A program made the translations under genes and the position numbers. The notes beneath the pieces were generated by a model. It saw nothing but the letters and a program-made list of their open reading frames with translations, ran no database searches and had not been told where the DNA came from. Below, piece after piece: positions 1 to 64,000 of a DNA stretch of 64,000 bases. The stretch comes from Alicyclobacillus sp. (GTDB lineage Bacteria; Bacillota; Bacilli; Alicyclobacillales; Alicyclobacillaceae). The stretch is taken from assembly GCA_023511295.1 (NCBI GenBank), contig JAIMBT010000015.1:1-64000 (forward strand), in the 5' to 3' direction. The first letter of the stretch is position 1. Each line of letters begins with the position of its first letter.

Positions 1-194
1 GAACGCGAGTCCCTTAACGCCACCGAGATCGGGCCTGAGGAGCGAAATAGAGGAACGGCAGTCCGCTACCGGGGCCAACAAGGCCGCCAACGCCCGGCAG
101 GAAGCGGATCGGTCCATCGCCCGGACCCTCCCCGCCGCCAACAAGGGAACGCGGTTCCGTTGTCCGCCTCCGCAGCACCCCAGTCGCGAACAAC

Positions 195-286
195 AAGGGA
201 CTCGCGTTCCGCTATCCCACCCACCAACCCCCGATTTCGAGCCGAACCGAGGGGTGGACACGCCAACAGCGGAACGCGAGTCCCTT
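195..286. repeat. Inverted repeat 1 (19-bp perfect arms)
   Basis: The left arm at 195-213 (AAGGGACTCGCGTTCCGCT) is the exact reverse complement of the right arm at 268-286. The arms enclose about 54 bp that is also similar in the other two copies. A transcript across it could fold into a long hairpin, and the DNA could form a cruciform. Confidence 0.85.
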
Positions 287-453
287 AACGCCACCGAGAT
301 CGGGCCTGAGGAGCAAAATAGAGGCACGAAAGTCCGCTATCCGGGCCAACAAGGCCGCCAAACCAGCAAGGCCCATCCCGCAGACCTTCCCCAGTGCCCA
401 CAAGGGAACGCGGTTCCGCTGTCCGCCTCCGCAGCACCCGAGCCGCGGACAAC

Positions 454-545
454 AAGAGACTCGCGTTCCGCTATCCCACAGACGAACCCCCGATTTCAAG
501 CCGAACCGAGGGTTGGACACGCCAACAGCGGAACGCGAGTCCCTT
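454..545. repeat. Inverted repeat 2
   Basis: The arms are at 454-472 and 527-545. They match the arms of the copy at 195-286 except for one G-to-A change in the left arm (AAGAGAC for AAGGGAC). The enclosed loop carries the same CCCCGATTTC...GAGCCGAAC-like core with substitutions. Confidence 0.8.
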
Positions 546-671
546 AACGCCACCGAGATCGGGCCTCCGGTGCAAAATAGAGGAACAACCGTCCGCTACC
601 GGGGCCGGCTAACCGACGACGCCCGGCGAGACACTGCGCCGGGCCCTCGACGGACCCACCCCAGTGCCCAC

Positions 672-763
672 AAGGGACTCGCGTTCCGCTATCCCACGGA
701 CCGACCCCCGATTTCGAGCCGAACAGAGGGCTGGGCACGCCAATAGCGGAACGCGAGTCCCTT
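672..763. repeat. Inverted repeat 3 (21-bp perfect arms)
   Basis: The left arm at 672-692 and right arm at 743-763 are perfectly complementary over 21 bp, two more than in the first copy. Conserved arms with a drifting loop suggest that the hairpin itself is maintained or was recently copied. Confidence 0.85.
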
Positions 764-911
764 AACGCCACCGAGATCGGGCCTCCGGTGCAACATAGAG
801 GAACGGCAGTCCGCTATCGGGGCCAACAAAAGCCGGCAAAACCCACAAGGCCGCCAAACCAGCAAGGCCCACCCCGCGCAAACCCGTCCGTCCTCACCGC
901 CACCGTGCATC

Positions 912-1115
912 CTACTTCTTCAACTTCAACCGAAGCTGGTGCTCGATAGAAAACCACAGCGCGAAGATGAGGCTGACCCAAATCAGGATGCTCGCGACCA
1001 GCGGGAGATGGGCTGCTGAGCGGAGGATGTAGGCAATGACCAGTCCCACGACCAGCGAGATGGCGAGCCGCCCATCGTCCACGAGCAGACCCCACAGCAC
1101 CTTTACCACCTTCAT
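912..1115 (-). CDS. Small two-helix membrane protein
   Basis: This 67-residue protein has two hydrophobic segments (about residues 15-30 and 38-55) and a basic C-terminus (LRLKLKK). An AAGGGAGG ribosome binding site lies 8 nt before the ATG and falls inside the end of the upstream gene (1119-1868), so the two are translationally coupled. I do not recognise a family. It is probably an accessory subunit or neighbour of the larger membrane protein. Confidence 0.7.
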   Translation of the reverse strand: MKVVKVLWGLLVDDGRLAISLVVGLVIAYILRSAAHLPLVASILIWVSLIFALWFSIEHQLRLKLKK

Positions 1116-1118
1116 CGG

Positions 1119-1868
1119 TTACGCCCTCCCTTTCTCGGCTGCGGACGCGCGAAGTGCCGACTTGCAGCGCAGCACAATCAGGTACGACAAGACACAGAGT
1201 GTGGCAGCAAGGTACAGGATGGAGAGGTCCGCCTGCGGCCAGTCGACGCGCATGCTCTCCCCAACCCAGAACGCGCCGAAGCTCGTCAGCATCACGCCGA
1301 CAATGAACTTCATCGTGTTCTCTGGGATCTTGGCCATGGGCTTGCGAAGCAGGATGCCGAGCACCGCCACCACGACCGTTGCCACAGCGGCGCCGAGAAC
1401 CGCCGAACCCATGGCGTGCGTACTCAGCCCGAACGTGATGACGATAAAGATGGCCTCGAGGCCCTCGAGGAAGGTACCACTGAATGCGGTTCCAAAAGCG
1501 AATGAGTCAATCCCCGGTTTGACTGCGCCAGCCCTGCGCTGGCGTTCCAGCTCTTCTTGGTAACTTTCCTCTTCATCGTGGAGCTTTTTCAAACCTGCGT
1601 AGCGAAGGATGGCTTTGCGCAGCCAGCGAATGCCGAAGAGGAGCATCAACAGGCCAATCACGAGTTGGACCCAGCCGATTTGGATGATATGCGCGAGCGG
1701 TGCACCGATGATGGCGACCAAAATCCCGAGCACCACCAGTGCAGACACGCCGCCGAGGATGGCGCTGCGCCAGTTGCGGACCGACCCGACCGCGAGGATG
1801 ATGGTCAACGCCTCGATGAATTCAACGCCTGTTCCCAGAAAACTCGATATCGCGCCGTAGATATTCAC
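1119..1868 (-). CDS. Polytopic membrane protein, COG4280-like, with two E-x-x-E-A helices
   Basis: A 249-residue integral membrane protein with about six to seven helices. Two halves each carry an acidic helix motif, EFIEALTIIL near the N-terminus and FLEGLEAIFIV near residue 130, separated by a charged cytoplasmic loop (EEESYQEELERQRR). The glutamate pattern recalls the REGLE motif of FTR1-type iron permeases and the internal duplication seen in LysE/GDT1-type transporters, so cation or metal transport is plausible but unproven. A GTG start is chosen because GGAGGGGA lies just upstream. It overlaps the ribosome binding site of the small downstream membrane protein. Confidence 0.7.
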   Translation of the reverse strand: MNIYGAISSFLGTGVEFIEALTIILAVGSVRNWRSAILGGVSALVVLGILVAIIGAPLAHIIQIGWVQLVIGLLMLLFGIRWLRKAILRYAGLKKLHDEEESYQEELERQRRAGAVKPGIDSFAFGTAFSGTFLEGLEAIFIVITFGLSTHAMGSAVLGAAVATVVVAVLGILLRKPMAKIPENTMKFIVGVMLTSFGAFWVGESMRVDWPQADLSILYLAATLCVLSYLIVLRCKSALRASAAEKGRA

Positions 1869-1999
1869 AGTCTCCCCTCCACTCCGCAGCTGTTGAACGA
1901 CACGCGTACATCATAGCAGGTTTCTGCCAAGAGCGGGTCCTCCGTTCGTCGGACGGGGTCCGCTGTTGTCCGGCCGCGTTGGACGGTCGGCATGCCGCT

Positions 2000-2932
2000 T
2001 CAACCCTTGCCGCCCTGCTCCACTCCCCTCGCCTTCTGCGCAGCTTCTTCCAACGGCTGATCCCGCTCCATCTCCGGCCGTGCCGCGCCAATCGGCTCTT
2101 GCGCCATATACACGACTTTTTGCATCGGCAGGTCCACGCCCTGTTCGACAAACGCCTGATGAATTCGCTGCTTCGCCAGCCGAATGATGGAGAAGTGCGT
2201 GTACGGCGCACACTCCGCGGTCGCCCGAATCGTGTAGTTTGAGTCCTGAATGGCCTGCACGCCCAGGACGCTGACATCGCCGACAATGTTCTCCTGCTCT
2301 GCCTTCAGTTCGTCCATCACCTTCTGCACGATTGCGGTTGCGGTCTCTGCATCCGTCAGATAACCGACATTGACGTCAATCACGGCGATCGAGTTCTCCT
2401 TGGAATAATTCGTGACCTGCGTGATCTGTCCGTTCGGGATGACCACCAACTCTCCCGTCCAGACCTTGATCACGGTGATGCGGAGCCCAATGGAGCGAAT
2501 CTGTCCGTACGTCCCGTTAATCAACACGTAGTCGCCCACGCCGTACTGGTCCTCAAACAGGATGAAAAGTCCGTTGAAGAAGTCCTTCAGCAAGCTCTGG
2601 GCGCCAAACGCCACCGCCAGGCCGGCCACCCCAGCACCTGCCAGCAGCGCCTCAATATGAACGCCGAATATCGGCAAGACGGTCAGGAGCAGAATAAAGT
2701 ACACCGTGTAGCGGACGAGGTTTTCAAACAAGGAACCGAGCGTGCCCCGGCGACGCTCGTCCAACCGCGTCCGCAACCGCAACAGGCGCTGGCCAACGCG
2801 GGACAGGACGCGGATGGCAAGCCTCGCCACGGCAAACAGGACCAAAATCTTTACGACGTCCCAGCCGGCTGTTTCAAACGACCCGAGATGCCGGTTCATA
2901 TACGCGACGATGTGATGCCAGAATCCGTTCAT
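2000..2932 (-). CDS. MscS-family mechanosensitive channel
   Basis: This 310-residue protein opens pores during hypo-osmotic shock in characterised family members. There is an N-terminal membrane helix (about 15-35), further helices to about 110, then the pore-lining Gly/Ala-rich helix (LAGAGVAGLAVAFGAQSLLK) and the beta domain with FEDQYGVGDYV and VIPNGQI, both typical of MscS. The frame stays open upstream, but the ATG at 2932 is chosen because GGAGG lies 8 nt before it. Length fits the small MscS class (YkuT/MscS). Confidence 0.93.
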   Translation of the reverse strand: MNGFWHHIVAYMNRHLGSFETAGWDVVKILVLFAVARLAIRVLSRVGQRLLRLRTRLDERRRGTLGSLFENLVRYTVYFILLLTVLPIFGVHIEALLAGAGVAGLAVAFGAQSLLKDFFNGLFILFEDQYGVGDYVLINGTYGQIRSIGLRITVIKVWTGELVVIPNGQITQVTNYSKENSIAVIDVNVGYLTDAETATAIVQKVMDELKAEQENIVGDVSVLGVQAIQDSNYTIRATAECAPYTHFSIIRLAKQRIHQAFVEQGVDLPMQKVVYMAQEPIGAARPEMERDQPLEEAAQKARGVEQGGKG

Positions 2933-3015
2933 GCGGACACCCTCCATGCACTGGTTCTCCTCATCATAGCACAGGCGGCGGCCCAGTCCCGCCGCCGCGA
3001 TTGGAGTGTGTCTGG

Positions 3016-4203
3016 TTGTACCGATCCGCTCTCGCGCTCGCCCTTGCGGCGGCGTCCGTGCTGCTATCCGGCAGCCCCGTTCCAACTGCATGGGCCCAGT
3101 CCAAACCGTCGCATCCGGCCCACCCCACGACGGCACCTGGCCGGGCCGGCGCTGCCGCGAGATCTGCGCCGGCGCAATCGGCCGCCGGGACCTCCTCCGG
3201 GGCACCGCCGATCCGGCCGCCGCTTCTCACCTTCGCGGTGTTGAGCGACATTCACATCCGCTCGGGCCGCAGCGACTGGGGTGTCCCCTACCGAGATCGA
3301 GCGGCCAGCGAGCGGTTCGCGGCGGACCTGACCGACCTTCATCAGCGGAATCCACACCTCGACGCACTCGTGCTCAACGGCGACCTGACCGTGACGGGAT
3401 TGGATTCCGATTACCAGGAGTTTCTACACATCCTGCACACCCGGCCACACCCGGCCCGTACGCTGTTGACCATCGGGAACCACGAATTTTACGCGGGGTT
3501 CTACGGTCCGTCGGGGGTGCGTCGTCCGGGCTCCTTTCCGAACGGGGTGACCGAAGCCGCATGCATCGACCGGTTTCTCGCCCGTACCGGGATGCCCGGG
3601 GTGTATTACGACACCTGGGTTCACGGCTTCCACTTCATCGCACTCGGCACAGAGCGGTCCGTCATCTCGGACCGCCTCCACGGAGACGGGGCGTACCTCA
3701 GCCCATCGCAACTCACCTGGTTGCAGGCGCGGCTGATGGAGTCGCCCCCCACGCAACCGACGTTCGTCTTCCTTCACGAGCCCTTGCCCGGCATCGGGTT
3801 GGGCGGGGCACCTGACGCCGTGCGCCCGGCGGAACCCTTGCGGGCCATCCTCACCCGCCACCCGAATGTCGTCGTGTTTTCCGGCCACACCCATCGGACC
3901 CTGTGGGTGTCACCGCAGGCCGTGCGGGTTCGCGCGACCACCTTTGTCAACGATGGGGCCGTCTGCGAACCGAAAGACGACAACCGAAAGGTGGTGCGGG
4001 ACAGCGAAGGCTTGTACGTGGAGGTGTTCCCGAAGGTCATCCGGATTGAGGGGCGGGATTTCACCCACCGCCGACCCATTTGCCGGATCGACGTGCCAGT
4101 CGAGCAGACGATTTCCTCCCCAACCTGGGACACGCGCACAGCAGGACGGTTGCCTGGCGGCATACACTGGCGCAACATCATCACGCAGCGAGGGACGGGA
4201 TGA
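3016..4203 (+). CDS. Secreted calcineurin-like metallophosphoesterase
   Basis: About 395 residues. A signal peptide (LALALAAASVLLSG...TAWA) is followed by a Pro/Ala-rich linker, then a metallophosphoesterase domain. All the dinuclear metal motifs are visible: SDIHIR, NGDLTVTG, GNHEF and SGHTH. It should act outside the membrane on phosphoesters, substrate unknown. The TTG at 3016 is preferred because GGAG lies 9 nt upstream at 3003-3006; a TTG at 3001 in the same frame lacks a site. Its stop overlaps the start of the Rieske gene (ATGA), so the two form an operon. Confidence 0.9.
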   Translation: MYRSALALALAAASVLLSGSPVPTAWAQSKPSHPAHPTTAPGRAGAAARSAPAQSAAGTSSGAPPIRPPLLTFAVLSDIHIRSGRSDWGVPYRDRAASERFAADLTDLHQRNPHLDALVLNGDLTVTGLDSDYQEFLHILHTRPHPARTLLTIGNHEFYAGFYGPSGVRRPGSFPNGVTEAACIDRFLARTGMPGVYYDTWVHGFHFIALGTERSVISDRLHGDGAYLSPSQLTWLQARLMESPPTQPTFVFLHEPLPGIGLGGAPDAVRPAEPLRAILTRHPNVVVFSGHTHRTLWVSPQAVRVRATTFVNDGAVCEPKDDNRKVVRDSEGLYVEVFPKVIRIEGRDFTHRRPICRIDVPVEQTISSPTWDTRTAGRLPGGIHWRNIITQRGTG

Positions 4204-5291
4204 GCATGATCCGCCGCGCTTGGTACGCCGTTCGTTCATCAGACAATCTGCGGGACCGCCCGGAGAAGGTTGAGGTCGCGGGCGTCGAACTGGTGCTCTG
4301 GCGAGGGAGGGACGGTGTCGCGCACGCCGCCGGGGCGTATTGCCCCCACCGCGGCTGCGACCTGTCGCACGGTACACTCACCGGCGACGCGTTGGTCTGT
4401 CCCTTTCACGGTTGGCAGTTTGACCGGGATGGCCGGTGCACGCACATCCCATCCCTCCGTGACGACAGGCGCATCCCGCCGACCGCGCGTCTGGACGTGT
4501 ACCCGGTTCAGGAGCAGGCAGGTTTGATTTGGGTGTATCCCGTTGCCTCCACGGCGAGGCGCCATCGGGGCGCGGCACATGTCATGGACGTCCCGCCGCT
4601 GCGTCTGTTTCCAGAACTTTCCGATGAATGTTGGCGAAAAGTGCCGTTTTCAACCGAGTGGCACGCGCACTTCGGGCGCGTGGTGGAAAGCGTCCTCGAC
4701 GTGTCGCACCTGCCGTTTGTGCACCCAGAGACCACCGGCTGGGATGTCGATCCGGCGGTAGACGGCCCGGAATACACCTCAACACCGGGAGGTCTCCGCA
4801 TCCATCCAACGCCGTTCGCGCCGAGCCACCCGATGGAACCGATTCCCGCCGCGGCGTCCGCAGAGGCGCGAACCGAGATTGAACTGCGCTTCCCGAATTG
4901 CTGGATCATCCGGACGCCCATGGGCGAAGGCCAGTGGATGTGCACCTTCCTGACGTTCACGCCCGCGGCACTGGACAGGACCCAGATCTTCGGCGTGGCC
5001 ATGCGCAACTTCGAACCCGACTTCGCCGCCCTGGACGCGTTCCACTTGGAGCACACACACTTCGTCATGGAGCAGGACCGTGCGATTGTGGAGTGCCTGC
5101 GGCCGACGGTACCTCCGCCACTCCGAGAAGAAGCACACGTCCCTTCGGACGGCCCAACCATTCGTTTCCGCCGGATGCTGTTCGACGCGCTGGCGGAAGA
5201 ACAGCAGGATGTCTGCGGCATCTCCTCTCCGGTTGCGGGCCCAGCAGAGGACGGTCACCCCGACGCTGCCGCCTGCCGCTGGCACGCCTGA
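4200..5291 (+). CDS. Rieske-type aromatic-ring or demethylating oxygenase, alpha subunit
   Basis: This 363-residue protein has an N-terminal Rieske [2Fe-2S] domain with CPHRGC and CPFHGW supplying the Cys-His ligands (about residues 45-70). The catalytic domain has a mononuclear iron site at DVSHLPFVH (D-x2-H-x4-H). The organisation matches vanillate O-demethylase and related Rieske oxygenases. No reductase or ferredoxin gene is adjacent, so the electron partner and the substrate are unknown. The ATG at 4200 is favoured by GAGGGA just upstream and the 4-nt overlap with the phosphoesterase gene. Confidence 0.88.
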   Translation: MSMIRRAWYAVRSSDNLRDRPEKVEVAGVELVLWRGRDGVAHAAGAYCPHRGCDLSHGTLTGDALVCPFHGWQFDRDGRCTHIPSLRDDRRIPPTARLDVYPVQEQAGLIWVYPVASTARRHRGAAHVMDVPPLRLFPELSDECWRKVPFSTEWHAHFGRVVESVLDVSHLPFVHPETTGWDVDPAVDGPEYTSTPGGLRIHPTPFAPSHPMEPIPAAASAEARTEIELRFPNCWIIRTPMGEGQWMCTFLTFTPAALDRTQIFGVAMRNFEPDFAALDAFHLEHTHFVMEQDRAIVECLRPTVPPPLREEAHVPSDGPTIRFRRMLFDALAEEQQDVCGISSPVAGPAEDGHPDAAACRWHA

Positions 5292-5311
5292 CGCTCGGTA
5301 CTGCGAGCCGG

Positions 5312-5917
5312 TCACGACCGCGCGCTCTGCAAGTGGTCGACGAGGAACTGCCAAAGCACGACCGCGTGGTTGTGGACAGGATCTTTGGCCGCATACAGCA
5401 ATGTGACCGGCCCCTGTTCCAGCAGTTCCTCGACCTGCTGGACCGCCTGTTGTTGCGCCGGCTCGGTCGCCAACTCGCGCCGGTAGCTGTCCTGGAAGAA
5501 CGCGAACTTCTCGGGGTCATGGCAGAACCACTCGCGCAGTTCCGGCGAGGGCGCGATGGCCTTCAGCCACAGGTCCACCTGCGCTTGTTCCTTGCGCACC
5601 CCCCGCGGCCACAGCCGGTCCACCAGCACGCGTGTACCGTCCGTGGTTTCGACGGGTTCATAGACGCGTTTCAAACGAAGCCGCCCCGGAGCAGCCGCCT
5701 CCGGCGTCGGCGCTGCCCCAGCGGTCTCCGTGCGCGAGTCTGACGCCGAATCGTCCAGCGGCCCAAACGCAAGCTCTTCTACCTCTTCCTCCGTGCCGTC
5801 CTCCCAGCGAATGTCAAACGTCCGGATGAGGCAGGCCGGATTGGTATGGATGTCCAGCACCTGCCCCTTCCGGCCCGACTCTGGGTGCTCAACCGTGTCG
5901 CCGATCTGTACGCGCAT
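5312..5917 (-). CDS. DUF488 (YeaO-like) protein with an extra N-terminal beta domain
   Basis: A 201-residue protein. Residues about 81-200 are a DUF488 domain, recognisable from VDRLWPRGVRKE, ELREWFCHDPEKF and LLYAAKD near the end. Residues 1-50 (VQIGDTVEHPESGRKGQV) look like a small SH3-like/KOW-like module, joined by an Ala/Pro/Thr-rich linker. No enzymatic function is established for DUF488. GGAGG 8 nt before the ATG decides the start. It overlaps the 3' end of the MarR gene by 29 nt, implying co-transcription. Confidence 0.85.
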   Translation of the reverse strand: MRVQIGDTVEHPESGRKGQVLDIHTNPACLIRTFDIRWEDGTEEEVEELAFGPLDDSASDSRTETAGAAPTPEAAAPGRLRLKRVYEPVETTDGTRVLVDRLWPRGVRKEQAQVDLWLKAIAPSPELREWFCHDPEKFAFFQDSYRRELATEPAQQQAVQQVEELLEQGPVTLLYAAKDPVHNHAVVLWQFLVDHLQSARS

Positions 5918-6353
5918 GAAATTCGCCTCCTGTGTCCCCCAGTACGGATAAGTCACTGCTGCCGAGGCTGCGGTCGGACAGGCCCAGGCGCCGCAGCTCC
6001 CGTTCGTGGCGCGTTGTCAACTCTGCCAATAGGGCGCGCCCCTTCTCCGTCAGGGCGATGCACACGCTCCGCCCATCCGTTGGATGCGCAAACCGCGTCA
6101 CCAACCCCAGTTTCTCGGTGCGCTGGATGAGGCCCAGTGCGCTGTGGTGCCGAATCAGCAGGCGGTCCGCAATCTCGCGCGGCGTCATCCAGTCCCGGTC
6201 AGGGTGCCCGGCAATCGCCAGCAGCAGTTGGTGTTGGTTCGGCGTGATGCCAGCGTCCTGTGCCGCCTGCTCACTGAACTGAAGGAACCTGCGCAACCGG
6301 TAGCGGAACTCCGCAAGCTCCTGGTAATCCGCTTTCGTCGGCTCGCCTGTCAC
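5889..6353 (-). CDS. MarR-family transcriptional regulator
   Basis: This 154-residue protein carries the MarR winged helix: a helix-turn-helix around MTPREIADRLLIRHHS and the wing DGRSVCIALTEKG. It probably responds to a small phenolic or oxidant ligand, as in the family. The GTG start is chosen from AGGGTGAG 6 nt upstream. The gene is divergent from the ClC transporter, and an ATCGTAcTACGAT palindrome lies between them, so it is a good candidate to regulate that promoter and its own. Confidence 0.88.
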   Translation of the reverse strand: MTGEPTKADYQELAEFRYRLRRFLQFSEQAAQDAGITPNQHQLLLAIAGHPDRDWMTPREIADRLLIRHHSALGLIQRTEKLGLVTRFAHPTDGRSVCIALTEKGRALLAELTTRHERELRRLGLSDRSLGSSDLSVLGDTGGEFHARTDRRHG

Positions 6354-6440
6354 GTGTCGCTCACCCTTTCTCACCACAGCCTGCCCGATGATCAGATGCG
6401 TGAACCCTGCCCGGTGGCAGCCCAAAATGGTACGAACGGA

Positions 6441-6469
6441 TTGTCATACGTATCGTACTACGATATAAA
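6441..6469 (+). promoter_or_regulatory. Promoter of the ClC gene with MarR-type operator in the spacer
   Basis: TTGTCA (6441-6446), a 17-bp spacer and TATAAA (6464-6469) form a strong housekeeping promoter. The spacer contains the palindrome ATCGTAcTACGAT (6452-6464). A dimeric regulator bound there would block polymerase, which suits the divergent MarR gene. Confidence 0.7.
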
Positions 6470-6540
6470 TATGTATTGTTGGTTTCGGCCTGCCTCGACA
6501 GCGTTTGACGTTCAGCCACGAAGGAGGCTACACGTCCACT

Positions 6541-8367
6541 ATGGTACAAAAGCCGACGAAGCCGAAAACCGGTGACTTCACCACCACGTCGCAGATCTCC
6601 CGCCTTTCCGCCGCGGCGGTGGTGATTGGCGCGGCGTGCGCACTGGTCGCCGTTGTCCTGCTGAAGATGATCTACCTCTGTACCAACATCGCTTTCTACC
6701 ACCGGCTGTCGTTCGCGTACGTGACGCCGACTCACACGCACCTGCACGCGTGGGTGCTGCTGCCGCCGGTCATTGGCGCCCTTCTGATTGGGCTGATTGC
6801 CCGCTACGGGTCGGAGAAGATCCGCGGGCACGGTATCCCGGAGGCCATCGAAGCGATGCTCGTTCACGACAGCAAGGTACAGCCTCGCGTGGCATTCTGG
6901 AAACCCATCTCGGCCGCCATCTCCATCGGTTCGGGCGGACCGTTTGGGGCCGAAGGCCCCATCATCATGACCGGTGGATCCGTCGGGTCGCTGTTCAGCC
7001 AGTTTCTTCACTTTTCTTCAATCGAGCGGCGAATCCTCCTCGTCGCCGGTGCCGCGGGCGGGATGTCCGCGACGTTCGCCGCTCCGGTTTCGGCCGTCTT
7101 GTTCGCCGTCGAGCTGCTGGTGTTTGAGTTCCGACCCCGCAGCCTGGTGCCCATCGCCATCGCGAGCGCCGTCGCGGACGCCATCCGGATGACGCTGCTC
7201 GGGCCCGGCCCACTGTTCGGCATGCCGCCGCTCGCCCACGTGAGCTGGCGCCTGCTCACGGCATCTGCCGTCATCGGACTCGTGGGCAGTCTGCTGGCGA
7301 TGGTGCTCACATGGGCCATCTACGGCGTGGAAGACGCCTTTCGGAAGTTGCCGGTTCACTGGATGTGGTGGCCCGCGCTGGGGGCAGTCGTCATCGGCGT
7401 CGGCGGCCTCCTTTGCCCCCGCGCACTCGGCGTCGGATACGACAGCATCTTCGCGGTCCTGAACACCCGGCTCACCTTGACTGCGATGGTGACGCTGCTC
7501 ATCGTGAAGGCGGTGATCTGGGTGGTCGCCCTCGGTTCCGGCACCTCAGGCGGTATCCTCGCACCCATCCTGATGATTGGCGGAACGCTCGGCGGCGTCG
7601 CCGGTGAGCTGGCGCACGCGCCACACCCCGGGGTATGGGCGCTGCTTGGTATGGCGGCCATCTTCTCGGGCGTCACCCGTACGCCGTTCACCAGCGTGGT
7701 CTTTCCGCTCGAGCTGACGCACAACCTCGGCGCCCTGCTGCCGCTGCTCATCGCCTCCTGTATCGCCACCGGGCTGTCGTCGCTGCTCTTGCCCCGGTCC
7801 ATCCTGACGGAGAAGATTGCCCGCCGTGGGTTGCACCTGACCCGGGAATACCGCACAGACCCGCTGCAGATGCACCTCTGCCGAGAGATTGCCTGGCGGC
7901 CGGAGCGGCAGTTGGCTGCGGATGTGCCGCTGCGCCAGGCCGTCATCGGTATGCCGGATCTGCCGGCAGAGGCGTGGTTCGAAGTGATGAACAGAGACGG
8001 AACCCCCATCGGCATCGTCCCGGCCTGGGCCTTGGTGTTCGAAGCGCAACAGGCCCCAAATGCGCCGGTCGCGTCCTGTATCCACGAGGTACCGGTCGTC
8101 AGCGTCGAGGACACCGCGAAGGACGCCCTTCAGGCCATGCTCATCGCGGATACCTCGTGCGTCCGGGTGACCCATCCGATTGGGGAACCGGCCGGCTACG
8201 TCACGGTCACACAGCTGTTGCAGCTGCGTCACCGCGAACTCATCGAAGAACACGCGCGACAACGCGTGTTCTCCGTGCCGCTCCCCAAAGCGCGGGGACC
8301 CGCGCGGCGATGGCTGCGCCCGAGCCAGCCGGCGCCGCTGGACACAGAGCACCGAGTGTCTCAGTGA
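6541..8367 (+). CDS. ClC-family chloride channel/transporter with C-terminal CBS pair
   Basis: A 608-residue protein. The membrane domain (about 20-430) shows the ClC signature segments GSGGPFGAEGP, with the gating glutamate present, and GSGTSGGILAP. The C-terminal 180 residues contain weakly conserved tandem CBS modules (for example VASCIHEVPVVSVEDTAKDA and GYVTVTQLLQL) that usually bind nucleotides. It should exchange or conduct Cl- across the membrane, useful for acid stress and charge balance. GAAGGAGG lies 13 nt before the ATG, rather far, but no better start is in frame. Confidence 0.93.
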   Translation: MVQKPTKPKTGDFTTTSQISRLSAAAVVIGAACALVAVVLLKMIYLCTNIAFYHRLSFAYVTPTHTHLHAWVLLPPVIGALLIGLIARYGSEKIRGHGIPEAIEAMLVHDSKVQPRVAFWKPISAAISIGSGGPFGAEGPIIMTGGSVGSLFSQFLHFSSIERRILLVAGAAGGMSATFAAPVSAVLFAVELLVFEFRPRSLVPIAIASAVADAIRMTLLGPGPLFGMPPLAHVSWRLLTASAVIGLVGSLLAMVLTWAIYGVEDAFRKLPVHWMWWPALGAVVIGVGGLLCPRALGVGYDSIFAVLNTRLTLTAMVTLLIVKAVIWVVALGSGTSGGILAPILMIGGTLGGVAGELAHAPHPGVWALLGMAAIFSGVTRTPFTSVVFPLELTHNLGALLPLLIASCIATGLSSLLLPRSILTEKIARRGLHLTREYRTDPLQMHLCREIAWRPERQLAADVPLRQAVIGMPDLPAEAWFEVMNRDGTPIGIVPAWALVFEAQQAPNAPVASCIHEVPVVSVEDTAKDALQAMLIADTSCVRVTHPIGEPAGYVTVTQLLQLRHRELIEEHARQRVFSVPLPKARGPARRWLRPSQPAPLDTEHRVSQ

Positions 8368-8382
8368 CGCCCCGGCTTCACG

Positions 8383-8481
8383 TCAGATGTCGCGGTGAAA
8401 GACGTAACCCAAGAACCCGACGATGGCCAGGACCAACACAATCAAGAAACTCCCCCAAAAAATCAACGGACCAAGTGGCAT
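8383..8481 (-). CDS. Possible single-helix 32-residue membrane peptide
   Basis: A short frame encodes MPLGPLIFWG followed by a hydrophobic helix and the tail YVFHRDI. AGGGGAT lies about 10 nt upstream of the ATG. It converges on the ClC gene, and its upstream region holds the Crp/Fnr-type site at 8651-8666. It resembles in size the small subunits of terminal oxidases, but I cannot assign a family, and it may be spurious. Confidence 0.4.
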   Translation of the reverse strand: MPLGPLIFWGSFLIVLVLAIVGFLGYVFHRDI

Positions 8482-8650
8482 CACGTGGCATCCCCTGCCC
8501 TTCTGTCTCTCTCCTATTGCGGTCAGCGCTTCCAAGGCGGCCTGCGTCCAGGCCACCTTGTTCTGCCGGGCGCAGGCGGTGGCCTTGAACGCCCCTGATG
8601 GCGGCGCCCCGTATCCGTCTTCCAGCGTACGTCCGCGCAGCCGCACGCGC

Positions 8651-8693
8651 TGTGACCTAGGTCACGGCACTGCCGGCTTCCTCGCCGTATCGT
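8651..8693 (+). promoter_or_regulatory. Crp/Fnr-type site and promoter of the left DUF2249 operon
   Basis: TGTGA-CCTAGG-TCACG (8651-8666) contains a perfect 14-bp palindrome. A TATCGT -10 candidate at 8688-8693 puts the predicted start near 8700, about 41.5 bp from the site centre, the class II activator position. No good -35 is present, as expected for an activator-dependent promoter. Confidence 0.65.
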
Positions 8694-8746
8694 TGGTTCG
8701 ACGGCGCCGCGTGCGCTGACATTGTGCAGATGGAGGAGGAGTTTCT

Positions 8747-9007
8747 GTGAATCTGGCCGAATTGCTGAAGGTCGAGCAACAGCCTGGGCACTGGGTGATT
8801 GACGCCCGCGACGCCATCCGGAGCGGCCACCACCCGCGCTTTGAAATCTTGAAACTGGTGGAGGGCGCACCGGCTGGCACGCTCTGTGAAATCCACGTCC
8901 CGCACCGCACGGGGCCGCTGATTGCCGCGCTCGAAAACCTCGGGCTGAACGTGGCGGTGGCGGAGGTGGAACCCGCGCACTGGCGACTGCGCGTGGTGAA
9001 GGGATGA
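8747..9007 (+). CDS. DUF2249 (TusA-fold) protein
   Basis: This 86-residue protein resembles the DUF2249 family, TusA-like small proteins often found with NO-related and haem-copper genes: VIDARDAIRSGHHPRFEILK and WRLRVVKG bound the domain. The conserved cysteine of TusA is absent from the N-terminal position, so sulfur transfer by the TusA mechanism is unlikely. AGGAGG precedes the GTG start. It is the first gene of an operon with overlapping ATGA junctions and is probably activated from the palindrome at 8651. Confidence 0.75.
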   Translation: MNLAELLKVEQQPGHWVIDARDAIRSGHHPRFEILKLVEGAPAGTLCEIHVPHRTGPLIAALENLGLNVAVAEVEPAHWRLRVVKG

Positions 9008-9411
9008 CCCGCGCACAACACGCGCTGGCTGACCCGCTTCGGCAAGTGAATCGGCTGGCCCGCGAGGCGAAGGCGCAGGGTTGGGACATCCTAGGCCTAG
9101 ATGTCGGCCGGCACCTCAACCCGGGTGACATTTTCGACGCGTACGAAGCGCTGGGCCTCACGCCGGTCGTCTCGGACGACTGCGCATCCGCGAACGCGTG
9201 TGGACCGCTCCTCGCTTGGTTCCGCCATCAGTTCCCCGATGCGCCGACGGAACAGTGGACCGCACAGGTTGCAGCGATGTTCGACGGATTGTACCTCGCG
9301 GGCTTCATCGACGGCTTCCGCTTGGTCGTACCGGAGCGGGTGACGGAGCAGAACCTGCCGTACATCCGCGGCGTGTACGACGGCGTCATGGCACACGCGG
9401 CGGTCTTCTGA
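9004..9411 (+). CDS. Unknown 135-residue soluble protein
   Basis: The start codon overlaps the stop of the DUF2249 gene (ATGA), so it is translated with it. The protein is mixed alpha/beta, with no signal peptide or membrane helix. Segments such as GWDILGLDVGRHLNPGDIF and a single Cys pair region (DDCASANACG) are notable. I recognise no family. Its position between a DUF2249 gene and an NnrS-like gene suggests a role in the same process. Confidence 0.7.
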   Translation: MTRAQHALADPLRQVNRLAREAKAQGWDILGLDVGRHLNPGDIFDAYEALGLTPVVSDDCASANACGPLLAWFRHQFPDAPTEQWTAQVAAMFDGLYLAGFIDGFRLVVPERVTEQNLPYIRGVYDGVMAHAAVF

Positions 9412-9476
9412 TACCGCAACCCAACCCGGACCCGGCTGGCACAGACCGATTCGCAGCCACACAGGGGGCAAACGAC

Positions 9477-10760
9477 GTGCCAAACGAGACATCGACCAAA
9501 AAGCGGCTGTCCGCGACCGTCTACTACCTGCTGACGGGGCTCATCTTCGGCTGGCTTGGCCTGCTGGCGACCACCACCGCCTTGCCGCAGTGGCGGAACG
9601 GGACCCTATCCGCCTGGTCCCTCGCCGTCATCCACGAACTCGTCCTCGGGTTCATGCTGACCGTCGCGTTCGGGGTGCTCTACCAAATCATCCCGATTGC
9701 CTTTCAGGCGCCCGCGGTTCCTCGGCACGTGCTCCGCTGGCACCTGCCGCTGCATTTGGCGGCGGTGCTGACGATGTCCATTGGCTTTGTCGCAACGCGT
9801 TGGTTCCTCGTCGGCGCAGGCGGCGCAGCCTTGTTGGTCTTGACGGCACTGTACCTCGGCTTCATCGGGCGAAGCTACCTGCGTGCGCGCAACCGGACGC
9901 CGGTGCACAGGGGCCTGGTGGTGCCCGCGGCCGCATTGGCTTTGGTGATGCTCCTCGGCCTGCTCCAAGCCTTCGCCCCCCAGTGGGCGAACGCGCACGT
10001 GGTGCGGACGCACGCGCTGCTCGGCGGGCTCGCGTTTTGGGGCGGGTTGGTGCTCGTCTTCTCGTACAAGCTGGTGCCGATGTTCGTCATCAGCCACGGG
10101 TACACCGTGAGCCTGCGCAGAACGGCCGCAGTCTTCTACGCCGGCGCGTTGTTGTGGACAGTGGCCGCTTGGATGCCCGCCGGAAGCCCTGCGCGCGCCG
10201 TGGTCGTCGTTGCCGCCATCGTTTGGGCCGTGAGCCTGGCGCTGTACGTGCGCGATATGATCGCCATCGTCGCGGCGCGCAAGAAGCGTCGCATCGTGCG
10301 GCCGATGTACCACGCGTTCGCCGCGATGGCAGCCATGGTCGTCGGCATGGTCGGGATGGGCGCCGCGGCGTGTTTCAGCGGATCGACTTGGGCGTACCCG
10401 GCGGTGTTCCTGTTCGCCTTCGGCGGCTTCATCCCGCTGATGTACGCGTACATGCAGAAAATTGTTCCGTTCTTGTGGTTCGAGTACCGATTCAGCAAGC
10501 GGCCGGAACGGAAGACGGCGCCGCTGATTGACGACATGGTGCCAGACCGGGCCGCCCAGTGGGCGATGGGCGTGTACGGCGCGGGCGTTCTCGCCGGGCT
10601 AGCCTGTCTGTGCGGCCCGCCCGACGGCGATTGGCTGGCAGCCGCGGCACGCGCCAGCGGCGGGCTGATGACCCTCGGCAGCATCATCTTGTTCTTCGCG
10701 CTGCGGCACGTCCTCACGATTGGGGGCCCGCGGCCGGACGACGAAGGAGTGAACCCATGA
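9477..10760 (+). CDS. NnrS-like polytopic membrane protein (paralogue A)
   Basis: A 427-residue protein with about 12 hydrophobic helices. Conserved His-containing segments include VIHELVLGFMLTVAFGVLY, KLVPMFVISHGY and KIVPFLWFEYRFSK. The K-L-[VL]-P-M-F-x-x-SHG and KIVPFL motifs are shared with the protein at 16575-17891, so the two are paralogues. The fold resembles NnrS and haem-copper oxidase subunit I-like proteins linked to nitric oxide metabolism, but no catalytic site can be assigned. GGGGG lies 8 nt before the GTG start. The stop overlaps the following MetE-like gene. Confidence 0.7.
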   Translation: MPNETSTKKRLSATVYYLLTGLIFGWLGLLATTTALPQWRNGTLSAWSLAVIHELVLGFMLTVAFGVLYQIIPIAFQAPAVPRHVLRWHLPLHLAAVLTMSIGFVATRWFLVGAGGAALLVLTALYLGFIGRSYLRARNRTPVHRGLVVPAAALALVMLLGLLQAFAPQWANAHVVRTHALLGGLAFWGGLVLVFSYKLVPMFVISHGYTVSLRRTAAVFYAGALLWTVAAWMPAGSPARAVVVVAAIVWAVSLALYVRDMIAIVAARKKRRIVRPMYHAFAAMAAMVVGMVGMGAAACFSGSTWAYPAVFLFAFGGFIPLMYAYMQKIVPFLWFEYRFSKRPERKTAPLIDDMVPDRAAQWAMGVYGAGVLAGLACLCGPPDGDWLAAAARASGGLMTLGSIILFFALRHVLTIGGPRPDDEGVNP

Positions 10761-11878
10761 CCACCACTGACGTTTCAACACACACCTCCCGCCCACCGTT
10801 TCGGGCCGACCAGGTCGGCAGCCTGTTGCGCACAGCCCGCATCCACGAAGCGCGTGCAAAGCGCGCGGAGGGGGCGCTGTCCGCGGAGGCATTGCGGAAG
10901 ATAGAGGACGAAGAGATTCGCCGCATCGTCCGGCGGCAGGAGGAGATTGGCCTCACAGCGGTCACCGACGGCGAGTTTCGCCGCGGCTGGTGGCACTTCG
11001 ACTTCCTCGAGGGCCTCTGCGGGGTGGAACCCTACGTCGCGGATACCGGGATCCAGTTCCAGGCGCAGCAGACGAAGTCGCGGGGCATTCGCGTCACGGG
11101 GCGATTGGACTTCGACGGGCACCCCATGCTTCGCGATTTCGCGTTCTTGCAGGAGACCGTGAGCCCCGGACACATCGCCAAGATGACCATTCCGAGTCCG
11201 AGCATGCTGCACTTCCGCGGGACCATCGCAGCGGAAGCGTATCCGGACGTAGACGAGTTCTTCGCTGATCTCGCTCGTACCTACGCCAAGGCCATCGCCG
11301 CCTTCCACGCGGCCGGGTGCCGGTACCTGCAGTTGGACGACACGGCCTGGGCGTACCTGTGCTCGGAGGAGGAACGCGCGAAGCTCGTGGCCCGCGGCCT
11401 GAATCCGGCAGAGCTGATGCAGCGCTACGCCGACACCATCAACCGGGCCGTTGCGGACAAGCCGCAAGACCTGACGGTGACCATGCACATCTGCCGCGGC
11501 AACTTCCGCTCCACGTGGATTGCGTCCGGCGGCTACGAGCCGGTCGCCGAGGTCCTGTTTCAAGGTCTGAACATCGACGGGTTCTTCCTCGAATACGACA
11601 CCGACCGAGCAGGGGACTTCGCGCCGCTGCGGTACGTACGGCGGCCGGACCTGCGGATTGTCCTCGGCCTCATCACGTCGAAACACGGCGCGCTGGAGCG
11701 CCCCGACGACATCAAGCGGCGGATTGCGGAGGCGGAGCGGTTCGTCCCCCTCCATCAACTGTGCTTGAGCCCGCAGTGTGGCTTCGCCTCCACCGAAGAA
11801 GGCAACCTGCTGACGGAAGACGAGCAGTGGGCGAAGCTGGCACGGGTGGTCGAGGTTGCGGCTGAGGTGTGGGGATAA
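10757..11878 (+). CDS. MetE C-terminal-domain-like methyltransferase (YxjG/YxjH type)
   Basis: This 373-residue protein is a one-domain homologue of the catalytic half of cobalamin-independent methionine synthase. The zinc ligands are all present: His and Cys in TMHICRGNF, Glu in FFLEYD and Cys in CLSPQCGF. The N-terminus FRADQVGSLLR is typical of YxjG/YxjH-type proteins. It lacks the N-terminal MetE domain, so the methyl donor may not be methyl-tetrahydrofolate. It is embedded in an operon of NnrS-like and HemQ-like genes, unusual for methionine synthesis. ATGA overlaps the preceding gene. Confidence 0.88.
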   Translation: MTTTDVSTHTSRPPFRADQVGSLLRTARIHEARAKRAEGALSAEALRKIEDEEIRRIVRRQEEIGLTAVTDGEFRRGWWHFDFLEGLCGVEPYVADTGIQFQAQQTKSRGIRVTGRLDFDGHPMLRDFAFLQETVSPGHIAKMTIPSPSMLHFRGTIAAEAYPDVDEFFADLARTYAKAIAAFHAAGCRYLQLDDTAWAYLCSEEERAKLVARGLNPAELMQRYADTINRAVADKPQDLTVTMHICRGNFRSTWIASGGYEPVAEVLFQGLNIDGFFLEYDTDRAGDFAPLRYVRRPDLRIVLGLITSKHGALERPDDIKRRIAEAERFVPLHQLCLSPQCGFASTEEGNLLTEDEQWAKLARVVEVAAEVWG

Positions 11879-11901
11879 GGCATTTCACGGAGGGGTTTCA
11901 C

Positions 11902-12570
11902 ATGGACACGTTGTTTACCGAGCATCTGGCGTTGCAGTTTGAGACCAGGTGGTGGCAGGCGAGCGGAGCGGATCGACAAGCGATGGTGGAAGAGGCCGCT
12001 GCGCTCATCGAGTCCCACAAAGACGTGGTCACGTTGCGGGGGGCGTACATCACAGAGGGTTTTCGCGCCGACACGGACCTCTTTCTCTGGATGCACGCAC
12101 CGAGGGTCGAGGCGTTGCAGGACCTGCAGTTGAAACTGCGGAAGACCGCGCTCGGTGGGATGGTTCGCGTGCCGTGGTCGTTCGTCGGAATGAGCCACTC
12201 GGCCGAGTTCAACCCGGACCACATCCCGTCCTTCGTACGTGGCGTACCGCCCCGCACGTATCTCTGCTTTTACCCGTACATCCGCACGGCGGACTGGTAC
12301 CTGCTGCCGCGGGAAGAGCGGGCCGCGATGCTGAAGGAACACGGTGAGACTGGGCGCGAGTATCCAGGGATTCTCACCAACGGGGTCTACAACTTCGGCC
12401 TCGGCGACTACGAGTGGCTGCTGTCGTTTGAATCCGAGGACCTGCGCGAGCTGGTCAACTGCCTGCGGCGCATGCGCGACACCCAAGCGCGCCGCTACAC
12501 GAAACACGAGTGGCCGTTCATCGTCGGCCGCCGTTTGCCGCTCGCACAGGCGCTGCACCAGTTCGTCTGA
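11902..12570 (+). CDS. HemQ/chlorite dismutase-family haem protein
   Basis: 222 residues. The C-terminal half matches HemQ/Cld proteins: YLCFYPYIRTADWYLLPREE, then KEHGETGREY, where the His is the expected proximal haem ligand, and NFGLGDYEWLLSFE. In Gram-positive bacteria HemQ decarboxylates coproporphyrin-haem to haem b in the last step of the coproporphyrin pathway. The distal Arg of true chlorite dismutases is not evident, so chlorite activity is unlikely. GGAGGGG decides the ATG. This copy sits among N-oxide-associated genes and could be a specialised paralogue. Confidence 0.8.
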   Translation: MDTLFTEHLALQFETRWWQASGADRQAMVEEAAALIESHKDVVTLRGAYITEGFRADTDLFLWMHAPRVEALQDLQLKLRKTALGGMVRVPWSFVGMSHSAEFNPDHIPSFVRGVPPRTYLCFYPYIRTADWYLLPREERAAMLKEHGETGREYPGILTNGVYNFGLGDYEWLLSFESEDLRELVNCLRRMRDTQARRYTKHEWPFIVGRRLPLAQALHQFV

Positions 12571-12601
12571 GGATGGCCGAAGGGACAGGAGGGGACCCGC
12601 C

Positions 12602-12829
12602 GTGAAGGTCGTAACAGTGCCAAGGGACTGGTTGAACCCCATCCCACTCCCCGGCATGGGCCGCAGCATCGAGCTGCCGGAAACACCGCAAGCGGAACTC
12701 TCCGAGATCCGCATCGCATTTTCACGAGGCGAGCTGTTCGTCTCGTTCGAGGGAACCGCTGAGGCACCTCTGCGGGTCAAGCAAATGTGGGCGAATCCGC
12801 ATTCGCCCCAGGTGACGCTGTTCGTGTGA
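12602..12829 (+). CDS. Small 75-residue protein after the HemQ-like gene
   Basis: A GTG start follows GGAGGGG 6 nt upstream. The product begins VKVVTVPRDWLNPIPLPGMG and ends WANPHSPQVTLFV. It has no membrane helix or cysteine and looks like a small beta protein. No family is recognised. It is the last gene of the plus-strand operon that starts at 8747 and converges on mrp. Confidence 0.6.
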   Translation: MKVVTVPRDWLNPIPLPGMGRSIELPETPQAELSEIRIAFSRGELFVSFEGTAEAPLRVKQMWANPHSPQVTLFV

Positions 12830-12913
12830 GGTTCGTTGAGGCAGGAACGTGTCAGCGCGGGTGGACCCGGGCGTCCTACGAGTGGGCGGCCGGGTCCGTC
12901 CGCCTTTGCAGCG

Positions 12914-13993
12914 TCAGCGCACTGCCACCTGCAAGCCGCAGCGCTCCATCACCTGCTGCGCCAACCGGGCGTACGCTGCTCCCTGGAGGCTCTCCGCAGG
13001 AAACAGCGCGGTCTTGAGTTGCGACATATCCGCCATCGGGATCTCCTGCAGCAGGTCGGTCTGAAGCGCATCGGCCACCATCGCCCCGCCGCCTTGTCCG
13101 AACAGGTAGCTGCGCTCACCGCAGTTTCCGCACTGGAAGTAGGCCATGTTCTCGACCACGCCGACAACCTCGTGGTTCGTCCGCAGCCCCATCACGCCCG
13201 CGCGAACGGCGACGTCGGCCGCTGCCTGCTGCGGCGTCGTGACGATGATCTCCTTGCTCTTTGGCAACAGTTGGTGCACGTCGAGCGCGATGTCGCCCGT
13301 CCCTGGCGGCAAGTCGAGGAGCATGACGTCGAGGTCCCCCCAATGCACCTCCGAGAAGAAGTTGCGCAGCATCTTCCCGAGCATCGGTCCGCGCCAGACC
13401 ACCGGGTTGCCCTGAGGGACGAAGTAGTGCATCGAGATGAGCCGTACGTTCTCCACTTCAATCGGCATGATGAGGTCGTCAATCACGGTTGGTCGCTGCT
13501 GTTTCAGCCCAAAAATGCCAGGGATGCTGAACCCGTAGATGTCCGCGTCGACAATCCCGACACGCAGGCCCGCTTCGCCCAACGCCTTCCCGAGGTTGGC
13601 CGTAACGGTGGACTTCCCGACGCCGCCCTTTCCAGAGGCAATCGCGATGAACGTCACACCGCTTTCTGGCTGCAGGATGGCCGGCGTCCCCTGGTTCGCC
13701 GGGCGGCCGCGTACCTTCTCCGCGAAGCGCGCGCGTTCCTCATCCGTCATATGGCCAATCTGGACGTCGACCGCAGCAACCCCCGGGATGGACAGGAGGC
13801 GTTCGCGGACCGACCGCTCGATGGTCGTGTGCAACGGGCACCCCTTGATGGTCAGCAGCACCTCCACCCGGACGCGGTCGCCGTCAACCTCCACCGACTT
13901 GACCATGTCCAGTTCCACGATACTGCGGTGGACCTCCGGGTCTTCGACATCGCGAAGGGCCTCCAGCACCTGCTCCTTGGTCAGCAAGGTCAT
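12914..13993 (-). CDS. Mrp/ApbC (NBP35-type) Fe-S cluster carrier ATPase
   Basis: This 359-residue protein has an N-terminal MIP18/DUF59-like domain (about 1-95, with EDPEVHRSIVELDMV and LTIKGCPLHTTIE) followed by the P-loop domain (IASGKGGVGKST). The C-terminal CxxC (FQCGNCGERS) binds the transferred [4Fe-4S] cluster in the family. It likely supplies clusters to other proteins. GAGGAGGA sits before the ATG. It opens a minus-strand cluster with hemerythrin, ABC1-kinase and MIP18 genes. Confidence 0.93.
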   Translation of the reverse strand: MTLLTKEQVLEALRDVEDPEVHRSIVELDMVKSVEVDGDRVRVEVLLTIKGCPLHTTIERSVRERLLSIPGVAAVDVQIGHMTDEERARFAEKVRGRPANQGTPAILQPESGVTFIAIASGKGGVGKSTVTANLGKALGEAGLRVGIVDADIYGFSIPGIFGLKQQRPTVIDDLIMPIEVENVRLISMHYFVPQGNPVVWRGPMLGKMLRNFFSEVHWGDLDVMLLDLPPGTGDIALDVHQLLPKSKEIIVTTPQQAAADVAVRAGVMGLRTNHEVVGVVENMAYFQCGNCGERSYLFGQGGGAMVADALQTDLLQEIPMADMSQLKTALFPAESLQGAAYARLAQQVMERCGLQVAVR

Positions 13994-14089
13994 TCCTCCT
14001 CTGTGGTGCAATCCTTGACCGCGCAAAGCGGAGCGGCCGCCTGCCATGCCGCCCCGTGCGCACTCCGTTTCCACACCCCAAACGATGTT

Positions 14090-14932
14090 TCAGCGAGCCG
14101 CTTGCTCCGCCAAGAACGACTGCAGCTCACCGGCGAACGCCGCCTTCTCCTCTGCTGTCAGCAACCGGCTCGCCATCGGAAACAGATGGCTGTCTTCCTT
14201 GCCAAGGTGGTTGAGCAGCGCTCGGGACAGGTCTTCGACCTTCTGGGTCAGCAGCGACCGCGCGTGGTCGTCCTTCGTGGCTGCCGCCGCTTGCAGCAGG
14301 GACGTCGCCTCTTCGTGCAGCCGCCGGATGTGCGCGTGTTCCTCCAACAGCCGAGCCACCGGTCCGACGTCTGACCCACCGACATGCGCCGCCATCCGCG
14401 GAAACAAGAACCGCTCCTCCGCAACGAAGTGCTCATCGAGCTCCCGCTGGATGGTGCGAAGCGCCACTGCAATCGCGCCGGTTTCCACCGGCCCTGCCAC
14501 CGATTCCAACACCTTGCAGACCTCGATGTGGTCCGCCACGAGCGGCCTCAGTTCCGGCGCCACCTGCTGCAAAAGCTCCGGGTGCTGATACGCGTTCTCG
14601 TGTTGCAGCGGCGGTGCCGATGGTGGCTCAGCCGCTGCCAGCGGTGTGTCAGGCGTCAGCACCAGCAAGACGGTGCTGCGCTCCACCGCCTCGACGGCGT
14701 GTTCCACGGCCGGATCGACCGTCAGCATCTCAGAGGCTTCCAAGATGACGGTCTCGTCGCCGACCGTAAAGCGGATCTTCCCGGTGAGCACCACCACCGC
14801 CAGGGCGAGCGGCGCCTTGTGCTTGGTCAACCCTTGGCCCGGTTCAAACGACAGTTGCACGAACTTGCTGTCACCTCGTTTGAGGACGCTCTGCACCGGC
14901 TTGTCGCGGAATTTCAGGGAAATTTTCTCCAT
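14090..14932 (-). CDS. Cupin-hemerythrin fusion protein
   Basis: 280 residues in two parts. Residues about 1-100 form a cupin barrel (LTGKIRFTVGDETVIL...VDPAVEHAVEAVE). Residues about 115-275 are a hemerythrin-type four-helix bundle with HIEVCKVLE, DEHFVAEERFLFPRM, EEHAHIRRLH and LNHLGKEDSHLFPMA providing His/Glu ligands for a di-iron site. Such proteins bind O2 or NO or repair iron-sulfur clusters (RIC/YtfE-like). The ATG at 14932 is favoured by GGAG 9 nt upstream; a TTG two codons earlier is too close to it. Confidence 0.82.
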   Translation of the reverse strand: MEKISLKFRDKPVQSVLKRGDSKFVQLSFEPGQGLTKHKAPLALAVVVLTGKIRFTVGDETVILEASEMLTVDPAVEHAVEAVERSTVLLVLTPDTPLAAAEPPSAPPLQHENAYQHPELLQQVAPELRPLVADHIEVCKVLESVAGPVETGAIAVALRTIQRELDEHFVAEERFLFPRMAAHVGGSDVGPVARLLEEHAHIRRLHEEATSLLQAAAATKDDHARSLLTQKVEDLSRALLNHLGKEDSHLFPMASRLLTAEEKAAFAGELQSFLAEQAAR

Positions 14933-15023
14933 ATTCAACCACTCCTCTCTTGCACTTCCGGTTTACTGGACAGCGGTGGTCCACTGTCCGATGGCGAGGG
15001 TTTCGCGCCCCTCGTTGGTCGCC

Positions 15024-16286
15024 TCAGCGACGGAAAAACGGCAACGCCTGCTCCATCACGACCCCGGCCCAATCCGTTTCCTCGGGCGTCAACAGGGTCA
15101 GGCTGGTCTTGAGCATCCCGAGACAGCGGATGAGCAGCATGTACCGCGCCTGCACCCGGACGGCTCCGGCCTGAACCAGCCCGCGCAGCTGCGTCATGGC
15201 GACTGCGGCCGGCGGGCGGTCCTTCAGCAAGTGGCCCACCACCTCTGTCACCGCGTCCAAGCACCCGGGTTGGACGAACCCCAAGTCCTGCAGGGCCGCG
15301 GCGACGCCGGATGCATCCTGTAACACGGCGTGCTGCAGCAGCCGCCGCAAGGCCATCCGCTCCGGTTCGCCGTAGGCGGCCGCCATCCCGAAGTCCAACA
15401 GCGCCAACCGCCCGTCCTGCAACACCAGCAGGTTTCCCGGGTGCGGGTCCAGGTGGACGAACCCAGTCACCAGCACTTGCTTCAGGTAGGCAGCCAACAG
15501 CGCGTCGCGAAGGGCAGCGGGATCACTCCCCCACGCCCGTAGTTGATCTCCATCGCGGATGTTCACACCGGACACGTACTCCATCACCAGCACCCGCCGT
15601 TTCGAGGCCGCAGCGTACACCGCCGGGAGCGTCAGGCGTTCCGAAAACTGCGCCAGGTCCGCCTGCAGACGCAGCATGTGCTCCGCCTCGGCGCGCATGT
15701 CCAGTTCCAGGCGCAGCGTTTCGTCGAACGACCGGTGCAGCGCGACGAGGTCAATCCGCCGGCGCACCGCCGGGACGCGGCTGGCCACCCGGGCCACCCA
15801 CCGCAGCGTCTGGAGGTCGGCCCGGACCATCCGTTCGATGCCTGGGCGCAGCACCTTCACCGCCACCACGCGACCCTGCGTGTCCACGCCGCGGTGGACC
15901 TGGGCGAGTGATCCGGACGCAATCGGGACCGGATCGAGTGTGTCGAAACACTGTCCAAACCGGCGGCCGTACGCCCGTTCCAACACGCGTTCAACCTGTG
16001 CGAAGGGCGCCGGCGGCACCGCGTCCTGCAGGCTCTGCAGCTCGCGGGTAAAGGCGGCGGGGAACAGCTCCTCGCGCAGACTGAGGAACTGTCCGGCTTT
16101 GACGATGGCACCGCACAGCCGGCTCGCAGTTTCGCGAATATCCCGCCCAGCCGCGGCGTACACGCGATGGAGCGCCGCGTCGTCGGCACCGCGCTCCTGC
16201 AGGCGCTGTATCTGGCGAAAGGCCCGGTACACGCGGATGGCAAGACGCACGATGTGTACGCGGCGGGCGATAACCCGTGGGCTCAC
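15024..16286 (-). CDS. ABC1/UbiB-type atypical protein kinase
   Basis: This 420-residue protein has the family's KxGQ motif (AIVKAGQFLSLR), the Ala-rich loop (IASGSLAQVH), the invariant lysine (VAVKVLRPG), HLDPHPGNLLV and LLDFGMAA. ABC1 proteins support ubiquinone or menaquinone synthesis or lipid trafficking through an ATPase activity. There is no C-terminal membrane helix pair. The GTG start overlaps the stop of the MIP18 gene (GTGA). Its pairing with Mrp and MIP18 suggests a link to quinone- or Fe-S-dependent enzymes. Confidence 0.9.
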   Translation of the reverse strand: MSPRVIARRVHIVRLAIRVYRAFRQIQRLQERGADDAALHRVYAAAGRDIRETASRLCGAIVKAGQFLSLREELFPAAFTRELQSLQDAVPPAPFAQVERVLERAYGRRFGQCFDTLDPVPIASGSLAQVHRGVDTQGRVVAVKVLRPGIERMVRADLQTLRWVARVASRVPAVRRRIDLVALHRSFDETLRLELDMRAEAEHMLRLQADLAQFSERLTLPAVYAAASKRRVLVMEYVSGVNIRDGDQLRAWGSDPAALRDALLAAYLKQVLVTGFVHLDPHPGNLLVLQDGRLALLDFGMAAAYGEPERMALRRLLQHAVLQDASGVAAALQDLGFVQPGCLDAVTEVVGHLLKDRPPAAVAMTQLRGLVQAGAVRVQARYMLLIRCLGMLKTSLTLLTPEETDWAGVVMEQALPFFRR

Positions 16287-16582
16287 AAGCCCAGCATCTC
16301 CCGCGCCTCTTCGGACATCATCTCCGGTGTCCACGGCGGGTCCCACACCACTTCCACCTGCACCATGGCGACGCCAAAGGCCTGCGCCGCGGCCCATTCG
16401 ACGCTCTGGCTGATGTTGTCGTGCGCGGGGCAACCCGGCGTCGTCATCGTCATCTCGATGTACAGGCTTCCTTCTTCGACTTCCTCCAGTTTGTAGATGA
16501 GCCCGAGGTCGACGACGTTGATCCCGATCTCCGGGTCGTACACTTCCTTCAACTTCTCCCGTACAGCCTCCAAGTCAATCAC
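16283..16582 (-). CDS. MIP18/DUF59 family Fe-S assembly protein
   Basis: A 99-residue protein with the DUF59 core: VYDPEIGINVVDLGLIY, MTMTTPGCPAHD and VWDPPWTPEMMSEEAREMLG. SufT/PaaD relatives help to mature Fe-S proteins, and the conserved Cys is present in PGCPAH. A GTG start with GGGAG about 10 nt upstream is used. It overlaps the end of the NnrS-like gene and the start of the kinase gene, so all three are co-transcribed. Confidence 0.92.
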   Translation of the reverse strand: MIDLEAVREKLKEVYDPEIGINVVDLGLIYKLEEVEEGSLYIEMTMTTPGCPAHDNISQSVEWAAAQAFGVAMVQVEVVWDPPWTPEMMSEEAREMLGL

Positions 16583-17891
16583 GTTCGAACAACTCCCTTC
16601 CGAGCTTCCCCGGCTCCATCACCCGCATCACCTGAACGCAGAACACCGCGGCAGCGGCCGAGATGGCGGCGCACCCGACGACGACGCCAGGGGTCCAGAG
16701 TGCAGCGCGGCTCGCCGTGAGGACGACCAGCCCGGCCGCAAAGCCGATGAGGACGGGCCGCGCCCGGTCTGGGCGAAGCAGGTCGGAGATGAGGATGGGC
16801 TTGCCCTTGCCGGATGGCTTGCTGTACCGCTTGCTCCACACCAGAAACGGCACAATCTTGTACGCGAAACTCATCACGGTCAGCGTCACCACGCCGAGCA
16901 GGTAGAACGCGACGACGTCCTGCCAACCGGCCGCACCCCGCCCCCACAGAAGCCGGAGTACGAGCAGACACAAACCGACGAGGGCGGCCACAAGGGCCGC
17001 GATGACGCCGCGGATGGGCGACTCCACTTTCTTGCGCATGCGCTTGCGCACGATGCCCCGTACGTCGAGACCGTGGTTTACAAAGGCTGCCAACCCGACG
17101 GCTGCACCAACCCAGAAGAGCGGGCGCACGGGCGACCAGATGGCGCCGAGGATGCACCACAGCGCGACGTGCGCCAGGGCCAGGGTCCAGCGCTGCCGCC
17201 AGGTCGGAAATCCGTGCGACAGCGTGAACATCGGCAGCAGTTTGAAGCTGAACCCCATCACCAAGAACGAGAAGAATCCCCCGACCGCCAAGGTGATGTG
17301 GGTCGCAAGGAGCGGTTCCAGAATGGCGGAGAGTCCCGGCGCCCGCCCCGCGTCCACGAGCACGAGCAGCACCGCCGCCGCGACCGCGAGCATTAAGTAC
17401 ACGTGAGCCGACACCACGAACCCAAACATCGCGTCGCGGTTCTTGGTCCGCAGCAGCGAGATCACCAGCACCACCGCGTAGATGTACACGGCGAGCGCCA
17501 TGAGTGAACCGAACACCAACAATCCGACGCTCCACCACGCGCTCATGGAGACGAACAGGCCGACGAACGCAAGCAAGTACAACCAGAAGTTCCAGCGCGC
17601 GGCGGGAACGCTCGAAATCGGGATCAGAAACGCCACCGTCGTCAACTGGTACACAGCGCCCATCACGAACGACAGCAGGGCGCCGAGCGTGAGCGCGTGC
17701 GTGAGCGCGACGATGTGCGGCGCACCGGGAATCCCCTGCGCCAGCGCGGTCGATTGCACCAGAAAGTCCACTGCGAACAGGGCGAAGCAGATTACGCCGA
17801 GGCACATGTATCGAATCGGCACCGCGAACGGCGGCGATTGGCTTGTGATGACCCCGCCCGGCACCGCACCTGATGGTCCTCGTTCCGGCAC
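16575..17891 (-). CDS. NnrS-like polytopic membrane protein (paralogue B)
   Basis: 438 residues with about 12 helices. The segments THALTLGALLSFVMGAVYQL, KLLPMFTLSHGF and KIVPFLVWSKRYSK match the paralogue at 9477-10760. Candidate haem ligands are the His residues of THALT, ATHIT and LSHG. The GTG at 17891 has GGGGAG 9 nt upstream; an earlier GTG directly abuts the same site. I would treat it as a membrane haem protein of unknown reaction, probably linked to nitric oxide or quinol redox. Confidence 0.7.
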   Translation of the reverse strand: MPERGPSGAVPGGVITSQSPPFAVPIRYMCLGVICFALFAVDFLVQSTALAQGIPGAPHIVALTHALTLGALLSFVMGAVYQLTTVAFLIPISSVPAARWNFWLYLLAFVGLFVSMSAWWSVGLLVFGSLMALAVYIYAVVLVISLLRTKNRDAMFGFVVSAHVYLMLAVAAAVLLVLVDAGRAPGLSAILEPLLATHITLAVGGFFSFLVMGFSFKLLPMFTLSHGFPTWRQRWTLALAHVALWCILGAIWSPVRPLFWVGAAVGLAAFVNHGLDVRGIVRKRMRKKVESPIRGVIAALVAALVGLCLLVLRLLWGRGAAGWQDVVAFYLLGVVTLTVMSFAYKIVPFLVWSKRYSKPSGKGKPILISDLLRPDRARPVLIGFAAGLVVLTASRAALWTPGVVVGCAAISAAAAVFCVQVMRVMEPGKLGRELFERD

Positions 17892-17933
17892 TTCCGACAC
17901 CTCCCCTCTGACACCGTCCGGCCAGGAGACCCG

Positions 17934-18425
17934 TTAATCGCCCGCTTTATCCTTGTGGATCTGCACGCGCACCGTGCCGTTGTCCTGCTCGCTGTCGTCG
18001 ATATCGAACGCGAACCCTCGGTCTTCGAGCTCCGGCAGGAGAAACGCCGGAACCCGCACATTCCAGATTTCGACGCCCAGTTCGCCGCGTTGGCAAGCGT
18101 CGTGGTTGTCGAGAAACTCCAGGGTGCGGACCATCGGGCCCGGCGGATCAAGCTCGCGGTTGTCGAGGTGAAAGTAGGGCAGCGCGCCCTCGTCATCCGG
18201 GTGATAGAACTGCACGACGAAGTGCTCTGGTTCCTCCTCGACCACCGCATGGGTAAACCCCTGCTTCCCGAGCACGCGAATCAGCGGATCTGGCCGAAAC
18301 GTCGCGTGCAGTTCAAACACGTCCGCATCGCCGAGATCCGACACGGTCCCCATGATCCGTTGAAACGGCTCTTCCTTTTTCCGTAACATCTCTCGCACAT
18401 CGAGCACGACAATCTTCCGTTCCAC
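17934..18425 (-). CDS. Tandem DUF2249 protein
   Basis: 163 residues holding two DUF2249-like modules. The first spans about 1-75 (VVLDVREMLRKKEEPFQRI, FELHATFRPDPLIRVLGKQG). The second, more divergent, spans about 85-160 (LDNRELDPPGPMVRTLEFLD, VRVPAFLLPELEDRGFAF). GGGAGG lies 8 nt before the GTG start. It is followed by the NnrS-like gene and is probably transcribed with the small DUF2249 gene upstream. Confidence 0.8.
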   Translation of the reverse strand: MERKIVVLDVREMLRKKEEPFQRIMGTVSDLGDADVFELHATFRPDPLIRVLGKQGFTHAVVEEEPEHFVVQFYHPDDEGALPYFHLDNRELDPPGPMVRTLEFLDNHDACQRGELGVEIWNVRVPAFLLPELEDRGFAFDIDDSEQDNGTVRVQIHKDKAGD

Positions 18426-18462
18426 CTGTATCGCCTCCCTGATTGTCCCCTCGTCCTGCGCC

Positions 18463-18732
18463 TTAGACCGACCGCGCTGGGGTCGCTGCGGCCGGCACCG
18501 CGACCTTCGCAATCTGGACCTGCCACAGTTCCGGTCCGTCCGCGACGTAGGTCCATTCGAACTGCCCTTTGTACTCCGCATCCAGCTGATAGTAGAGCGG
18601 CTTTGGGTCGTGATCGTTAACCAAGAGCATCTTCGTACCCGGCGTGAGTGCGTTCCACACACTGAAGATGGTACGGTGCTTGACCGGGGCCGCGAACTGT
18701 CGAACGTCAATGGTTGCAGCGTACGTCTCCAA
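18463..18732 (-). CDS. DUF2249 protein, left arm of a divergent pair
   Basis: An 89-residue protein with the family's hallmark LLVNDHDPKPLYYQL and the C-terminal strand ELWQVQIAKVAV. A TTG start is chosen because GGAGG lies 9 nt upstream. It is a paralogue of the gene at 18966-19205 (shared LLVNDHDP-PL-YQ), arranged head to head with it. It is first in a minus-strand operon leading into the tandem DUF2249, NnrS-like, MIP18 and kinase genes. Confidence 0.82.
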   Translation of the reverse strand: METYAATIDVRQFAAPVKHRTIFSVWNALTPGTKMLLVNDHDPKPLYYQLDAEYKGQFEWTYVADGPELWQVQIAKVAVPAAATPARSV

Positions 18733-18797
18733 CCTGCAACGCCTCCTGTCCTTGATTCCATCTGGCCTTGACGGCTGCATCCTGAGTTCACGTCCGT

Positions 18798-18840
18798 AGG
18801 GTAGCACGGCTGCAGTGTGCCCGATGTGCTGTGGGTCACA
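18798..18840 (-). promoter_or_regulatory. Crp/Fnr-type site and promoter, minus-strand arm
   Basis: On the minus strand, TGTGA-CCCACA-GCACA covers 18840 down to 18825; one half is imperfect. A weak -10 (TACCCT, 18803-18798) places the start near 18791, about 41.5 bp from the centre. It would drive the DUF2249 gene at 18463-18732 and the genes beyond. Confidence 0.5.
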
Positions 18841-18881
18841 CCTCCCTCGCTGAGTACACCATCCTAGTCCGGTGGATGTGC

Positions 18882-18924
18882 TGTGATGTGCGTCACGATC
18901 TCGCCGTTCGCCGTATCGTACAGT
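18882..18924 (+). promoter_or_regulatory. Crp/Fnr-type site and promoter, plus-strand arm
   Basis: TGTGA-TGTGCG-TCACG (18882-18897) with a TACAGT -10 candidate (18919-18924) gives a predicted start near 18931, about 41.5 bp from the centre. The sequence around the -10 (CGCCGTATCGT) also occurs at the 8651 promoter, suggesting duplicated promoters. Confidence 0.6.
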
Positions 18925-18965
18925 TCGGTTTGAAACGACCTACTACGCCATCAGGAGGGATTGTC

Positions 18966-19205
18966 ATGAGTGAGTTTGCAGCGACGGTCAACGCGACCGA
19001 GTATCCCCCGCACCTGAAACACAAGGTGATCTTCGAGACTTTCGACGGTTTGCAGCCGGGGCAGGCGATGCTGTTGGTGAATGACCACGACCCGCAGCCG
19101 CTTCGCTATCAGTTTGAACTGGAACGGCCAGGGGCTTTCTCCTGGGAGTACATCGAACGCGGACCGGCCGTGTTTCAGATCCGCATCGGCCGGGTACAGG
19201 GATGA
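18966..19205 (+). CDS. DUF2249 protein, right arm of a divergent pair
   Basis: 79 residues, with LKHKVIFETFDGL, LLVNDHDPQPLRYQFELE and VFQIRIGRV. It is about half identical by eye to the divergent neighbour at 18463-18732. GGAGGG precedes the ATG by 5-6 nt. It is the first gene of a three-gene operon with two unknown genes. Confidence 0.85.
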   Translation: MSEFAATVNATEYPPHLKHKVIFETFDGLQPGQAMLLVNDHDPQPLRYQFELERPGAFSWEYIERGPAVFQIRIGRVQG

Positions 19206-19576
19206 CGGCGCGCGTGACGTGGCTCCCCGTGGGTCACGTCGCGCACGGGTACCGGCGCGTGTTTGCCATCTTTGAGGACGATGCCCTGCGGCACGTGGTG
19301 AACTTCGCGCACATGCCGTACGAGCAGGTGTACCGCGTGCGCGAGATGGCGGGCGGCGAAGTGGTGGAGGACCCGGCCCTATGGTGGGGCCTCTCGGTGA
19401 TTCGCGGCCTCGTCGCGGACGGCACCTTGCTGGGTGCTGCGAATCCGGAGACGGCGGATGACGGTTATATTCAGGTCCGGCCGTCCCTCCCCACACCGGA
19501 GGACCTCATCCCGCTGTCCGACTACCGGGACGCGGTTTCAGCCAACGCCCTCGTCCTCTCGGACGAGAGGAGGTGA
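19202..19576 (+). CDS. Unknown 124-residue protein
   Basis: The ATGA overlap couples it to the DUF2249 gene. The sequence (VTWLPVGHVAHGYRRVFAIF, HVVNFAHMPYEQVYRVREM) is soluble with several His residues, which could bind a metal or haem. No recognised family. Confidence 0.7.
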   Translation: MTARVTWLPVGHVAHGYRRVFAIFEDDALRHVVNFAHMPYEQVYRVREMAGGEVVEDPALWWGLSVIRGLVADGTLLGAANPETADDGYIQVRPSLPTPEDLIPLSDYRDAVSANALVLSDERR

Positions 19577-19580
19577 GCCT

Positions 19581-19913
19581 GTGGCAACCGTCGAACACAT
19601 CAGCGAGACGTCCATCCGCATCCACGTCGACGTGGCCGACGCCGTTCGGATGATTGACGAAGCCGCGCGGGACATCACCTGTTACGCGTCAGACATCGTG
19701 ACCATCTACGAGAAGATGCCGTTTTTCGACTACACCAGCTTTTGCTTCTACGCCTATGACAGCGCGCGCCTGTTCGAGTTCATCCTCGGCGTCGACCCGC
19801 GCCAGTACAACTCGTTTTCGCTCGACGCACCGGACGGGTTCTTCTACACCCTCTACGGCGGCATGGCGGCCCTCTACGGTCCTGCCAAGCAGGCTTTGAC
19901 AGCAGCCGGTTGA
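19581..19913 (+). CDS. Unknown 110-residue aromatic-rich protein
   Basis: A GTG start follows GAGGAGGTGAG that overlaps the previous stop. The product is rich in Phe and Tyr (MPFFDYTSFCFYAYDSARLF, DGFFYTLYGGMAALYG) but has no clear membrane helix. It is the last gene before a terminator at 19963. No family is recognised. It may be a small-molecule or partner-binding protein of the DUF2249 operon. Confidence 0.7.
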   Translation: MATVEHISETSIRIHVDVADAVRMIDEAARDITCYASDIVTIYEKMPFFDYTSFCFYAYDSARLFEFILGVDPRQYNSFSLDAPDGFFYTLYGGMAALYGPAKQALTAAG

Positions 19914-19962
19914 GCCCGGACGCCCGGGGCACCGCACCCGAACGAGATGGTCCAGAAAAGGG

Positions 19963-20005
19963 ACACCCCCCGATGGTCAGACCGCACCGCCATCCGGGGG
20001 TGTTT
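19963..20005 (+). terminator. Rho-independent terminator of the 18966-19913 operon
   Basis: ACACCCCCCGATGG (19963-19976) pairs with CCATCCGGGGGTGT (19989-20002) with one mismatch, and TTTT follows at once. Confidence 0.8.
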
Positions 20006-20098
20006 TGCGCGAGATGCAATCGATGGATGGCCCAGCGCCCGGCCGTTTCCGTCGCCCCTTGTCGCGACGGCGCGGCGACCGCAGTCGGGAGACCGGGT

Positions 20099-21379
20099 TC
20101 ACGCTGCCGCGCGGGGCGCAAACGCCCACTGTGCGAGGAAGGCGATGGCACTGAGCGCCGCCAAACTGCCGCCGACCGCGAGCAACCCCGTGGACACGGC
20201 CCCACCCGCCGCCAACCGCAGAAACGCGACCGCCATCAACAGCACGCCGAGGATGCCAGCGGCCACCTGGGCGACCGCCCACCCAGCCGGCGGGCGTCGC
20301 CGCCGCAGCACGTACGGGAACAGCGCGTGCCCGACGCCGTACACGAGGTTCGTCGCGAACCCCAGGAACAGCAGGTGCAACGCGGCGAGCGACAACGGCG
20401 GCAGGCCAAGCAGCAGGCCGATGCCGAGGATGAAGCTGTACACCCACGCGGCCCCCCACGCCAAGCGGCTGGCTGTCCATCCATCCGGCCGCTGCGACCC
20501 GGGCTGCCCGCCGCCCCACAGCCAGCGCAGGGTCACCGCCGCCCAGAGGGCGAACACGAGGCCCAGCAGGCGGAACGCCGCGTCGGCCAGCCAGGCCGGC
20601 CCGACCAAACCTGCTGCCCCGAGAACGGTGGCTATGCCCCAGCCCACCTGCAGGGCGCCGAACATGCGGCCGGACGGGCCCGAAACACCGGCGAAGCGCG
20701 GGAACAGGTGCAACGAGACGGAGAGGACGGTGCCCGCAATCCAACCGTAGTACGTGACAAATGCCGGTGCCGGCGCCAACGCCGCCAGAGGGCTTGTCCA
20801 CGCCCGCACCATCGTCCAACCCGCGGCGAGCAGAAACAGCATCAGCGAGATGTCCGTCCCGCGTTGGGCGACCTTGTCCGTGCGCTGGTAACGGTCGCTG
20901 CGCTGGAGGTAGGCGAGTGGGTGACCTTCGTCCATGGCCATCTCCATCCGGCCGCCCGGGCGGCGCGCTGCGAACACCGCAGACAGGATGTTCACCAGAA
21001 ACACCGCCGGCGCTGCAAATTGGAGCGTATAGCCGAGTCGAAGCAACAGCGGATTCCCTGCCGCGAGCCCACCCACCACGGCGACCACGGCGCTTTCCGC
21101 CACTGCGAGTTGGAACCAACCCACCCACGCCCGCGGCGGGCGAAGCCCAGCCGAGATGGCGAGCACCGCATAGGTCATCCCGTAGATGAGCAGCGTCAGC
21201 CAGCCGAACGGGTTGATCTCCCCGTGGATGGCCCCGACCGTTCCCCACGTCCCCGGGTCGTTCGCCATCCACCCGCCGAGGCCCGCACCGACCACGAAGT
21301 TGACGAAGCTGCACGCGACAAACCCCTTCGGGAGCCATCCCATCCAGTCGTCCCGACCCATCCGTCCATCACGCGCCAC
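20099..21379 (-). CDS. NnrS-like/oxidase subunit I-like membrane protein (paralogue C)
   Basis: A 426-residue protein with about 12 helices, more divergent than the other two. Segments with His include GAIHGEINPFGWLTLLIYGM, LSVSLHLFPRFAG and LAALHLLFLGFATN followed by GVGHALFPYVL. The pattern resembles haem-binding helices of NnrS or nitric oxide reductase-like proteins, but no complete haem-copper site (His-Pro-Glu-Val) is present. The GTG at 21379 overlaps the crp-type gene; an ATG six codons later is the alternative start. Confidence 0.65.
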   Translation of the reverse strand: MARDGRMGRDDWMGWLPKGFVACSFVNFVVGAGLGGWMANDPGTWGTVGAIHGEINPFGWLTLLIYGMTYAVLAISAGLRPPRAWVGWFQLAVAESAVVAVVGGLAAGNPLLLRLGYTLQFAAPAVFLVNILSAVFAARRPGGRMEMAMDEGHPLAYLQRSDRYQRTDKVAQRGTDISLMLFLLAAGWTMVRAWTSPLAALAPAPAFVTYYGWIAGTVLSVSLHLFPRFAGVSGPSGRMFGALQVGWGIATVLGAAGLVGPAWLADAAFRLLGLVFALWAAVTLRWLWGGGQPGSQRPDGWTASRLAWGAAWVYSFILGIGLLLGLPPLSLAALHLLFLGFATNLVYGVGHALFPYVLRRRRPPAGWAVAQVAAGILGVLLMAVAFLRLAAGGAVSTGLLAVGGSLAALSAIAFLAQWAFAPRAAA

Positions 21380-22049
21380 CGTTCAACCGCTCCAGGTGCA
21401 GCACCCACTCGTCCCGCTCGCCGCTCAGTACGCCGTCGCGCCGCAGTTGGTTCCAGATGCGGTTCACCGACTCGCGCGTCATGCCAATCATGTGCGCCAT
21501 CTCGCCGTGCGTGATGGGCAGCTTGACGTAGACGCCGTCTGGACCCGGGGTCCCGTGTTCCTCCGCGAAGTGGCGCAACAGGGCTATCACCCGGTCGTGC
21601 GAGTCGTACACCGCCAGCTCCTGCAGCTTTGCCTGCAGCATCAAGATGCGCTCCCCCATCACGCGCATCACCTTGCGGGCGATATCGGGGTGGTCCGTGA
21701 GGAGCGCGTCGAAGTTCTGGCAGCGGATGGAGAGCAGGTCGCTCGCCTCCATCGCCTGCGCGGTGCCGGGGTACGGGCCATCCTGAAAGAACCCGACGTG
21801 CGGAAACATCTGGCCGCGGCCAAGGATGTTCACGATGTGTTCACGGCCTTCCTCGTCGACTTTCAGCACCTTTATCAGCCCGCGGCGAATGAAGTACACG
21901 GCCTCCCGCTCCTGGCCTTCCATGAACACGTACTCGCCGCGGCTGTAGTGGCGCTCCGCCGCCAAGCTGGAGACGCGCTCCAACTCGGCCGACGTCAGAT
22001 CTCGAAACAGCGAGATCTCACGCAACACCTCCAGCGCACCCTGTGGCAA
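21369..22049 (-). CDS. Crp/Fnr-family transcriptional regulator
   Basis: 226 residues. The N-terminal cyclic-nucleotide-binding fold (EYVFMEGQEREAVYFIRRG) is joined by a long helix to a winged helix with recognition helix MTRESVNRIWNQLRRDG. Its R-E---R pattern is that of Crp, which reads TGTGA. Only one Cys is present, so it is not an Fe-S sensor like Fnr and may sense haem, NO or redox differently. TTG is chosen with GGGAGG 9 nt upstream. It is co-directional with the membrane gene at 20099 and lies between the island and the oxidase operon whose promoters carry TGTGA sites. Confidence 0.92.
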   Translation of the reverse strand: MPQGALEVLREISLFRDLTSAELERVSSLAAERHYSRGEYVFMEGQEREAVYFIRRGLIKVLKVDEEGREHIVNILGRGQMFPHVGFFQDGPYPGTAQAMEASDLLSIRCQNFDALLTDHPDIARKVMRVMGERILMLQAKLQELAVYDSHDRVIALLRHFAEEHGTPGPDGVYVKLPITHGEMAHMIGMTRESVNRIWNQLRRDGVLSGERDEWVLHLERLNGGA

Positions 22050-22124
22050 TCTGTTCGACCTCCCTTCGGCAGTCGGAATGGGGATAAAACGCCAATCTGC
22101 AACCAGAGTGGCCCGACTGCCCAA

Positions 22125-22186
22125 AGAGGTTCACGAACCGCGAGTGCGCCGCCGGAATCGGCACGCCCCTCGTCGCGTGAACCTCT
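22125..22186 (-). terminator. Long stem-loop terminator after ctaB
   Basis: AGAGGTTCACG (22125-22135) pairs perfectly with CGTGAACCTCT (22176-22186) around a nested GTGC/GCAC hairpin. On the minus strand TTT follows. It would end the quinol oxidase-ctaB transcript before the crp-type gene. Confidence 0.6.
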
Positions 22187-22224
22187 CCATATCGCACCCT
22201 TCCAGTTGGAAAGAGTATACCAGA

Positions 22225-23157
22225 TTACACCACTGCGCACAGAGCCATCGCTGTGAACACGGCCGGCAGGTACAACAGCGACGCGAAGAAGGTGCGCTTC
22301 GCCCAAGCCATCTCGCTGTCCGGCTCGCGCAACAGGCGAAGGTTCACGTACAGAAACCAGCCCCCGAAAGCCGCCGCCACGACGGCGTACACCAGCGGGG
22401 ACCGCATGGCGGGTGCCATCGCGACAGACACCGCCAGCAACGCGACCGCGTAGGCCACCATCTGCCGCTTGGTCGCGCGGGCACCGCGGACGACGGGCAT
22501 CATCGGTACACCGGCTCGGGTGTAGTCCTCGTTCTTATACAGCGCTAAGCCCCAGAAGTGGGACGGCGTCCAGAGGAAGATGACCGCGAACATCAGGACG
22601 GCCATCCAGCTCAGGTGATCCGTCACCGCCGCAACGCCGACGAGCGGCGGAAATGCGCCGGCGCCGCCGCCGAGCACGATGTTCTGCGGCGTGTGCCGTT
22701 TCAGCAGCATCGTGTAGACGACACCGTAGTACACGTACCCGGCGCCCGCCAACCAGGCGGACAGCGCGTTGACGGTCGTTGCCAAAAGGACCACCGAGGC
22801 GACGCCGAGCAGCAACGCGAATCCGAAGGCAGCCGGCGCGCTCACGATACCGGCGGGCAGCGGCCGTTTCGCCGTGCGGGTCATCACGGCGTCGATGTCG
22901 CGGTCAAACCACATATTGAGCGCAGCAGACCCGCCCGCCGCGAGCCCAAGCCCCAACAACCCGAGAAGCGTCACGCGGAAGTTCGGCAAACCGCCCGCCG
23001 CGACAATCATCGCGGCGTAACCCGTGAACACCAGCAGCACCACGATGCGCGGTTTGGTCAGGGTCAGGTACGCCTTCGCTGCTGTGCGGAGGTCGCTGCG
23101 GGTCAGCCCGTGTACCGCAGCGACGTGCTCCGCTCGAACCGTGGCCATCTCGCTCAC
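22225..23157 (-). CDS. ctaB: Protohaem IX farnesyltransferase (haem O synthase)
   Basis: This 310-residue polytopic UbiA-family prenyltransferase attaches farnesyl from farnesyl diphosphate to haem B, giving haem O. The two Asp-rich motifs are visible: NMWFDRDIDAVMTRT and the KNEDYTRAGVPM segment, with TPSHFWGLAL between. It directly follows qoxD with an overlapping start (GTGA); an ATG three codons in is the alternative. The need for farnesyl ties it to the mevalonate operon upstream in the window. Confidence 0.95.
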   Translation of the reverse strand: MSEMATVRAEHVAAVHGLTRSDLRTAAKAYLTLTKPRIVVLLVFTGYAAMIVAAGGLPNFRVTLLGLLGLGLAAGGSAALNMWFDRDIDAVMTRTAKRPLPAGIVSAPAAFGFALLLGVASVVLLATTVNALSAWLAGAGYVYYGVVYTMLLKRHTPQNIVLGGGAGAFPPLVGVAAVTDHLSWMAVLMFAVIFLWTPSHFWGLALYKNEDYTRAGVPMMPVVRGARATKRQMVAYAVALLAVSVAMAPAMRSPLVYAVVAAAFGGWFLYVNLRLLREPDSEMAWAKRTFFASLLYLPAVFTAMALCAVV

Positions 23158-23495
23158 CCGACCTGCGCCATGAACGCCGGGAAACTCATAATCCAGACGG
23201 ACATCAGCGCAATCGCAAAGGTGAACAGCAAGCCGAGAATCAGGAACACGGAGTGAAAGGGCGGGCCGTCGCCTTCCGTCACGTGCATGAAGAAATACAG
23301 CTGAACCACAATCTGCAGAGCAGCCAACACGGTGAGCACCACGACCAGCGGGCCCACTGGCAAGGTGTGCTTGACGAGCGCGAGAAGAAACGCGATGGCC
23401 GTCAACACCAGAGACGATGCGTAGCCGACGATGTACTTCGTCGCTTTGTGTTTGTGACCGCCGCTTGAAGGCATTGCGCCGCTAGGGACTGCCAT
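23154..23495 (-). CDS. qoxD: Quinol oxidase subunit IV
   Basis: A 113-residue protein with three helices and the family's VVQLYFFMHVTEGDGPP motif. Subunit IV stabilises the oxidase complex. GGGAGG precedes the ATG. Its stop overlaps ctaB. Confidence 0.93.
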   Translation of the reverse strand: MAVPSGAMPSSGGHKHKATKYIVGYASSLVLTAIAFLLALVKHTLPVGPLVVVLTVLAALQIVVQLYFFMHVTEGDGPPFHSVFLILGLLFTFAIALMSVWIMSFPAFMAQVG

Positions 23496-23496
23496 C

Positions 23497-24126
23497 TCAC
23501 ATCACCCTCCCGGACAGGTACACAATCGTGAAGATGAACACCCAGACCACGTCGAGGAAGTGCCAGTACAGGTTGACCACGAACACCTTGCGCGCGGTAA
23601 CCTTCGTAATACCCCGGCGCGCGACCTGGAGCAACGTCAGGAACATCCAAACCAACCCAATCGACACGTGGCTTCCGTGCGTACCGACAAGCGTGAAGAA
23701 CGCCGACAGGAAAGCGCTGCGTTGCATCGTCGCCCCGACCGCGACGTCACCGACAAACTCCTTGACTTCAAACCCGATAAACGCGAGGCCGAGCAGGATG
23801 GTGACCGCGAGCCACGTCATCAGCCACTTGCGGTTGCCGTTGCGCATCGCAAGGGTGGAGAGCCCACCTGTGAAGCTGCTGGTCAGAAGGAAGAACGTCT
23901 CCAGGGTGAACCCGGGAATATCGAACAACTGCTGCGGCGTCGGGCCGCCGTCGGTGTGCGTGCGCACCACCAGGTAGGTGGCGAACAGGCACCCGAACAG
24001 CAACATGTCCGTCGCAAGGAACAGCCAAAAGCCCAATATCTTGACAGATTGATTCGGGTCTCGATACTCGAGCGGCTTCTCGTCAATCCCGGTCGGGTTG
24101 TGCACCGCGTGCTCCATGACCGCCAT
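23497..24126 (-). CDS. qoxC: Quinol oxidase subunit III
   Basis: 209 residues, five helices, with the typical ILGFWLFLATDMLLFGCLF and GTHGSHVSIGLVWM segments. It belongs to the short subunit III type (five helices) seen in quinol oxidases. The ATG overlaps the qoxB stop by one base and has GGGAGG 8 nt upstream. Confidence 0.95.
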   Translation of the reverse strand: MAVMEHAVHNPTGIDEKPLEYRDPNQSVKILGFWLFLATDMLLFGCLFATYLVVRTHTDGGPTPQQLFDIPGFTLETFFLLTSSFTGGLSTLAMRNGNRKWLMTWLAVTILLGLAFIGFEVKEFVGDVAVGATMQRSAFLSAFFTLVGTHGSHVSIGLVWMFLTLLQVARRGITKVTARKVFVVNLYWHFLDVVWVFIFTIVYLSGRVM

Positions 24127-26099
24127 CAGGACAACCTCCCAAGCGCCGCTTCGTGCGACTGCACTTCGCGGACCGGAATGTGGTACTCATCGTCGTACTC
24201 CAGCGCCCGCGCAATCATGCACGCAGCGACGCCAGCCAAGCCGAGGACAATGAGAGGCCACCAGACAAACACGAAGCCAAAACCAGCGACGAAGAACGAC
24301 AGCCCCATCAGGAACGGGCGACCAGAGTTCTTCGGCATGTGAATCGGTTGGATGTCTTTCGCCTTCGGCCGCAGTTCGTCCGTACGGCCCTCCTCCTTCA
24401 ACACCCACCACATGTCGCGGTCGGTCACCGTCGGGATGACCGCAAAGTTGTAGTGCGGTGCGGGAGACGGCAAGGACCACTCCAGCGTGCGGCCGTCCCA
24501 CGGGTCACCGGTCAAGTCGCGCTCGCCGTGCTTGATGCTATAGACGACCTGCACCACAATCACCACGAACGCAATCCCCATCACGTAGGCGCCAATCGTC
24601 GAGACGAGGTTCAGCGTGTTCCACCCCATCGTCGCCGGGTAGGTGTACATCCGCCGCTGCATGCCCATGAAGCCGAGCGCGTACTGCGGCATGAAGCAGA
24701 CGTAGAAACCGATGTTGAACAGCCAGAAGGCAATCCGGCCGAGCCGCTCATCCAGCTTGAAGCCGAACATCTTCGGCCACCAGTAGTACATGCCGGCAAT
24801 CATTCCGAACACCACGCCGCCAATCAGGACCTGGTGGAAGTGGGCAATCAGGAAGTAGCTGTTGTGGTACTGGTAATCCGCCGGAGCGGCAGCGAGCATC
24901 ACGCCGGTGGCGCCACCGATGACGAAGCAGGGTACGAACGCAATCGTCCACAGCATCGGCAAGGTCATCCGGATGCGCCCTTGGAACATCGTGAACAGCC
25001 AGTTGAACACCTTCACGCCGGTCGGAATACCGACCATCATCGACGCAATCGCGAAGAACGTGTTGACGTCCGCGCCGGCGCCCATCGTGAAGAAGTGGTG
25101 GGCCCAGACGAAGTAGCTGATGACGCTGATGAGCATCAGCGACGCCACCATGGAGGAGTAGCCGAACACGCGCTTGCGCGCAAACGTCGCCACAACCTCT
25201 GAGTAGACACCGAACGCAGGCAGGACGACGATGTACACCTCGGGGTGACCCCACAGCCAGAACAGGTTGACGAACATCATCGGGTTGCCGCCGTGCAGGA
25301 TGGTGAAGAAGTGCGTGCCGACCACGCGGTCCAGCATCAGCAGCGCCAGGGCAATCGCGAGCGCAGGGAACGCGAAGATGATGACGATGGACGCGGCCAC
25401 GACGGACCACGAGAACAGCGGCATCCGCATCAGCTTCATCCCCGGCGCCCGCATTTTGAAGATGGTGGCCAGGAAGTTGATGCCCGTCGCAATCGAGCCG
25501 ATACCGGAGATCTGGATGGCCAAGAGGTAATAGTTCTCGCCCGGGCCTGGGTCAAACCCCAACTCAGAGAGCGGCGGGTAGCTCACCCAGCTGGCATCCG
25601 GCGAACCGCCGAACACGAACGACAGGTTGAACAGCATCGCCCCGAAGAAGAACAGCCAGAACGAGATGGCGTTCAAGTACGGGAACGCGACGTCACGCGC
25701 ACCAATCTGGAGCGGGACGACGATGTTGAAGAGCGCGAAGATGAACGGCATGGCCATGAACAAAATCATGATGGTTCCATGCGTCGTAAAGATCTGGTCG
25801 TAGTGGTCGGCCGTCAAGAAGTGGTTGTTCGGCACGGCCAACTGCGTCCGCAGCAATTCGGCGTCTGCGCCGCCCCGGAACATCATGAGCAGCGCACAAA
25901 TCAGGTACATGATGCCGATCCGCTTGTGGTCGACCGTCGTAATCCACTCCCGCCACAGCCACTTCCACTTGTGAAAGTAAGTGAGCGTGAAGATGATCCC
26001 GATGGACACGAGCAAAATCAGGACATCCGAACCCCAGATCATCGGGCCTTCCTGCCACATCAGGTATTTGTCCGCGAATGCGTGAAACCACGATGGCAT
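24126..26099 (-). CDS. qoxB: aa3-type quinol oxidase subunit I
   Basis: 657 residues. It holds the haem-copper centre: WGHPEVYIVVLP (CuB His and cross-linked Tyr), the HH pair in VWAHHFF, HFHQVLIGG for the haems and the low-spin haem His in TTHGTIMILF. Quinol-site residues known from cytochrome bo3 are conserved (Arg75 and Asp79 in FRGGAD, His99 and Gln102 in DHYDQ). It therefore oxidises quinol, not cytochrome c. GGGGGAG precedes the ATG. Confidence 0.97.
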   Translation of the reverse strand: MPSWFHAFADKYLMWQEGPMIWGSDVLILLVSIGIIFTLTYFHKWKWLWREWITTVDHKRIGIMYLICALLMMFRGGADAELLRTQLAVPNNHFLTADHYDQIFTTHGTIMILFMAMPFIFALFNIVVPLQIGARDVAFPYLNAISFWLFFFGAMLFNLSFVFGGSPDASWVSYPPLSELGFDPGPGENYYLLAIQISGIGSIATGINFLATIFKMRAPGMKLMRMPLFSWSVVAASIVIIFAFPALAIALALLMLDRVVGTHFFTILHGGNPMMFVNLFWLWGHPEVYIVVLPAFGVYSEVVATFARKRVFGYSSMVASLMLISVISYFVWAHHFFTMGAGADVNTFFAIASMMVGIPTGVKVFNWLFTMFQGRIRMTLPMLWTIAFVPCFVIGGATGVMLAAAPADYQYHNSYFLIAHFHQVLIGGVVFGMIAGMYYWWPKMFGFKLDERLGRIAFWLFNIGFYVCFMPQYALGFMGMQRRMYTYPATMGWNTLNLVSTIGAYVMGIAFVVIVVQVVYSIKHGERDLTGDPWDGRTLEWSLPSPAPHYNFAVIPTVTDRDMWWVLKEEGRTDELRPKAKDIQPIHMPKNSGRPFLMGLSFFVAGFGFVFVWWPLIVLGLAGVAACMIARALEYDDEYHIPVREVQSHEAALGRLS

Positions 26100-26118
26100 C
26101 CTGTATCACTCCCCCGTC

Positions 26119-27081
26119 TTACTTGCCGGATGCGCTGTTGCTGGAGCTGCTCATGCCAGCCATGTTGCTCGCGCTCGCCGCGTTCATCGGCGACCCGGTC
26201 TGGTTCATCATGCCGGGCATGTACTGTCCACCGTCGGCCCAAACGGTGTCGTTGAACAGGTGCGCGGGGTACGAAGCGTAAGACGACGTCCCGACGACGC
26301 TCGGCTGCTTCAACTTCTGGTAACCCGCCTTGGTCAGTTGTTGCGACGACGACTGCACCTGGTGCACCCATCCGTTGAAATCCGCGTCCGACTTGGCAAT
26401 GACGTTGAAGTCCATGTGCGCGAACCCAGAACCGGTGAAGTTGGCGCCGTGGCCGTAGTACGTTCCCGGCTTGTCAGCCTGCAGCCACAGCCGCATCGCC
26501 ATCCCCGGCATGGTGTACTCCTGCCCGCCGAGCTGCGGAACCCAGAACGAGTTCATCGGCGCGTCCGACGTCAGCTCGAACTGTACCGGCACGCCGGTCG
26601 GAATCTCGGCGTAGTTGACGGTCGCGATGTGCTGGTCTGGGTAGAGGAACAACCACTTCCAGTCCAGGGAGACGACCTGAATCGTCAAAGGTTTCACCTG
26701 CTGGTCCTCCGCTGGCGGCTTCACCAGTGCAAACGTCGTCTTCGCCGTGAACACGCCGAGAACGGCCACGATGACGACCGGAATCCCCCACCAGATGAAC
26801 TCGAGCACCTTACTCTCTGACCACTTCGGCTTATACGGCGCCGTGTTCCCCGGCTTGTCTCGGTACCGCCAGACGATGAAGGCCAGTAAGAACAATACAG
26901 GGACAATCACAATCCCGACCAAAATGGCGGATAGGACGATGAGGTGGAGTTCTTCCCGACCGACGGGCCCGACTGGGTTGAGGACCAAGTACTGCGGTCC
27001 GCATCCGGTCAAGAACAGCGTCAACACCGCTGCGCTGAAGACCACCGTGCGTACTCGACGCGGGCGATGTTCCCTCCGCAA
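26119..27081 (-). CDS. qoxA: Quinol oxidase subunit II (lipoprotein)
   Basis: A 320-residue protein with a lipoprotein signal ending in LFLTGC, two membrane helices and a cupredoxin-like domain (SFWVPQLGGQEYTMPGM, GSGFAHMDF). The CuA Cys and His ligands are absent at this site, confirming a quinol oxidase. A long Ser/Met-rich C-terminal tail (NMAGMSSSSNSASGK) is unusual. The TTG start is chosen because GGAG lies 9 nt upstream. It heads the qoxABCD-ctaB operon. Confidence 0.95.
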   Translation of the reverse strand: MRREHRPRRVRTVVFSAAVLTLFLTGCGPQYLVLNPVGPVGREELHLIVLSAILVGIVIVPVLFLLAFIVWRYRDKPGNTAPYKPKWSESKVLEFIWWGIPVVIVAVLGVFTAKTTFALVKPPAEDQQVKPLTIQVVSLDWKWLFLYPDQHIATVNYAEIPTGVPVQFELTSDAPMNSFWVPQLGGQEYTMPGMAMRLWLQADKPGTYYGHGANFTGSGFAHMDFNVIAKSDADFNGWVHQVQSSSQQLTKAGYQKLKQPSVVGTSSYASYPAHLFNDTVWADGGQYMPGMMNQTGSPMNAASASNMAGMSSSSNSASGK

Positions 27082-27196
27082 TGCCGCTCACTCCTTTGCG
27101 CGTTCCATCCCAAGGCGTGGGGCCAAGCGCCAGATGACTCGCGCGGTTCCGCTGTCCATCGGCTCATTCCCCGTGGTAACGCCTGGTTGCAGGGTC

Positions 27197-27240
27197 ACTA
27201 TATCGGCCGCGAAGAGAACGGACGTGTGCGCTACATCACA
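27197..27240 (-). promoter_or_regulatory. Crp/Fnr-type site and promoter of the qox operon
   Basis: On the minus strand, TGTGA-TGTAGC-GCACA spans 27240 to 27225. TATAGT at 27202-27197 is a good -10, giving a start near 27190, about 42.5 bp from the site centre. This is class II activator geometry. Confidence 0.65.
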
Positions 27241-27348
27241 CTTTCCCCGCCAGGTCGACGGGTGTTCACAAACTGTTCGTGAGCCCTCGGAAAACGCCCG
27301 GAAGACCCGTGGCGATTCTGTGACGGTGCGCGCGCGTTGCCCGCAGGG

Positions 27349-27392
27349 TGTGATCTAGATCAAACCGAGCACCCGTCCCTCACGCGCATGAT
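27349..27392 (+). promoter_or_regulatory. Crp/Fnr-type site and promoter of the mevalonate operon
   Basis: TGTGA-TCTAGA-TCAAA (27349-27364) also reads as an Fnr-like TTGAT-related palindrome. CATGAT (27387-27392) is a -10 candidate with a predicted start near 27399, about 42.5 bp from the centre. AGGAGG follows 8-9 nt before the GTG start of mvaA. Confidence 0.6.
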
Positions 27393-27427
27393 GATCTCGC
27401 AAGATACTGTGAAGGAGGCGGAACGCC

Positions 27428-28744
27428 GTGACCAACGCCCGCATCCCGGGTTTCTATAAAATGAACGTGGATGAGCGCCTGCGCAAGCTGCGGCAGGCTC
27501 GTCCCATTCCGCTTCGCGACCTGTACGCACTGACGTCTGAAACCGCCGCCCTCCCGTTTGAGACGGCGAACCACATGATTGAGAACGCCATCGGCGTGTA
27601 TCCGCTGCCGCTCGGCGTCGCGCTCAACTTTCAAATCAACGGCAAGGACTACCTGGTCCCGATGGCGATTGAAGAGCCGTCCGTGGTTGCATCCGCCAGC
27701 CACATTGCGAAACTCGTTCGCGAAGCGGGCGGATTCACCGCGGAAGCCACAGAGCGGGAAATGATTGGGCAGATTCAAGTGGTTGGCTGCCCGAACCTGG
27801 AGGCCGCGACAGAGATTCTGCTCCAGCGCGAAGCGGAGTTGGTTGCGCTGGCAAATGCAGCGCATCCGTCCATGCAGGCGCGCGGTGGCGGTGCCAAGCA
27901 CCTGCAGGTGCGGGTGGTCGGCGAGGCGGGAACCGCTCGCCACAGTCAGATGCTGGTTGTGCACCTGCTCGTCGACACATGCGACGCGATGGGCGCCAAC
28001 GTTGTCAACACGATGGCGGAGGCGATTGCACCCAGGGTCGAAGAGCTGACGGGCGGCAAGGTCTACCTGCGCATCCTCTCCAACTACACGACCGGGTGCC
28101 TCGCGAGAGCCCGCTGTATCATCCCGCCAGAACAACTGGCGACGCGCGGTTACACCGGCGAGCAGGTGCGCGACGGGGTGTTGTGTGCCTATCGGTTCGC
28201 GGTTTCCGACGTGTACCGCGCGGTCACCCACAACAAGGGCGTCATGAACGGGATCGACGCGGTGGTGATGGCGACTGGCAACGACTGGCGTGCGATTGAG
28301 GCAGGTGCGCACGCCTACGCCGCACGTTTTGGGTCGTACGCGCCGATGACCGAGTGGCGCGTGGATGAACTCGGCCGTCTCGTCGGGAGCCTGGAGTTGC
28401 CGATGCCGGTGGGGACGGTCGGCGGCAGTATTGGCATCCACCCGATGGCCCGCTTCGCCCGCGACCTGCTGAACGTCCGGTCCGCGGCGGAACTGGCCCA
28501 GGTGGTGGTGGCCGTCGGACTCGCACAGAACCTCGGCGCCCTCAAGGCCCTCGCCACAGACGGCATCCAGCGCGGGCACATGGCACTTCATGCCCGGTCC
28601 ATCGCGATGGCCGCCGGCGCGACCGGTGAGATGGTGGAGCAAGTGGCCGCACGCCTGACGGAGTTGCGGGACTTCAGCCTGGACCGGGCCAAGGAACTCG
28701 TGCAGGCGCTGCAGGCCCCGCGTCTGACCCATGCGGTTCGGTAG
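27428..28744 (+). CDS. mvaA: Class II HMG-CoA reductase
   Basis: 438 residues. It converts HMG-CoA to mevalonate (biosynthetic) or the reverse. Motifs fit bacterial class II enzymes: ENAIGVYPLPLGVALNF, EEPSVVASAS, DTCDAMGANVVNTMAE, MATGNDWRAIEAGAHAYAAR and the catalytic His in GHMALHAR. Together with the next three genes it makes the classical mevalonate route to isopentenyl diphosphate; no HMG-CoA synthase or IPP isomerase is in the window. The GTG start follows AGGAGG. Confidence 0.96.
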   Translation: MTNARIPGFYKMNVDERLRKLRQARPIPLRDLYALTSETAALPFETANHMIENAIGVYPLPLGVALNFQINGKDYLVPMAIEEPSVVASASHIAKLVREAGGFTAEATEREMIGQIQVVGCPNLEAATEILLQREAELVALANAAHPSMQARGGGAKHLQVRVVGEAGTARHSQMLVVHLLVDTCDAMGANVVNTMAEAIAPRVEELTGGKVYLRILSNYTTGCLARARCIIPPEQLATRGYTGEQVRDGVLCAYRFAVSDVYRAVTHNKGVMNGIDAVVMATGNDWRAIEAGAHAYAARFGSYAPMTEWRVDELGRLVGSLELPMPVGTVGGSIGIHPMARFARDLLNVRSAAELAQVVVAVGLAQNLGALKALATDGIQRGHMALHARSIAMAAGATGEMVEQVAARLTELRDFSLDRAKELVQALQAPRLTHAVR

Positions 28745-29810
28745 AAGTGGACCCGCCGGCACAACCGGGAGGGGTGTCGCACACGGGAAGGCCATCCTCC
28801 TCGGCGAACACGCGGTCGTGTACGGGCAACCGGCGCTGGTCATCCCGCTCGTCCGTTTACGGGTCGCGGCCGCCGTCGACGCGCCGGGCATTGCCGTCCC
28901 AAACGACCGGTGGCGACATGCGGCGGACGGGGTGACTTGGTGGGTGGACAGCTCTGTGTACCGCGGCCCGTTGGACCGCACGCCAGAGGCTTTGCGGGGC
29001 CTGCAGTCGTGCATCCAGGCGTGGCTGTCGGACCACCGCCAACGCGGCGCAGCAGCCGGGCCACATGTCATCACCATCCGCGCGAACCTCCCCATCGGAC
29101 GTGGCCTCGGATCCAGCGCCGCGGCGGCGGTAGCTGTGCTGCGGGCACTGGCGTCCTGGGCCGGCGACGAGGCGGCGGACGAGGCGCTCCGGCCATACGT
29201 CGATCAAGCGGAGGCAGCGACGCATGGCCGCGCCAGCGGCGTCGATGCAGCCGCCGTCTTGGCCGCTACGCCGCTGTGGTACACGTCCGGCCAACCGGCG
29301 CGGATGGATGCCGGGCCGAGGACGTTCCATTTCGTCCTGGCGGACACCGGGGTGCCAGGACAGACTCGCGCTGCGGTGGCCCAGGTGCGTATTCGTATGC
29401 AGGCGCAGCCTGCGGCGACGCGCGTACGCGTCCGCCGCTTGGGCAGGTTGGCGGAAGACGCAAAGGAAGCGTGGCTGGCGGGGGACGACTTGGCGGTCGG
29501 CGCGGCGATGGACGAGGCGCAAGCGGCCTTGGCCGATCTCGGCGTCAGCCACCCAGCGTTGGATGGTTTGGTCCGGGCCGCCCGTGCGGAAGGGGCCCTG
29601 GGGAGCAAGCTGACCGGCAGTGGATGCGGCGGCTGCACCATCAGTCTGGCTCAATCCGCGGAGCACGCCGCCTCCCTGTCGCGAGCGCTGCTCGCATCGG
29701 GTGCCACCCAGACGTGGTGCGTGGAGATCCCGGGGCACACGGCCGGCACAGATCAATCGCTACGGAAAGGGTGGGGTACCGGTGGAAGCGACAGCGCGTG
29801 CGCACAGTAA
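28731..29810 (+). CDS. mvk: Mevalonate kinase
   Basis: A 359-residue GHMP kinase that phosphorylates mevalonate. The motifs are GKAILLGEHAVVYGQPALVI, GRGLGSSAAAAVAV (ATP-binding loop) and KLTGSGCGGCTIS. It overlaps the 3' end of mvaA by 14 nt and extends 29 nt into the decarboxylase gene. No strong ribosome binding site is seen, consistent with coupling. Confidence 0.92.
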   Translation: MRFGRSGPAGTTGRGVAHGKAILLGEHAVVYGQPALVIPLVRLRVAAAVDAPGIAVPNDRWRHAADGVTWWVDSSVYRGPLDRTPEALRGLQSCIQAWLSDHRQRGAAAGPHVITIRANLPIGRGLGSSAAAAVAVLRALASWAGDEAADEALRPYVDQAEAATHGRASGVDAAAVLAATPLWYTSGQPARMDAGPRTFHFVLADTGVPGQTRAAVAQVRIRMQAQPAATRVRVRRLGRLAEDAKEAWLAGDDLAVGAAMDEAQAALADLGVSHPALDGLVRAARAEGALGSKLTGSGCGGCTISLAQSAEHAASLSRALLASGATQTWCVEIPGHTAGTDQSLRKGWGTGGSDSACAQ

Positions 29811-30765
29811 CATCGCCCTCGTGAAGTACTGGGGCAAGCGAGACGAGACGCTCGTGTTGCCGATGCACGGCAGTGTGTCGCTGACCCTCGACGCGTTGTC
29901 GACCACGACCACCGTTCGTTTCGCGCCGCATCTCCAGCAGGACGTGGTGGTCATCGACGATGCACCCGCCTCGCCAGCGTCGCAGCGCCGCGTCTCTGCC
30001 TTCTTGGACCGAGTCCGCCAGCGCAGTGGTACACGTTCGTTCGCGGAAGTGGTGTCCCACAACACCATGCCCGTTGGAAGCGGGCTCGCGTCGTCCGCCT
30101 CGGCATTCGCGGCGTTGGCCGCGGCTGCAGTGGGCGCGCTCGGGCTCGAGCTCTCCCCGACAGACCTCTCGAAACTGGCGCGACAAGGTTCCGGCTCCGC
30201 CTGCCGCTCCATCTACCCCGGGTTTGTCGAATGGCGACAGGGTGAACGGCCAGACGGCGAGGATTCCTACGCTGTCCCACTGCATCCGGGCGGTGCGTGG
30301 GACGTGCGCTGTCTGATGGCAGTGGTCTCCGACGCCCCGAAACCGGTAAGCAGCCGCGAGGGGATGAGACGGACGGTGGAGACATCGCCGCTCTACGCGA
30401 GCTGGCTGTCCAGCGTCCCACGCGACCTCGCGGCCGTCCGCCAAGCGGTGGCGACCCGCAATTTTTCACTGCTCGGTGAGACTGCGGAACGCAACGCCCT
30501 CAAAATGCACGCGACCGCGCTGGCGGCGGAGCCACCCATCTTCTACTGGCGCCAGGAGACCGTCGCCGCCATCGAAGCGGTCTGGGCGCTGCGCAACCGC
30601 GGTGTCCCCGCTTACTTCACCATCGACGCTGGCCCGAACCTGGCGGTGCTGTGCCAGCCGTCGTCTGTCGACGAAGTGGCACGCGCTCTGAGGCAGGTCC
30701 CCGGCGTGACCTCCCTTATCTCCGCCAAGCCTGGCCCCGGCGTCGAGCTGCTGAAGGGCAGGTGA
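29782..30765 (+). CDS. mvaD: Diphosphomevalonate decarboxylase
   Basis: 327 residues; makes isopentenyl diphosphate from mevalonate diphosphate. Hallmarks are ARAHSNIALVKYWGKRDE, the GHMP loop VGSGLASSASAFAAL and GSGSACRSIYPGFVEW, with the catalytic Asp in FTIDAGPN. The GTG is chosen because AAGGGTGG is upstream. Its end is 5 nt before the phosphomevalonate kinase ATG. Confidence 0.95.
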   Translation: MEATARAHSNIALVKYWGKRDETLVLPMHGSVSLTLDALSTTTTVRFAPHLQQDVVVIDDAPASPASQRRVSAFLDRVRQRSGTRSFAEVVSHNTMPVGSGLASSASAFAALAAAAVGALGLELSPTDLSKLARQGSGSACRSIYPGFVEWRQGERPDGEDSYAVPLHPGGAWDVRCLMAVVSDAPKPVSSREGMRRTVETSPLYASWLSSVPRDLAAVRQAVATRNFSLLGETAERNALKMHATALAAEPPIFYWRQETVAAIEAVWALRNRGVPAYFTIDAGPNLAVLCQPSSVDEVARALRQVPGVTSLISAKPGPGVELLKGR

Positions 30766-30770
30766 ACGAT

Positions 30771-31928
30771 ATGGGGTCAATCTGCACAACCGCGCGTGCC
30801 CCTGGGAAGCTCATCCTCGCTGGCGAGTACGCCGTAACGGAGCCCGGCCAACCGGCGCTGGTCGCAGCGGTGAACCGATTCCTGACCGTCCACATTCGCT
30901 CGGCTGGCCGCAGCGGACGGGCGCAGCACGGGTGGACCTGGTCCGGCGACACCTGGCAAGTGCCGGCTCGCGGCCAGAGCCAGTCCCTGCGCTTCGTCGA
31001 TGCCGCGGTATCCGTCGTACGAGCGTATCTCGGCAGCTGGACTGAGGGTGAGTCGGTCTGTATCGAGATCGACAGCGAGTTGGACCGTTCAGACGGGAGA
31101 AAGTACGGCCTCGGGTCGAGCGCTGCGGTCGTCGTCGGAGTGGTCGCCGCTCTGCTCGCGCACTTCGGCGCGGGTGGCTCGCCGGGGATGGCGGCCGCAT
31201 GGCCCTCGTTCCAGGAGGTCGTGTTCAAGCTGTCGGCCTTAGCCCACACGGCGGTTCAGGGGAACGGCTCTGCCGCAGACGTCGCAGCGGCGGTATACGG
31301 AGGCGTCATCGAGTACACCGCTGCAGACCCCGTGTGGATCCGTTCCGCGCTGGGGCAACCCGCGTTCCCGCGCGATGTCCGCCGCACCGTCGCACAGGCC
31401 TGGCCCCGGTGGACAGTCGCCCCAGTTCCCTGGCCCACTGCGCTCCAGTTCTCCGTCGGCTGGACTGGGCAGGCCGCCAGCACGGCGCGGATGCTCGAGG
31501 ACGTCAGCCGCTGGCGCGCTCGCAACCCTGCTTCCTACCGCCGGTTTCTGGACGTAAGTGCGCCGGCCGTGCGCGCGCTGACCGCCGCGCTGCGGGACGG
31601 CGACACCGCCGGTGTCCTCCACGCCCTACGCCGAAGCCGACGCAACCTGGCAAACCTCGGCGCACAGTCCGGTGTGGGGATTGAGACGCCGCAGCTACGC
31701 GCGTTGGCGGAAGCCGCCGAGCGCTTCGGCGGTGCGGGAAAGCTGTCCGGAGCCGGCGGTGGCGATTGCGGCATCGCCGTGCTGCCGTCGTCCCAAACCC
31801 CCGCCTGCCTGTTCGACGCATGGCGAGCCGCGGGGATTGAGCCGCTCGACCTGCAAGTGACACCGGCTGGCGTACACATTCTCTCCGATGGGAGTGTTCT
31901 TTGTGCGAATCCCAAACTTTCGATCTGA
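30771..31928 (+). CDS. mvaK2: Phosphomevalonate kinase
   Basis: 385 residues. This GHMP kinase adds the second phosphate (ARAPGKLILAGEYAV, KYGLGSSAAVVVGV, QGNGSAADVAAAVYGG and KLSGAGGGDCGIAV). It follows mvaD directly and overlaps the methyltransferase gene by 26 nt. Identity within the kinase group rests on gene order plus the N-terminal signature. Confidence 0.92.
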   Translation: MGSICTTARAPGKLILAGEYAVTEPGQPALVAAVNRFLTVHIRSAGRSGRAQHGWTWSGDTWQVPARGQSQSLRFVDAAVSVVRAYLGSWTEGESVCIEIDSELDRSDGRKYGLGSSAAVVVGVVAALLAHFGAGGSPGMAAAWPSFQEVVFKLSALAHTAVQGNGSAADVAAAVYGGVIEYTAADPVWIRSALGQPAFPRDVRRTVAQAWPRWTVAPVPWPTALQFSVGWTGQAASTARMLEDVSRWRARNPASYRRFLDVSAPAVRALTAALRDGDTAGVLHALRRSRRNLANLGAQSGVGIETPQLRALAEAAERFGGAGKLSGAGGGDCGIAVLPSSQTPACLFDAWRAAGIEPLDLQVTPAGVHILSDGSVLCANPKLSI

Positions 31929-32688
31929 AGCCGGTAGCATTCTCTACAAAAACACCGTCGGTCGCCGCATCTCCCCCCGCGTCGCGCAGCTCCTGCTGCA
32001 GCAGGCAGAGACGGTCATGGCGAGCCAACCCGTACACGACGTGCTCGATCTCGGCTGCGGCCCGGGCACGGTCAGCCTGACCCTCGCAGCCCGGTATCCG
32101 ACGTTGCACATCGAGGCGACGGACGCGTCTGCCGCGATGGTCGACCTCGCTCGAGCCGAGGCGGAGCGTCTAGGCCTGTCCAACCTCACATTCGCCGAAG
32201 CGAACGCCAACCACCTGGAGCTGCCGCCGGCGTCCTTTGACCTCGTCGTCTGCAACTTAGCGTTCCCGTTCTTCCCGCGACCCTACGAGAGCATGGCCGC
32301 GGTCGCCGACCTTCTGCGTCCTGGCGGAACCGCCTGCTTCACCGTCCCTGGCGCGCGCACCTGGGAGGCGTTCTTTGCCGTGGCCGAGACCGTGTTCGGT
32401 GACAGCGTCCGCGTCGCCCGCCCGTTTCTCGTGAAGTTTCAGCAGGCAGAAGTGTTGCCGGATGCCCTTGCGAAGGCGGGATTCCACGACGTGACGGAGA
32501 CGCGAACCCTGCTTCCGTTCTCGTTTGACTCCGGTGAGGCGGTCCTCCGCTTCTTCACCGAGCTGTTCCACCTGCTCGACAGCGCGACACCCGACATGCG
32601 AGCCGAACTCGCAGATGCGGTGGACCGTCTGCACCCGAATGGGTTCACCATGCACTACGAGGCAGTGCTGCTGACTGCGGGAACTTGA
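31903..32688 (+). CDS. SAM-dependent methyltransferase, class I
   Basis: 261 residues. The Rossmann methyltransferase motif I is VLDLGCGPGTVSLTLA, followed by ATDASAAM and the acidic motif VVCNLAFPFF. Product or substrate cannot be read. It ends the mevalonate operon, so a terpenoid or quinone methylation is possible but unproven. The GTG at 31903 is preferred for its GGGAG; an ATG at 31888 is in frame. Confidence 0.85.
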   Translation: MRIPNFRSEAGSILYKNTVGRRISPRVAQLLLQQAETVMASQPVHDVLDLGCGPGTVSLTLAARYPTLHIEATDASAAMVDLARAEAERLGLSNLTFAEANANHLELPPASFDLVVCNLAFPFFPRPYESMAAVADLLRPGGTACFTVPGARTWEAFFAVAETVFGDSVRVARPFLVKFQQAEVLPDALAKAGFHDVTETRTLLPFSFDSGEAVLRFFTELFHLLDSATPDMRAELADAVDRLHPNGFTMHYEAVLLTAGT

Positions 32689-32756
32689 TCTGGCTTTGCC
32701 GAGCCCGACAGCGGGCGCACGGAACAGGCACATACGCCGCACAGGGCTCGCAGCGG

Positions 32757-33800
32757 CTACTCCCGCGCCAGGAGGTTTTGTACGCCAGCTGCCAAACGAC
32801 GGTACGGGGAAGGCCGCTTCGCCGATTCCGTTGCGGAAACAGGCCGGTTGCGGCGGCGCGTGTGTGACGTCAACAGGCCGCGGATGACGCAGTTTTCGGC
32901 GTCCTCCGCCACCTGAATCGGCATCTCGGTCGCACGGCGCAGGCGCTCCATTAAGCCGGAAAGTTGTGCGCCCGCACCGGAGACGACAATGCCGCACTCC
33001 ATGAAGTCGCCCACCAACTCCGGCGGAGCGGACTCGAGTGTATCGACGAGTAGACTGACAATCGCGTCGCTGTAACTCTCGACTTGTGAGGCGACCAACG
33101 CCCGCGGCACAAGCAGCGACTCTGGCAGTCCGTTGCCGAGGTTGCGGCCCCGCACTTCAAAGTCCTTCGTGTCTGCAGACGCGCCGGCAGCGCACTTCAG
33201 CTGCTCAGCCGTCTTGATACCAATCAAAAACCCGTATTCTCGGCGCACCGCTTCCGCGATGGCTCGGTCCAAATTTCGGCCGCCCACCGCCGCCTTGCGG
33301 GCGTCGACGATGCCACCCAGCGAGACCACCGCTGCTTCCGTCACCCCGGCCCCGAGGTTCAGAACGAGCGTCCCGCGCGGCGCCGCAACCGGAAGGCCGG
33401 CACCGATAGCGGCGGCAATCACCGTTTCGAACAAACGGACCTGTTTCGCACCGGCGGCCCGTACGGCCTCTTCGACCGCGCGGCGCTCGACGGCCGTCAA
33501 GCCCGTAGGAACCGAGACGGTGACGTTCGACCGCCGAGATAGCTTACCGCCTTCCACCAAAGACAACGCGTAGCGGATGAGTTGGACCGCAGCGTCAAAC
33601 TCCTTGACCACCCCTCCGTCGATGGGGTGAACCACGGACACCCCTCTGGGGGCTCGTCCCACCAATTGCTCCGCGAAGACCCCCGCCCGGCAGGTCCCCT
33701 GTTCGTCAACCGACACCGTGGCCGGCTCTGACCAAATCTGTTCATGGCCCAACACACCCACGCGAAATCTGGAGGTCCCTAGGTCCAAGGCGATGTCCAC
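32757..33800 (-). CDS. MreB-like actin homologue with an altered ATPase motif
   Basis: 347 residues. The actin-fold motifs are ALDLGTSRFRVG (phosphate 1), VHPIDGGVVKEFDA, AAAIGAGLPV and GGRNLDRAIAE. In phosphate-2 the usual Asp of VDIGGGTTE is Asn148 (LNLGAGVTE), and the first Gly triad is broken. The catalytic Glu125 is kept. It may bind ATP without normal turnover, or be a regulatory paralogue of cell-shape MreB. GTG with AGGGAGGG decides the start. Confidence 0.85.
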   Translation of the reverse strand: MDIALDLGTSRFRVGVLGHEQIWSEPATVSVDEQGTCRAGVFAEQLVGRAPRGVSVVHPIDGGVVKEFDAAVQLIRYALSLVEGGKLSRRSNVTVSVPTGLTAVERRAVEEAVRAAGAKQVRLFETVIAAAIGAGLPVAAPRGTLVLNLGAGVTEAAVVSLGGIVDARKAAVGGRNLDRAIAEAVRREYGFLIGIKTAEQLKCAAGASADTKDFEVRGRNLGNGLPESLLVPRALVASQVESYSDAIVSLLVDTLESAPPELVGDFMECGIVVSGAGAQLSGLMERLRRATEMPIQVAEDAENCVIRGLLTSHTRRRNRPVSATESAKRPSPYRRLAAGVQNLLARE

Positions 33801-33827
33801 GTGCGTTCCCTCCCTGTGAAGTCAAAA

Positions 33828-33846
33828 AGGAGCGGGGCCCGCTCCT
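33828..33846 (-). terminator. Hairpin with T-run in the leader of the MreB-like gene
   Basis: AGGAGCGGG and CCCGCTCCT (33828-33846) are perfectly complementary, and on the minus strand the stem is followed by TTTTT. It lies only about 28 nt before the start codon of the MreB-like gene. It is either an attenuator or the end of an unseen upstream transcript. Confidence 0.55.
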
Positions 33847-34142
33847 CTGTGTACGACCATGCGACTGACACTCTACTTGTTTCGACACAATTTGCGAGAT
33901 TGTGGGGGTCGCTACGTCGCCATGCGGCGGCCGATGCGGACGACCGTCCGGTTTGGGCGACCAGCGTGATTCGAAAATTGCAATCCAGTCTGCGAATCTG
34001 GGATGATGGGACTGGTCCCAACGCCTGCCGCCCCGCGGCCTGTTGGAGGACGCGGTCCGCAGCGGTTGAGCCGGGGCGAGGCCGATGCTGCAGTCGAAAA
34101 CGCGCGTCGACCAAGCGGATGCGACGAGGAAGGGGGAAGCAC

Positions 34143-34730
34143 GTGTTTCGCTGGTTCGGGAAACTGTTTCGGCTGTGGGAGATGTACCTGATGGTGACGA
34201 CCTTCAGTCCGCTTGGATTTGCGATAGACAAGGCGATGGAATACATCTTCGAACGGATGCGCCCGCGCGATTGGGTATTCGTCGGGGCGGCGGCCCTGTT
34301 GGCCCTCGTCTGGGTCGCAGAACTGCTCAACTGGGTGGTACAGGTGATCCTCGCCATCGTTCGGGGTGTGACGGGGTGGCATGGGTTTTGGCCGCACGGC
34401 CCGCTCCTGTCCACCCTCGCTCACCCCAGCGGGTCTTCCTTGTTATGGTGGATATTCACCCTCCTCCTGTTGCTGGTGGCGCTGATCCGCTGGCTGTCAC
34501 ACTTCGCCGCGCACCTGTGGCGGAGTCGGCCCGCGCACTTCGTCGCGTGGACGTCGGCCAGCGGCTGGCGAGGTGGCGCAGCGCGGTTCGAAAGTTCGGC
34601 GGGGCCGGGGACCGATACAGAACCCACCCGCCCAGGCGCGGCCATGGAGGCTCGGACGGCGCCGGGTCTCTTGCCCGGCACTGTCCCGTTGGTGCTCGCG
34701 TGGGTGGCGCAGTGGTTGTTGTTCCGGTGA
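34143..34730 (+). CDS. Membrane protein of unknown function
   Basis: 195 residues with about three to four hydrophobic segments (VFVGAAALLALVWVAELL, LLWWIFTLLLLLVALI and a final one) and a Trp-rich N-terminus (FRWFGKLFRLWEMYLM). GAAGGGGGAAG precedes the GTG start. It is divergent from the MreB-like gene. The stretch 33851-34142 between them has no other gene. No family is recognised. Confidence 0.7.
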   Translation: MFRWFGKLFRLWEMYLMVTTFSPLGFAIDKAMEYIFERMRPRDWVFVGAAALLALVWVAELLNWVVQVILAIVRGVTGWHGFWPHGPLLSTLAHPSGSSLLWWIFTLLLLLVALIRWLSHFAAHLWRSRPAHFVAWTSASGWRGGAARFESSAGPGTDTEPTRPGAAMEARTAPGLLPGTVPLVLAWVAQWLLFR

Positions 34731-34747
34731 ACATCGGCACCCCCGAA

Positions 34748-34776
34748 CATGGTCCAACGCGCGGATGTGGTATAGT
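34748..34776 (+). promoter_or_regulatory. Likely promoter of the flavin reductase-like gene
   Basis: TATAGT (34771-34776) is preceded by TGG, an extended -10 element. The -35 region is weak, as is common for extended -10 promoters. Confidence 0.45.
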
Positions 34777-34920
34777 TTGGGTAACGCGCACCTCCCGGGC
34801 GGCTGGCGGTCACACGTGGCTCCATGCAGAGCAACGCTTGCCACGGACCGGGGACAGAGAACACCGCAGCTGGCCGCGGCCGCCGTACGGAAGTGTGCAA
34901 TCGCGAAGGAGGGGATGACG

Positions 34921-35400
34921 GTGGACGCACAGGCAAAGAAGACCGCCCTACGCGGCATCACGTACGGACTCTACGTGATTGGAACGAAGATTGGCGACGG
35001 AGATGTCAACGCGTTTACTGGAAACTGGGTGACGCAGACGTCGTTTGATCCGCCGTTGGTCGCCATCGGCGTGAAAAAGGGGACCACCTCGTACGACGGC
35101 ATCGTCGCGAGCCAAGTGTTCTCCGTGAATGTCTTGGAGACTGGGCAGAAGGATTTGGCGTTCAAGTTTTTCAAGCCCGTAACCCGGGTCGGCAACAAGT
35201 TTGACGACGTCGAGTTCTACACCGCTACCACCGGCAGCCCGATTTTGAAGGATGCGCTGTCGTGGTTTGAATGCAAAGTGATCGACGTGAACGACCGAGG
35301 AGACCACGCCCTGATTCTCGGCGAGGTGGTTGACGCCGGCGTGCACCGAGAGGGCGAGCCGCTCAACCTGCGCGAGACCGGCCTGTTCTACGGCGGTTGA
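34921..35400 (+). CDS. Flavin reductase-like (NADPH-FMN) protein
   Basis: 159 residues of the flavoredoxin/flavin reductase domain: GLYVIGTKIGDGDVNAFTGN, FSVNVLETGQKDLA and FECKVIDVNDRGDHALILGE. It binds FMN and probably reduces it or acts as a small flavoprotein. GTG is chosen because AAGGAGG lies 8 nt upstream. No partner monooxygenase is adjacent. Confidence 0.85.
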   Translation: MDAQAKKTALRGITYGLYVIGTKIGDGDVNAFTGNWVTQTSFDPPLVAIGVKKGTTSYDGIVASQVFSVNVLETGQKDLAFKFFKPVTRVGNKFDDVEFYTATTGSPILKDALSWFECKVIDVNDRGDHALILGEVVDAGVHREGEPLNLRETGLFYGG

Positions 35401-35516
35401 TGCCGCGCAGCGGCGGGGCGAATTTGGGCGACGGCGCCATCCGCGATGTAATCGGGATTGGTCCGCTCGCCCTCCTCGGCCCCGCCGACGGAATCTGCAC
35501 ACCATCTGGGCAAAGG

Positions 35517-35545
35517 TTGTGTCATGTAGCAAGCCATGGTATCAT
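35517..35545 (+). promoter_or_regulatory. Promoter of the riboswitch transcript
   Basis: TTGTGT (35517-35522), 17-bp spacer and TATCAT (35540-35545), right before the riboswitch start. Confidence 0.65.
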
Positions 35546-35560
35546 ATTTATGTTAACAAG

Positions 35561-35680
35561 TCGCTCGACCGGCTGAATCCCCTTCGGGGGAGCGGGGGAA
35601 CCAGTTTTGGGGTGAAACGCCACGCGTGGGGCAAACCTTTCTGCCCTAACCCGTCAGCTAACCTCGTAAGCCGATAGAAA
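35561..35680 (+). promoter_or_regulatory. Cyclic di-AMP (ydaO/yuaA-type) riboswitch
   Basis: The conserved aptamer pieces are in order: CGGCTGAATCC, GGGGGAACCA, TTGGGGTGAAACGCC, AACCTTTCTGCCC and CGTCAGCTAACCTCGTAAGC. The terminal CGGCT and AGCCG pair as P1. This class binds c-di-AMP and usually turns off K+ uptake or cell-wall genes. AAGGAGAGG for the next frame follows immediately, so translational control is possible. The class is identified by sequence motif, not by covariance model. Confidence 0.9.
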
Positions 35681-35694
35681 GGAGAGGTTACCGC

Positions 35695-35954
35695 ATGCGT
35701 TTCCGCCGTTTTCGTCCTCCCTGCGTTTTTTACGCTATCCGTTTCCCTCATAAGTGCCACCACAACTGAAGAGCAGCTCGTCAACCACCTGTACAGCCTG
35801 CCATGCACCGCTGCGAATTTGCCACGTCTTCAACGCTGGCGAACTATCTGCCGTCCGCATCGGCACGGTTTACAGTGGCACCTGTGGCGCCCAAAGTGGA
35901 GGCTGACGTTCTATTTCGTCGCGCCAATTTTTCTACACACGAAAGGAGACCCAA
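35695..35954 (+). pseudogene. Decayed reading frame after the riboswitch
   Basis: ATG at 35695 behind AAGGAGAGG opens MRFRRFRPPCV and stops after 24 codons (35767-35769). In the +1 frame a hydrophobic, signal-peptide-like run (VLPAFFTLSVSLISA) leads into TTEEQLVNHLYSL and stays open to 35983. A positively charged start in one frame and a signal-peptide core in the next suggest a frameshifted secreted protein gene, typical of c-di-AMP riboswitch targets. It may also simply be a leader of the MFS transporter. Confidence 0.4.
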
Positions 35955-37343
35955 ATGCGAAGAGAGAGAACCAATCTGGTTGAAGATGCGCCGTTTCGTC
36001 CATTTCACTTGAAACTCACGCTGTACTCGTCGGGCGGGCCGTTCCTCGACGGGTACATCCTGAGCATCATCGCCATTGCGTTGACCCAAATCGGGCCGCA
36101 GCTTCACCTGAACGCGACCTGGAGCGGCCTGATTGGAGCGTCGGCGCTGATTGGCATCTTCATCGGCGGCCTGTTCGGATACGTGACCGACAAGTTCGGT
36201 CGCCAGCTGATGTACACCGTCGATTTCATCCTGCTGATTGTGGCATCCATCTTGCAATTCTGGGTCCAGTCAGGCTGGGAATTGTTCGTGATTCGACTGA
36301 TATTGGGGATTTCCGTCGGCGCCGACTACCCTATCGCGACGTCACTGTTGACGGAGTTCGCACCGCGAAAGCACCGGGGCATGATGCTCGGCGTCACGCT
36401 GGTGGCATATTACGTGGGGTCGACCGTCGCGTACGTTGTCGGCGAAGCCATGCTGGGTCTCGGCCCCGATGCGTGGCGCTGGATGCTGGCCAGCAGCGCT
36501 GTCCCGGCCATCATCCTGGTCCTGTTGCGCTTGGGCACGCCGGAATCGCCGCGTTGGCTCCTCCAACACGGTGAGCGTGACAAGGCGGAACGGGTTCTCA
36601 AACAGGTTTACGGGCCGCAGGCGTCCATCGACGACATCGCGTTGCCGGACATGGAGCAGCGGCGCACCAGTTATCTGAAGTTGTTCACGCGCGGCTACAT
36701 CAAGCGCACGCTGTACGTCGGGTTGTTCTACATGGCCGCTGTCGCCCCGCTGTTTGCGATGCTGACGTTTGGGCCGGAGATGCTCACGTCCTATCACCTG
36801 TTCACAGGCGCGGACGGTTACGGCGCAGCCATCATCAGTGCACTGTTCCTGATTGGTTGTATCCCGGCGTTGTTCCTCGTGAACAAACTGGGTCGCCGGT
36901 TGATGATCATCACGTCTTTTGCCGGCATGACCGTCGGTATCGCACTGCTCGGCTTGTTCCCGCACGGGCCACTCGCCCTCATCCTGCTGGGCTTTGTGGT
37001 CTACGCCATCTTCTCGGGCGGGCCGAACGTCATGGAGTGGCTCGCACCGAACGAGCTCTTCCCGACGGAGGTCCGGGGCACCGCCGTCGGCGTCACCACC
37101 TGTATCAGCCGGTTCGGTGCCGTGTTTGGAACGTACCTGTTCCCGTGGGGTCTGAAGAACTTCGGTATCGGGCCGACGATGTTGGTCGGCGCCTTGGTGA
37201 CCCTCGGGGGGTTGATTGTCTGCATCCTGCTCGCACCGGAGACGACGAACAAGACGTTAAACGCAGCCAGCAGCACGGAATACAGCAGCCGACGCCAGCC
37301 CCCCTCCGGGGTCCGACAACGGATACAGGCTGGCGGACGGTAA
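35955..37343 (+). CDS. MFS transporter (sugar/aromatic acid porter type)
   Basis: 462 residues, 12 helices. MFS motif A occurs twice, GYVTDKFGRQ and VNKLGRRLMI, with GADYPIATSLLTEF and PESPRWLLQHGE as in the sugar-porter/aromatic acid groups. Substrate unknown. AAAGGAG precedes the ATG. It lies downstream of the c-di-AMP riboswitch, with about 270 nt between. Confidence 0.88.
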   Translation: MRRERTNLVEDAPFRPFHLKLTLYSSGGPFLDGYILSIIAIALTQIGPQLHLNATWSGLIGASALIGIFIGGLFGYVTDKFGRQLMYTVDFILLIVASILQFWVQSGWELFVIRLILGISVGADYPIATSLLTEFAPRKHRGMMLGVTLVAYYVGSTVAYVVGEAMLGLGPDAWRWMLASSAVPAIILVLLRLGTPESPRWLLQHGERDKAERVLKQVYGPQASIDDIALPDMEQRRTSYLKLFTRGYIKRTLYVGLFYMAAVAPLFAMLTFGPEMLTSYHLFTGADGYGAAIISALFLIGCIPALFLVNKLGRRLMIITSFAGMTVGIALLGLFPHGPLALILLGFVVYAIFSGGPNVMEWLAPNELFPTEVRGTAVGVTTCISRFGAVFGTYLFPWGLKNFGIGPTMLVGALVTLGGLIVCILLAPETTNKTLNAASSTEYSSRRQPPSGVRQRIQAGGR

Positions 37344-37380
37344 ACCGACGGTCGGAGGGAAACAGCATCCGGGAGGAACG

Positions 37381-37418
37381 GCAGAAGCGGGCTGCCCGAT
37401 GGGGCGGCCCGCTTCTGC
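37381..37418 (+). terminator. Stem-loop after the MFS gene
   Basis: GCAGAAGCGGGC (37381-37392) pairs perfectly with GCCCGCTTCTGC (37407-37418). No T-run follows, so it may be a processing or protective hairpin instead. Confidence 0.55.
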
Positions 37419-37525
37419 GATACTACTCCGAGAACATCCAACATTACGCGCCGACGTTTGCCGAGGAGTTCAATATTTCCAAGGCCCGTCCACGAGTCCG
37501 CTCCGGCCGGCGTTCCGCTATCTCC

Positions 37526-37849
37526 TCATCGGTAGGCGGCCGCTCGCCGTTCAGCCCGGTCGCCGAGGCGGCCAATCACCAGACTCATGACGAGATACAG
37601 CACCGCCGCCATCAAGTACATCACCCCGGGCGCGGAGGTTGCGTCCTTACCGAGTCGCGCCTCGTACATGATGTCGGCGTACCCGACGAGGTACAGCAGG
37701 GTCGTGTTTTTCAACTGCAGCACGACGAAGCTCGTGATGGCCGGCAGCATCAGCGCGAAGGCCTGCGGCACAATCACCTTGCGCAACGCGAGCCATCGGC
37801 CAAGCCCGAGTGCGGTCGCGGCCTCGCGTTGACCCAGCGGTACGTCCAT
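37526..37849 (-). pseudogene. 5'-truncated amino-acid ABC transporter permease
   Basis: 107 codons match only the C-terminal half of HisM-type permeases: GQREAATALGLGRWLALRK (the EAA loop), then VLQLKNTTLLYLVGYADIM and a final helix. Intact proteins are about 220 residues. In frame upstream of the first Met the codons read PAGL, aligning with the family's RAGI..V before GQREA, but then run into the CMD gene. The gene was cut at that junction. No ATP-binding or solute-binding partner remains. Confidence 0.85.
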
Positions 37850-38301
37850 CAGGCCGGCCGGTAGGTTCCCGGGACGGCCCGCATGCTGATGGCAAGCCGG
37901 TTCCAGCCGTTGATGGCGACAATCGCCATCGTCAGGTTGACCAACTCTTCCTCCGTGAACTGGTTCCGCGCTTCTTCGTAGACGTCATCCGGGACATGCC
38001 CGTCCACCACGTTCGTGACCGCCTCCGTCCACGCCAGCGCAGCCCGTTCCCGGTCCGTATAGAACGGCGTCTCCCGCCATGCCGGCAGCGCATACAGCCG
38101 TTGTTCCGTCTCGCCCGCCGCCCGCGCATCTTTCGTGTGCATGTCGAGGCAGTACGCGCAGCCGTTGATCTGCGATGCGCGCGTCTTGACCAGTTCCAGC
38201 AGGCTGTGCTCCAGCCCGCTCTCGCGTACGTACGTCTCCAGCCCGTACATCGCCCGCACCGCTCCGGGTGCAACCTTCGCGTAGTCAATACGTGGTTCCA
38301 T
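37849..38301 (-). CDS. Carboxymuconolactone decarboxylase/AhpD-family protein
   Basis: 150 residues with the redox motif CAYCLDMH (Cys-x-x-Cys-x-x-x-His) in KTRASQINGCAYCLDMHTKD. AhpD-like proteins reduce peroxide systems; CMD enzymes decarboxylate aromatic-pathway lactones. The Cys pair favours a redox role. GGAGG precedes the ATG. Its 3' end directly joins the permease remnant. An upstream Crp/Fnr-type site suggests oxidative or anaerobic control. Confidence 0.92.
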   Translation of the reverse strand: MEPRIDYAKVAPGAVRAMYGLETYVRESGLEHSLLELVKTRASQINGCAYCLDMHTKDARAAGETEQRLYALPAWRETPFYTDRERAALAWTEAVTNVVDGHVPDDVYEEARNQFTEEELVNLTMAIVAINGWNRLAISMRAVPGTYRPA

Positions 38302-38391
38302 ACGTTCCTCCGCCCCTCTCCGAATCCGAATCTCACGACCCCGGCGGCCGCGGCCCGCGTTCTGTACACACCTTTGCCGTGGCACACCACA

Positions 38392-38434
38392 AGTCTAACG
38401 CTGCGATACGATGGCTGCGTTGATCTGCATCACA
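38392..38434 (-). promoter_or_regulatory. Crp/Fnr-type site and promoter of the CMD gene
   Basis: On the minus strand TGTGA-TGCAGA-TCAAC spans 38434 to 38419. TAGACT (38397-38392) is a -10 candidate; the predicted start near 38385 lies 41.5 bp from the site centre. Confidence 0.55.
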
Positions 38435-38457
38435 CCCCCCGCATCTGGCCGCAATCC

Positions 38458-39678
38458 CTAATGGAACAGTTTGCCGATCCCGCCAAGCGACGTGATGCCC
38501 GCGTACGCGGTGATGACAAACGCGAGAATCCCGAACACGTACAGCCATACCGGGTGCCGGTAGGTGTCTCCCACAATGCGTCGACTGCGCGCGGCAATCA
38601 GGATGACAATCAGCGACAGCGGGAGAATCAACCCGTTCAGCGAACCGACAACGACCAGCACCTGCACGGGCTGACCGACGATGAGAAAGACCAGGGTGGA
38701 GAAGGCGATGAAGCCAATCACGGTCTCCCGCTGGTGCGTCCGAAACCACGGGCCAAACGATTGCATGAAGGTCGCACTCGTGTAGGCCGCGCCGATGACC
38801 GAGGTGATGGCCGCGCACCACAGCACCACGCCGAAGAACTTGTAGCCCAGTTGCCCGAGGGCGAACTGGAACGCCGACGCCGGCGGGTTCGAGGATGCCA
38901 GGTGATGCCCTGCCGAGACCACGCCGAGGATGGCAAGAAAGAGGATGATGCGCATGATGCCGGTGACAATCACACCCGTCAATGACGCCCGCGTCACTCG
39001 ACCCAGGTACTTCTCACCCGTGATGCCTGCGTCGACGAGCCGGTGGCCACCCGCGTACGAGATGTACCCGCCGACCGTGCCGCCAATCAGCGTGATCATC
39101 GGAAGCATCATTTTGCCGTAGCTCGACGGGTGGACACTCGCCACCACCGCCCGGCCGACCGGCGGATGGCTGGTGAACATCACCCACAAGACAATCAAGA
39201 TCATGACCCCGCCGAGGATCTGCGCCACGCGGTCCATGATGCTACCCGCGTTCTTGCCGAGGAAGATGAGGATGCCAATCGCGCCAGAGACAGCCGCCAT
39301 CACCTTCACATTGATGCCGAACAACACGTTCAAGCCGAGCCCAGCGCCGGCGATGTTCCCGATGTTGAACGCCAGTCCGCCAAGCACAATCAAGAGCGCC
39401 ACGAAGGTCCCGAGCCCCGGCAGCACCTTGTTGCCGATGTTCTGGCCGTATTCGCCGGTATACCCGATGACCCGCCAGGTGTTCATCTGCGCCCCAATAT
39501 CGAGGATGATGGACGCGAGAATCGCGAACGCGAAGTCCACTCCGTACTGCTGTGTAAACACAGCCGTCTGCGTCAAAAAACCCGGGCCAATCGCCGACGT
39601 CGCCATGATGAAAGCCGCGCCCATCAGGGCCGTGGCGCCAGATCTGCCGGCCGCCTGTGCAATCGATTTTCCGTCCAC
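38458..39678 (-). CDS. YcsG-like Nramp-family transporter
   Basis: 406 residues, about 11 helices, Nramp fold. The canonical TM1 DPGN metal motif is replaced by SAIGPGFLTQ, and no TM6 MPH motif is seen, as in the divergent YcsG group. It may transport an organic substrate or Mg2+-like ion instead of Mn2+. It is next to a YcsI-like gene, the pair seen beside 5-oxoprolinase (pxpABC/kip) genes in Bacillus; pxp genes are absent here. The GTG has GAGAGGTG upstream. Confidence 0.85.
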   Translation of the reverse strand: MDGKSIAQAAGRSGATALMGAAFIMATSAIGPGFLTQTAVFTQQYGVDFAFAILASIILDIGAQMNTWRVIGYTGEYGQNIGNKVLPGLGTFVALLIVLGGLAFNIGNIAGAGLGLNVLFGINVKVMAAVSGAIGILIFLGKNAGSIMDRVAQILGGVMILIVLWVMFTSHPPVGRAVVASVHPSSYGKMMLPMITLIGGTVGGYISYAGGHRLVDAGITGEKYLGRVTRASLTGVIVTGIMRIILFLAILGVVSAGHHLASSNPPASAFQFALGQLGYKFFGVVLWCAAITSVIGAAYTSATFMQSFGPWFRTHQRETVIGFIAFSTLVFLIVGQPVQVLVVVGSLNGLILPLSLIVILIAARSRRIVGDTYRHPVWLYVFGILAFVITAYAGITSLGGIGKLFH

Positions 39679-39806
39679 GACAACACCTCTCTTCGATGTT
39701 TTCCGCCTGTTCCCGCCGCCGAGGGCATCCAGCGCGCTTTGCCCGCACCTGCGGGATGGTCGAAACGCACGCGACCCCGGTGCGACCGGCAGACTCTATG
39801 TCTTGC

Positions 39807-40601
39807 TCACAACACCGCCAGTTGCTCGTCCCGCAGGTCCGTGATGAACATGTGCCCTGGCGCGTGGGTGATCATCAGCGCCGGCTTCACGTGCATCGCC
39901 ACCGACTGCGGCGTGACGCCACAGGCCCAGAACACCGGGATCTCGCCGGGGTGGATGGGGACCGGATCGCCAAAGTCCGGACGGGTGATGTCGGCAATCC
40001 CGATGGCACCGGGATCACCCATGTGGATGGGCGCACCGTGCATCGACGGGAACCGAGACGTCACCTGGACCGCGCGGACGACGTCTTGCGCCGGGATGGG
40101 CCGCATGCTGACCACCATCGGACCTTCGAAGACACCCGCCTTCACGCACGGGATGTTGGTCCGAAACATCGGCACGTTGCACTGCGCCTCGATGTGGCGA
40201 ACTGGAATTCCGTTCTGCAGCAACGCGCGTTCAAAGGTGAAACTGCACCCGAGCAGGAACCCGACCATATCGTCCGTCCAGTACGATTGGATGTCCAGCG
40301 GTTCATCGACCAGGACACCGTTCCGGTAGACGCGGTATTTCGGGAGGTCCGTGCGCAGGTCCGCATCCGGGGCCGTCAGCGCAGGAACGGGTGATCCCGG
40401 CTCGGTCACATCCAGCACCGGGCAAGGCTTCGGATTGCGCTGACAGAACAGGAGGAAGTCAAACGCCAACGACTTGTCCAAGACGACCAAATTGGCCTGG
40501 ACGTGCCCCGATGCCAGCGACGCTGTCGGCCGGCACAGTTCCCCGCTCCGGAACACGCGCCGCACCTCCTGCGCCGTGGCGGATTGGAGATTCGCGCTCA
40601 T
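39807..40601 (-). CDS. YcsI/DUF1445 putative hydro-lyase
   Basis: 264 residues: [34 protein letters not shown] and [13 protein letters not shown] are family features. YcsI-type proteins are predicted hydro-lyases. ATG at 40601 has GGAGG 7 nt before it. It is transcribed into the YcsG-like gene, 128 nt downstream. Confidence 0.88.
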
Positions 40602-40741
40602 CACCTAACCTCCCCTTTCATGAAAAGTGACTTGCAAGACCTAGTATAACGTGCGGGACAGCGGTTTCACCAGGGATGGCACCGCTGCTCCGCCTGCAGG
40701 CCGCTCTCATCCCGCCCAATCTCGCCCCTCCGCACACCCCC

Positions 40742-40771
40742 TTGCCACCGACCGCCTGATGCCGCTACAAT
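40742..40771 (+). promoter_or_regulatory. Promoter of the DUF2294 gene
   Basis: TTGCCA (40742-40747), 18-bp spacer, TACAAT (40766-40771). Confidence 0.6.
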
Positions 40772-40844
40772 GAATGTGGCTTGTGTATCCGAATCCCGTG
40801 CAGCGGGGTGTCGCGGCCTTTACACACAAGGAGAGAACGCACGG

Positions 40845-41225
40845 GTGAACAAGACGAAAGGCTGGATGGAGGCCGAAATCAGCAACGCGCTCACGAAGTG
40901 GGAGAAGGACTACTTGGGCCGTGGGTCCGTGTCCGTCAAGACGGACATCCTGCGAGACCTCATCATCGTCTCCCTGCAAGGCATCCTGAGCGCGGCGGAA
41001 TACGCGCTCTGCGAATCGCTGGAAGGTCGGCTTTCCGTCAAGCGCAACCGGACCAGTCTCGTGGAGTCCGGGATTGAAGACCTGAACGCCATCATCGAGG
41101 AGATCACCGGCGAACGCGTGAAGAACTTCTACACCGACTTGAGCACGAAAACAGGCGAACGCATCATGGTGTTCCGCTTGTATGATGACTTGGAGAAGAA
41201 AGTGACCAACGGAGACAACGCGTAA
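40845..41225 (+). CDS. DUF2294 protein
   Basis: 126 residues matching DUF2294 proteins: KTKGWMEAEISNALTKWEKD, LGRGSVSVKTDILRDLIIV and LSTKTGERIMVFRL. These are found near Na+- and carbon-transport genes. AAGGAGAG precedes the GTG. The next gene is dabB, about 260 nt further. Confidence 0.9.
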   Translation: MNKTKGWMEAEISNALTKWEKDYLGRGSVSVKTDILRDLIIVSLQGILSAAEYALCESLEGRLSVKRNRTSLVESGIEDLNAIIEEITGERVKNFYTDLSTKTGERIMVFRLYDDLEKKVTNGDNA

Positions 41226-41307
41226 GCCCGCCCGACAGCGGTGGTCCTGCAAAGCGCCAACTTGGCGAGTTGCGGAAGGCCGCGACCGTGGGCAGCGCAT
41301 CGGGAGC

Positions 41308-41425
41308 TATACTGACTGCCCGCCGAACGGGCGAGTCCGATAGAAACCGGCGTAATCCAATGCGAAATCCGGGGCAGTACGGCCCGGCTTTCGCGGCGGT
41401 TTGCGCCGGTTTTTGCTTTTTGCGG
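41308..41425 (+). promoter_or_regulatory. Structured leader/terminator region before dabB
   Basis: After a TATACT element (41308-41313), three helices are predicted: GCCCG/CGGGC (41318-41332), a 12-bp arm 41362-41373 with 41383-41394 (one mismatch), nested in AAACCGGCG (41344-41352) pairing with CGCCGGTTT (41404-41412). T-runs follow (41410-41414 and later). It may end the DUF2294 transcript or act as an attenuator or riboswitch for dabBA. The class is not recognised. Confidence 0.5.
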
Positions 41426-41485
41426 CAGCGGCTTCGTTGCCAAACCGCTCGACATCCTTTCCACCGTTGAAAAGGAGGACCTAAG

Positions 41486-43045
41486 ATGCGCGACATCGCG
41501 TGGGGATGGCTTTGGATGGCGCCGTGGGTCCTGGTGCTCCTCAGCGCCGCTGCGACGATGGTGCCCAACCGCAGGCGCCAATCGACGCGCGTGGGGCGCC
41601 TTGTGCTCCTGCACACCGGACTGCTCTGGCTGCCTGTCCTCGCGTCGCTCGCGGGGTTGCTCTTCGCCCCTGCCCCCGTCGTTTGGGGGCCGTGGCGGCT
41701 GGACCGGCTGGGCTTCGGCCTGTCCCTCTACATCGCCTTGTTGAGCCTCATGATTCAGGCTTTTTCCGTCCGGTACTTGCATGGAGATCGGGCGTATGCC
41801 CGCTACTTCGCAGGGCTCACCGGGGTGACCGCAGCGGCGGCGGCCACGTGGATGAGCGGCAACCTCGTGCTCTTTGCCTGCGGCTGGGCGGCGATGGGTT
41901 TCTTCCTCGTCTGGCTCATCGCCTCAAAGCGCGAGTGGGCCCCCGTCCGCGCCGTCGTCTCCCTGTCCGCAGCCTGCTTCGCGACGAGTGCGTTGTCGGT
42001 TGCCGCCGCGGTGGTGTGGCTGGCGCTCGCCACGGGGTCGTGGAACCGGATGACGGCCATCCACCACGCTGCCACCCTGTCGCCGGAGGTGCGCCTCGGC
42101 ATCAGCCTGTTGCTCGTCCTCGCCGCCTTGATTCAAGCGGGCGGCTGGCCGTTCCAGCGCTGGTTGATGGAGTCCGCTGTCACGCCGACCCCGGTGTCCG
42201 CCGTGATGCACGCCGGCCTCGTCAACGCTGGCGGCCTGCTGCTCACCCGCATGGCCCCAGTGTTTGACGGGAGCGGCCTCGCGGGGCACCTGGTGCTGCT
42301 TGGCTTTGCCTGGCTGTCGGTCGCCATCGGCACCGGGGCGATGCTGGTGCACGCCGACTACAAGCGCCAACTCGTCGCCTCCACGATGGCGCAGATGGGC
42401 CTGATGCTCGTCCAATGTGCCCTCGGCGTGTACAGTGCCGCCGTCGTGCACCTCGTGTTGCACGGGCTGTTCAAGGCCACGCTGTTCATGCGATCCGGTT
42501 CGGTCGTCCCCCGCCCAGACCAGCCGCGGCTGACGGCTTCAGTACACCCGCCGCGTGCGGGCCGCGCCGTTTCCGCCGTCGGCATGGTCGCGCTCGCGGT
42601 CATACTCGGCGCCGCGTACTGGGCCTGGCAGCCCGGGTCACCGACCCGGGCCCTCAGCGGCCTGTTTCTTGGAGCTGGTATCGCGCTGGCCTGGCGACAA
42701 CTTGCCGCCGTGCGGGCCGGCCGATGGCTCGGCCTCGCTGGCGTCGCCGGTGCGGTGATGGTCGCGGAGTGGGTCCGCGCCCACCTCGACATCTGGGTGC
42801 AGACCGCGCTGCCGGCGGCCCATACCAACCTCGGAACCAGCGCAACCCTCGCCGTGACCGTCATGGCGTTCGTGCTGTTCGCGGGGACCGCGCTCGCCTT
42901 TGCGGTCGCGCACACCCGTCCGACCGCGCGCGCCGCGATGCGCCTGTACCTGTGGCTAGCGGCGCTCGGCGAGGCCCGTGGCGCCGCGGTCGAACCGCAC
43001 CCACAGTACCTGGCGGACTACGCAAAGGAGGCGGTGCTCAAATGA
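41486..43045 (+). CDS. dabB: NuoL-like membrane subunit of a DAB inorganic-carbon transporter
   Basis: A 519-residue polytopic protein of the NADH dehydrogenase subunit L (proton-pumping antiporter-like) family: helix with GWPFQRWLMESAVTPTPVSA and HADYKRQLVASTMAQMG. It directly precedes the DUF2309 gene with an ATGA overlap, the arrangement of the DabB-DabA pair that concentrates bicarbonate or CO2. AAAAGGAGG precedes the ATG. Confidence 0.92.
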   Translation: MRDIAWGWLWMAPWVLVLLSAAATMVPNRRRQSTRVGRLVLLHTGLLWLPVLASLAGLLFAPAPVVWGPWRLDRLGFGLSLYIALLSLMIQAFSVRYLHGDRAYARYFAGLTGVTAAAAATWMSGNLVLFACGWAAMGFFLVWLIASKREWAPVRAVVSLSAACFATSALSVAAAVVWLALATGSWNRMTAIHHAATLSPEVRLGISLLLVLAALIQAGGWPFQRWLMESAVTPTPVSAVMHAGLVNAGGLLLTRMAPVFDGSGLAGHLVLLGFAWLSVAIGTGAMLVHADYKRQLVASTMAQMGLMLVQCALGVYSAAVVHLVLHGLFKATLFMRSGSVVPRPDQPRLTASVHPPRAGRAVSAVGMVALAVILGAAYWAWQPGSPTRALSGLFLGAGIALAWRQLAAVRAGRWLGLAGVAGAVMVAEWVRAHLDIWVQTALPAAHTNLGTSATLAVTVMAFVLFAGTALAFAVAHTRPTARAAMRLYLWLAALGEARGAAVEPHPQYLADYAKEAVLK

Positions 43046-45981
43046 GTCAACGCGAACAGCACTCGACCCACGGGCACGCCCACCGGGTGCAGACGGGTGG
43101 CCCGAAGGCGACGCGTGAACCGGTGGCCGCCACCGGATCAAATGTTCAAACGCTGTCGCACCCGGACTGGCAGGAACTCGTCCGCAACTCCGCGGATGCC
43201 ATCGCGCCACTTTGGCCCATCGCTACCTTCATCGCTCGCCATCCATGGCCGGAGTTGGAACACCACCCGTATGCCGAGGTCGCCCATTGGTTGCGGGACG
43301 CACAGGGAATCCACCTGCACCCACCGGCTTCTGTCGTGGAATCCGCCGTCGCAAACGGCGAGGTTGCACCGCACCACCTGACGCGGCGGCTGAACGCGTG
43401 GCTCGACGCGCAGCCGGTGCCAATGCCGCGCGACGCCGCGGAGCGCGCCTGCCTGGCGCTGCTCTGGACGTTTCAAACGGACCTTCCGCCCGCGAGCGCG
43501 ACCGCCGAAGCGCTGGCAGACACCCTCCTGCAGGATTCGGGCGCACACGCGCGTTGGCAGGAGGCCACCCATCCGACGCGTACTCGCTGGACGGTTACGC
43601 CACTCAGCAAACGGCTCGACGGCGCCGCAAAGGCGCAATCGCAGGACCGAGACGTGCGGGAGAGGCGGGGTGCTTCCGCGCGCGGGCTCGCCCACGAGTT
43701 GGACGTTCAGACCATCCGCTTCTGCAAGCTGTTCTTTGACGACGGGCAAGCCAGCTGGCCCCTGCCTGGCCGCGAGGCGGGGTTCTACGCCGCGTGGCGC
43801 CAGCTGACCCCCCTCCAGCCAGGGCTGCCTCGCCGGGTGCGTCAGCAGATTGACCATTGGCCGAAAACGCCGGCCGACGCCCTCGAACGCGCTCTGGTGG
43901 CGTTGGACGTACCGGCGGCGGACTGGGAAGGGTACTTGCGTGCACACCTGCTGGCACTACCGGGATGGGCCGGGTGGGCGCTGTGGCAATCGCGCGGTGC
44001 GGGGCGCGAGCCGAGTCTCCTCCTCGAGTACCTGGCGGTGCGCGTCTCGCTCGAGTGGGCACTGTGCGCAGATCATCTCGACACGCGCGGCGGCGAGCCA
44101 CTCCGAGGTGCGGTCCGCGATGCGGACACCAGCCGGCGCCAGGCAGACGCGCGCCGATTCGCCGCGCAGTTGATTGCAACGTGGCTCCGAGACGGCGGCG
44201 TACGCGCCGAAGACTGGAGTGCCATGACGGCGGATTCCCAGGTCGCATGCCTCGATTGGCTGCGGCGGTTTGTCGAGACGGACCGGTGGCTGTTGTGGCT
44301 TGAAGCGTGGGAGGACGCACAGGCTGACCAACTGCGCGCGGCCATCGCCGAAACGCGACCCGAAGACGGTCCATCGAGACGAGGCGGCCTCGAGCGAACC
44401 TTGGCGAAAACGACGGACGCGGTGCGAGAACCGGCGAAAGGCGGCGCAAAAGGAGCGGCCGGGGCGGCAGACCGCCCAGCAGCGCAGCTGCTCCTGTGTA
44501 TCGACGTCCGGTCTGCCATCTTCCGACACTACCTGGAAGCGGCCGGGCCGTTTGAGACGTACGGGTGTGCGGGATTCTTCAACCTGCCCATTCGGACGCG
44601 CGGGCTCGACAGCGACTACGCGCACCCCGCCTGCCCGCCGATTGTGCATCCGGTCGTCGAAGTGGCGGAGACCTTGGCGACGGACGGACGCGACTACCGG
44701 CGGCGGCGCAACGGGGCGCGCATCGTCGCGGAGATGTTCAAGAAGGCCAAGCACAGCGCCTTGGTCAGCCTGGCCCTGCCGGAACTGAGCGGACCGTGGC
44801 TCGGCGTGCACACCCTGTTCCGGACGGTCTTGCCTGCGCGTACGGGACGGTGGATGCGCGCCTTCAACCGGGCGGCCAGCGATAAGCCGGCGACGGAACT
44901 CTCGTTACGGCGCCCGCACGAACCCCAGGAAACCCACTCCGAGGTGTCCGGTCTGCCGATTGGGATGACGACGGAGGAGATGGTGGACATCGCGGCAGGA
45001 CTATTCCAGAGCATCGGCCTGTCAGAATTTGCGCCGCTGGTCGTGATCTGCGGGCACGAAGGCGAGAGCACCAACAACCCGCACGCCTCGTCCCTCGACT
45101 GCGGAGCGTGCGGTGGGGCGGCCGGCCAATACAACGCCCGTGCTTTTGCCGCGATGTGCAACCTGCCCGAGGTGCGAGAGGGGCTCGCCGAGGCCGGGTT
45201 CGTGATTCCGGGAGAAACCGTGTTTGCGGCGGCCGAGCACATCACCACGACCGACGCGCTGCGCTGGTTGGACGTGCCACCGCTCCCACCGGCTGCCCGA
45301 AGTGCGTTCCGCAGCCTCGAGGACGTGCTGCTGGAGGTCCGGCATGCGGCCAACCAGGCGCGCATCGCGCAGCTGCCGGTTGTTCAGCCGCGGATTCGAC
45401 CGTTTGACGAAGCCGACCGCCGGGCGGCGGATTGGAGCGAGGTACGCCCAGAGTGGGGCCTCGCTGGAAACGCGGCGTTTGTCATCGGGCGCCGCCAGCT
45501 CACCGCACGCTTCCCGCTCGACGGCCGCGTATTCTTGCATGACTACGACTGGCGGATGGATCTGCACGGAGACCGCCTCGCCTCGATTGTCGCCGGGCCG
45601 GTCACGGTCGGCCAGTGGATCAACCTGCAATACCTGGCGTCGACCACCGCCCCGCACATCCACGGCAGCGGAAGCAAAACGACGCAGACCGTCACCGGCG
45701 GAGTTGGCGTCATGCAGGGCAACGGCAGTGATCTCCTCCCTGGCCTGCCTTGGCAGTCAGTGGCGGCGTCAGACGACGCGCTCTTCCATCGCCCGCTGCG
45801 CCTCTTGGTGGTGATGGAGGTGCCGGACGAAGCGGTCACGCAACTTCTGGAGCGGGACGCTGCATTCCGGCAAAAGGTACAAAACGGCTGGTTGCGCCTC
45901 GCGTCCGTGAACCCGGTCACGGGCGAATGGCGCGACTGGGGCGCGGCAGCGAGTTCAGTGTCCTTGGTCACGGCGGGGTGA
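43042..45981 (+). CDS. dabA: DUF2309 zinc protein, catalytic subunit of the DAB transporter
   Basis: 979 residues. Key ligands of the beta-carbonic-anhydrase-like zinc site are found: Cys486 and Asp488 in LLLCIDVRS, His672 in CGHEGEST and Cys687 in LDCGACGG. The His-to-Cys spacing of 15 equals that of the characterised DabA (His524/Cys539), so the site looks intact. With DabB it should trap CO2 as bicarbonate. The N-terminus is His-rich (EQHSTHGHAH). Confidence 0.95.
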   Translation: MSQREQHSTHGHAHRVQTGGPKATREPVAATGSNVQTLSHPDWQELVRNSADAIAPLWPIATFIARHPWPELEHHPYAEVAHWLRDAQGIHLHPPASVVESAVANGEVAPHHLTRRLNAWLDAQPVPMPRDAAERACLALLWTFQTDLPPASATAEALADTLLQDSGAHARWQEATHPTRTRWTVTPLSKRLDGAAKAQSQDRDVRERRGASARGLAHELDVQTIRFCKLFFDDGQASWPLPGREAGFYAAWRQLTPLQPGLPRRVRQQIDHWPKTPADALERALVALDVPAADWEGYLRAHLLALPGWAGWALWQSRGAGREPSLLLEYLAVRVSLEWALCADHLDTRGGEPLRGAVRDADTSRRQADARRFAAQLIATWLRDGGVRAEDWSAMTADSQVACLDWLRRFVETDRWLLWLEAWEDAQADQLRAAIAETRPEDGPSRRGGLERTLAKTTDAVREPAKGGAKGAAGAADRPAAQLLLCIDVRSAIFRHYLEAAGPFETYGCAGFFNLPIRTRGLDSDYAHPACPPIVHPVVEVAETLATDGRDYRRRRNGARIVAEMFKKAKHSALVSLALPELSGPWLGVHTLFRTVLPARTGRWMRAFNRAASDKPATELSLRRPHEPQETHSEVSGLPIGMTTEEMVDIAAGLFQSIGLSEFAPLVVICGHEGESTNNPHASSLDCGACGGAAGQYNARAFAAMCNLPEVREGLAEAGFVIPGETVFAAAEHITTTDALRWLDVPPLPPAARSAFRSLEDVLLEVRHAANQARIAQLPVVQPRIRPFDEADRRAADWSEVRPEWGLAGNAAFVIGRRQLTARFPLDGRVFLHDYDWRMDLHGDRLASIVAGPVTVGQWINLQYLASTTAPHIHGSGSKTTQTVTGGVGVMQGNGSDLLPGLPWQSVAASDDALFHRPLRLLVVMEVPDEAVTQLLERDAAFRQKVQNGWLRLASVNPVTGEWRDWGAAASSVSLVTAG

Positions 45982-46118
45982 GCGGCCGCCAGCGGTGGAC
46001 GGGTAGGTCAACCCGGATGCAACGGGGCGCATTCAGGTCACCCCCGTGTCCAGGACCATCCCATTTCCACTCCCCAGTACGTCCAAGACGCGCTGTCGTT
46101 CGCCCCGCCGGATAGCCA

Positions 46119-47252
46119 TCAGGTCGACGGCACCATCACCAGGCGGTTGACCTCGCCGCGGTCCAGTCGGTCGAACCCGTCGTTGATGTCGTCCAGCGAA
46201 ATGTGGCCGGACAGCAAGCGGTTGACCGGCAGGCGGCCGCGTCGGTACATCTCTAAATAGCGCGGGATGTCGCGCGACGGGACACAACTTCCCACATAGG
46301 ACCCTTTGAGCGTCCGCTCCTCGGCCGTCAACAGCGCAGGTGACAGCGCGAAGCGGGCATCTGGATGGGGAAGGCCGGTCGTCACCGTCATTCCGCCGCG
46401 GCGGGTCACCCGAAACGCGGTTTCGAGCGCCGCCACCGCGCCCGCCGTCTCGATGGCGAATTCGACGCCCCCTCCCGTGGCGGCTTGGACCTGTGGTGCG
46501 ACGTCGGGATCACGTGCGTCAAACACGTCCGTCGCACCGAGCGTCTCAGCCAGGCGCAACTTCGCCGGGTTCACGTCGATGGCCACAATCCGCCTCGCCC
46601 CCGCCGCCGCCGCACCGAGCAGCGCAGCAAGTCCCACACCGCCGAGGCCAATCACGGCAACCAGCGCCCCTGCCGGGACGCGCGCCGTGTTCACGACGGC
46701 GCCCACGCCGGTCATCACCGCGCAGCCGAAGACGGCCAGTTCGTCAAATGGGACGTCTGGCGGAACGCGGACCAGCGAATGCTGGGACATCACGGCATAT
46801 TCGGCGAAGGCGGAGACGCCGAGGTGGTGGTGCAGGGAATCACCGTCCTCCGCGTGCAGGCGGCGCGCGCCAGACAACAGGGTACCACGCGCGTTCGCTT
46901 CCGCGCCGGCCTCGCACAGGTTCGGGCGCCCTTCCTGACACGGCCCGCAGTGCCCGCAGCTGGGGACGAAGGCGCACACCACGTGATCTCCGGGCTGCAA
47001 CCGGTCGACACCGGGCCCCACATCTACCACTTCGCCGGCCGCCTCGTGACCCAACACCATCGGCACCGGCCGCGGGCGGCTGCCGTTGATGACCGACAAG
47101 TCCGAGTGGCATAGCCCGGCCGCGCGAATGCGGATGAGCACCTCCCCGTACCCCGGTTCCTCCAAAGAAACCGGTCGGACCTCCAGCGGCCGACTCGCTG
47201 CATACGGTGCCGGTTTGCCGATGGCAGTTAGAACCGCTGCCCTGGTCTGCAT
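46119..47252 (-). CDS. Zinc-dependent alcohol dehydrogenase (MDR family)
   Basis: 377 residues. Catalytic zinc ligands are in AGLCHSDLS and GHEAAGEV, the structural zinc Cys cluster is CGHCGPCQEGRPNLC, and the NAD-binding GLGGVG follows. It resembles class III/benzyl-alcohol type dehydrogenases. Substrate unknown. GGGAGGG precedes the ATG. It stands alone, convergent with dabA. Confidence 0.93.
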   Translation of the reverse strand: MQTRAAVLTAIGKPAPYAASRPLEVRPVSLEEPGYGEVLIRIRAAGLCHSDLSVINGSRPRPVPMVLGHEAAGEVVDVGPGVDRLQPGDHVVCAFVPSCGHCGPCQEGRPNLCEAGAEANARGTLLSGARRLHAEDGDSLHHHLGVSAFAEYAVMSQHSLVRVPPDVPFDELAVFGCAVMTGVGAVVNTARVPAGALVAVIGLGGVGLAALLGAAAAGARRIVAIDVNPAKLRLAETLGATDVFDARDPDVAPQVQAATGGGVEFAIETAGAVAALETAFRVTRRGGMTVTTGLPHPDARFALSPALLTAEERTLKGSYVGSCVPSRDIPRYLEMYRRGRLPVNRLLSGHISLDDINDGFDRLDRGEVNRLVMVPST

Positions 47253-47351
47253 GCGAAATCCCTCCCCTGTGCGCGGCTGCTTCGTGCGCGCATTCTGAGA
47301 CTTCCATTTTATCACACATTGAACAGGACATCGGGACCGAAAGACAACAAA

Positions 47352-47392
47352 ATGGACGCCGCCGGTCCTTGGGGGGACCGGCGCACGTCCAT
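47352..47392 (-). terminator. Terminator after glxK
   Basis: A long stem (ATGGACG...CGTCCAT plus CGCCGGTCC/GGACCGGCG, 47352-47392) is followed on the minus strand by ATTTTGTTG. It ends the sugar-acid operon. Confidence 0.75.
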
Positions 47393-47404
47393 CACTCGAC
47401 CCGC

Positions 47405-48595
47405 TCAGTTCGCGCGGACGTTGACGCGGAGCAGGCGCGCGATGTTTTCTGCCGCCCCAAACAGCAGCGGTTCGGCTTCCTCCATCGCTTCGGCGAGTGT
47501 CATCGGCCGCGATACAATGGAATGCAGACTCACGAAGTGGTCGTACAGCGCCTCCACCCCATGGCCCAACCCGCCGGACAGAAGGATGGCCTTCGCCCCG
47601 TGCTTCGCCGCCACCTGCGCGACGTAGAACGGCACCTTCCCGAACAAGGTTTGGTAATCACTCTGGCCCTCCCCGGTGAAGGCGAAATCGGCGCCTTGCA
47701 TCTTCTCCTCGAGTCCGACCGCGTCCCCCACGAGCTTTGCGCCGGGTACCAAGTGGGCGCCCAGCAGCAGAAAGGCGAACCCCAGTCCCCCCGCTGCACC
47801 GGCACCTGGGACCTCGTGCAGGTGCGACTCTGTCACCGCTTGAATCCGCGTCGCGAGGTTCATTAAACCGGCGTCCAGGCGCTGCACCTGTTCAGGCGTC
47901 GCCCCTTTCTGCGGACCGAAGATCGCCGACGCGCCGCGCTCGCCGCAGAGCGGGTTGTCCACGTCGCACGCCACCTGAATCTCGCTCTCCCATACCCGTT
48001 TGTCCAGGGTATCGAGCCGCACCTCGGCGATGTCGGACAACGCGCCACCGACCGGCGGCACGGGCCGTCCGCTGGCGTCGAGGAACACCGCTCCGAGCGC
48101 CTGCAACAGGCCGATACCACCGTCGTTCGTCGCACTCCCGCCGAGGCCGACGATGAACCGCCGGTACCCCGCGTCGAGCGCGTGGCGGAGCACTTCGCCG
48201 AGCCCGTACGTGGTCGTCCGCTCTGGGTTGCGCTGCTCAGCGGGGACCATCGGCAAGCCGGCCACGCTCGCCACCTCCACAATGGCGGTCGGTACGCCCG
48301 CCCCAGCCGGCTCGGACCGGGCCACGGTTGCCACTCCCGGAGCCGGTCCGGGGCCCATCGTGCCGTATCGCGCCGCCACGGGGTGTCCGAGCGGTCCCGT
48401 GACCGTCACGTCGATCACGCTCCCGGACGCGGCCTGGACAATCGCTTCGACGGTGCCCTCCCCGCCGTCCGCCATCGGGACGACTTCGACCGTTGCCGTC
48501 GGGAAGACCTTGTGCACGGCCTGCTTCACGATGGTTCCGACTTCCCAGGCCGTGAGACTCCCTTTAAACGAATCTGAAGCGATCACGATCTTCAT
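47405..48595 (-). CDS. glxK: Glycerate kinase (GlxK/GarK type)
   Basis: 396 residues; phosphorylates D-glycerate. Motifs: ASDSFKGSLTAWEVG, MADGGEGTVEA and GLGGSATNDGGIGLLQALG. GGAGGGG lies before the ATG at 48595. It is the last gene of the DeoR-dtnK-pdxA2-MFS operon. Confidence 0.95.
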   Translation of the reverse strand: MKIVIASDSFKGSLTAWEVGTIVKQAVHKVFPTATVEVVPMADGGEGTVEAIVQAASGSVIDVTVTGPLGHPVAARYGTMGPGPAPGVATVARSEPAGAGVPTAIVEVASVAGLPMVPAEQRNPERTTTYGLGEVLRHALDAGYRRFIVGLGGSATNDGGIGLLQALGAVFLDASGRPVPPVGGALSDIAEVRLDTLDKRVWESEIQVACDVDNPLCGERGASAIFGPQKGATPEQVQRLDAGLMNLATRIQAVTESHLHEVPGAGAAGGLGFAFLLLGAHLVPGAKLVGDAVGLEEKMQGADFAFTGEGQSDYQTLFGKVPFYVAQVAAKHGAKAILLSGGLGHGVEALYDHFVSLHSIVSRPMTLAEAMEEAEPLLFGAAENIARLLRVNVRAN

Positions 48596-48634
48596 CTTTG
48601 CCCCTCCAGCTCCGGAAGAGATCAATGTACGCGT

Positions 48635-49927
48635 TTACTCTTTGCCGGCTCCGGTTGCAAGCGACGCGCCAGATCCGTGCGCGACCTTGCCCGAGCGGTC
48701 GGTGCCGAGCGCGAACGAGATGATGGCCGCGATGACCAGGAATGCCGCGAGCACCAGAAACCCGGCGAAACTGTTGTGCGTCGCGCCCTTGACGTAGCCC
48801 ACGATGTAGGGGCCCAAGAACCCGCCGAGGTTCCCAAGCGCGTTGATGAGTCCCATCGCCGCCCCCACCAGCTCAATGCGAAGCAACGCACTCGGAATCG
48901 CCCAGAACGGGCCGTACGGGCCATACACGCCGATGGCCGCGATGCACAGGAAGATCATCTGACCGACGGCGCCGTGCACAAACAGCTGACCGATGACCAG
49001 ACCCGCTGCCCCGATGAGCGCCGGGATGGCGACGTGCGCCTGCCGCTTGCCCCGCTTGTCGGACAGAGCCGAGTTGACCACCATGGACACGAGCGCACAG
49101 AAATATGGGATGGCGGACAACCAGCCCACCGTTGCGGAGCTCGTCACGCCGTGGAACGATTTCACCACGGACGGAAGCCACAGGCTGAATCCGTAAAAGC
49201 CGCTCATCCAGAAGAAATACGCCACAATCAGCCACAGGACCGTCTTGTTGCCGAAGGCCGCTTTGTACCCGGCACTTGGCGCCTTCTCCGCATCCTCTTT
49301 GGCCATCGTCGTCTCGATGTACTGCCGCTCTTCCGGGGACACCCACTTGGCCTGACTCGGCTTGTCGGAAATGGCAAACCACCACACGATGCCCCAGATG
49401 ATGGGCGGCAAACCTTCAATGATGAACACCGTGCGCCAGCTCATAAAGGTGAGCAGCCACCCGGAAATCGGTGCCATAATCATCGCTGAAACCGGCAGAC
49501 ATGCCATCCACAAGGCGTTGGCCCGCGCGCGTTCCCGCGTGGGAAACCAGGAGGCGAGCAGGACCAACACCGCCGGCCACACGCCGCCTTCAAAGATACC
49601 GAGCACAAACCGCGCCAGGTACAACTGGCCTACGCTCTGGACCAAACCGTTCGCCATTGCCGAGAGGCCCCAGAGCATCATCAGGATGAAGACGACCTTC
49701 CGGGCGCTCCAGCGGCTTGCCAGAAGCCCACCGGGAATCTGCAGAATCATGTAACCGACAAAGAAGATGCCGGATGCCAGGCCGGTGGCCGCGCTGGACA
49801 GGTGAAAGCTGTTCCCGATATACGGGAGAATCATCGACACGTTGATGCGGTCCATGTACGCCAACATATACATGATAGCAGCAATCGGAATGATAAAGCC
49901 CCAACGCCTTGCCGGGATGTTGTTCAT
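48635..49927 (-). CDS. MFS transporter, anion:cation symporter family
   Basis: A 430-residue, 12-helix protein: DRINVSMILPYIG and FFVGYMILQIPGGLLASR are typical of the ACS group that imports sugar acids such as galactonate or tartrate. GAGGGG precedes the ATG. In this operon it is the likely importer of the four-carbon acid. Confidence 0.92.
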   Translation of the reverse strand: MNNIPARRWGFIIPIAAIMYMLAYMDRINVSMILPYIGNSFHLSSAATGLASGIFFVGYMILQIPGGLLASRWSARKVVFILMMLWGLSAMANGLVQSVGQLYLARFVLGIFEGGVWPAVLVLLASWFPTRERARANALWMACLPVSAMIMAPISGWLLTFMSWRTVFIIEGLPPIIWGIVWWFAISDKPSQAKWVSPEERQYIETTMAKEDAEKAPSAGYKAAFGNKTVLWLIVAYFFWMSGFYGFSLWLPSVVKSFHGVTSSATVGWLSAIPYFCALVSMVVNSALSDKRGKRQAHVAIPALIGAAGLVIGQLFVHGAVGQMIFLCIAAIGVYGPYGPFWAIPSALLRIELVGAAMGLINALGNLGGFLGPYIVGYVKGATHNSFAGFLVLAAFLVIAAIISFALGTDRSGKVAHGSGASLATGAGKE

Positions 49928-50000
49928 CTGTGTCCCCTCAATTCTCATGAAGTCGCTTACAAATCTGGGTGAGGGGCGCGCGGGGCGCCCGCACAGAACC

Positions 50001-51014
50001 TCAGGTGAGTTTGACCCCTGCTTTCGCGTACTGCGCACCGACCTTGACGGCTTCAATCATGCTGACCGGGCTCGCGATGCCTTTGCCGGCGATGTCGAAT
50101 GCGGTCCCATGATCCACGCTCGTCCGCAGGATGGGCAGGCCCAGCGTCACACTCACGGTCCGCTCGAAGTCCATCACCTTGGCGGCGATGTGGCCCTGGT
50201 CGTGGTACAGGGAAAGGACGGCGTCGAACCGGCCGAGCCGCGCCATGTGAAAGACGGAGTCCGCTGGAACTGGACCCGTCACACGCCATCCGTGCGCCTG
50301 CGCCTCGAGGACCGCCGGGGTGACACCCTCGACCTCCTCCGTGCCGAACAGTCCGTGTTCACCCGCGTGCGGATTCAATCCGGCCACCGCCAGGTGGGGA
50401 TTTTCGTAACCGAGCTGCTTGAGCGCCCCGAGGCTCTTCTCAATCCCCGCGAGTACCCGGTCCTTGGTCACCAGCTTGCACGCTTCGGCAAGTGAGACGT
50501 GGCGCGTTAGGAAGAAGATCTTCACGTTCAGAATCGAGAACATGGTCATCTCGTCCTTGGCGCCGGTCAGGTCAGCAAACATCTCGGTGTGGCCGATGTA
50601 CGGCACGTTCGCCGCCTTCAGCGACTCCTTGTTGATGGGTGCCGTAACCACCGCATCGACCACCCCGTCCATCGCGAGTTCAATCGCCTTGCGAATGTAC
50701 CCAAACGCGGCAGCGCCAGACTCGGCCTGGACCTGGCCGAGCTTCAGCTGAGAGACGTCCATCAAGCCGAGGTCGAGGACGTCGATGGTCCCGAACTGAA
50801 ACTGCGCCTCCGCCGGATGACCTATCCGGCGGACGTGAGCCGCTAAGCCGGAGAAGCGAATGGCGTCTTCGAGGATACTCGCGTCCCCGACCACCATCGA
50901 TCTCGCGACATCGAACACCTCTGCATCCAAGACCGCGCGCGCTGTGATTTCCGGGCCAATCCCGGACGGGTCACCCATGGTCAACGCGAGGACAGGTTTC
51001 TCAGTTGCTGTCAT
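50001..51014 (-). CDS. pdxA2: PdxA2-type 4-phospho-sugar-acid dehydrogenase
   Basis: 337 residues of the PdxA family: MGDPSGIGPEI, TAPINKESL, YIGHTEMFADL and LYHDQGHIAAK (metal-binding His). Members beside a four-carbon acid kinase oxidise and decarboxylate D-threonate/D-erythronate 4-phosphate to DHAP. GGAG lies before the ATG. Confidence 0.93.
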   Translation of the reverse strand: MTATEKPVLALTMGDPSGIGPEITARAVLDAEVFDVARSMVVGDASILEDAIRFSGLAAHVRRIGHPAEAQFQFGTIDVLDLGLMDVSQLKLGQVQAESGAAAFGYIRKAIELAMDGVVDAVVTAPINKESLKAANVPYIGHTEMFADLTGAKDEMTMFSILNVKIFFLTRHVSLAEACKLVTKDRVLAGIEKSLGALKQLGYENPHLAVAGLNPHAGEHGLFGTEEVEGVTPAVLEAQAHGWRVTGPVPADSVFHMARLGRFDAVLSLYHDQGHIAAKVMDFERTVSVTLGLPILRTSVDHGTAFDIAGKGIASPVSMIEAVKVGAQYAKAGVKLT

Positions 51015-51059
51015 GTATCCCACTCCAATGTGTTCAATCTCGGCGACAGGCCGCCCGGC

Positions 51060-52499
51060 TCAGACGCAGGCCTGAGACGCCGGTTGCGCCGTCGTGATGG
51101 CGCTGTACAGCGAATGGATGGCGGCGACGGCCGCCATGCGGTCCCCCATCGTGCCGCCTTTCGTCAGCACCCATTTGCCCCGAAGCAGGCCGTTCACCGG
51201 CACCGACAGCGTCGTAATGGGCGCCACCTCGCGCTTCATCGCAAGGTCAGACACACCGACGCCCGCGAGAATGGCCCGGGCCGCCTCGCCGCCGGACAAG
51301 TAGAACCCGGCCAAACTCGGAAACGCCGCCACGGCCGCACGGACGATTTCGGGCAGGCGTTGTTGAACCGCCCGGGCACCGCCCGCCGGGCTTTCCCAGG
51401 TATCCGTGCGCACCACCAGGACGGGGCTCGCTCCACCCCCCGCCCGGCAGAGTCCGCGGCGATTCGCGCTGACCATCGCCACCTGTTCCCGCATCTGCCG
51501 GACGACGGAAGCGGGCGATTCGCCGTTGTAGCGCACCATACACACCCCTGGCATGCGCGCCAAGGCATCCATCTGTCCCTTGGCTTCTGCCATGAGGCTC
51601 GCCGAGATGCCGAGGATGCGCGGAGCCCCGGGTGCATCCTCCACGCGCGGTTCTGCCAACCGCCCGGCTTCCGCAGGGCAAGGGTCACAGCGCGTGTCCG
51701 CAACTGGAGGCGGCGCGCCGCCACTGTCGCCTTCCGCCTGTTGCTTCCGCATCCGGCTGGCCACTGCGGCGGTGAACGGACCGGGATCAACCGTCAACAA
51801 GCGCACGCCGGGGCGGGCTGCACAAAACTGGAGCGCCGCCTCGGCCAGGGTATCGATATCGCCCGGCGACGCCGCATCGCAGAACCAGATGCGGGCTCCG
51901 CGCGCATATCCCGCCGCGAAAGCAGCGCACACGGCGCCAGCCCCGGCCGCGACGGCAGCCATCGGCACAGAATCGCTCGGCGCATCGCACCGAAGGCCAA
52001 TCCACGAGGCCAGCCTGGAGTCGCGCACTGGGGCGAACGGGTCCGCCCCGACCGACGTCTCGTGAACCGGCACGCCGTGGACCAACTGAACCCCTGCGAC
52101 GGTGGTGCGCCCGGACCTCGGGTGGGCCGGGACGACCACCGCAATCCGCCGCGAATCCTGCGCCAGCAGGGCATTGAGCGATGCCGCAATGGGACCGCGC
52201 AGCGTGCTGTCAATCCGGAGTGCAACGAGATCCCATGCCGCGTGCGAAATCGATTGGGAAAACGCCCCAACCGCCGCAGCGGCCTGCGCCTCCGAAAGGT
52301 TGCGCGTGGCGAGGTCGTAGACGTGCGCCTCCTGCGTTCCGGTGGCGCGTCGGGTCTGCATCGCCGGTTGTGTCGCTGCAGCCCGGTCTGCAACGTCTTC
52401 CCCGACGAGGTGCACCCAGACGCGAAATCCCCTGTCCGCGAGCAGAGCAGCGGTGCCGTTCCCGCCCGTCAGGTCGTCTGCAGCCACCAAAACCTTCAT
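51060..52499 (-). CDS. dtnK: Four-carbon acid sugar kinase (DtnK/OtnK family)
   Basis: A 479-residue DUF1537 family kinase: VAADDLTGGNGTAALLADRG (N-terminal), LRIDSTLRGPIAA and LTKGGTMGD near the C-terminus. It phosphorylates D-threonate, D-erythronate or a similar acid. The substrate cannot be told from sequence. It precedes pdxA2 by 45 nt. Confidence 0.92.
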   Translation of the reverse strand: MKVLVAADDLTGGNGTAALLADRGFRVWVHLVGEDVADRAAATQPAMQTRRATGTQEAHVYDLATRNLSEAQAAAAVGAFSQSISHAAWDLVALRIDSTLRGPIAASLNALLAQDSRRIAVVVPAHPRSGRTTVAGVQLVHGVPVHETSVGADPFAPVRDSRLASWIGLRCDAPSDSVPMAAVAAGAGAVCAAFAAGYARGARIWFCDAASPGDIDTLAEAALQFCAARPGVRLLTVDPGPFTAAVASRMRKQQAEGDSGGAPPPVADTRCDPCPAEAGRLAEPRVEDAPGAPRILGISASLMAEAKGQMDALARMPGVCMVRYNGESPASVVRQMREQVAMVSANRRGLCRAGGGASPVLVVRTDTWESPAGGARAVQQRLPEIVRAAVAAFPSLAGFYLSGGEAARAILAGVGVSDLAMKREVAPITTLSVPVNGLLRGKWVLTKGGTMGDRMAAVAAIHSLYSAITTAQPASQACV

Positions 52500-52515
52500 C
52501 GCATGCCGCCGCCTT

Positions 52516-53310
52516 TCACGGTTCGACCACGCGGGGCAAACCTGCAACGGGATCTGGGAGACACAACCGAACACCGGCATCCAGCAGCGCAGCCGCTTCC
52601 GTTTCCGGAAAGGCAGCGTCGCTCACCACCGCGTCGAAGGCGCTGAGCGGGGCAATCCGCTGAAACGAATGATGTCCGTACTTGCTGGAGTCCGCGAGCA
52701 ACACGGTTCTCCCCGCCGCCCGCATCATCCCCTGCTTGATGGCCGCCTTTGTGGTCGTGCGGCTCATGGCCGCCTCTGCGCGAAACGAGTCGCACCCGAT
52801 GAAAGCGAGATCCACATAGATGGAGCCCAGCATGCCGAGGGCGAACTCCCCGTGCGTACTGTACACACCCGCTTTCACGAGACCGCCAACCATGTAGACC
52901 TCGAGCCCTTCGACGTCGCTCAGCATCTGCGCAATCGCCAGGTCGTTCGTGATAACCCGCAGCGGCCCAACGTCTGTCAACCGCTTGGCCACCGCAAACG
53001 TGGTGGTCCCGGCGTCGAGCAGCAGGCTCATTCCTGGTTCGACGAACGCCATCGCCAGGTCGGCAATCTGCTCTTTCTCGTGCGGGTGACTTTCGCGTTT
53101 GTCGTCGAGCGTCAGTTCCGCGAGACCACCGTCTGGTTGCATCGCCCCGCCGTGCGTTCGCTCCAAGAGCCCTTCGTCCGTCAGAACCTTTAAATCCCTG
53201 CGAATCGTCATGGCCGACACGCCAAACCGGCGGGCCAGTTCCTGAATCTCCACTTCTCCGAACCGGGTCACCAGCGCCAAAATCTCACGCCTTCTGCGCT
53301 CAGCCAGCAA
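52516..53310 (-). CDS. DeoR-family repressor of the sugar-acid operon
   Basis: 264 residues. N-terminal helix-turn-helix IQELARRFGVSAMTIRRDL, the typical LLERTHGGA and a C-terminal ligand domain (LDAGTTTFAVAKRL). It is the first gene of the operon and probably represses it until a phosphorylated sugar acid binds. TTG start with GGGGGTGG upstream. Upstream is AT-richer and holds several TGTT repeats, perhaps the operator. Confidence 0.93.
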   Translation of the reverse strand: MLAERRRREILALVTRFGEVEIQELARRFGVSAMTIRRDLKVLTDEGLLERTHGGAMQPDGGLAELTLDDKRESHPHEKEQIADLAMAFVEPGMSLLLDAGTTTFAVAKRLTDVGPLRVITNDLAIAQMLSDVEGLEVYMVGGLVKAGVYSTHGEFALGMLGSIYVDLAFIGCDSFRAEAAMSRTTTKAAIKQGMMRAAGRTVLLADSSKYGHHSFQRIAPLSAFDAVVSDAAFPETEAAALLDAGVRLCLPDPVAGLPRVVEP

Positions 53311-53468
53311 GATGCCACCCCCGTCGCGCTTCTGTTCGGTTGTGTCACTTGTTGTTTGGAATTGTTCACTATTGATGCTATTAGTTTATATGTGTGCGCT
53401 TTCGTTTGTCAATAAGCGCTTTCAGAGGGGAGTTGGTTACACATCCGCACAAGAGGTGCACGGCGCAT

Positions 53469-53489
53469 CCGGGCCTTCGACAGGCCCGG
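53469..53489. terminator. Short hairpin after the 53525 gene
   Basis: CCGGGCC (53469-53475) pairs with GGCCCGG (53483-53489). The T-run is missing on both sides, so the call is weak. The rest of 53311-53524 shows only the DeoR promoter region. Confidence 0.35.
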
Positions 53490-53524
53490 GTAGCACCATC
53501 GGGCAAAGAGGGAAAACGGGGCCC

Positions 53525-54307
53525 CTAACCGTCTTTCGCCTCGTCGTAAGACATCGAGTTCTGGCGCACCGTGCACACCCGGGAGCCGTCTTCCTTCGTG
53601 GCGACGTCGATGTAGATGGGCGTCTGGTCGTCGTAAAAGAACGCAGCCGGCAACAGCGGGTCCTCCGTGTTCGTAAATCCGACGGTTCCGCAGTAATCCT
53701 CGATGAGGTCTGCCACGATAACCATACCGTTGCAAATGACGAGATCCCCCCGCACACGGTCAAAGTGTATTTCCGGCACCGAATCCACACGCTCCCCGTT
53801 CAGAAAGATGGGCACTCTGCACAGGTCTGCTTGGACGGCTTTGGCCCGCGCGTCGCTGACGATGCAATCGTAGCTCCGATAGGTATCGCAGACTTCCGGA
53901 CAGAATGTCAGGTCCACGTCGATCGTCTGCTGTCCCCGTTCGTAAACGACCAGCGGGCGCCCTTGAAAGGCTACGGCATCGACCCGGTGACTGGCCCCCG
54001 CAATGCGTACGCGGGTGCACTCGGCATCTTGAAAGAAAACCCCCATCCGGTCGATCCACGCCGCGACGGCGGATAGGGTGAACCGTTTCTTCAGAAACTG
54101 CGCCGACACCAGGACGTATTGGCCCTTCTCCTGTAAAATGCCGATAAACGCGTCGCCCACCTGGATGGAGTGAACTTGGAACGTCCCAAACTTGTCTGTG
54201 TAGTCATCGATGAAGCAGTATTCGTAGTAATCCTCAAACTCCCGGCAATGTTCGGCGAGTTGTTGCTGTCGCTTGGTCTTTCGCCACGACTGCAGTTCCA
54301 CAATCAC
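53525..54307 (-). CDS. Unknown 260-residue protein coupled to ADP-ribosylglycohydrolase
   Basis: The GTG overlaps the stop of the glycohydrolase gene (GTGA), so they are co-translated. The N-terminus is charged (LQSWRKTKRQQQLAEHC), then a mix of beta strands with acidic stretches (EDYYEYCFIDDYTD) and several Cys. No membrane helix or signal. No family recognised. Its partner suggests a role in ADP-ribose or NAD metabolism, possibly as substrate or toxin-like partner. Confidence 0.7.
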   Translation of the reverse strand: MIVELQSWRKTKRQQQLAEHCREFEDYYEYCFIDDYTDKFGTFQVHSIQVGDAFIGILQEKGQYVLVSAQFLKKRFTLSAVAAWIDRMGVFFQDAECTRVRIAGASHRVDAVAFQGRPLVVYERGQQTIDVDLTFCPEVCDTYRSYDCIVSDARAKAVQADLCRVPIFLNGERVDSVPEIHFDRVRGDLVICNGMVIVADLIEDYCGTVGFTNTEDPLLPAAFFYDDQTPIYIDVATKEDGSRVCTVRQNSMSYDEAKDG

Positions 54308-55263
54308 GCGAGTGGCCCCCTTTCGTCGCCCTGGGTATCGAGAAGCCGGGTCAGGAGTGGCTCCACCAAATCCTGACCCCGCATCGCGCGGAACCACCGC
54401 TCTGGAATCCCGTTCACGCCGTCCCGGATGCCGGCCAGCCCCCCCGCGACGGCGGCATTGGTATCTGTGTCATTCCCAAAGCGGATGGCCCGCCGGACAA
54501 CGGCTTCATAGGTCGTCTCCCGGAGGGCGATGCGGGCCGCATTCAGCGTATGGACGACGTACCCGCCGCCGTCCGTCCTCGGCGCGTCATCGGGTCGCAC
54601 GGTGTGTTCCAGTTCCTCTCGGTACGGCGATGCCTCCCCGTACAAGGTGCGGAGCGTTTGGACGGCGTCTCGATAACCGGATTCCGCCTCCAGGCCGTTC
54701 AGCAGGCGGCGCGCCCAGAGACAATAGAGTGCGCAGCAAACCTGATTCGTTAGTGCTCCGTGGGTGACGACGGATTGCAGGTGTGCCATTTCAACCAACT
54801 CCGCGTCCGTCCAGTGATGCCACAGGGCCAGCGGCAGTACCCGCATCAAGGCCCCGTTGCCCTTGCCATTCGGATTCACGAACCCTGCTCGGACCGGCGG
54901 CACACCATCTCGCAGCTGAGTAATCGCCGCACGGGTCTGTATGCCGCAGTCGAAGACGTATCCGTCGATTGCCCACAGTCCTTCGTTCATCCAAGCCACC
55001 AGGCGGGCGGCGAAGTCCTGGATGTCAAACCCCTGGGCTTGCAGCAGCGAATCCAACAGGCAGAGCGCCTGGGCGCCATCGTCTGACCACGTACCCACTG
55101 GGAGTTGTGGATACGTCCGCGCATACCCCGCCGGAGGGGACATTTCAATCTGATCTTCCGCAGGAATCTGGAACGCCGCATGAAATTCATACGGTACGCC
55201 CAGTGCATCCCCGACCAACAGCCCCCACAACCCACCACGAACCCGCTCTGCTCTACTCACCAT
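54304..55263 (-). CDS. ADP-ribosylglycohydrolase (DraG-like)
   Basis: 319 residues. Metal-binding motifs GTWSDDGAQALCLLDSL and FGNDTDTNAAVAGGLAG carry the Asp pairs that bind Mg2+ or Mn2+. It removes ADP-ribose from proteins or small substrates. The ATG at 55263 has GGAGGGG 6 nt upstream. It is divergent from NrtR, whose family binds ADP-ribose. Confidence 0.9.
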   Translation of the reverse strand: MVSRAERVRGGLWGLLVGDALGVPYEFHAAFQIPAEDQIEMSPPAGYARTYPQLPVGTWSDDGAQALCLLDSLLQAQGFDIQDFAARLVAWMNEGLWAIDGYVFDCGIQTRAAITQLRDGVPPVRAGFVNPNGKGNGALMRVLPLALWHHWTDAELVEMAHLQSVVTHGALTNQVCCALYCLWARRLLNGLEAESGYRDAVQTLRTLYGEASPYREELEHTVRPDDAPRTDGGGYVVHTLNAARIALRETTYEAVVRRAIRFGNDTDTNAAVAGGLAGIRDGVNGIPERWFRAMRGQDLVEPLLTRLLDTQGDERGPLA

Positions 55264-55317
55264 CTCCATCCCCTCCATTGGGTGCTTCGTTGTTCCATCC
55301 TGTGTTCAACTTACACC

Positions 55318-55349
55318 GATCCCCCAATGTATGTCAATATGTATTTTTC
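55318..55349 (-). promoter_or_regulatory. AT-rich promoter between the glycohydrolase and NrtR genes
   Basis: Reading the minus strand, TTGACA (around 55340) is followed at about 18 bp by TAAGTT. It overlaps the direct-repeat-like ATGTATGTCAATATGTAT, a possible NrtR operator. This is among the few AT-rich stretches in the window. Confidence 0.4.
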
Positions 55350-55439
55350 ATAATGAATATATATGATTGTCTGTTTCACTCGGAAGGATTTATGAAGTAT
55401 GCTATTCTACACGGTATCCGCGCGAAAGGAGGGGGCAAC

Positions 55440-56324
55440 GTGCGTCGACAGACTGAACAAGAGCGCGAATATCCGAGCCTCCGTGGCCTTCCAGTGGACA
55501 TTTGTATCTTTACGGTCGCCACCGAGCGACGGACTGCGGACAACACCCGTACAGACAGGCGAAGCCTCAAGTCCTATCCAAGACGCTGCCTCGAACTCGT
55601 CTTGATTCAACGATCCGGCGACACCTTCAACGACCACTGGGCACTCCCTGGCGGGTTTACGAACGTTGAGACGGAAAGCTTGGACCAAGCGGCCATCCGG
55701 GAACTGCAGGAGGAAACCAATCTGACTGCGGCGATTGGGGGTGAGACCGAGGGATGGATGGACGGCATCTACTTGGAGCAGATGAAGGCCTACTACACCC
55801 CTTGGCGAGATCCGCGCGGCCCAACGCCCACCGTCGCCTACGTGGCTTTGGTGAACGAAGCGTTGCTTGCCGGTTTGCGTGCAGGCGGCGATGCCAAGCA
55901 GGCTCAACTGTTCCGGGTCCGCGTGAGCGATGCCCAGCCGCTCGTGTTGGAGTCTGAAGACGGGGCCATCACACTGCACGCGGCCGATTTGGCCTTTGAT
56001 CACGCCTCCATTATTGCGGACGCACTGCGATTCGTGGAAAACAAGGTGATGACCACGACAATTGCACGAACCCTGCTGCCAAAGGAGTTTACCATCGCGC
56101 AACTACAGCAGGTGATTGCCGCCGTCGCCCCCTCGTACCGGCCGACGACGACGAATTTCGCACGAGACCTTCTGAAGACCAAGACACGCGACAGGATGTT
56201 GCTAGAGGTACTGGACGAAGCGGGCCGGCCCAAGAAGACCCGCCAGTACTCGGCCCGCCCCGCACAGTTATACACATTCAACCGAGCGTTTGATGCCCGA
56301 GTGTCGATTTATCCCCGCTTCTAG
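55440..56324 (+). CDS. nrtR: NrtR-type Nudix transcriptional regulator
   Basis: 294 residues. The N-terminal Nudix domain has the box GGFTNVETESLDQAAIREL plus QEET, one residue longer than the classical spacing, so catalysis may be lost. The C-terminal winged helix (about 215-290, LLPKEFTIAQLQQVIAAVAP and RPKKTRQYSARPAQLY) is that of NrtR, which controls NAD genes and senses ADP-ribose. GTG behind AAGGAGG. No NAD biosynthesis gene is adjacent; the divergent glycohydrolase is a likely target. Confidence 0.88.
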   Translation: MRRQTEQEREYPSLRGLPVDICIFTVATERRTADNTRTDRRSLKSYPRRCLELVLIQRSGDTFNDHWALPGGFTNVETESLDQAAIRELQEETNLTAAIGGETEGWMDGIYLEQMKAYYTPWRDPRGPTPTVAYVALVNEALLAGLRAGGDAKQAQLFRVRVSDAQPLVLESEDGAITLHAADLAFDHASIIADALRFVENKVMTTTIARTLLPKEFTIAQLQQVIAAVAPSYRPTTTNFARDLLKTKTRDRMLLEVLDEAGRPKKTRQYSARPAQLYTFNRAFDARVSIYPRF

Positions 56325-57115
56325 TGGTCAACCCGTGCCTGCGCGACGACGCGCCGCACCTGCTCGTGCATTTCCCGCAAGCTGTCGACGAGCATCGGGC
56401 CGCACTGAAGCACTTCGCCGCTCAACTCCACGACGTGTCCGTTTCGGGCAGCCGGGAGGTCTGCGAATCCCGGCCTCGCCAGGAACGCCGCCTGGTTGAA
56501 CGGCTTGCCACACCACGAAGCGAAGACGACATCCGGTGCGGCGGCAACCACGTCTGCCGCCTCCACGACGCGCCGAGACGCTCGCCGCCCGCCGATGGAC
56601 CGTTCGCGGAACACGTCTCGTCCTCCCGCAATTTCCATCAGGTCGCTGACCCACGCCGTGCCGGCGATGATTGGCTCCATCCACTCCTCAAAATAGACGC
56701 GGGGGTGCCACGGCAGGGCTTCAGCCGATTGGCGGATCTCCTCGACCTGTTCGCGAAGCTCCGCGACATAGGTGACGGCCTGTTCATACTGGCCGACGAC
56801 GTTTCCAAGCAGCAAAATGGTGCGAAACATATCTTCCAGGCGGTGCGGGTTGAAGTGGAGGATGGGGACGCCTTCCGCCGTGAGCTCCGCCGCCAGTTTC
56901 TGTTGCACGCTCGAGGTCAAGATCACCACGTCTGGACGCACCTCCAGGATGCGCTTGACGCTGCCGTGCTGAAAGCCCGAAACTTTTCGGATGGAAAGCG
57001 CTTCGACCGGCCGCGTCGTGTAAGCGGAAATCCCGACCACCCGGTCCAACGCACCCAACCGGTGTAAAATTTCAGGTATCTCCGCGGCCAGACAGACGAT
57101 GCGTTCTGGGTACAT
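56321..57115 (-). CDS. BtuF-like cobalamin-binding protein without signal peptide
   Basis: 264 residues of the periplasmic binding protein fold (RIVCLAAEIPEILHRLGALD, EVRPDVVILTSSVQQKLA). It starts at MYPERIV with no signal sequence or lipobox, so it is likely cytosolic or relies on another anchor. A GGGGGG-like site is 9 nt upstream. It ends the cobalamin cluster; its stop overlaps that of nrtR by 4 nt (CTAG). Confidence 0.85.
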   Translation of the reverse strand: MYPERIVCLAAEIPEILHRLGALDRVVGISAYTTRPVEALSIRKVSGFQHGSVKRILEVRPDVVILTSSVQQKLAAELTAEGVPILHFNPHRLEDMFRTILLLGNVVGQYEQAVTYVAELREQVEEIRQSAEALPWHPRVYFEEWMEPIIAGTAWVSDLMEIAGGRDVFRERSIGGRRASRRVVEAADVVAAAPDVVFASWCGKPFNQAAFLARPGFADLPAARNGHVVELSGEVLQCGPMLVDSLREMHEQVRRVVAQARVDH

Positions 57116-57129
57116 TACCAACGCCCCCC

Positions 57130-58683
57130 TCAGTTGGTTCGTCTCGACAGACCGAGCATCTGGTAGATTGAATCGACATCGAGATGCGCTCGAACGGTAC
57201 GGGCCAATCGATCCAATTCGCGTGCCCGTAACGACTGCATGTTCGCTTGCGGTGGCTGCGGCGGCAGGCCTTTCTGGCGGCGTATCTCGTTCAGCCAGGC
57301 AGCGCGAAAGGCGTCGTTGTGCAACAGTCCGTGCAGGTACGTCCCGAGGATCTGCCCGTCTCGCGCCACGTGGCCCTCCAGCACCTCCGCATCCCGGTCG
57401 GTGCCATCCACCGTTGCTGCTCCGTCCCCGGCGCGGCGCGTCCGCGCCAGCGGATTCTGCGTGCCGAAGAACTCGGTGACGCCCATGTGAATCTCGTACC
57501 CCTCGAGTGGGATGCCCGCAAAGCGGCCGAGGAAAGTCCCTTGCACCAACACCGTGGTCTTGTCCGCCTGGATGGTGGTCACCGCATCCATCAACCCCAG
57601 CCCTGGCACCACCGCCAGGTCCGACTCCTGCCGCCCCGGGTCCCGGACCTCCACGCCCAACATCTGATACCCGCCACAGATACCGAGTACGTACGCACCG
57701 CGCGCCACACACGCCTGAATTTCCGCCCGCCACCCTGTGCGCCGCAGCCAGTCCAAATCCGCGAGCGTGCTCTTCGTGCCCGGCAACACAATCGCGTCTG
57801 CGCGGGCCAGATCTCCCGGTTCACTGCAGAAATAGGCGTGGACGTCGGGTTCGAGGAACAGCGGATCAAAATCCGTGAAGTTGGCAATGTGCGGCAGCCG
57901 CAGGATGCCGACGGAGAGGCTGGCCGACGTGGCCCCGGCTCGTCGATATCTATCCGCTGTCAAACCGACCGAATCCTCCTCGTCGATTCCGAGGTGGTCG
58001 ATGTACGGAAGCACTCCGAGTACGGGCAGGCCGGTATACGATTCCAGCCACCGTCGGCCATCGTCGAACAGGCGCGCGTCGCCGCGGAACTTGTTCACGA
58101 TGATCCCCTTCACCCGCCGACGTTCGTCCGGGTCAAGGAGGGCCAAGGTCCCGACAATCGATGCGAACACGCCACCGCGGTCGATGTCCGCCACGAGCAG
58201 GACCGACGCATCGGCCATCTGTGCGGCCTTCATGTTGGCGATGTCTCGCCGCTTCAGGTTGATCTCGACGGGGCTTCCGGCACCCTCCATCACGATGACG
58301 TCATACCGCTCGGCGAGGAACTGGTAGCTCTCCACTACCGCCCGCCAAAGTTCCTCCTTCTCGTCGAAGAAGTACGATTGAGCCGATCTCGTTCCGACCG
58401 GCCGGCCCTGCAGCACAATCTGGCTCTGCAAATGACCGGTTGGCTTCAACAACACGGGGTTCATGTGTTCGTTCGGCAAAATCCCGCAGGCCTCCGCCTG
58501 AACGGCTTGAGCCCGCCCAATCTCGCGTCCGGACGGCGTCACGGCGGAGTTCAACGACATGTTCTGCGCCTTGAATGGCGCCACGCGGTGCCCGTCTTCC
58601 GATAGAATCCGACACAGAGCGGTTGCCACGATGCTCTTGCCCACGTGGGACGATGTTCCGACGACCATCAGGCTCGGCGTCAT
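57130..58683 (-). CDS. cobQ: Cobyric acid synthase
   Basis: 517 residues; amidates four side chains of adenosylcobyrinate a,c-diamide. P-loop-like GTSSHVGKSIVATALCRIL, VMEGAGSPVEINL, ADIDRGGVFASIVGT and the glutaminase triad Cys in GICGGYQMLG. ATGA overlap with cbiA; GGAG upstream. Confidence 0.96.
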   Translation of the reverse strand: MTPSLMVVGTSSHVGKSIVATALCRILSEDGHRVAPFKAQNMSLNSAVTPSGREIGRAQAVQAEACGILPNEHMNPVLLKPTGHLQSQIVLQGRPVGTRSAQSYFFDEKEELWRAVVESYQFLAERYDVIVMEGAGSPVEINLKRRDIANMKAAQMADASVLLVADIDRGGVFASIVGTLALLDPDERRRVKGIIVNKFRGDARLFDDGRRWLESYTGLPVLGVLPYIDHLGIDEEDSVGLTADRYRRAGATSASLSVGILRLPHIANFTDFDPLFLEPDVHAYFCSEPGDLARADAIVLPGTKSTLADLDWLRRTGWRAEIQACVARGAYVLGICGGYQMLGVEVRDPGRQESDLAVVPGLGLMDAVTTIQADKTTVLVQGTFLGRFAGIPLEGYEIHMGVTEFFGTQNPLARTRRAGDGAATVDGTDRDAEVLEGHVARDGQILGTYLHGLLHNDAFRAAWLNEIRRQKGLPPQPPQANMQSLRARELDRLARTVRAHLDVDSIYQMLGLSRRTN

Positions 58684-60101
58684 GCTTCGCTCTCCTGCCT
58701 TCCCGTCCACGCCGCCCGGTAACTCGCGCACCGCTCGACAAAGTGCTGTGCGACGGCCGGGTTGGACGCGAAGTGCAAGTGGGTATACCCCGCCACCAGG
58801 TTGCCCTGCAGGTAGCCTTCTCCTTGCCCTGCCAAACCGCCCTGCCACGCGAACGACTGCGGTCCGTGGTAGGCGATGGTCGAGTAGTGAAACTCGTGGC
58901 CCCGGGCGGTCGCGCCCGGTGGGACCAGCCAGTTCCCTGCAACACCGGTCACTTCTCGATACCCGAACCCGGACAACCGAGGCTGCATCGACACGCGGGC
59001 GGGAATCACCCCAACCATGTCGTGCGCGGTGCCTTGCATGTCGACGATTTGCTCGGTAAGGTACATGTAGCCACCGCATTCGGCGTACGTCGGCAGCCCG
59101 TTCAAAATCCGCTCGCGAACACTCGTCCGGACCCCCTGTTGGCGGCTGAGGTCCGCTGCGAACGTTTCCGGAAACCCGCCGCCGATGTACAGTCCGTCCG
59201 CATCTTCCGGCACCGGGTCCCCAGCCAGCGGACTGAACGGCAGCAGTTGTGCACCGCAGTCGGTCAGCAAGTCGAAGTTCTCGGCGTAATAGAAGTGAAA
59301 GGCGGCGTCCATGGCGACGGCAATTCGCGCCTTTGCACCACCTTCTGAAGTCCGGCGGGTCGCTTCCGCCTTCCCTCCCGCCGCGTTCGGACGCAGGGAA
59401 GCCAGCGGCGGTGCCGCCCCCGCGAGCGCCAGGACGGCGTCCAAATCGACCGTGGCGGCGACGGCTGCGCCGAGAGCCCGAAACAGGCCATCGTGGTCCC
59501 CGCGCTCGAGCGCCGGAATGAGTCCCAGATGTCGCTCCGGAATCTCCATCTCCGGATGGTGGGACAGGTAGCCAAGGACGGGAATCCCGCAGACCTGCTC
59601 CACCGCCTGTTGCACCAGCCGAAAGTGACCCTCGCTGCCGACACGATTGGCAATCACACCTGCAATGCGGAGGGTGCGGTCCAGCTCCTGATACCCTTTG
59701 ACCATCGCTGCGGCACTCCGGGCGACACCGGCACAGTCAACCACGAGGACCACCGGGCAATCGAGCAAGGCGCTGATTTCCGCCGTGCTGCCCTCGTTCG
59801 ACAAGGGACCTTTGCCGTCGTAAAGTCCCATGACGCCTTCGATGACGGAGACGTCCGCATCGCCTGCCGCGCGCCGAAACACGTCTCGAACCGTCGCGTG
59901 GGACAACATCCAACTGTCCAGGTTGCGCGACGTGCGGCCGGTGATGGCGGTATGATAACTGGGGTCGATGTAGTCCGGTCCAACTTTGAAACCTTGGACG
60001 CGCAGACCCCGCTGACGCAGTGCGGCCATGAGGCCGAGCGAGACCGTCGATTTCCCGGCGCCGCTGTGCGTCCCTGCGATGACGATTCTGGCAAAGTTCA
60101 T
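58680..60101 (-). CDS. cbiA: Cobyrinate a,c-diamide synthase
   Basis: 473 residues: GTHSGAGKSTVSLGL, GFKVGPDYIDPSYHTAITGR, VMGLYDG and the glutamine amidotransferase Cys in TYAECGGYMYL. Late step of cobalamin assembly. Its start is only 34 bp from the divergent cobC start. Confidence 0.96.
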   Translation of the reverse strand: MNFARIVIAGTHSGAGKSTVSLGLMAALRQRGLRVQGFKVGPDYIDPSYHTAITGRTSRNLDSWMLSHATVRDVFRRAAGDADVSVIEGVMGLYDGKGPLSNEGSTAEISALLDCPVVLVVDCAGVARSAAAMVKGYQELDRTLRIAGVIANRVGSEGHFRLVQQAVEQVCGIPVLGYLSHHPEMEIPERHLGLIPALERGDHDGLFRALGAAVAATVDLDAVLALAGAAPPLASLRPNAAGGKAEATRRTSEGGAKARIAVAMDAAFHFYYAENFDLLTDCGAQLLPFSPLAGDPVPEDADGLYIGGGFPETFAADLSRQQGVRTSVRERILNGLPTYAECGGYMYLTEQIVDMQGTAHDMVGVIPARVSMQPRLSGFGYREVTGVAGNWLVPPGATARGHEFHYSTIAYHGPQSFAWQGGLAGQGEGYLQGNLVAGYTHLHFASNPAVAQHFVERCASYRAAWTGRQESEA

Positions 60102-60135
60102 GGTCTCTCACTCTCTTTCCAATGGAGGGAGCACC

Positions 60136-60780
60136 TTGACGGCACTCATCCTCGTCCGACACGGCGTCACAGCAGAAAACTTGAACTACGTCCTGATTGG
60201 GCAGACCGACCCGCCCCTGAACGAGCACGGGTTGTGCCAGGCCCAGGCGCTGGCCACCGCGCTCAGCGATGAACCCATCTGCCACATCTACTCCAGCCCG
60301 CTCCAGCGCTGTGTCCAGACCGCCGCGGCGATTGCGCAGGCACAACCCCGTGCGGCGTGGGAGTTGTGCCCAGCGCTGCGAGAGCTTCATCTCGGCATGG
60401 TGGATGGGATGTCCTCGTTCGACGCCTACCAACGGTACCAATCCGTGATGGACCAAGCGCTCGACGAATCGCTCCCGGATTTCGAGTTCCCCGGCGGTGA
60501 GTCGCGCCAGGCGGCGCTTCACCGCTTTCAAGCCGGTCTCCAAGCCATCTCTTCCCGACACCCGCAGGACACCGTCTGCGTCGTCACACACGGGGGTCCG
60601 CTCGGGTTGTGGTTGGCGGCGCTCCACGGTGAGCCGCTGGGTCGGTTCCGCCGTTGGCAACCCCACCACGGCTCCATCACCCGCGCGGTGTACGACGGGC
60701 AGACGGTCTCGATTCAACAACTGGACTATCGAGCACATCTGCCGGCCGAACGCGCGGAACCGCGGAGATGGCGTGGTTGA
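60136..60780 (+). CDS. cobC: Alpha-ribazole phosphatase-type histidine phosphatase
   Basis: 214 residues of the histidine phosphatase superfamily: LVRHGVTAEN (catalytic His), SSPLQRCVQTA and VVTHGGPLGLWL. It probably removes the phosphate of alpha-ribazole-5'-phosphate. TTG start behind GGAGGGAG. It lies on the opposite strand to the surrounding cob genes and overlaps cobD 3' end by 104 bp. Confidence 0.9.
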   Translation: MTALILVRHGVTAENLNYVLIGQTDPPLNEHGLCQAQALATALSDEPICHIYSSPLQRCVQTAAAIAQAQPRAAWELCPALRELHLGMVDGMSSFDAYQRYQSVMDQALDESLPDFEFPGGESRQAALHRFQAGLQAISSRHPQDTVCVVTHGGPLGLWLAALHGEPLGRFRRWQPHHGSITRAVYDGQTVSIQQLDYRAHLPAERAEPRRWRG

Positions 60781-61834
60781 ACGCGAGCCACAATCGCTCG
60801 TTGTCGGAGCGAGATCGGATGGCCACGCGCAGGTCGAGCGGACCGAGGCCCACAAAGTCGTCGCAGCGTCGGACGAACAGGCCCTGCTGCTCCAAGCATG
60901 CTAAAATGGCCTGCACCGGCAGGTCTTCGCGCAAGCGCACCAAGAAGAAGTTCACACTCGGCGGGAACAGCTGGACTGCAGGGTGCAGGCCCCACGTATC
61001 GGCAATGTACCGGTGCTCGCGTTGGAGCCAGGTCCACGTCTCCCGCACAAACGCGTCGTCTTCATACGCGGCTTGAGCCGCCACCTGCGCGAGGTGGTTG
61101 ACGCTCCACGGGTCTCGATTCTGGTCCATGCGTTCGGCCAGGTCCCGGTGAGCGACGCCAAAGCCAAAGCGTAGTCCTGGAATCGCGTACATCTTTGTGG
61201 CAGACCGGACCACGATGAGATTCCGCCAGCGCTCGGTGTCCGGCAGGACGCTCCGCGCAGCTTCATCCCAGCGAAAGTCCATGAACGATTCGTCGACGAG
61301 CAGCGTCCCCCCGCGCACTGCGAGTTCGGCCAGAGCTGGCAGGAGGTCTGCGCGATGCCAGCAGAGACCGGTTGGATTATGGGGGTTGTTGACGACGACG
61401 AGATCACCCGGTTGACACTTGGCTGCGACCGCGGCGAGGGTCTCGGAGAACGGCCGCCGGTCCGCCAACAGGTTCACGGATTCCACCCGCACGTCGCAGC
61501 GCGACGCGGCCTCTCGGTACCCGGAAAAGGCGGGTTCGAACAGGAGCACGCGCTTCGGCGAAACGGCCTGCAGCGCCAAGTCGATGACCTCCGAGGCGCC
61601 GTTTCCGCAAACCACACCTTGTTCTTCGGTTATTCTGTACTTGGCGCGCAGCACCTGCGTCACCGCGCGATGTCGGCCGTCCGGGTAATGGCGGATGCCG
61701 GCAAGTCCCGCCTGCAGCGCCTTCAGGACCGACCCCGGCGGTCCCGCCGGGTGGATGTTGGCGCTGAAATCGGACAGCTCCTCCACACCGCGCCCCGTCT
61801 GCTCGGCGTATTCGTACACTCGACCTCCGTGCAT
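60677..61834 (-). CDS. cobD: L-threonine-O-3-phosphate decarboxylase
   Basis: 385-residue aminotransferase-fold PLP enzyme: ANIHPAGPPGSVLKAL, GNGASEVIDLAL, VVNNPHNPTGLCW and the PLP lysine in SATKMYAIPGLRFGF. It makes aminopropanol phosphate for the cobalamin loop. GGAGGTGA precedes the ATG. Confidence 0.92.
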   Translation of the reverse strand: MHGGRVYEYAEQTGRGVEELSDFSANIHPAGPPGSVLKALQAGLAGIRHYPDGRHRAVTQVLRAKYRITEEQGVVCGNGASEVIDLALQAVSPKRVLLFEPAFSGYREAASRCDVRVESVNLLADRRPFSETLAAVAAKCQPGDLVVVNNPHNPTGLCWHRADLLPALAELAVRGGTLLVDESFMDFRWDEAARSVLPDTERWRNLIVVRSATKMYAIPGLRFGFGVAHRDLAERMDQNRDPWSVNHLAQVAAQAAYEDDAFVRETWTWLQREHRYIADTWGLHPAVQLFPPSVNFFLVRLREDLPVQAILACLEQQGLFVRRCDDFVGLGPLDLRVAIRSRSDNERLWLAFNHAISAVPRVRPADVLDSPVVESRPSARRTPRG

Positions 61835-61839
61835 CGCTG

Positions 61840-62592
61840 TCACCTCCAGTGGGCGAGTCCTGTCGACACCATCCACCCCACCCACTCCACAACCTCGTTC
61901 AAGGCGCCGTACGTATCTCCGGTCGAACCTCCGAATTTCCGAAGTATCCACCAATGGTAGAGCGAGGTGGTGCCGACAACCGCAATCAACAGGCAGAGCC
62001 CGTCTCTCGCAGAGACGAGCGGCACACAGACCGCTGCGCTGAGGCAGGTGGCGGTGACCAGCACCCACGGCCGAATCTGTCGGGCGAAATACGCCCCCAA
62101 CCCATTCCCGCGGGCGGCAGGCGCAATGGCCATGGACCAGACCATGGCGAGCCGCGACCACACCGGCACCACGACGAAAAACCCAGGCGATGTTGGCGAT
62201 AGGCTGGACAGCGCGGCGAATTTCCCGACCAGGATGAGCACGGCCGCAACGGCCCCCATCGCGCCAATCCGGCTGTCTTTCATGATGTCGAGCGCCGCGT
62301 CCCGCGATCGGCGGCTGCCTGCTGCATCGGCCGTATCCAGCAAGCCGTCGAGGTGCAAGGCTCCTGTCAAGAGGGTGTACGCCGTCAGTGCAACCGCGGT
62401 GGCGGGCAGCAACGGCAGGTACCCCGTGAGCAGCCGCTGAAGCCCCCACAGGATGGCACCGAGGAACCCACCGACCACGGGCAGGAACAGCACACTGGTG
62501 CGCACGTCGCGGTCGGAGGCGTTGGGTACGGGAGGCATCGGGATCACCGTGGCGAACTGGACGGCCAGCACAAACCATCTCACCATCGCCAT
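61840..62592 (-). CDS. cobS: Adenosylcobinamide-GDP ribazoletransferase
   Basis: A 250-residue membrane protein: HLDGLLDTADAAGSRRSRD with the Asp-rich motif and KDSRIGAMGAVAA are diagnostic of CobS/CobV. It joins cobinamide-GDP and alpha-ribazole. The ATG at 62592 has GGAGGGG upstream and overlaps the end of cbiB. Confidence 0.95.
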   Translation of the reverse strand: MAMVRWFVLAVQFATVIPMPPVPNASDRDVRTSVLFLPVVGGFLGAILWGLQRLLTGYLPLLPATAVALTAYTLLTGALHLDGLLDTADAAGSRRSRDAALDIMKDSRIGAMGAVAAVLILVGKFAALSSLSPTSPGFFVVVPVWSRLAMVWSMAIAPAARGNGLGAYFARQIRPWVLVTATCLSAAVCVPLVSARDGLCLLIAVVGTTSLYHWWILRKFGGSTGDTYGALNEVVEWVGWMVSTGLAHWR

Positions 62593-63539
62593 ACGAACAC
62601 CCCTCCAATCGCGGCAGCGACCAGCAGGACAGCGCACGCGGCGTGGACCGTCCGAATCGCGCGTGGGATGTCGCGGGGTTCCAGCGGCCGTTCCGGCGTG
62701 CCCATCGTGGCGCGATGGGATGCAACCCCGCCGTAGAAATTGAGCCCGCCGAGTTGGACGCCGAGGCCGCCCGCGAACATGGCCTCAGGTATGCCGCTGT
62801 TGGGGCTCGGGTGCCTGCGCGCATCCCGCCACATCACCTGGAGCGCCCGAATCGGGCGGCCCTTCGCAACCCACAGCGCGATGCAGAGAATACCGATGGT
62901 CAACCGGGCTGGGATGAAGTTGAGCACGTCGTCGACTCTTGCGGAACACCAGCCAAAGTCGCGGTAGCGGTCGTTCCGATATCCCACCATCGAGTCGAGG
63001 GTGTTGGCCGCCCGGTATAGAAACGCGAGCGGCGCGCCGCCGATGCAGGCGTAAAAGACCGGTGAGACCACCGCGTCGACGATGTTTTCCGCGAGCGTCT
63101 CAACGGTGGCTCGCACCACCTCGGCCTCCGACAGGTGTTCCGTATCGCGTCCCACAATCATGGACACCGCGCGCCGAGCCGCGGCGAGGTCCGCAGCCTG
63201 GAGCGGCCGAAGCACCTCCCACCCCGCCTGGGCCAACCCTTTCCATGCGATGGTCGTCGAAACCAAAAGGACATCGAGCACCCAGCCGAACCAACTGGCG
63301 TAGTGGCGGACGACCATCAGCGCCAACCACGGTGCACCCGCTGCCATGAGCAGCGTGGACGCGGCCAACCACACCCCGCGAAGGCGCTTCGTTCGCGGGA
63401 CCGCGTGGGCCGTGTTCAGCCGCCTATCCATCCACGCGATGTACCGCCCCATCCAGACGACCGGATGGGGAACCCACCGGGGGTCCCCCACCACAAGATC
63501 CACCAGTAACGCGATGCTCGCGGCAAGCAACTGGTTCAT
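62580..63539 (-). CDS. cbiB: Adenosylcobinamide-phosphate synthase CbiB
   Basis: 319-residue membrane protein: LVVGDPRWVPHPVVWMGRYI, ETLAENIVDAVVSPVFYA and PNSGIPEAMFAGGLGVQLGG are family hallmarks. It attaches aminopropanol phosphate to cobyric acid. ATGA overlap with cobU. Confidence 0.95.
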   Translation of the reverse strand: MNQLLAASIALLVDLVVGDPRWVPHPVVWMGRYIAWMDRRLNTAHAVPRTKRLRGVWLAASTLLMAAGAPWLALMVVRHYASWFGWVLDVLLVSTTIAWKGLAQAGWEVLRPLQAADLAAARRAVSMIVGRDTEHLSEAEVVRATVETLAENIVDAVVSPVFYACIGGAPLAFLYRAANTLDSMVGYRNDRYRDFGWCSARVDDVLNFIPARLTIGILCIALWVAKGRPIRALQVMWRDARRHPSPNSGIPEAMFAGGLGVQLGGLNFYGGVASHRATMGTPERPLEPRDIPRAIRTVHAACAVLLVAAAIGGVFVWRW

Positions 63540-64000
63540 GGAAGGGGAACCTGCAGCTTTCGCACGTCGACCGGAATCCCCGCAACCATCCAGACCACCT
63601 GCGCCGCCTCTGCGGCGGCCTTCTGATTCATCCACCCCAGCCAATCCCGGTAGCGGCGCGAGAGGAAGTCCGCTGGCACAATCCCCTGACCGACTTCGTT
63701 ACTGACCACCACGACGCGATGTGCGGTCGTCGCCATGGCTTCGACGAGACGATGGGTTCGCGAGTGAACCTCCTCCTCGTCACAACCACCGAGAAACAGC
63801 CAATTGTTCAGCAACAAGGACAGGCAGTCAATCAGGACCACCCGGGACGGGCGCGGTGCCTGGAGCCAAGCGGCAACCTCGAGCGGAATCTCCACGGTGT
63901 CCCAGGAAGCCGGTCGTCCCTCACGATGGCGGCGAATCCGCTCCTCCATCTCCTGGTCCGTCCGCTCGGCCGTTGCAATGAATGTGACCGGCAGTCCGTG
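63536..64000 (-). CDS. cobU: Adenosylcobinamide kinase/guanylyltransferase, 5' part outside window
   Basis: 154 visible residues, cut by the window end. VTFIATAERTDQEMEERIRR, VVLIDCLSLLLNNWLF and VSNEVGQGIVP match CobU. The N-terminal P-loop lies beyond base 64000. It activates cobinamide to the GDP form. Confidence 0.92.
   Translation of the reverse strand, partial: HGLPVTFIATAERTDQEMEERIRRHREGRPASWDTVEIPLEVAAWLQAPRPSRVVLIDCLSLLLNNWLFLGGCDEEEVHSRTHRLVEAMATTAHRVVVVSNEVGQGIVPADFLSRRYRDWLGWMNQKAAAEAAQVVWMVAGIPVDVRKLQVPLP

Follow-up and report, generated by a model that had tools for sequence, protein, structure and literature searches.

The window analysed here, a stretch of 64,000 nucleotides from Alicyclobacillus sp., carries two gene clusters that point away from each other. 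The genes qoxABCD-ctaB, all on the minus strand, and a mevalonate operon on the plus strand were originally predicted to diverge from one 346-bp region, and we confirmed a gap of exactly this size between the start codons of qoxA and mvaA (27082-27427). On the minus-strand side, qoxA (26119-27081) begins with a TTG start and scored 228.2 against a cut-off of 240.95 with the QOXA/CyoA models, followed by qoxB (24126-26099; TIGR02882, 1001.5 bits against 1015.5; 91% identity to its counterpart in G006), qoxC (23497-24126; TIGR02897, 233.8 bits against 239.9) and qoxD (23154-23495; PF03626; 46.8 against 85.6 with the CyoD/QoxD models). All four subunits thus stayed below the NCBIfam equivalog cut-offs, A, B and C only narrowly, and we use qox as the name of the closest kind. 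QoxA has a single cysteine (Cys27) and therefore lacks the CuA cysteine pair, as expected for subunit II of a quinol oxidase. The last gene of the cluster, ctaB (22225-23157, minus strand), was assigned as heme O synthase (TIGR01473, 312.3 bits, cut-off 210.3); CtaB transfers a farnesyl group. A gene for a CRP/FNR-family regulator (21369-22124, minus strand; PF00027 and PF13545) lies downstream of ctaB. Other qox clusters of the same taxonomic family resemble this one in having qoxABCD, often accompanied by ctaB, by the regulator and by genes for membrane proteins close by; three of them (G006, G031 and G034) have ctaA between ctaB and the regulator, a gene that this locus lacks. For a membrane protein near the locus, the structure model had a mean pLDDT of 48.0.

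The mevalonate operon on the plus strand consists of five genes that either overlap or are 5 nt apart. The first four exceeded their profile cut-offs: mvaA for a class II HMG-CoA reductase (27428-28744; TIGR00532, 412.1 bits), mvaK1 for mevalonate kinase (28731-29810; TIGR00549, 237.4 bits), mvaD for diphosphomevalonate decarboxylase (29782-30765; TIGR01240, 322.8 bits) and mvaK2 for phosphomevalonate kinase (30771-31928; TIGR01220, 300.9 bits), so that these four enzymes of the canonical pathway are all present. Matches among PDB entries support MvaA (6dio, E 1.3e-132; 1qax, E 4e-131), MvaD (5v2l, E 1.9e-87) and MvaK2 (3k17, E 1.1e-56; 1k47, E 4.5e-24). Compared with the canonical bacterial set of mvaK1-mvaD-mvaK2 with mvaA and mvaS, the operon shares mvaA, mvaK1, mvaD and mvaK2; mvaS was undetected in the operon or the genome, and a SAM-dependent methyltransferase (31888-32688, plus strand; PF13649) is added. 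The original description of this gene as a methyltransferase of unassigned substrate holds, because its profile and PDB matches, the latter to diverse methyltransferases, are unspecific; the best NCBIfam model, BioC, gave 81.6 bits against a cut-off of 184.95, and MenG/UbiE gave 41.8 against 158.35. The GC3 of the mva genes (0.78-0.80) falls within that of their neighbours (0.74-0.87), and the codon usage of mvaK1, mvaD and mvaK2 fits the neighbours' at the poor end of the range. Base composition therefore gave no clear signal of a recent transfer.

The 346-bp region contains one Crp/Fnr-type site on each side, as had been predicted. Five matches to TGTGA-N6-TCACA with at most one mismatch were found in the window, whereas shuffled sequences contained 1.67 on average and none of 100 shuffles reached five; two of the five fall in the gap, at 27225-27240 and 27349-27364. 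Genome-wide, the pattern occurs at 67 places against 25 for its reversed form. The qox-side site, TGTGATGTAGCGCACA (27225-27240, minus strand, one mismatch), is followed after 22 nt by a predicted qoxA -10 hexamer, TATAGT (27197-27202, minus strand, 5/6 matches), and preceded by 32 nt by a TTTGTGAACA box (27263-27272, minus strand), which we label ResD-like only tentatively, no paper having been found for the ResD motif. The mva-side site, TGTGATCTAGATCAAA (27349-27364, plus strand, one mismatch), lies 63 bp before mvaA and can also be read as TTGAT-N4-ATCAA with one mismatch. It has the element TCTGTGAC, two mismatches away from TTTGTGAA, 32 nt before it (27317-27324, plus strand) and a predicted mvaA -10 hexamer, CATGAT (27387-27392, plus strand, 4/6 matches), 22 nt after it. 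Transcripts would be expected to begin about 6-7 nt past each of the two hexamers. CATGAT is a poor -10 hexamer, and scanning for generic sigma-70 promoters gave no hit. At the sequence level, both sides follow the pattern of class II CRP/FNR promoters, in which the site stands about 22 nt before the -10 hexamer, while the remaining CRP-type sites of the window have no upstream box (at least four mismatches).

The qox-side arrangement recurs among relatives. A counterpart of the site was found in 13 of 28 further stretches upstream of qoxA, and none at one mismatch in the remaining 15, among them those of the two additional qox operons in this genome. A TAnnnT hexamer follows 21 or 22 nt beyond the site in 10 of the 12 foreign qox promoters listed, and the exact TTTGTGAA stands at -31 or -32 in 6 of 13. 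When a matrix built solely from 11 foreign qox promoters was used to score about 127,800 positions of the window, the qox site ranked first and the mva site, read towards mvaA, ranked second, with a small margin over the third (6.1 against 5.5 bits); in the opposite orientation, the mva site ranked 54. When the core was masked, the flanks of the mva site still fell in the top 3.3%. A box with at most two mismatches at -31 or -32 combined with a hexamer of at least 4/6 matches at +21 or +22 was encountered at 0.017% of window positions, by thresholds that were chosen after the mva site had been seen. From these sequence features, the qox and mva operons are likely to be under shared control.

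The candidate for exerting this control is the regulator encoded downstream of ctaB. It scored below every NCBIfam cut-off listed, including that of the cAMP-CRP equivalog (NF008732, 92 bits against 266). The oxygen-sensing Fe-S cluster of FNR is held by four cysteine ligands, and the regulator has only one cysteine, residue 135, which rules out an FNR-type oxygen sensor. Its helix reads RESVNR, which is presumably CRP-like and is retained in 10 regulator orthologues from the qox loci of relatives (67-83% identity, among matches above 60%). Of 11 loci whose analysed stretch includes the regulator, 8 have the qox CRP-type site, against 5 of 12 whose stretch does not include it, a weak association between the two. 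Because both promoters look like class II promoters, with the site centred near -41, the CRP-family protein probably activates both by binding to the two sites, and one respiratory signal, be it oxygen, NO or redox, probably drives them through it.

The original prediction had pointed to gene order in related genomes, and there the qox-mva arrangement turned out not to be conserved. Of the 59 genomes searched in this order, the present one alone yielded a full-length MvaD, and in the three closest qox loci the gene facing away from qoxA encodes a ferredoxin; the relatives' qox loci together with this distribution of MvaD rule out a conserved linkage. Three genomes of another family of the order (G038, G040 and G050) carry an HMG-CoA reductase, 47-51% identical and in this respect like the present locus, but with no mevalonate kinase or decarboxylase found beside it, and in a tree these reductases group with Chloroflexota sequences, apart from MvaA of the window. 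An operon common to both families via these reductases is thus ruled out, as they are solitary and belong to another clade. The divergent gene is mvaA here and ferredoxin in G006, G031 and G034, all three of which have a second one-mismatch site on the ferredoxin side. The two operons might be chance neighbours, the acquired one having landed behind a pre-existing CRP-dependent ferredoxin promoter and being expressed without adaptive meaning. The spacing fits such an origin, since the site lies about 60-75 bp before the ferredoxin gene in G006 and G034, compared with 63 bp for mvaA, and so does the lack of full-length MvaD in every other genome of the order searched. By eye, however, the mva side and the ferredoxin side show no similarity beyond the site and the elements next to qox, and composition shows no recent arrival, even though three of the genes are at the poor end of codon fit. 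We consider mere adjacency unlikely.

The original prediction also directed attention to idi and HMG-CoA synthase elsewhere in the genome. An IPP isomerase IDI-2 gene was indeed located outside the operon (contig C42, position 58112 of G000; 331.3 bits, cut-off 281.3), as were dxr and ispH, the two genes by which the MEP pathway was probed. HMG-CoA synthase was not detected by profile searches of this draft genome: the best TIGR01835 hit reached 18.7 bits against a cut-off of 360.35 and PF01154 gave none, whereas the positive control G058 scored 517.5 with TIGR01835 and contained PF01154. Nor was PF01154 found in any of the nine searched genomes with related operons, by profile searches of draft genomes whose completeness is unstated for these nine; dxr and ispH are both missing in seven of them. 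HMG-CoA may instead come from a leucine-degradation-like cluster on contig C36, in which an HMG-CoA lyase (433.7 bits, cut-off 246) stands in a run with crotonase, carboxyltransferase and biotin carboxylase genes, although the models matched by the crotonase and carboxylase parts are general ones or carry other names. Three of the nine operon genomes (G061, G064 and G065) have no lyase above the cut-off, and relatives that lack the operon (G006, G009, G020 and G024) do have one. At the locus L010, mvaA shares a 4-nt overlap with a gene of the enoyl-CoA hydratase family. The missing synthase could also mean that the operon uses imported mevalonate or works towards a specialised isoprenoid, perhaps a methylated one, instead of general precursor supply, for which the extra methyltransferase at the operon end, undetected in the nine related loci (the contig of L015 ends inside mvaK2), would speak as well. 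Yet HMG-CoA reductase would be unneeded for uptake, none of the five operon genes encodes a transporter, a terpene synthase or a prenyl synthase, and the methyltransferase has no specific assignment, making this explanation very improbable.

As for joint control, the cis-elements support it, and the rationale originally given, isoprenoid supply for CtaB and the quinone, is possible but not specifically supported. A prenyl supply for the tails of heme O and menaquinone that keeps pace with oxidase synthesis would agree with the CRP-type control common to both operons and with the farnesyl transfer by CtaB. However, dxr, ispH and idi-2 are already present elsewhere in the genome, full-length MvaD is missing from all 13 relatives that carry the site in their qox promoter, and the demand for heme O would be small relative to undecaprenyl and quinone needs; we regard this purpose as improbable. 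The explanation we prefer as a whole, at about even chances, is that the mva genes are a single acquired operon that converts HMG-CoA into isopentenyl diphosphate, lacks HMG-CoA synthase and was placed opposite qox under a respiratory CRP regulon as an Fe-S-free second supply. Its precursors would be available when IspG and IspH, both Fe-S enzymes, are compromised or when more prenyl units are required. In silico evidence supports the wiring; the physiology is inferred. A more specific version, in which the operon belongs to a synthase-less class fed by leucine breakdown and acts here as a CRP-wired bypass, switched on with the oxidase when oxygen or NO puts IspG and IspH at risk, is put forward very tentatively.

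Bacteria with both isoprenoid pathways amount to 2.42% of 4,249 species according to a review (PMC13001223), which names Listeria monocytogenes, Mycobacterium marinum and some Streptomyces; the different roles that the two pathways play in Listeria and M. marinum set a precedent. The present genome resembles these bacteria in combining MEP genes with a mevalonate operon and differs from them, as far as the passages of the review describe them, in that HMG-CoA synthase is undetected and the operon, equipped with a CRP-type site, diverges from a quinol oxidase, a linkage absent from its account. Among titles and abstract openings of the open-licence literature, we found no description of this synthase-less arrangement of mevalonate and quinol oxidase genes. 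With the synthase undetected both here and in nine genomes with related operons, the source of HMG-CoA in bacteria becomes a testable question. A second-route operon that is probably switched on from one control region with a respiratory oxidase, and by the same kind of regulator, suggests a backup isoprenoid supply tied to respiration, and the finding bears on why some bacteria retain two isoprenoid routes: because the second route lies behind a promoter comparable with a recurring respiratory one, the conditions that call for it may become readable.

The quinol oxidase and mevalonate operons do diverge from one region with CRP-type sites, as the original prediction had it from the sequence; gene calls and site counts against shuffles bear this out. 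The qoxA-qoxB-qoxC-qoxD-ctaB cluster runs from 27081 down to 22225 on the minus strand, all four QoxABCD subunits scoring under the cut-offs of their NCBIfam equivalogs, though for three the shortfall is narrow, and mvaA, mvaK1, mvaD, mvaK2 and a methyltransferase gene, overlapping or 5 nt apart, occupy 27428-32688 on the plus strand. After ctaB lies a gene for a CRP/FNR-family regulator (21369-22124), and beyond it a membrane protein gene (20099-21379, minus). This membrane protein and two others (9333-10760, plus; 16575-17900, minus) look related, with 25-28% identity in one alignment. Searches of Pfam and NCBIfam at E 0.001 gave nothing for any of the three, the structure predicted for one such protein was too low in quality for use, and genes of this kind occur near qox in many relatives' loci. 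On the other flank, an MreB/Mbl-like gene (32757-33800, minus; under the NCBIfam MreB cut-offs) is convergent with the mevalonate operon, and a c-di-AMP riboswitch (35561-35686, plus; RF00379, 93.4 bits) precedes a transporter-like gene (35955-37343), which we read from its sequence as MFS.

The pattern TGTGA-N6-TCACA with at most one mismatch occurs five times in the 64-kb window, against a shuffle mean of 1.67 with none of 100 shuffles reaching five, and 67 times genome-wide, compared with 25 for the reversed pattern. The qox-side site (27225-27240, minus) reads TGTGATGTAGCGCACA toward qoxA. We surveyed 28 stretches upstream of qoxA from 25 loci, two of the stretches belonging to other qox copies of the window's own genome (G000). 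A site was found in 13; its distance from the assigned start is at most ~160 nt in 12 of them, and 306 nt in the other (L162). The 15 stretches lacking it at one mismatch include both other G000 copies. A TAnnnT hexamer lies 21 or 22 nt past the site in 10 of 12 foreign qox promoters, and an exact TTTGTGAA 31-32 nt ahead of it in 6 of 13 promoters. The two further G000 qox operons are at C35:143960 and C42:97981 (L152, L153); a CtaA-like protein is encoded near the C35 copy, and the window cluster has no ctaA between ctaB and the regulator gene.

For the mevalonate side, both window strands were scanned with a matrix built from 11 foreign qox promoters; two near-duplicates among the 13 were dropped, and the promoter of the window itself was excluded. 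The qox promoter ranked first at 38.4 bits, and the mva site (27349-27364, plus), facing mvaA, ranked second at 6.1 bits, a small margin over the third at 5.5. The core contributed most of its score; when this was masked, the mva flanks fell in the top 3.3%. The mva site is preceded at -32 by TCTGTGAC (two mismatches) and followed at +22 by CATGAT (4/6), a combination of upstream box and hexamer found at 0.017% of window positions under thresholds picked with the mva site already seen. The remaining sites (8651-8666, 18825-18840 and 18882-18897) lie near the membrane protein gene 9333-10760 and DUF2249 genes. The plus-strand sites at 8651 and 18882 have a hexamer of at least 4/6 at the same offset, as do 1.4% of positions, and lack the upstream box (five and four mismatches, respectively). 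A generic sigma-70 scan of 26900-27600 returned zero promoters. The recurring qox site and the second rank of the mva site add support to the joint control originally proposed, and isoprenoid supply is one of several possible rationales for it.

The regulator contains a single cysteine (residue 135) and is therefore not an Fe-S FNR. It scored 92 bits against the cAMP-CRP model (cut-off 266), and its helix RESVNR, which we take to resemble the corresponding E. coli CRP helix, is conserved across 10 orthologues (rows above 60% identity). Leaving aside the two other G000 qox copies, the CRP-type site is present in 8 of 11 loci with the regulator in the fetched stretch versus 5 of 12 without, a weak link between the two; where the fetched qox stretch has no regulator, it may be located elsewhere in the genome. 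DUF2249 proteins and a protein weakly matching Fe-S repair di-iron proteins, encoded in the same stretch, hint at an NO or redox stress signal.

Gene order in relatives did not follow the window. Opposite qoxA in the three closest loci by QoxB, our own excepted (G006, G031 and G034; 89-91% identity), lies a ferredoxin gene, not mvaA, with a second one-mismatch site on the ferredoxin side. Among 59 genomes of the order, a full-length MvaD match was found only in G000, six others giving 19-22 bits with partial coverage. A search of 61 genomes for HMG-CoA reductase gave five with the enzyme: G000, G058 and three of the order's other family, whose reductases (L132, L133, L134) are solitary and group with Chloroflexota in the tree. 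These three have an MFS-type gene nearby and possibly serve mevalonate breakdown. The pairing of qox with the mevalonate operon is therefore particular to G000 among the genomes searched, and the qox promoter's CRP-type site has a wider distribution.

The original prediction also pointed to idi and HMG-CoA synthase as genes to seek elsewhere. G000, a 3.43-Mb draft in 42 contigs that is 99.6% complete and in which the window is C11:1-64000, encodes IDI-2 on contig C42, outside the operon, as well as ispH and dxr; 59 of 61 genomes have dxr. Neither TIGR01835 (best 18.7 bits; cut-off 360.35) nor PF01154 (no match) detected in it an HMG-CoA synthase, the first committed enzyme of the mevalonate route. 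The nine genomes with near mevalonate operons that we chose from a set of 80 loci are mostly metagenome drafts without stated completeness and, with some close kin among them, amount to fewer than nine independent cases; elsewhere in the set an mvaS-like gene does lie nearby, a G058 query having matches at 13 of the 80 loci. Eight of their loci have mvaA, mvaK1, mvaD and mvaK2, and L023 has mvaA, mvaK1 and idi-2. PF01154 matched in none of the nine, whereas G058, serving as positive control, gave a match, as did 7 of the 14 named controls. Both dxr and ispH are absent from seven (G061, G062, G063, G064, G067, G068 and G069); G065 has ispH without dxr, and G066 has both.

As a lead from gene content, HMG-CoA for the mva operon might come from a leucine route. 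On contig C36 of G000, a gene for HMG-CoA lyase (433.7 bits; cut-off 246) stands in one run with genes for crotonase, carboxyltransferase and biotin carboxylase, presumably a leucine degradation layout; the latter three matched models with general or other names. In a profile search the lyase exceeded the cut-off in six of the nine operon genomes, G061, G064 and G065 lacking it, and it is present too in relatives without the mevalonate operon. An unrecognised synthase or mevalonate from outside are the other possibilities. In the Micrococcaceae record from G064 (L010:9213-20341), an enoyl-CoA hydratase-family gene overlaps mvaA upstream; the genes downstream of this operon appear carotenoid-type from their sequence starts.

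One paper reportedly deals with how Listeria uses the MEP pathway anaerobically. The available portions of a 2026 review (PMC13001223) give the MEP and mevalonate pathways together in 2.42% of 4,249 species and discuss separate roles for the two; those of an article from 2024, which covers the MEP pathway and oxidative stress, treat Listeria, and those of a 2025 study of M. marinum describe the MEP pathway as essential and the mevalonate pathway as not. None of these portions describes an isoprenoid pathway coupled to a quinol oxidase. For the specialist, the interest of this locus lies in the missing synthase and in the lack of conservation of the pairing.
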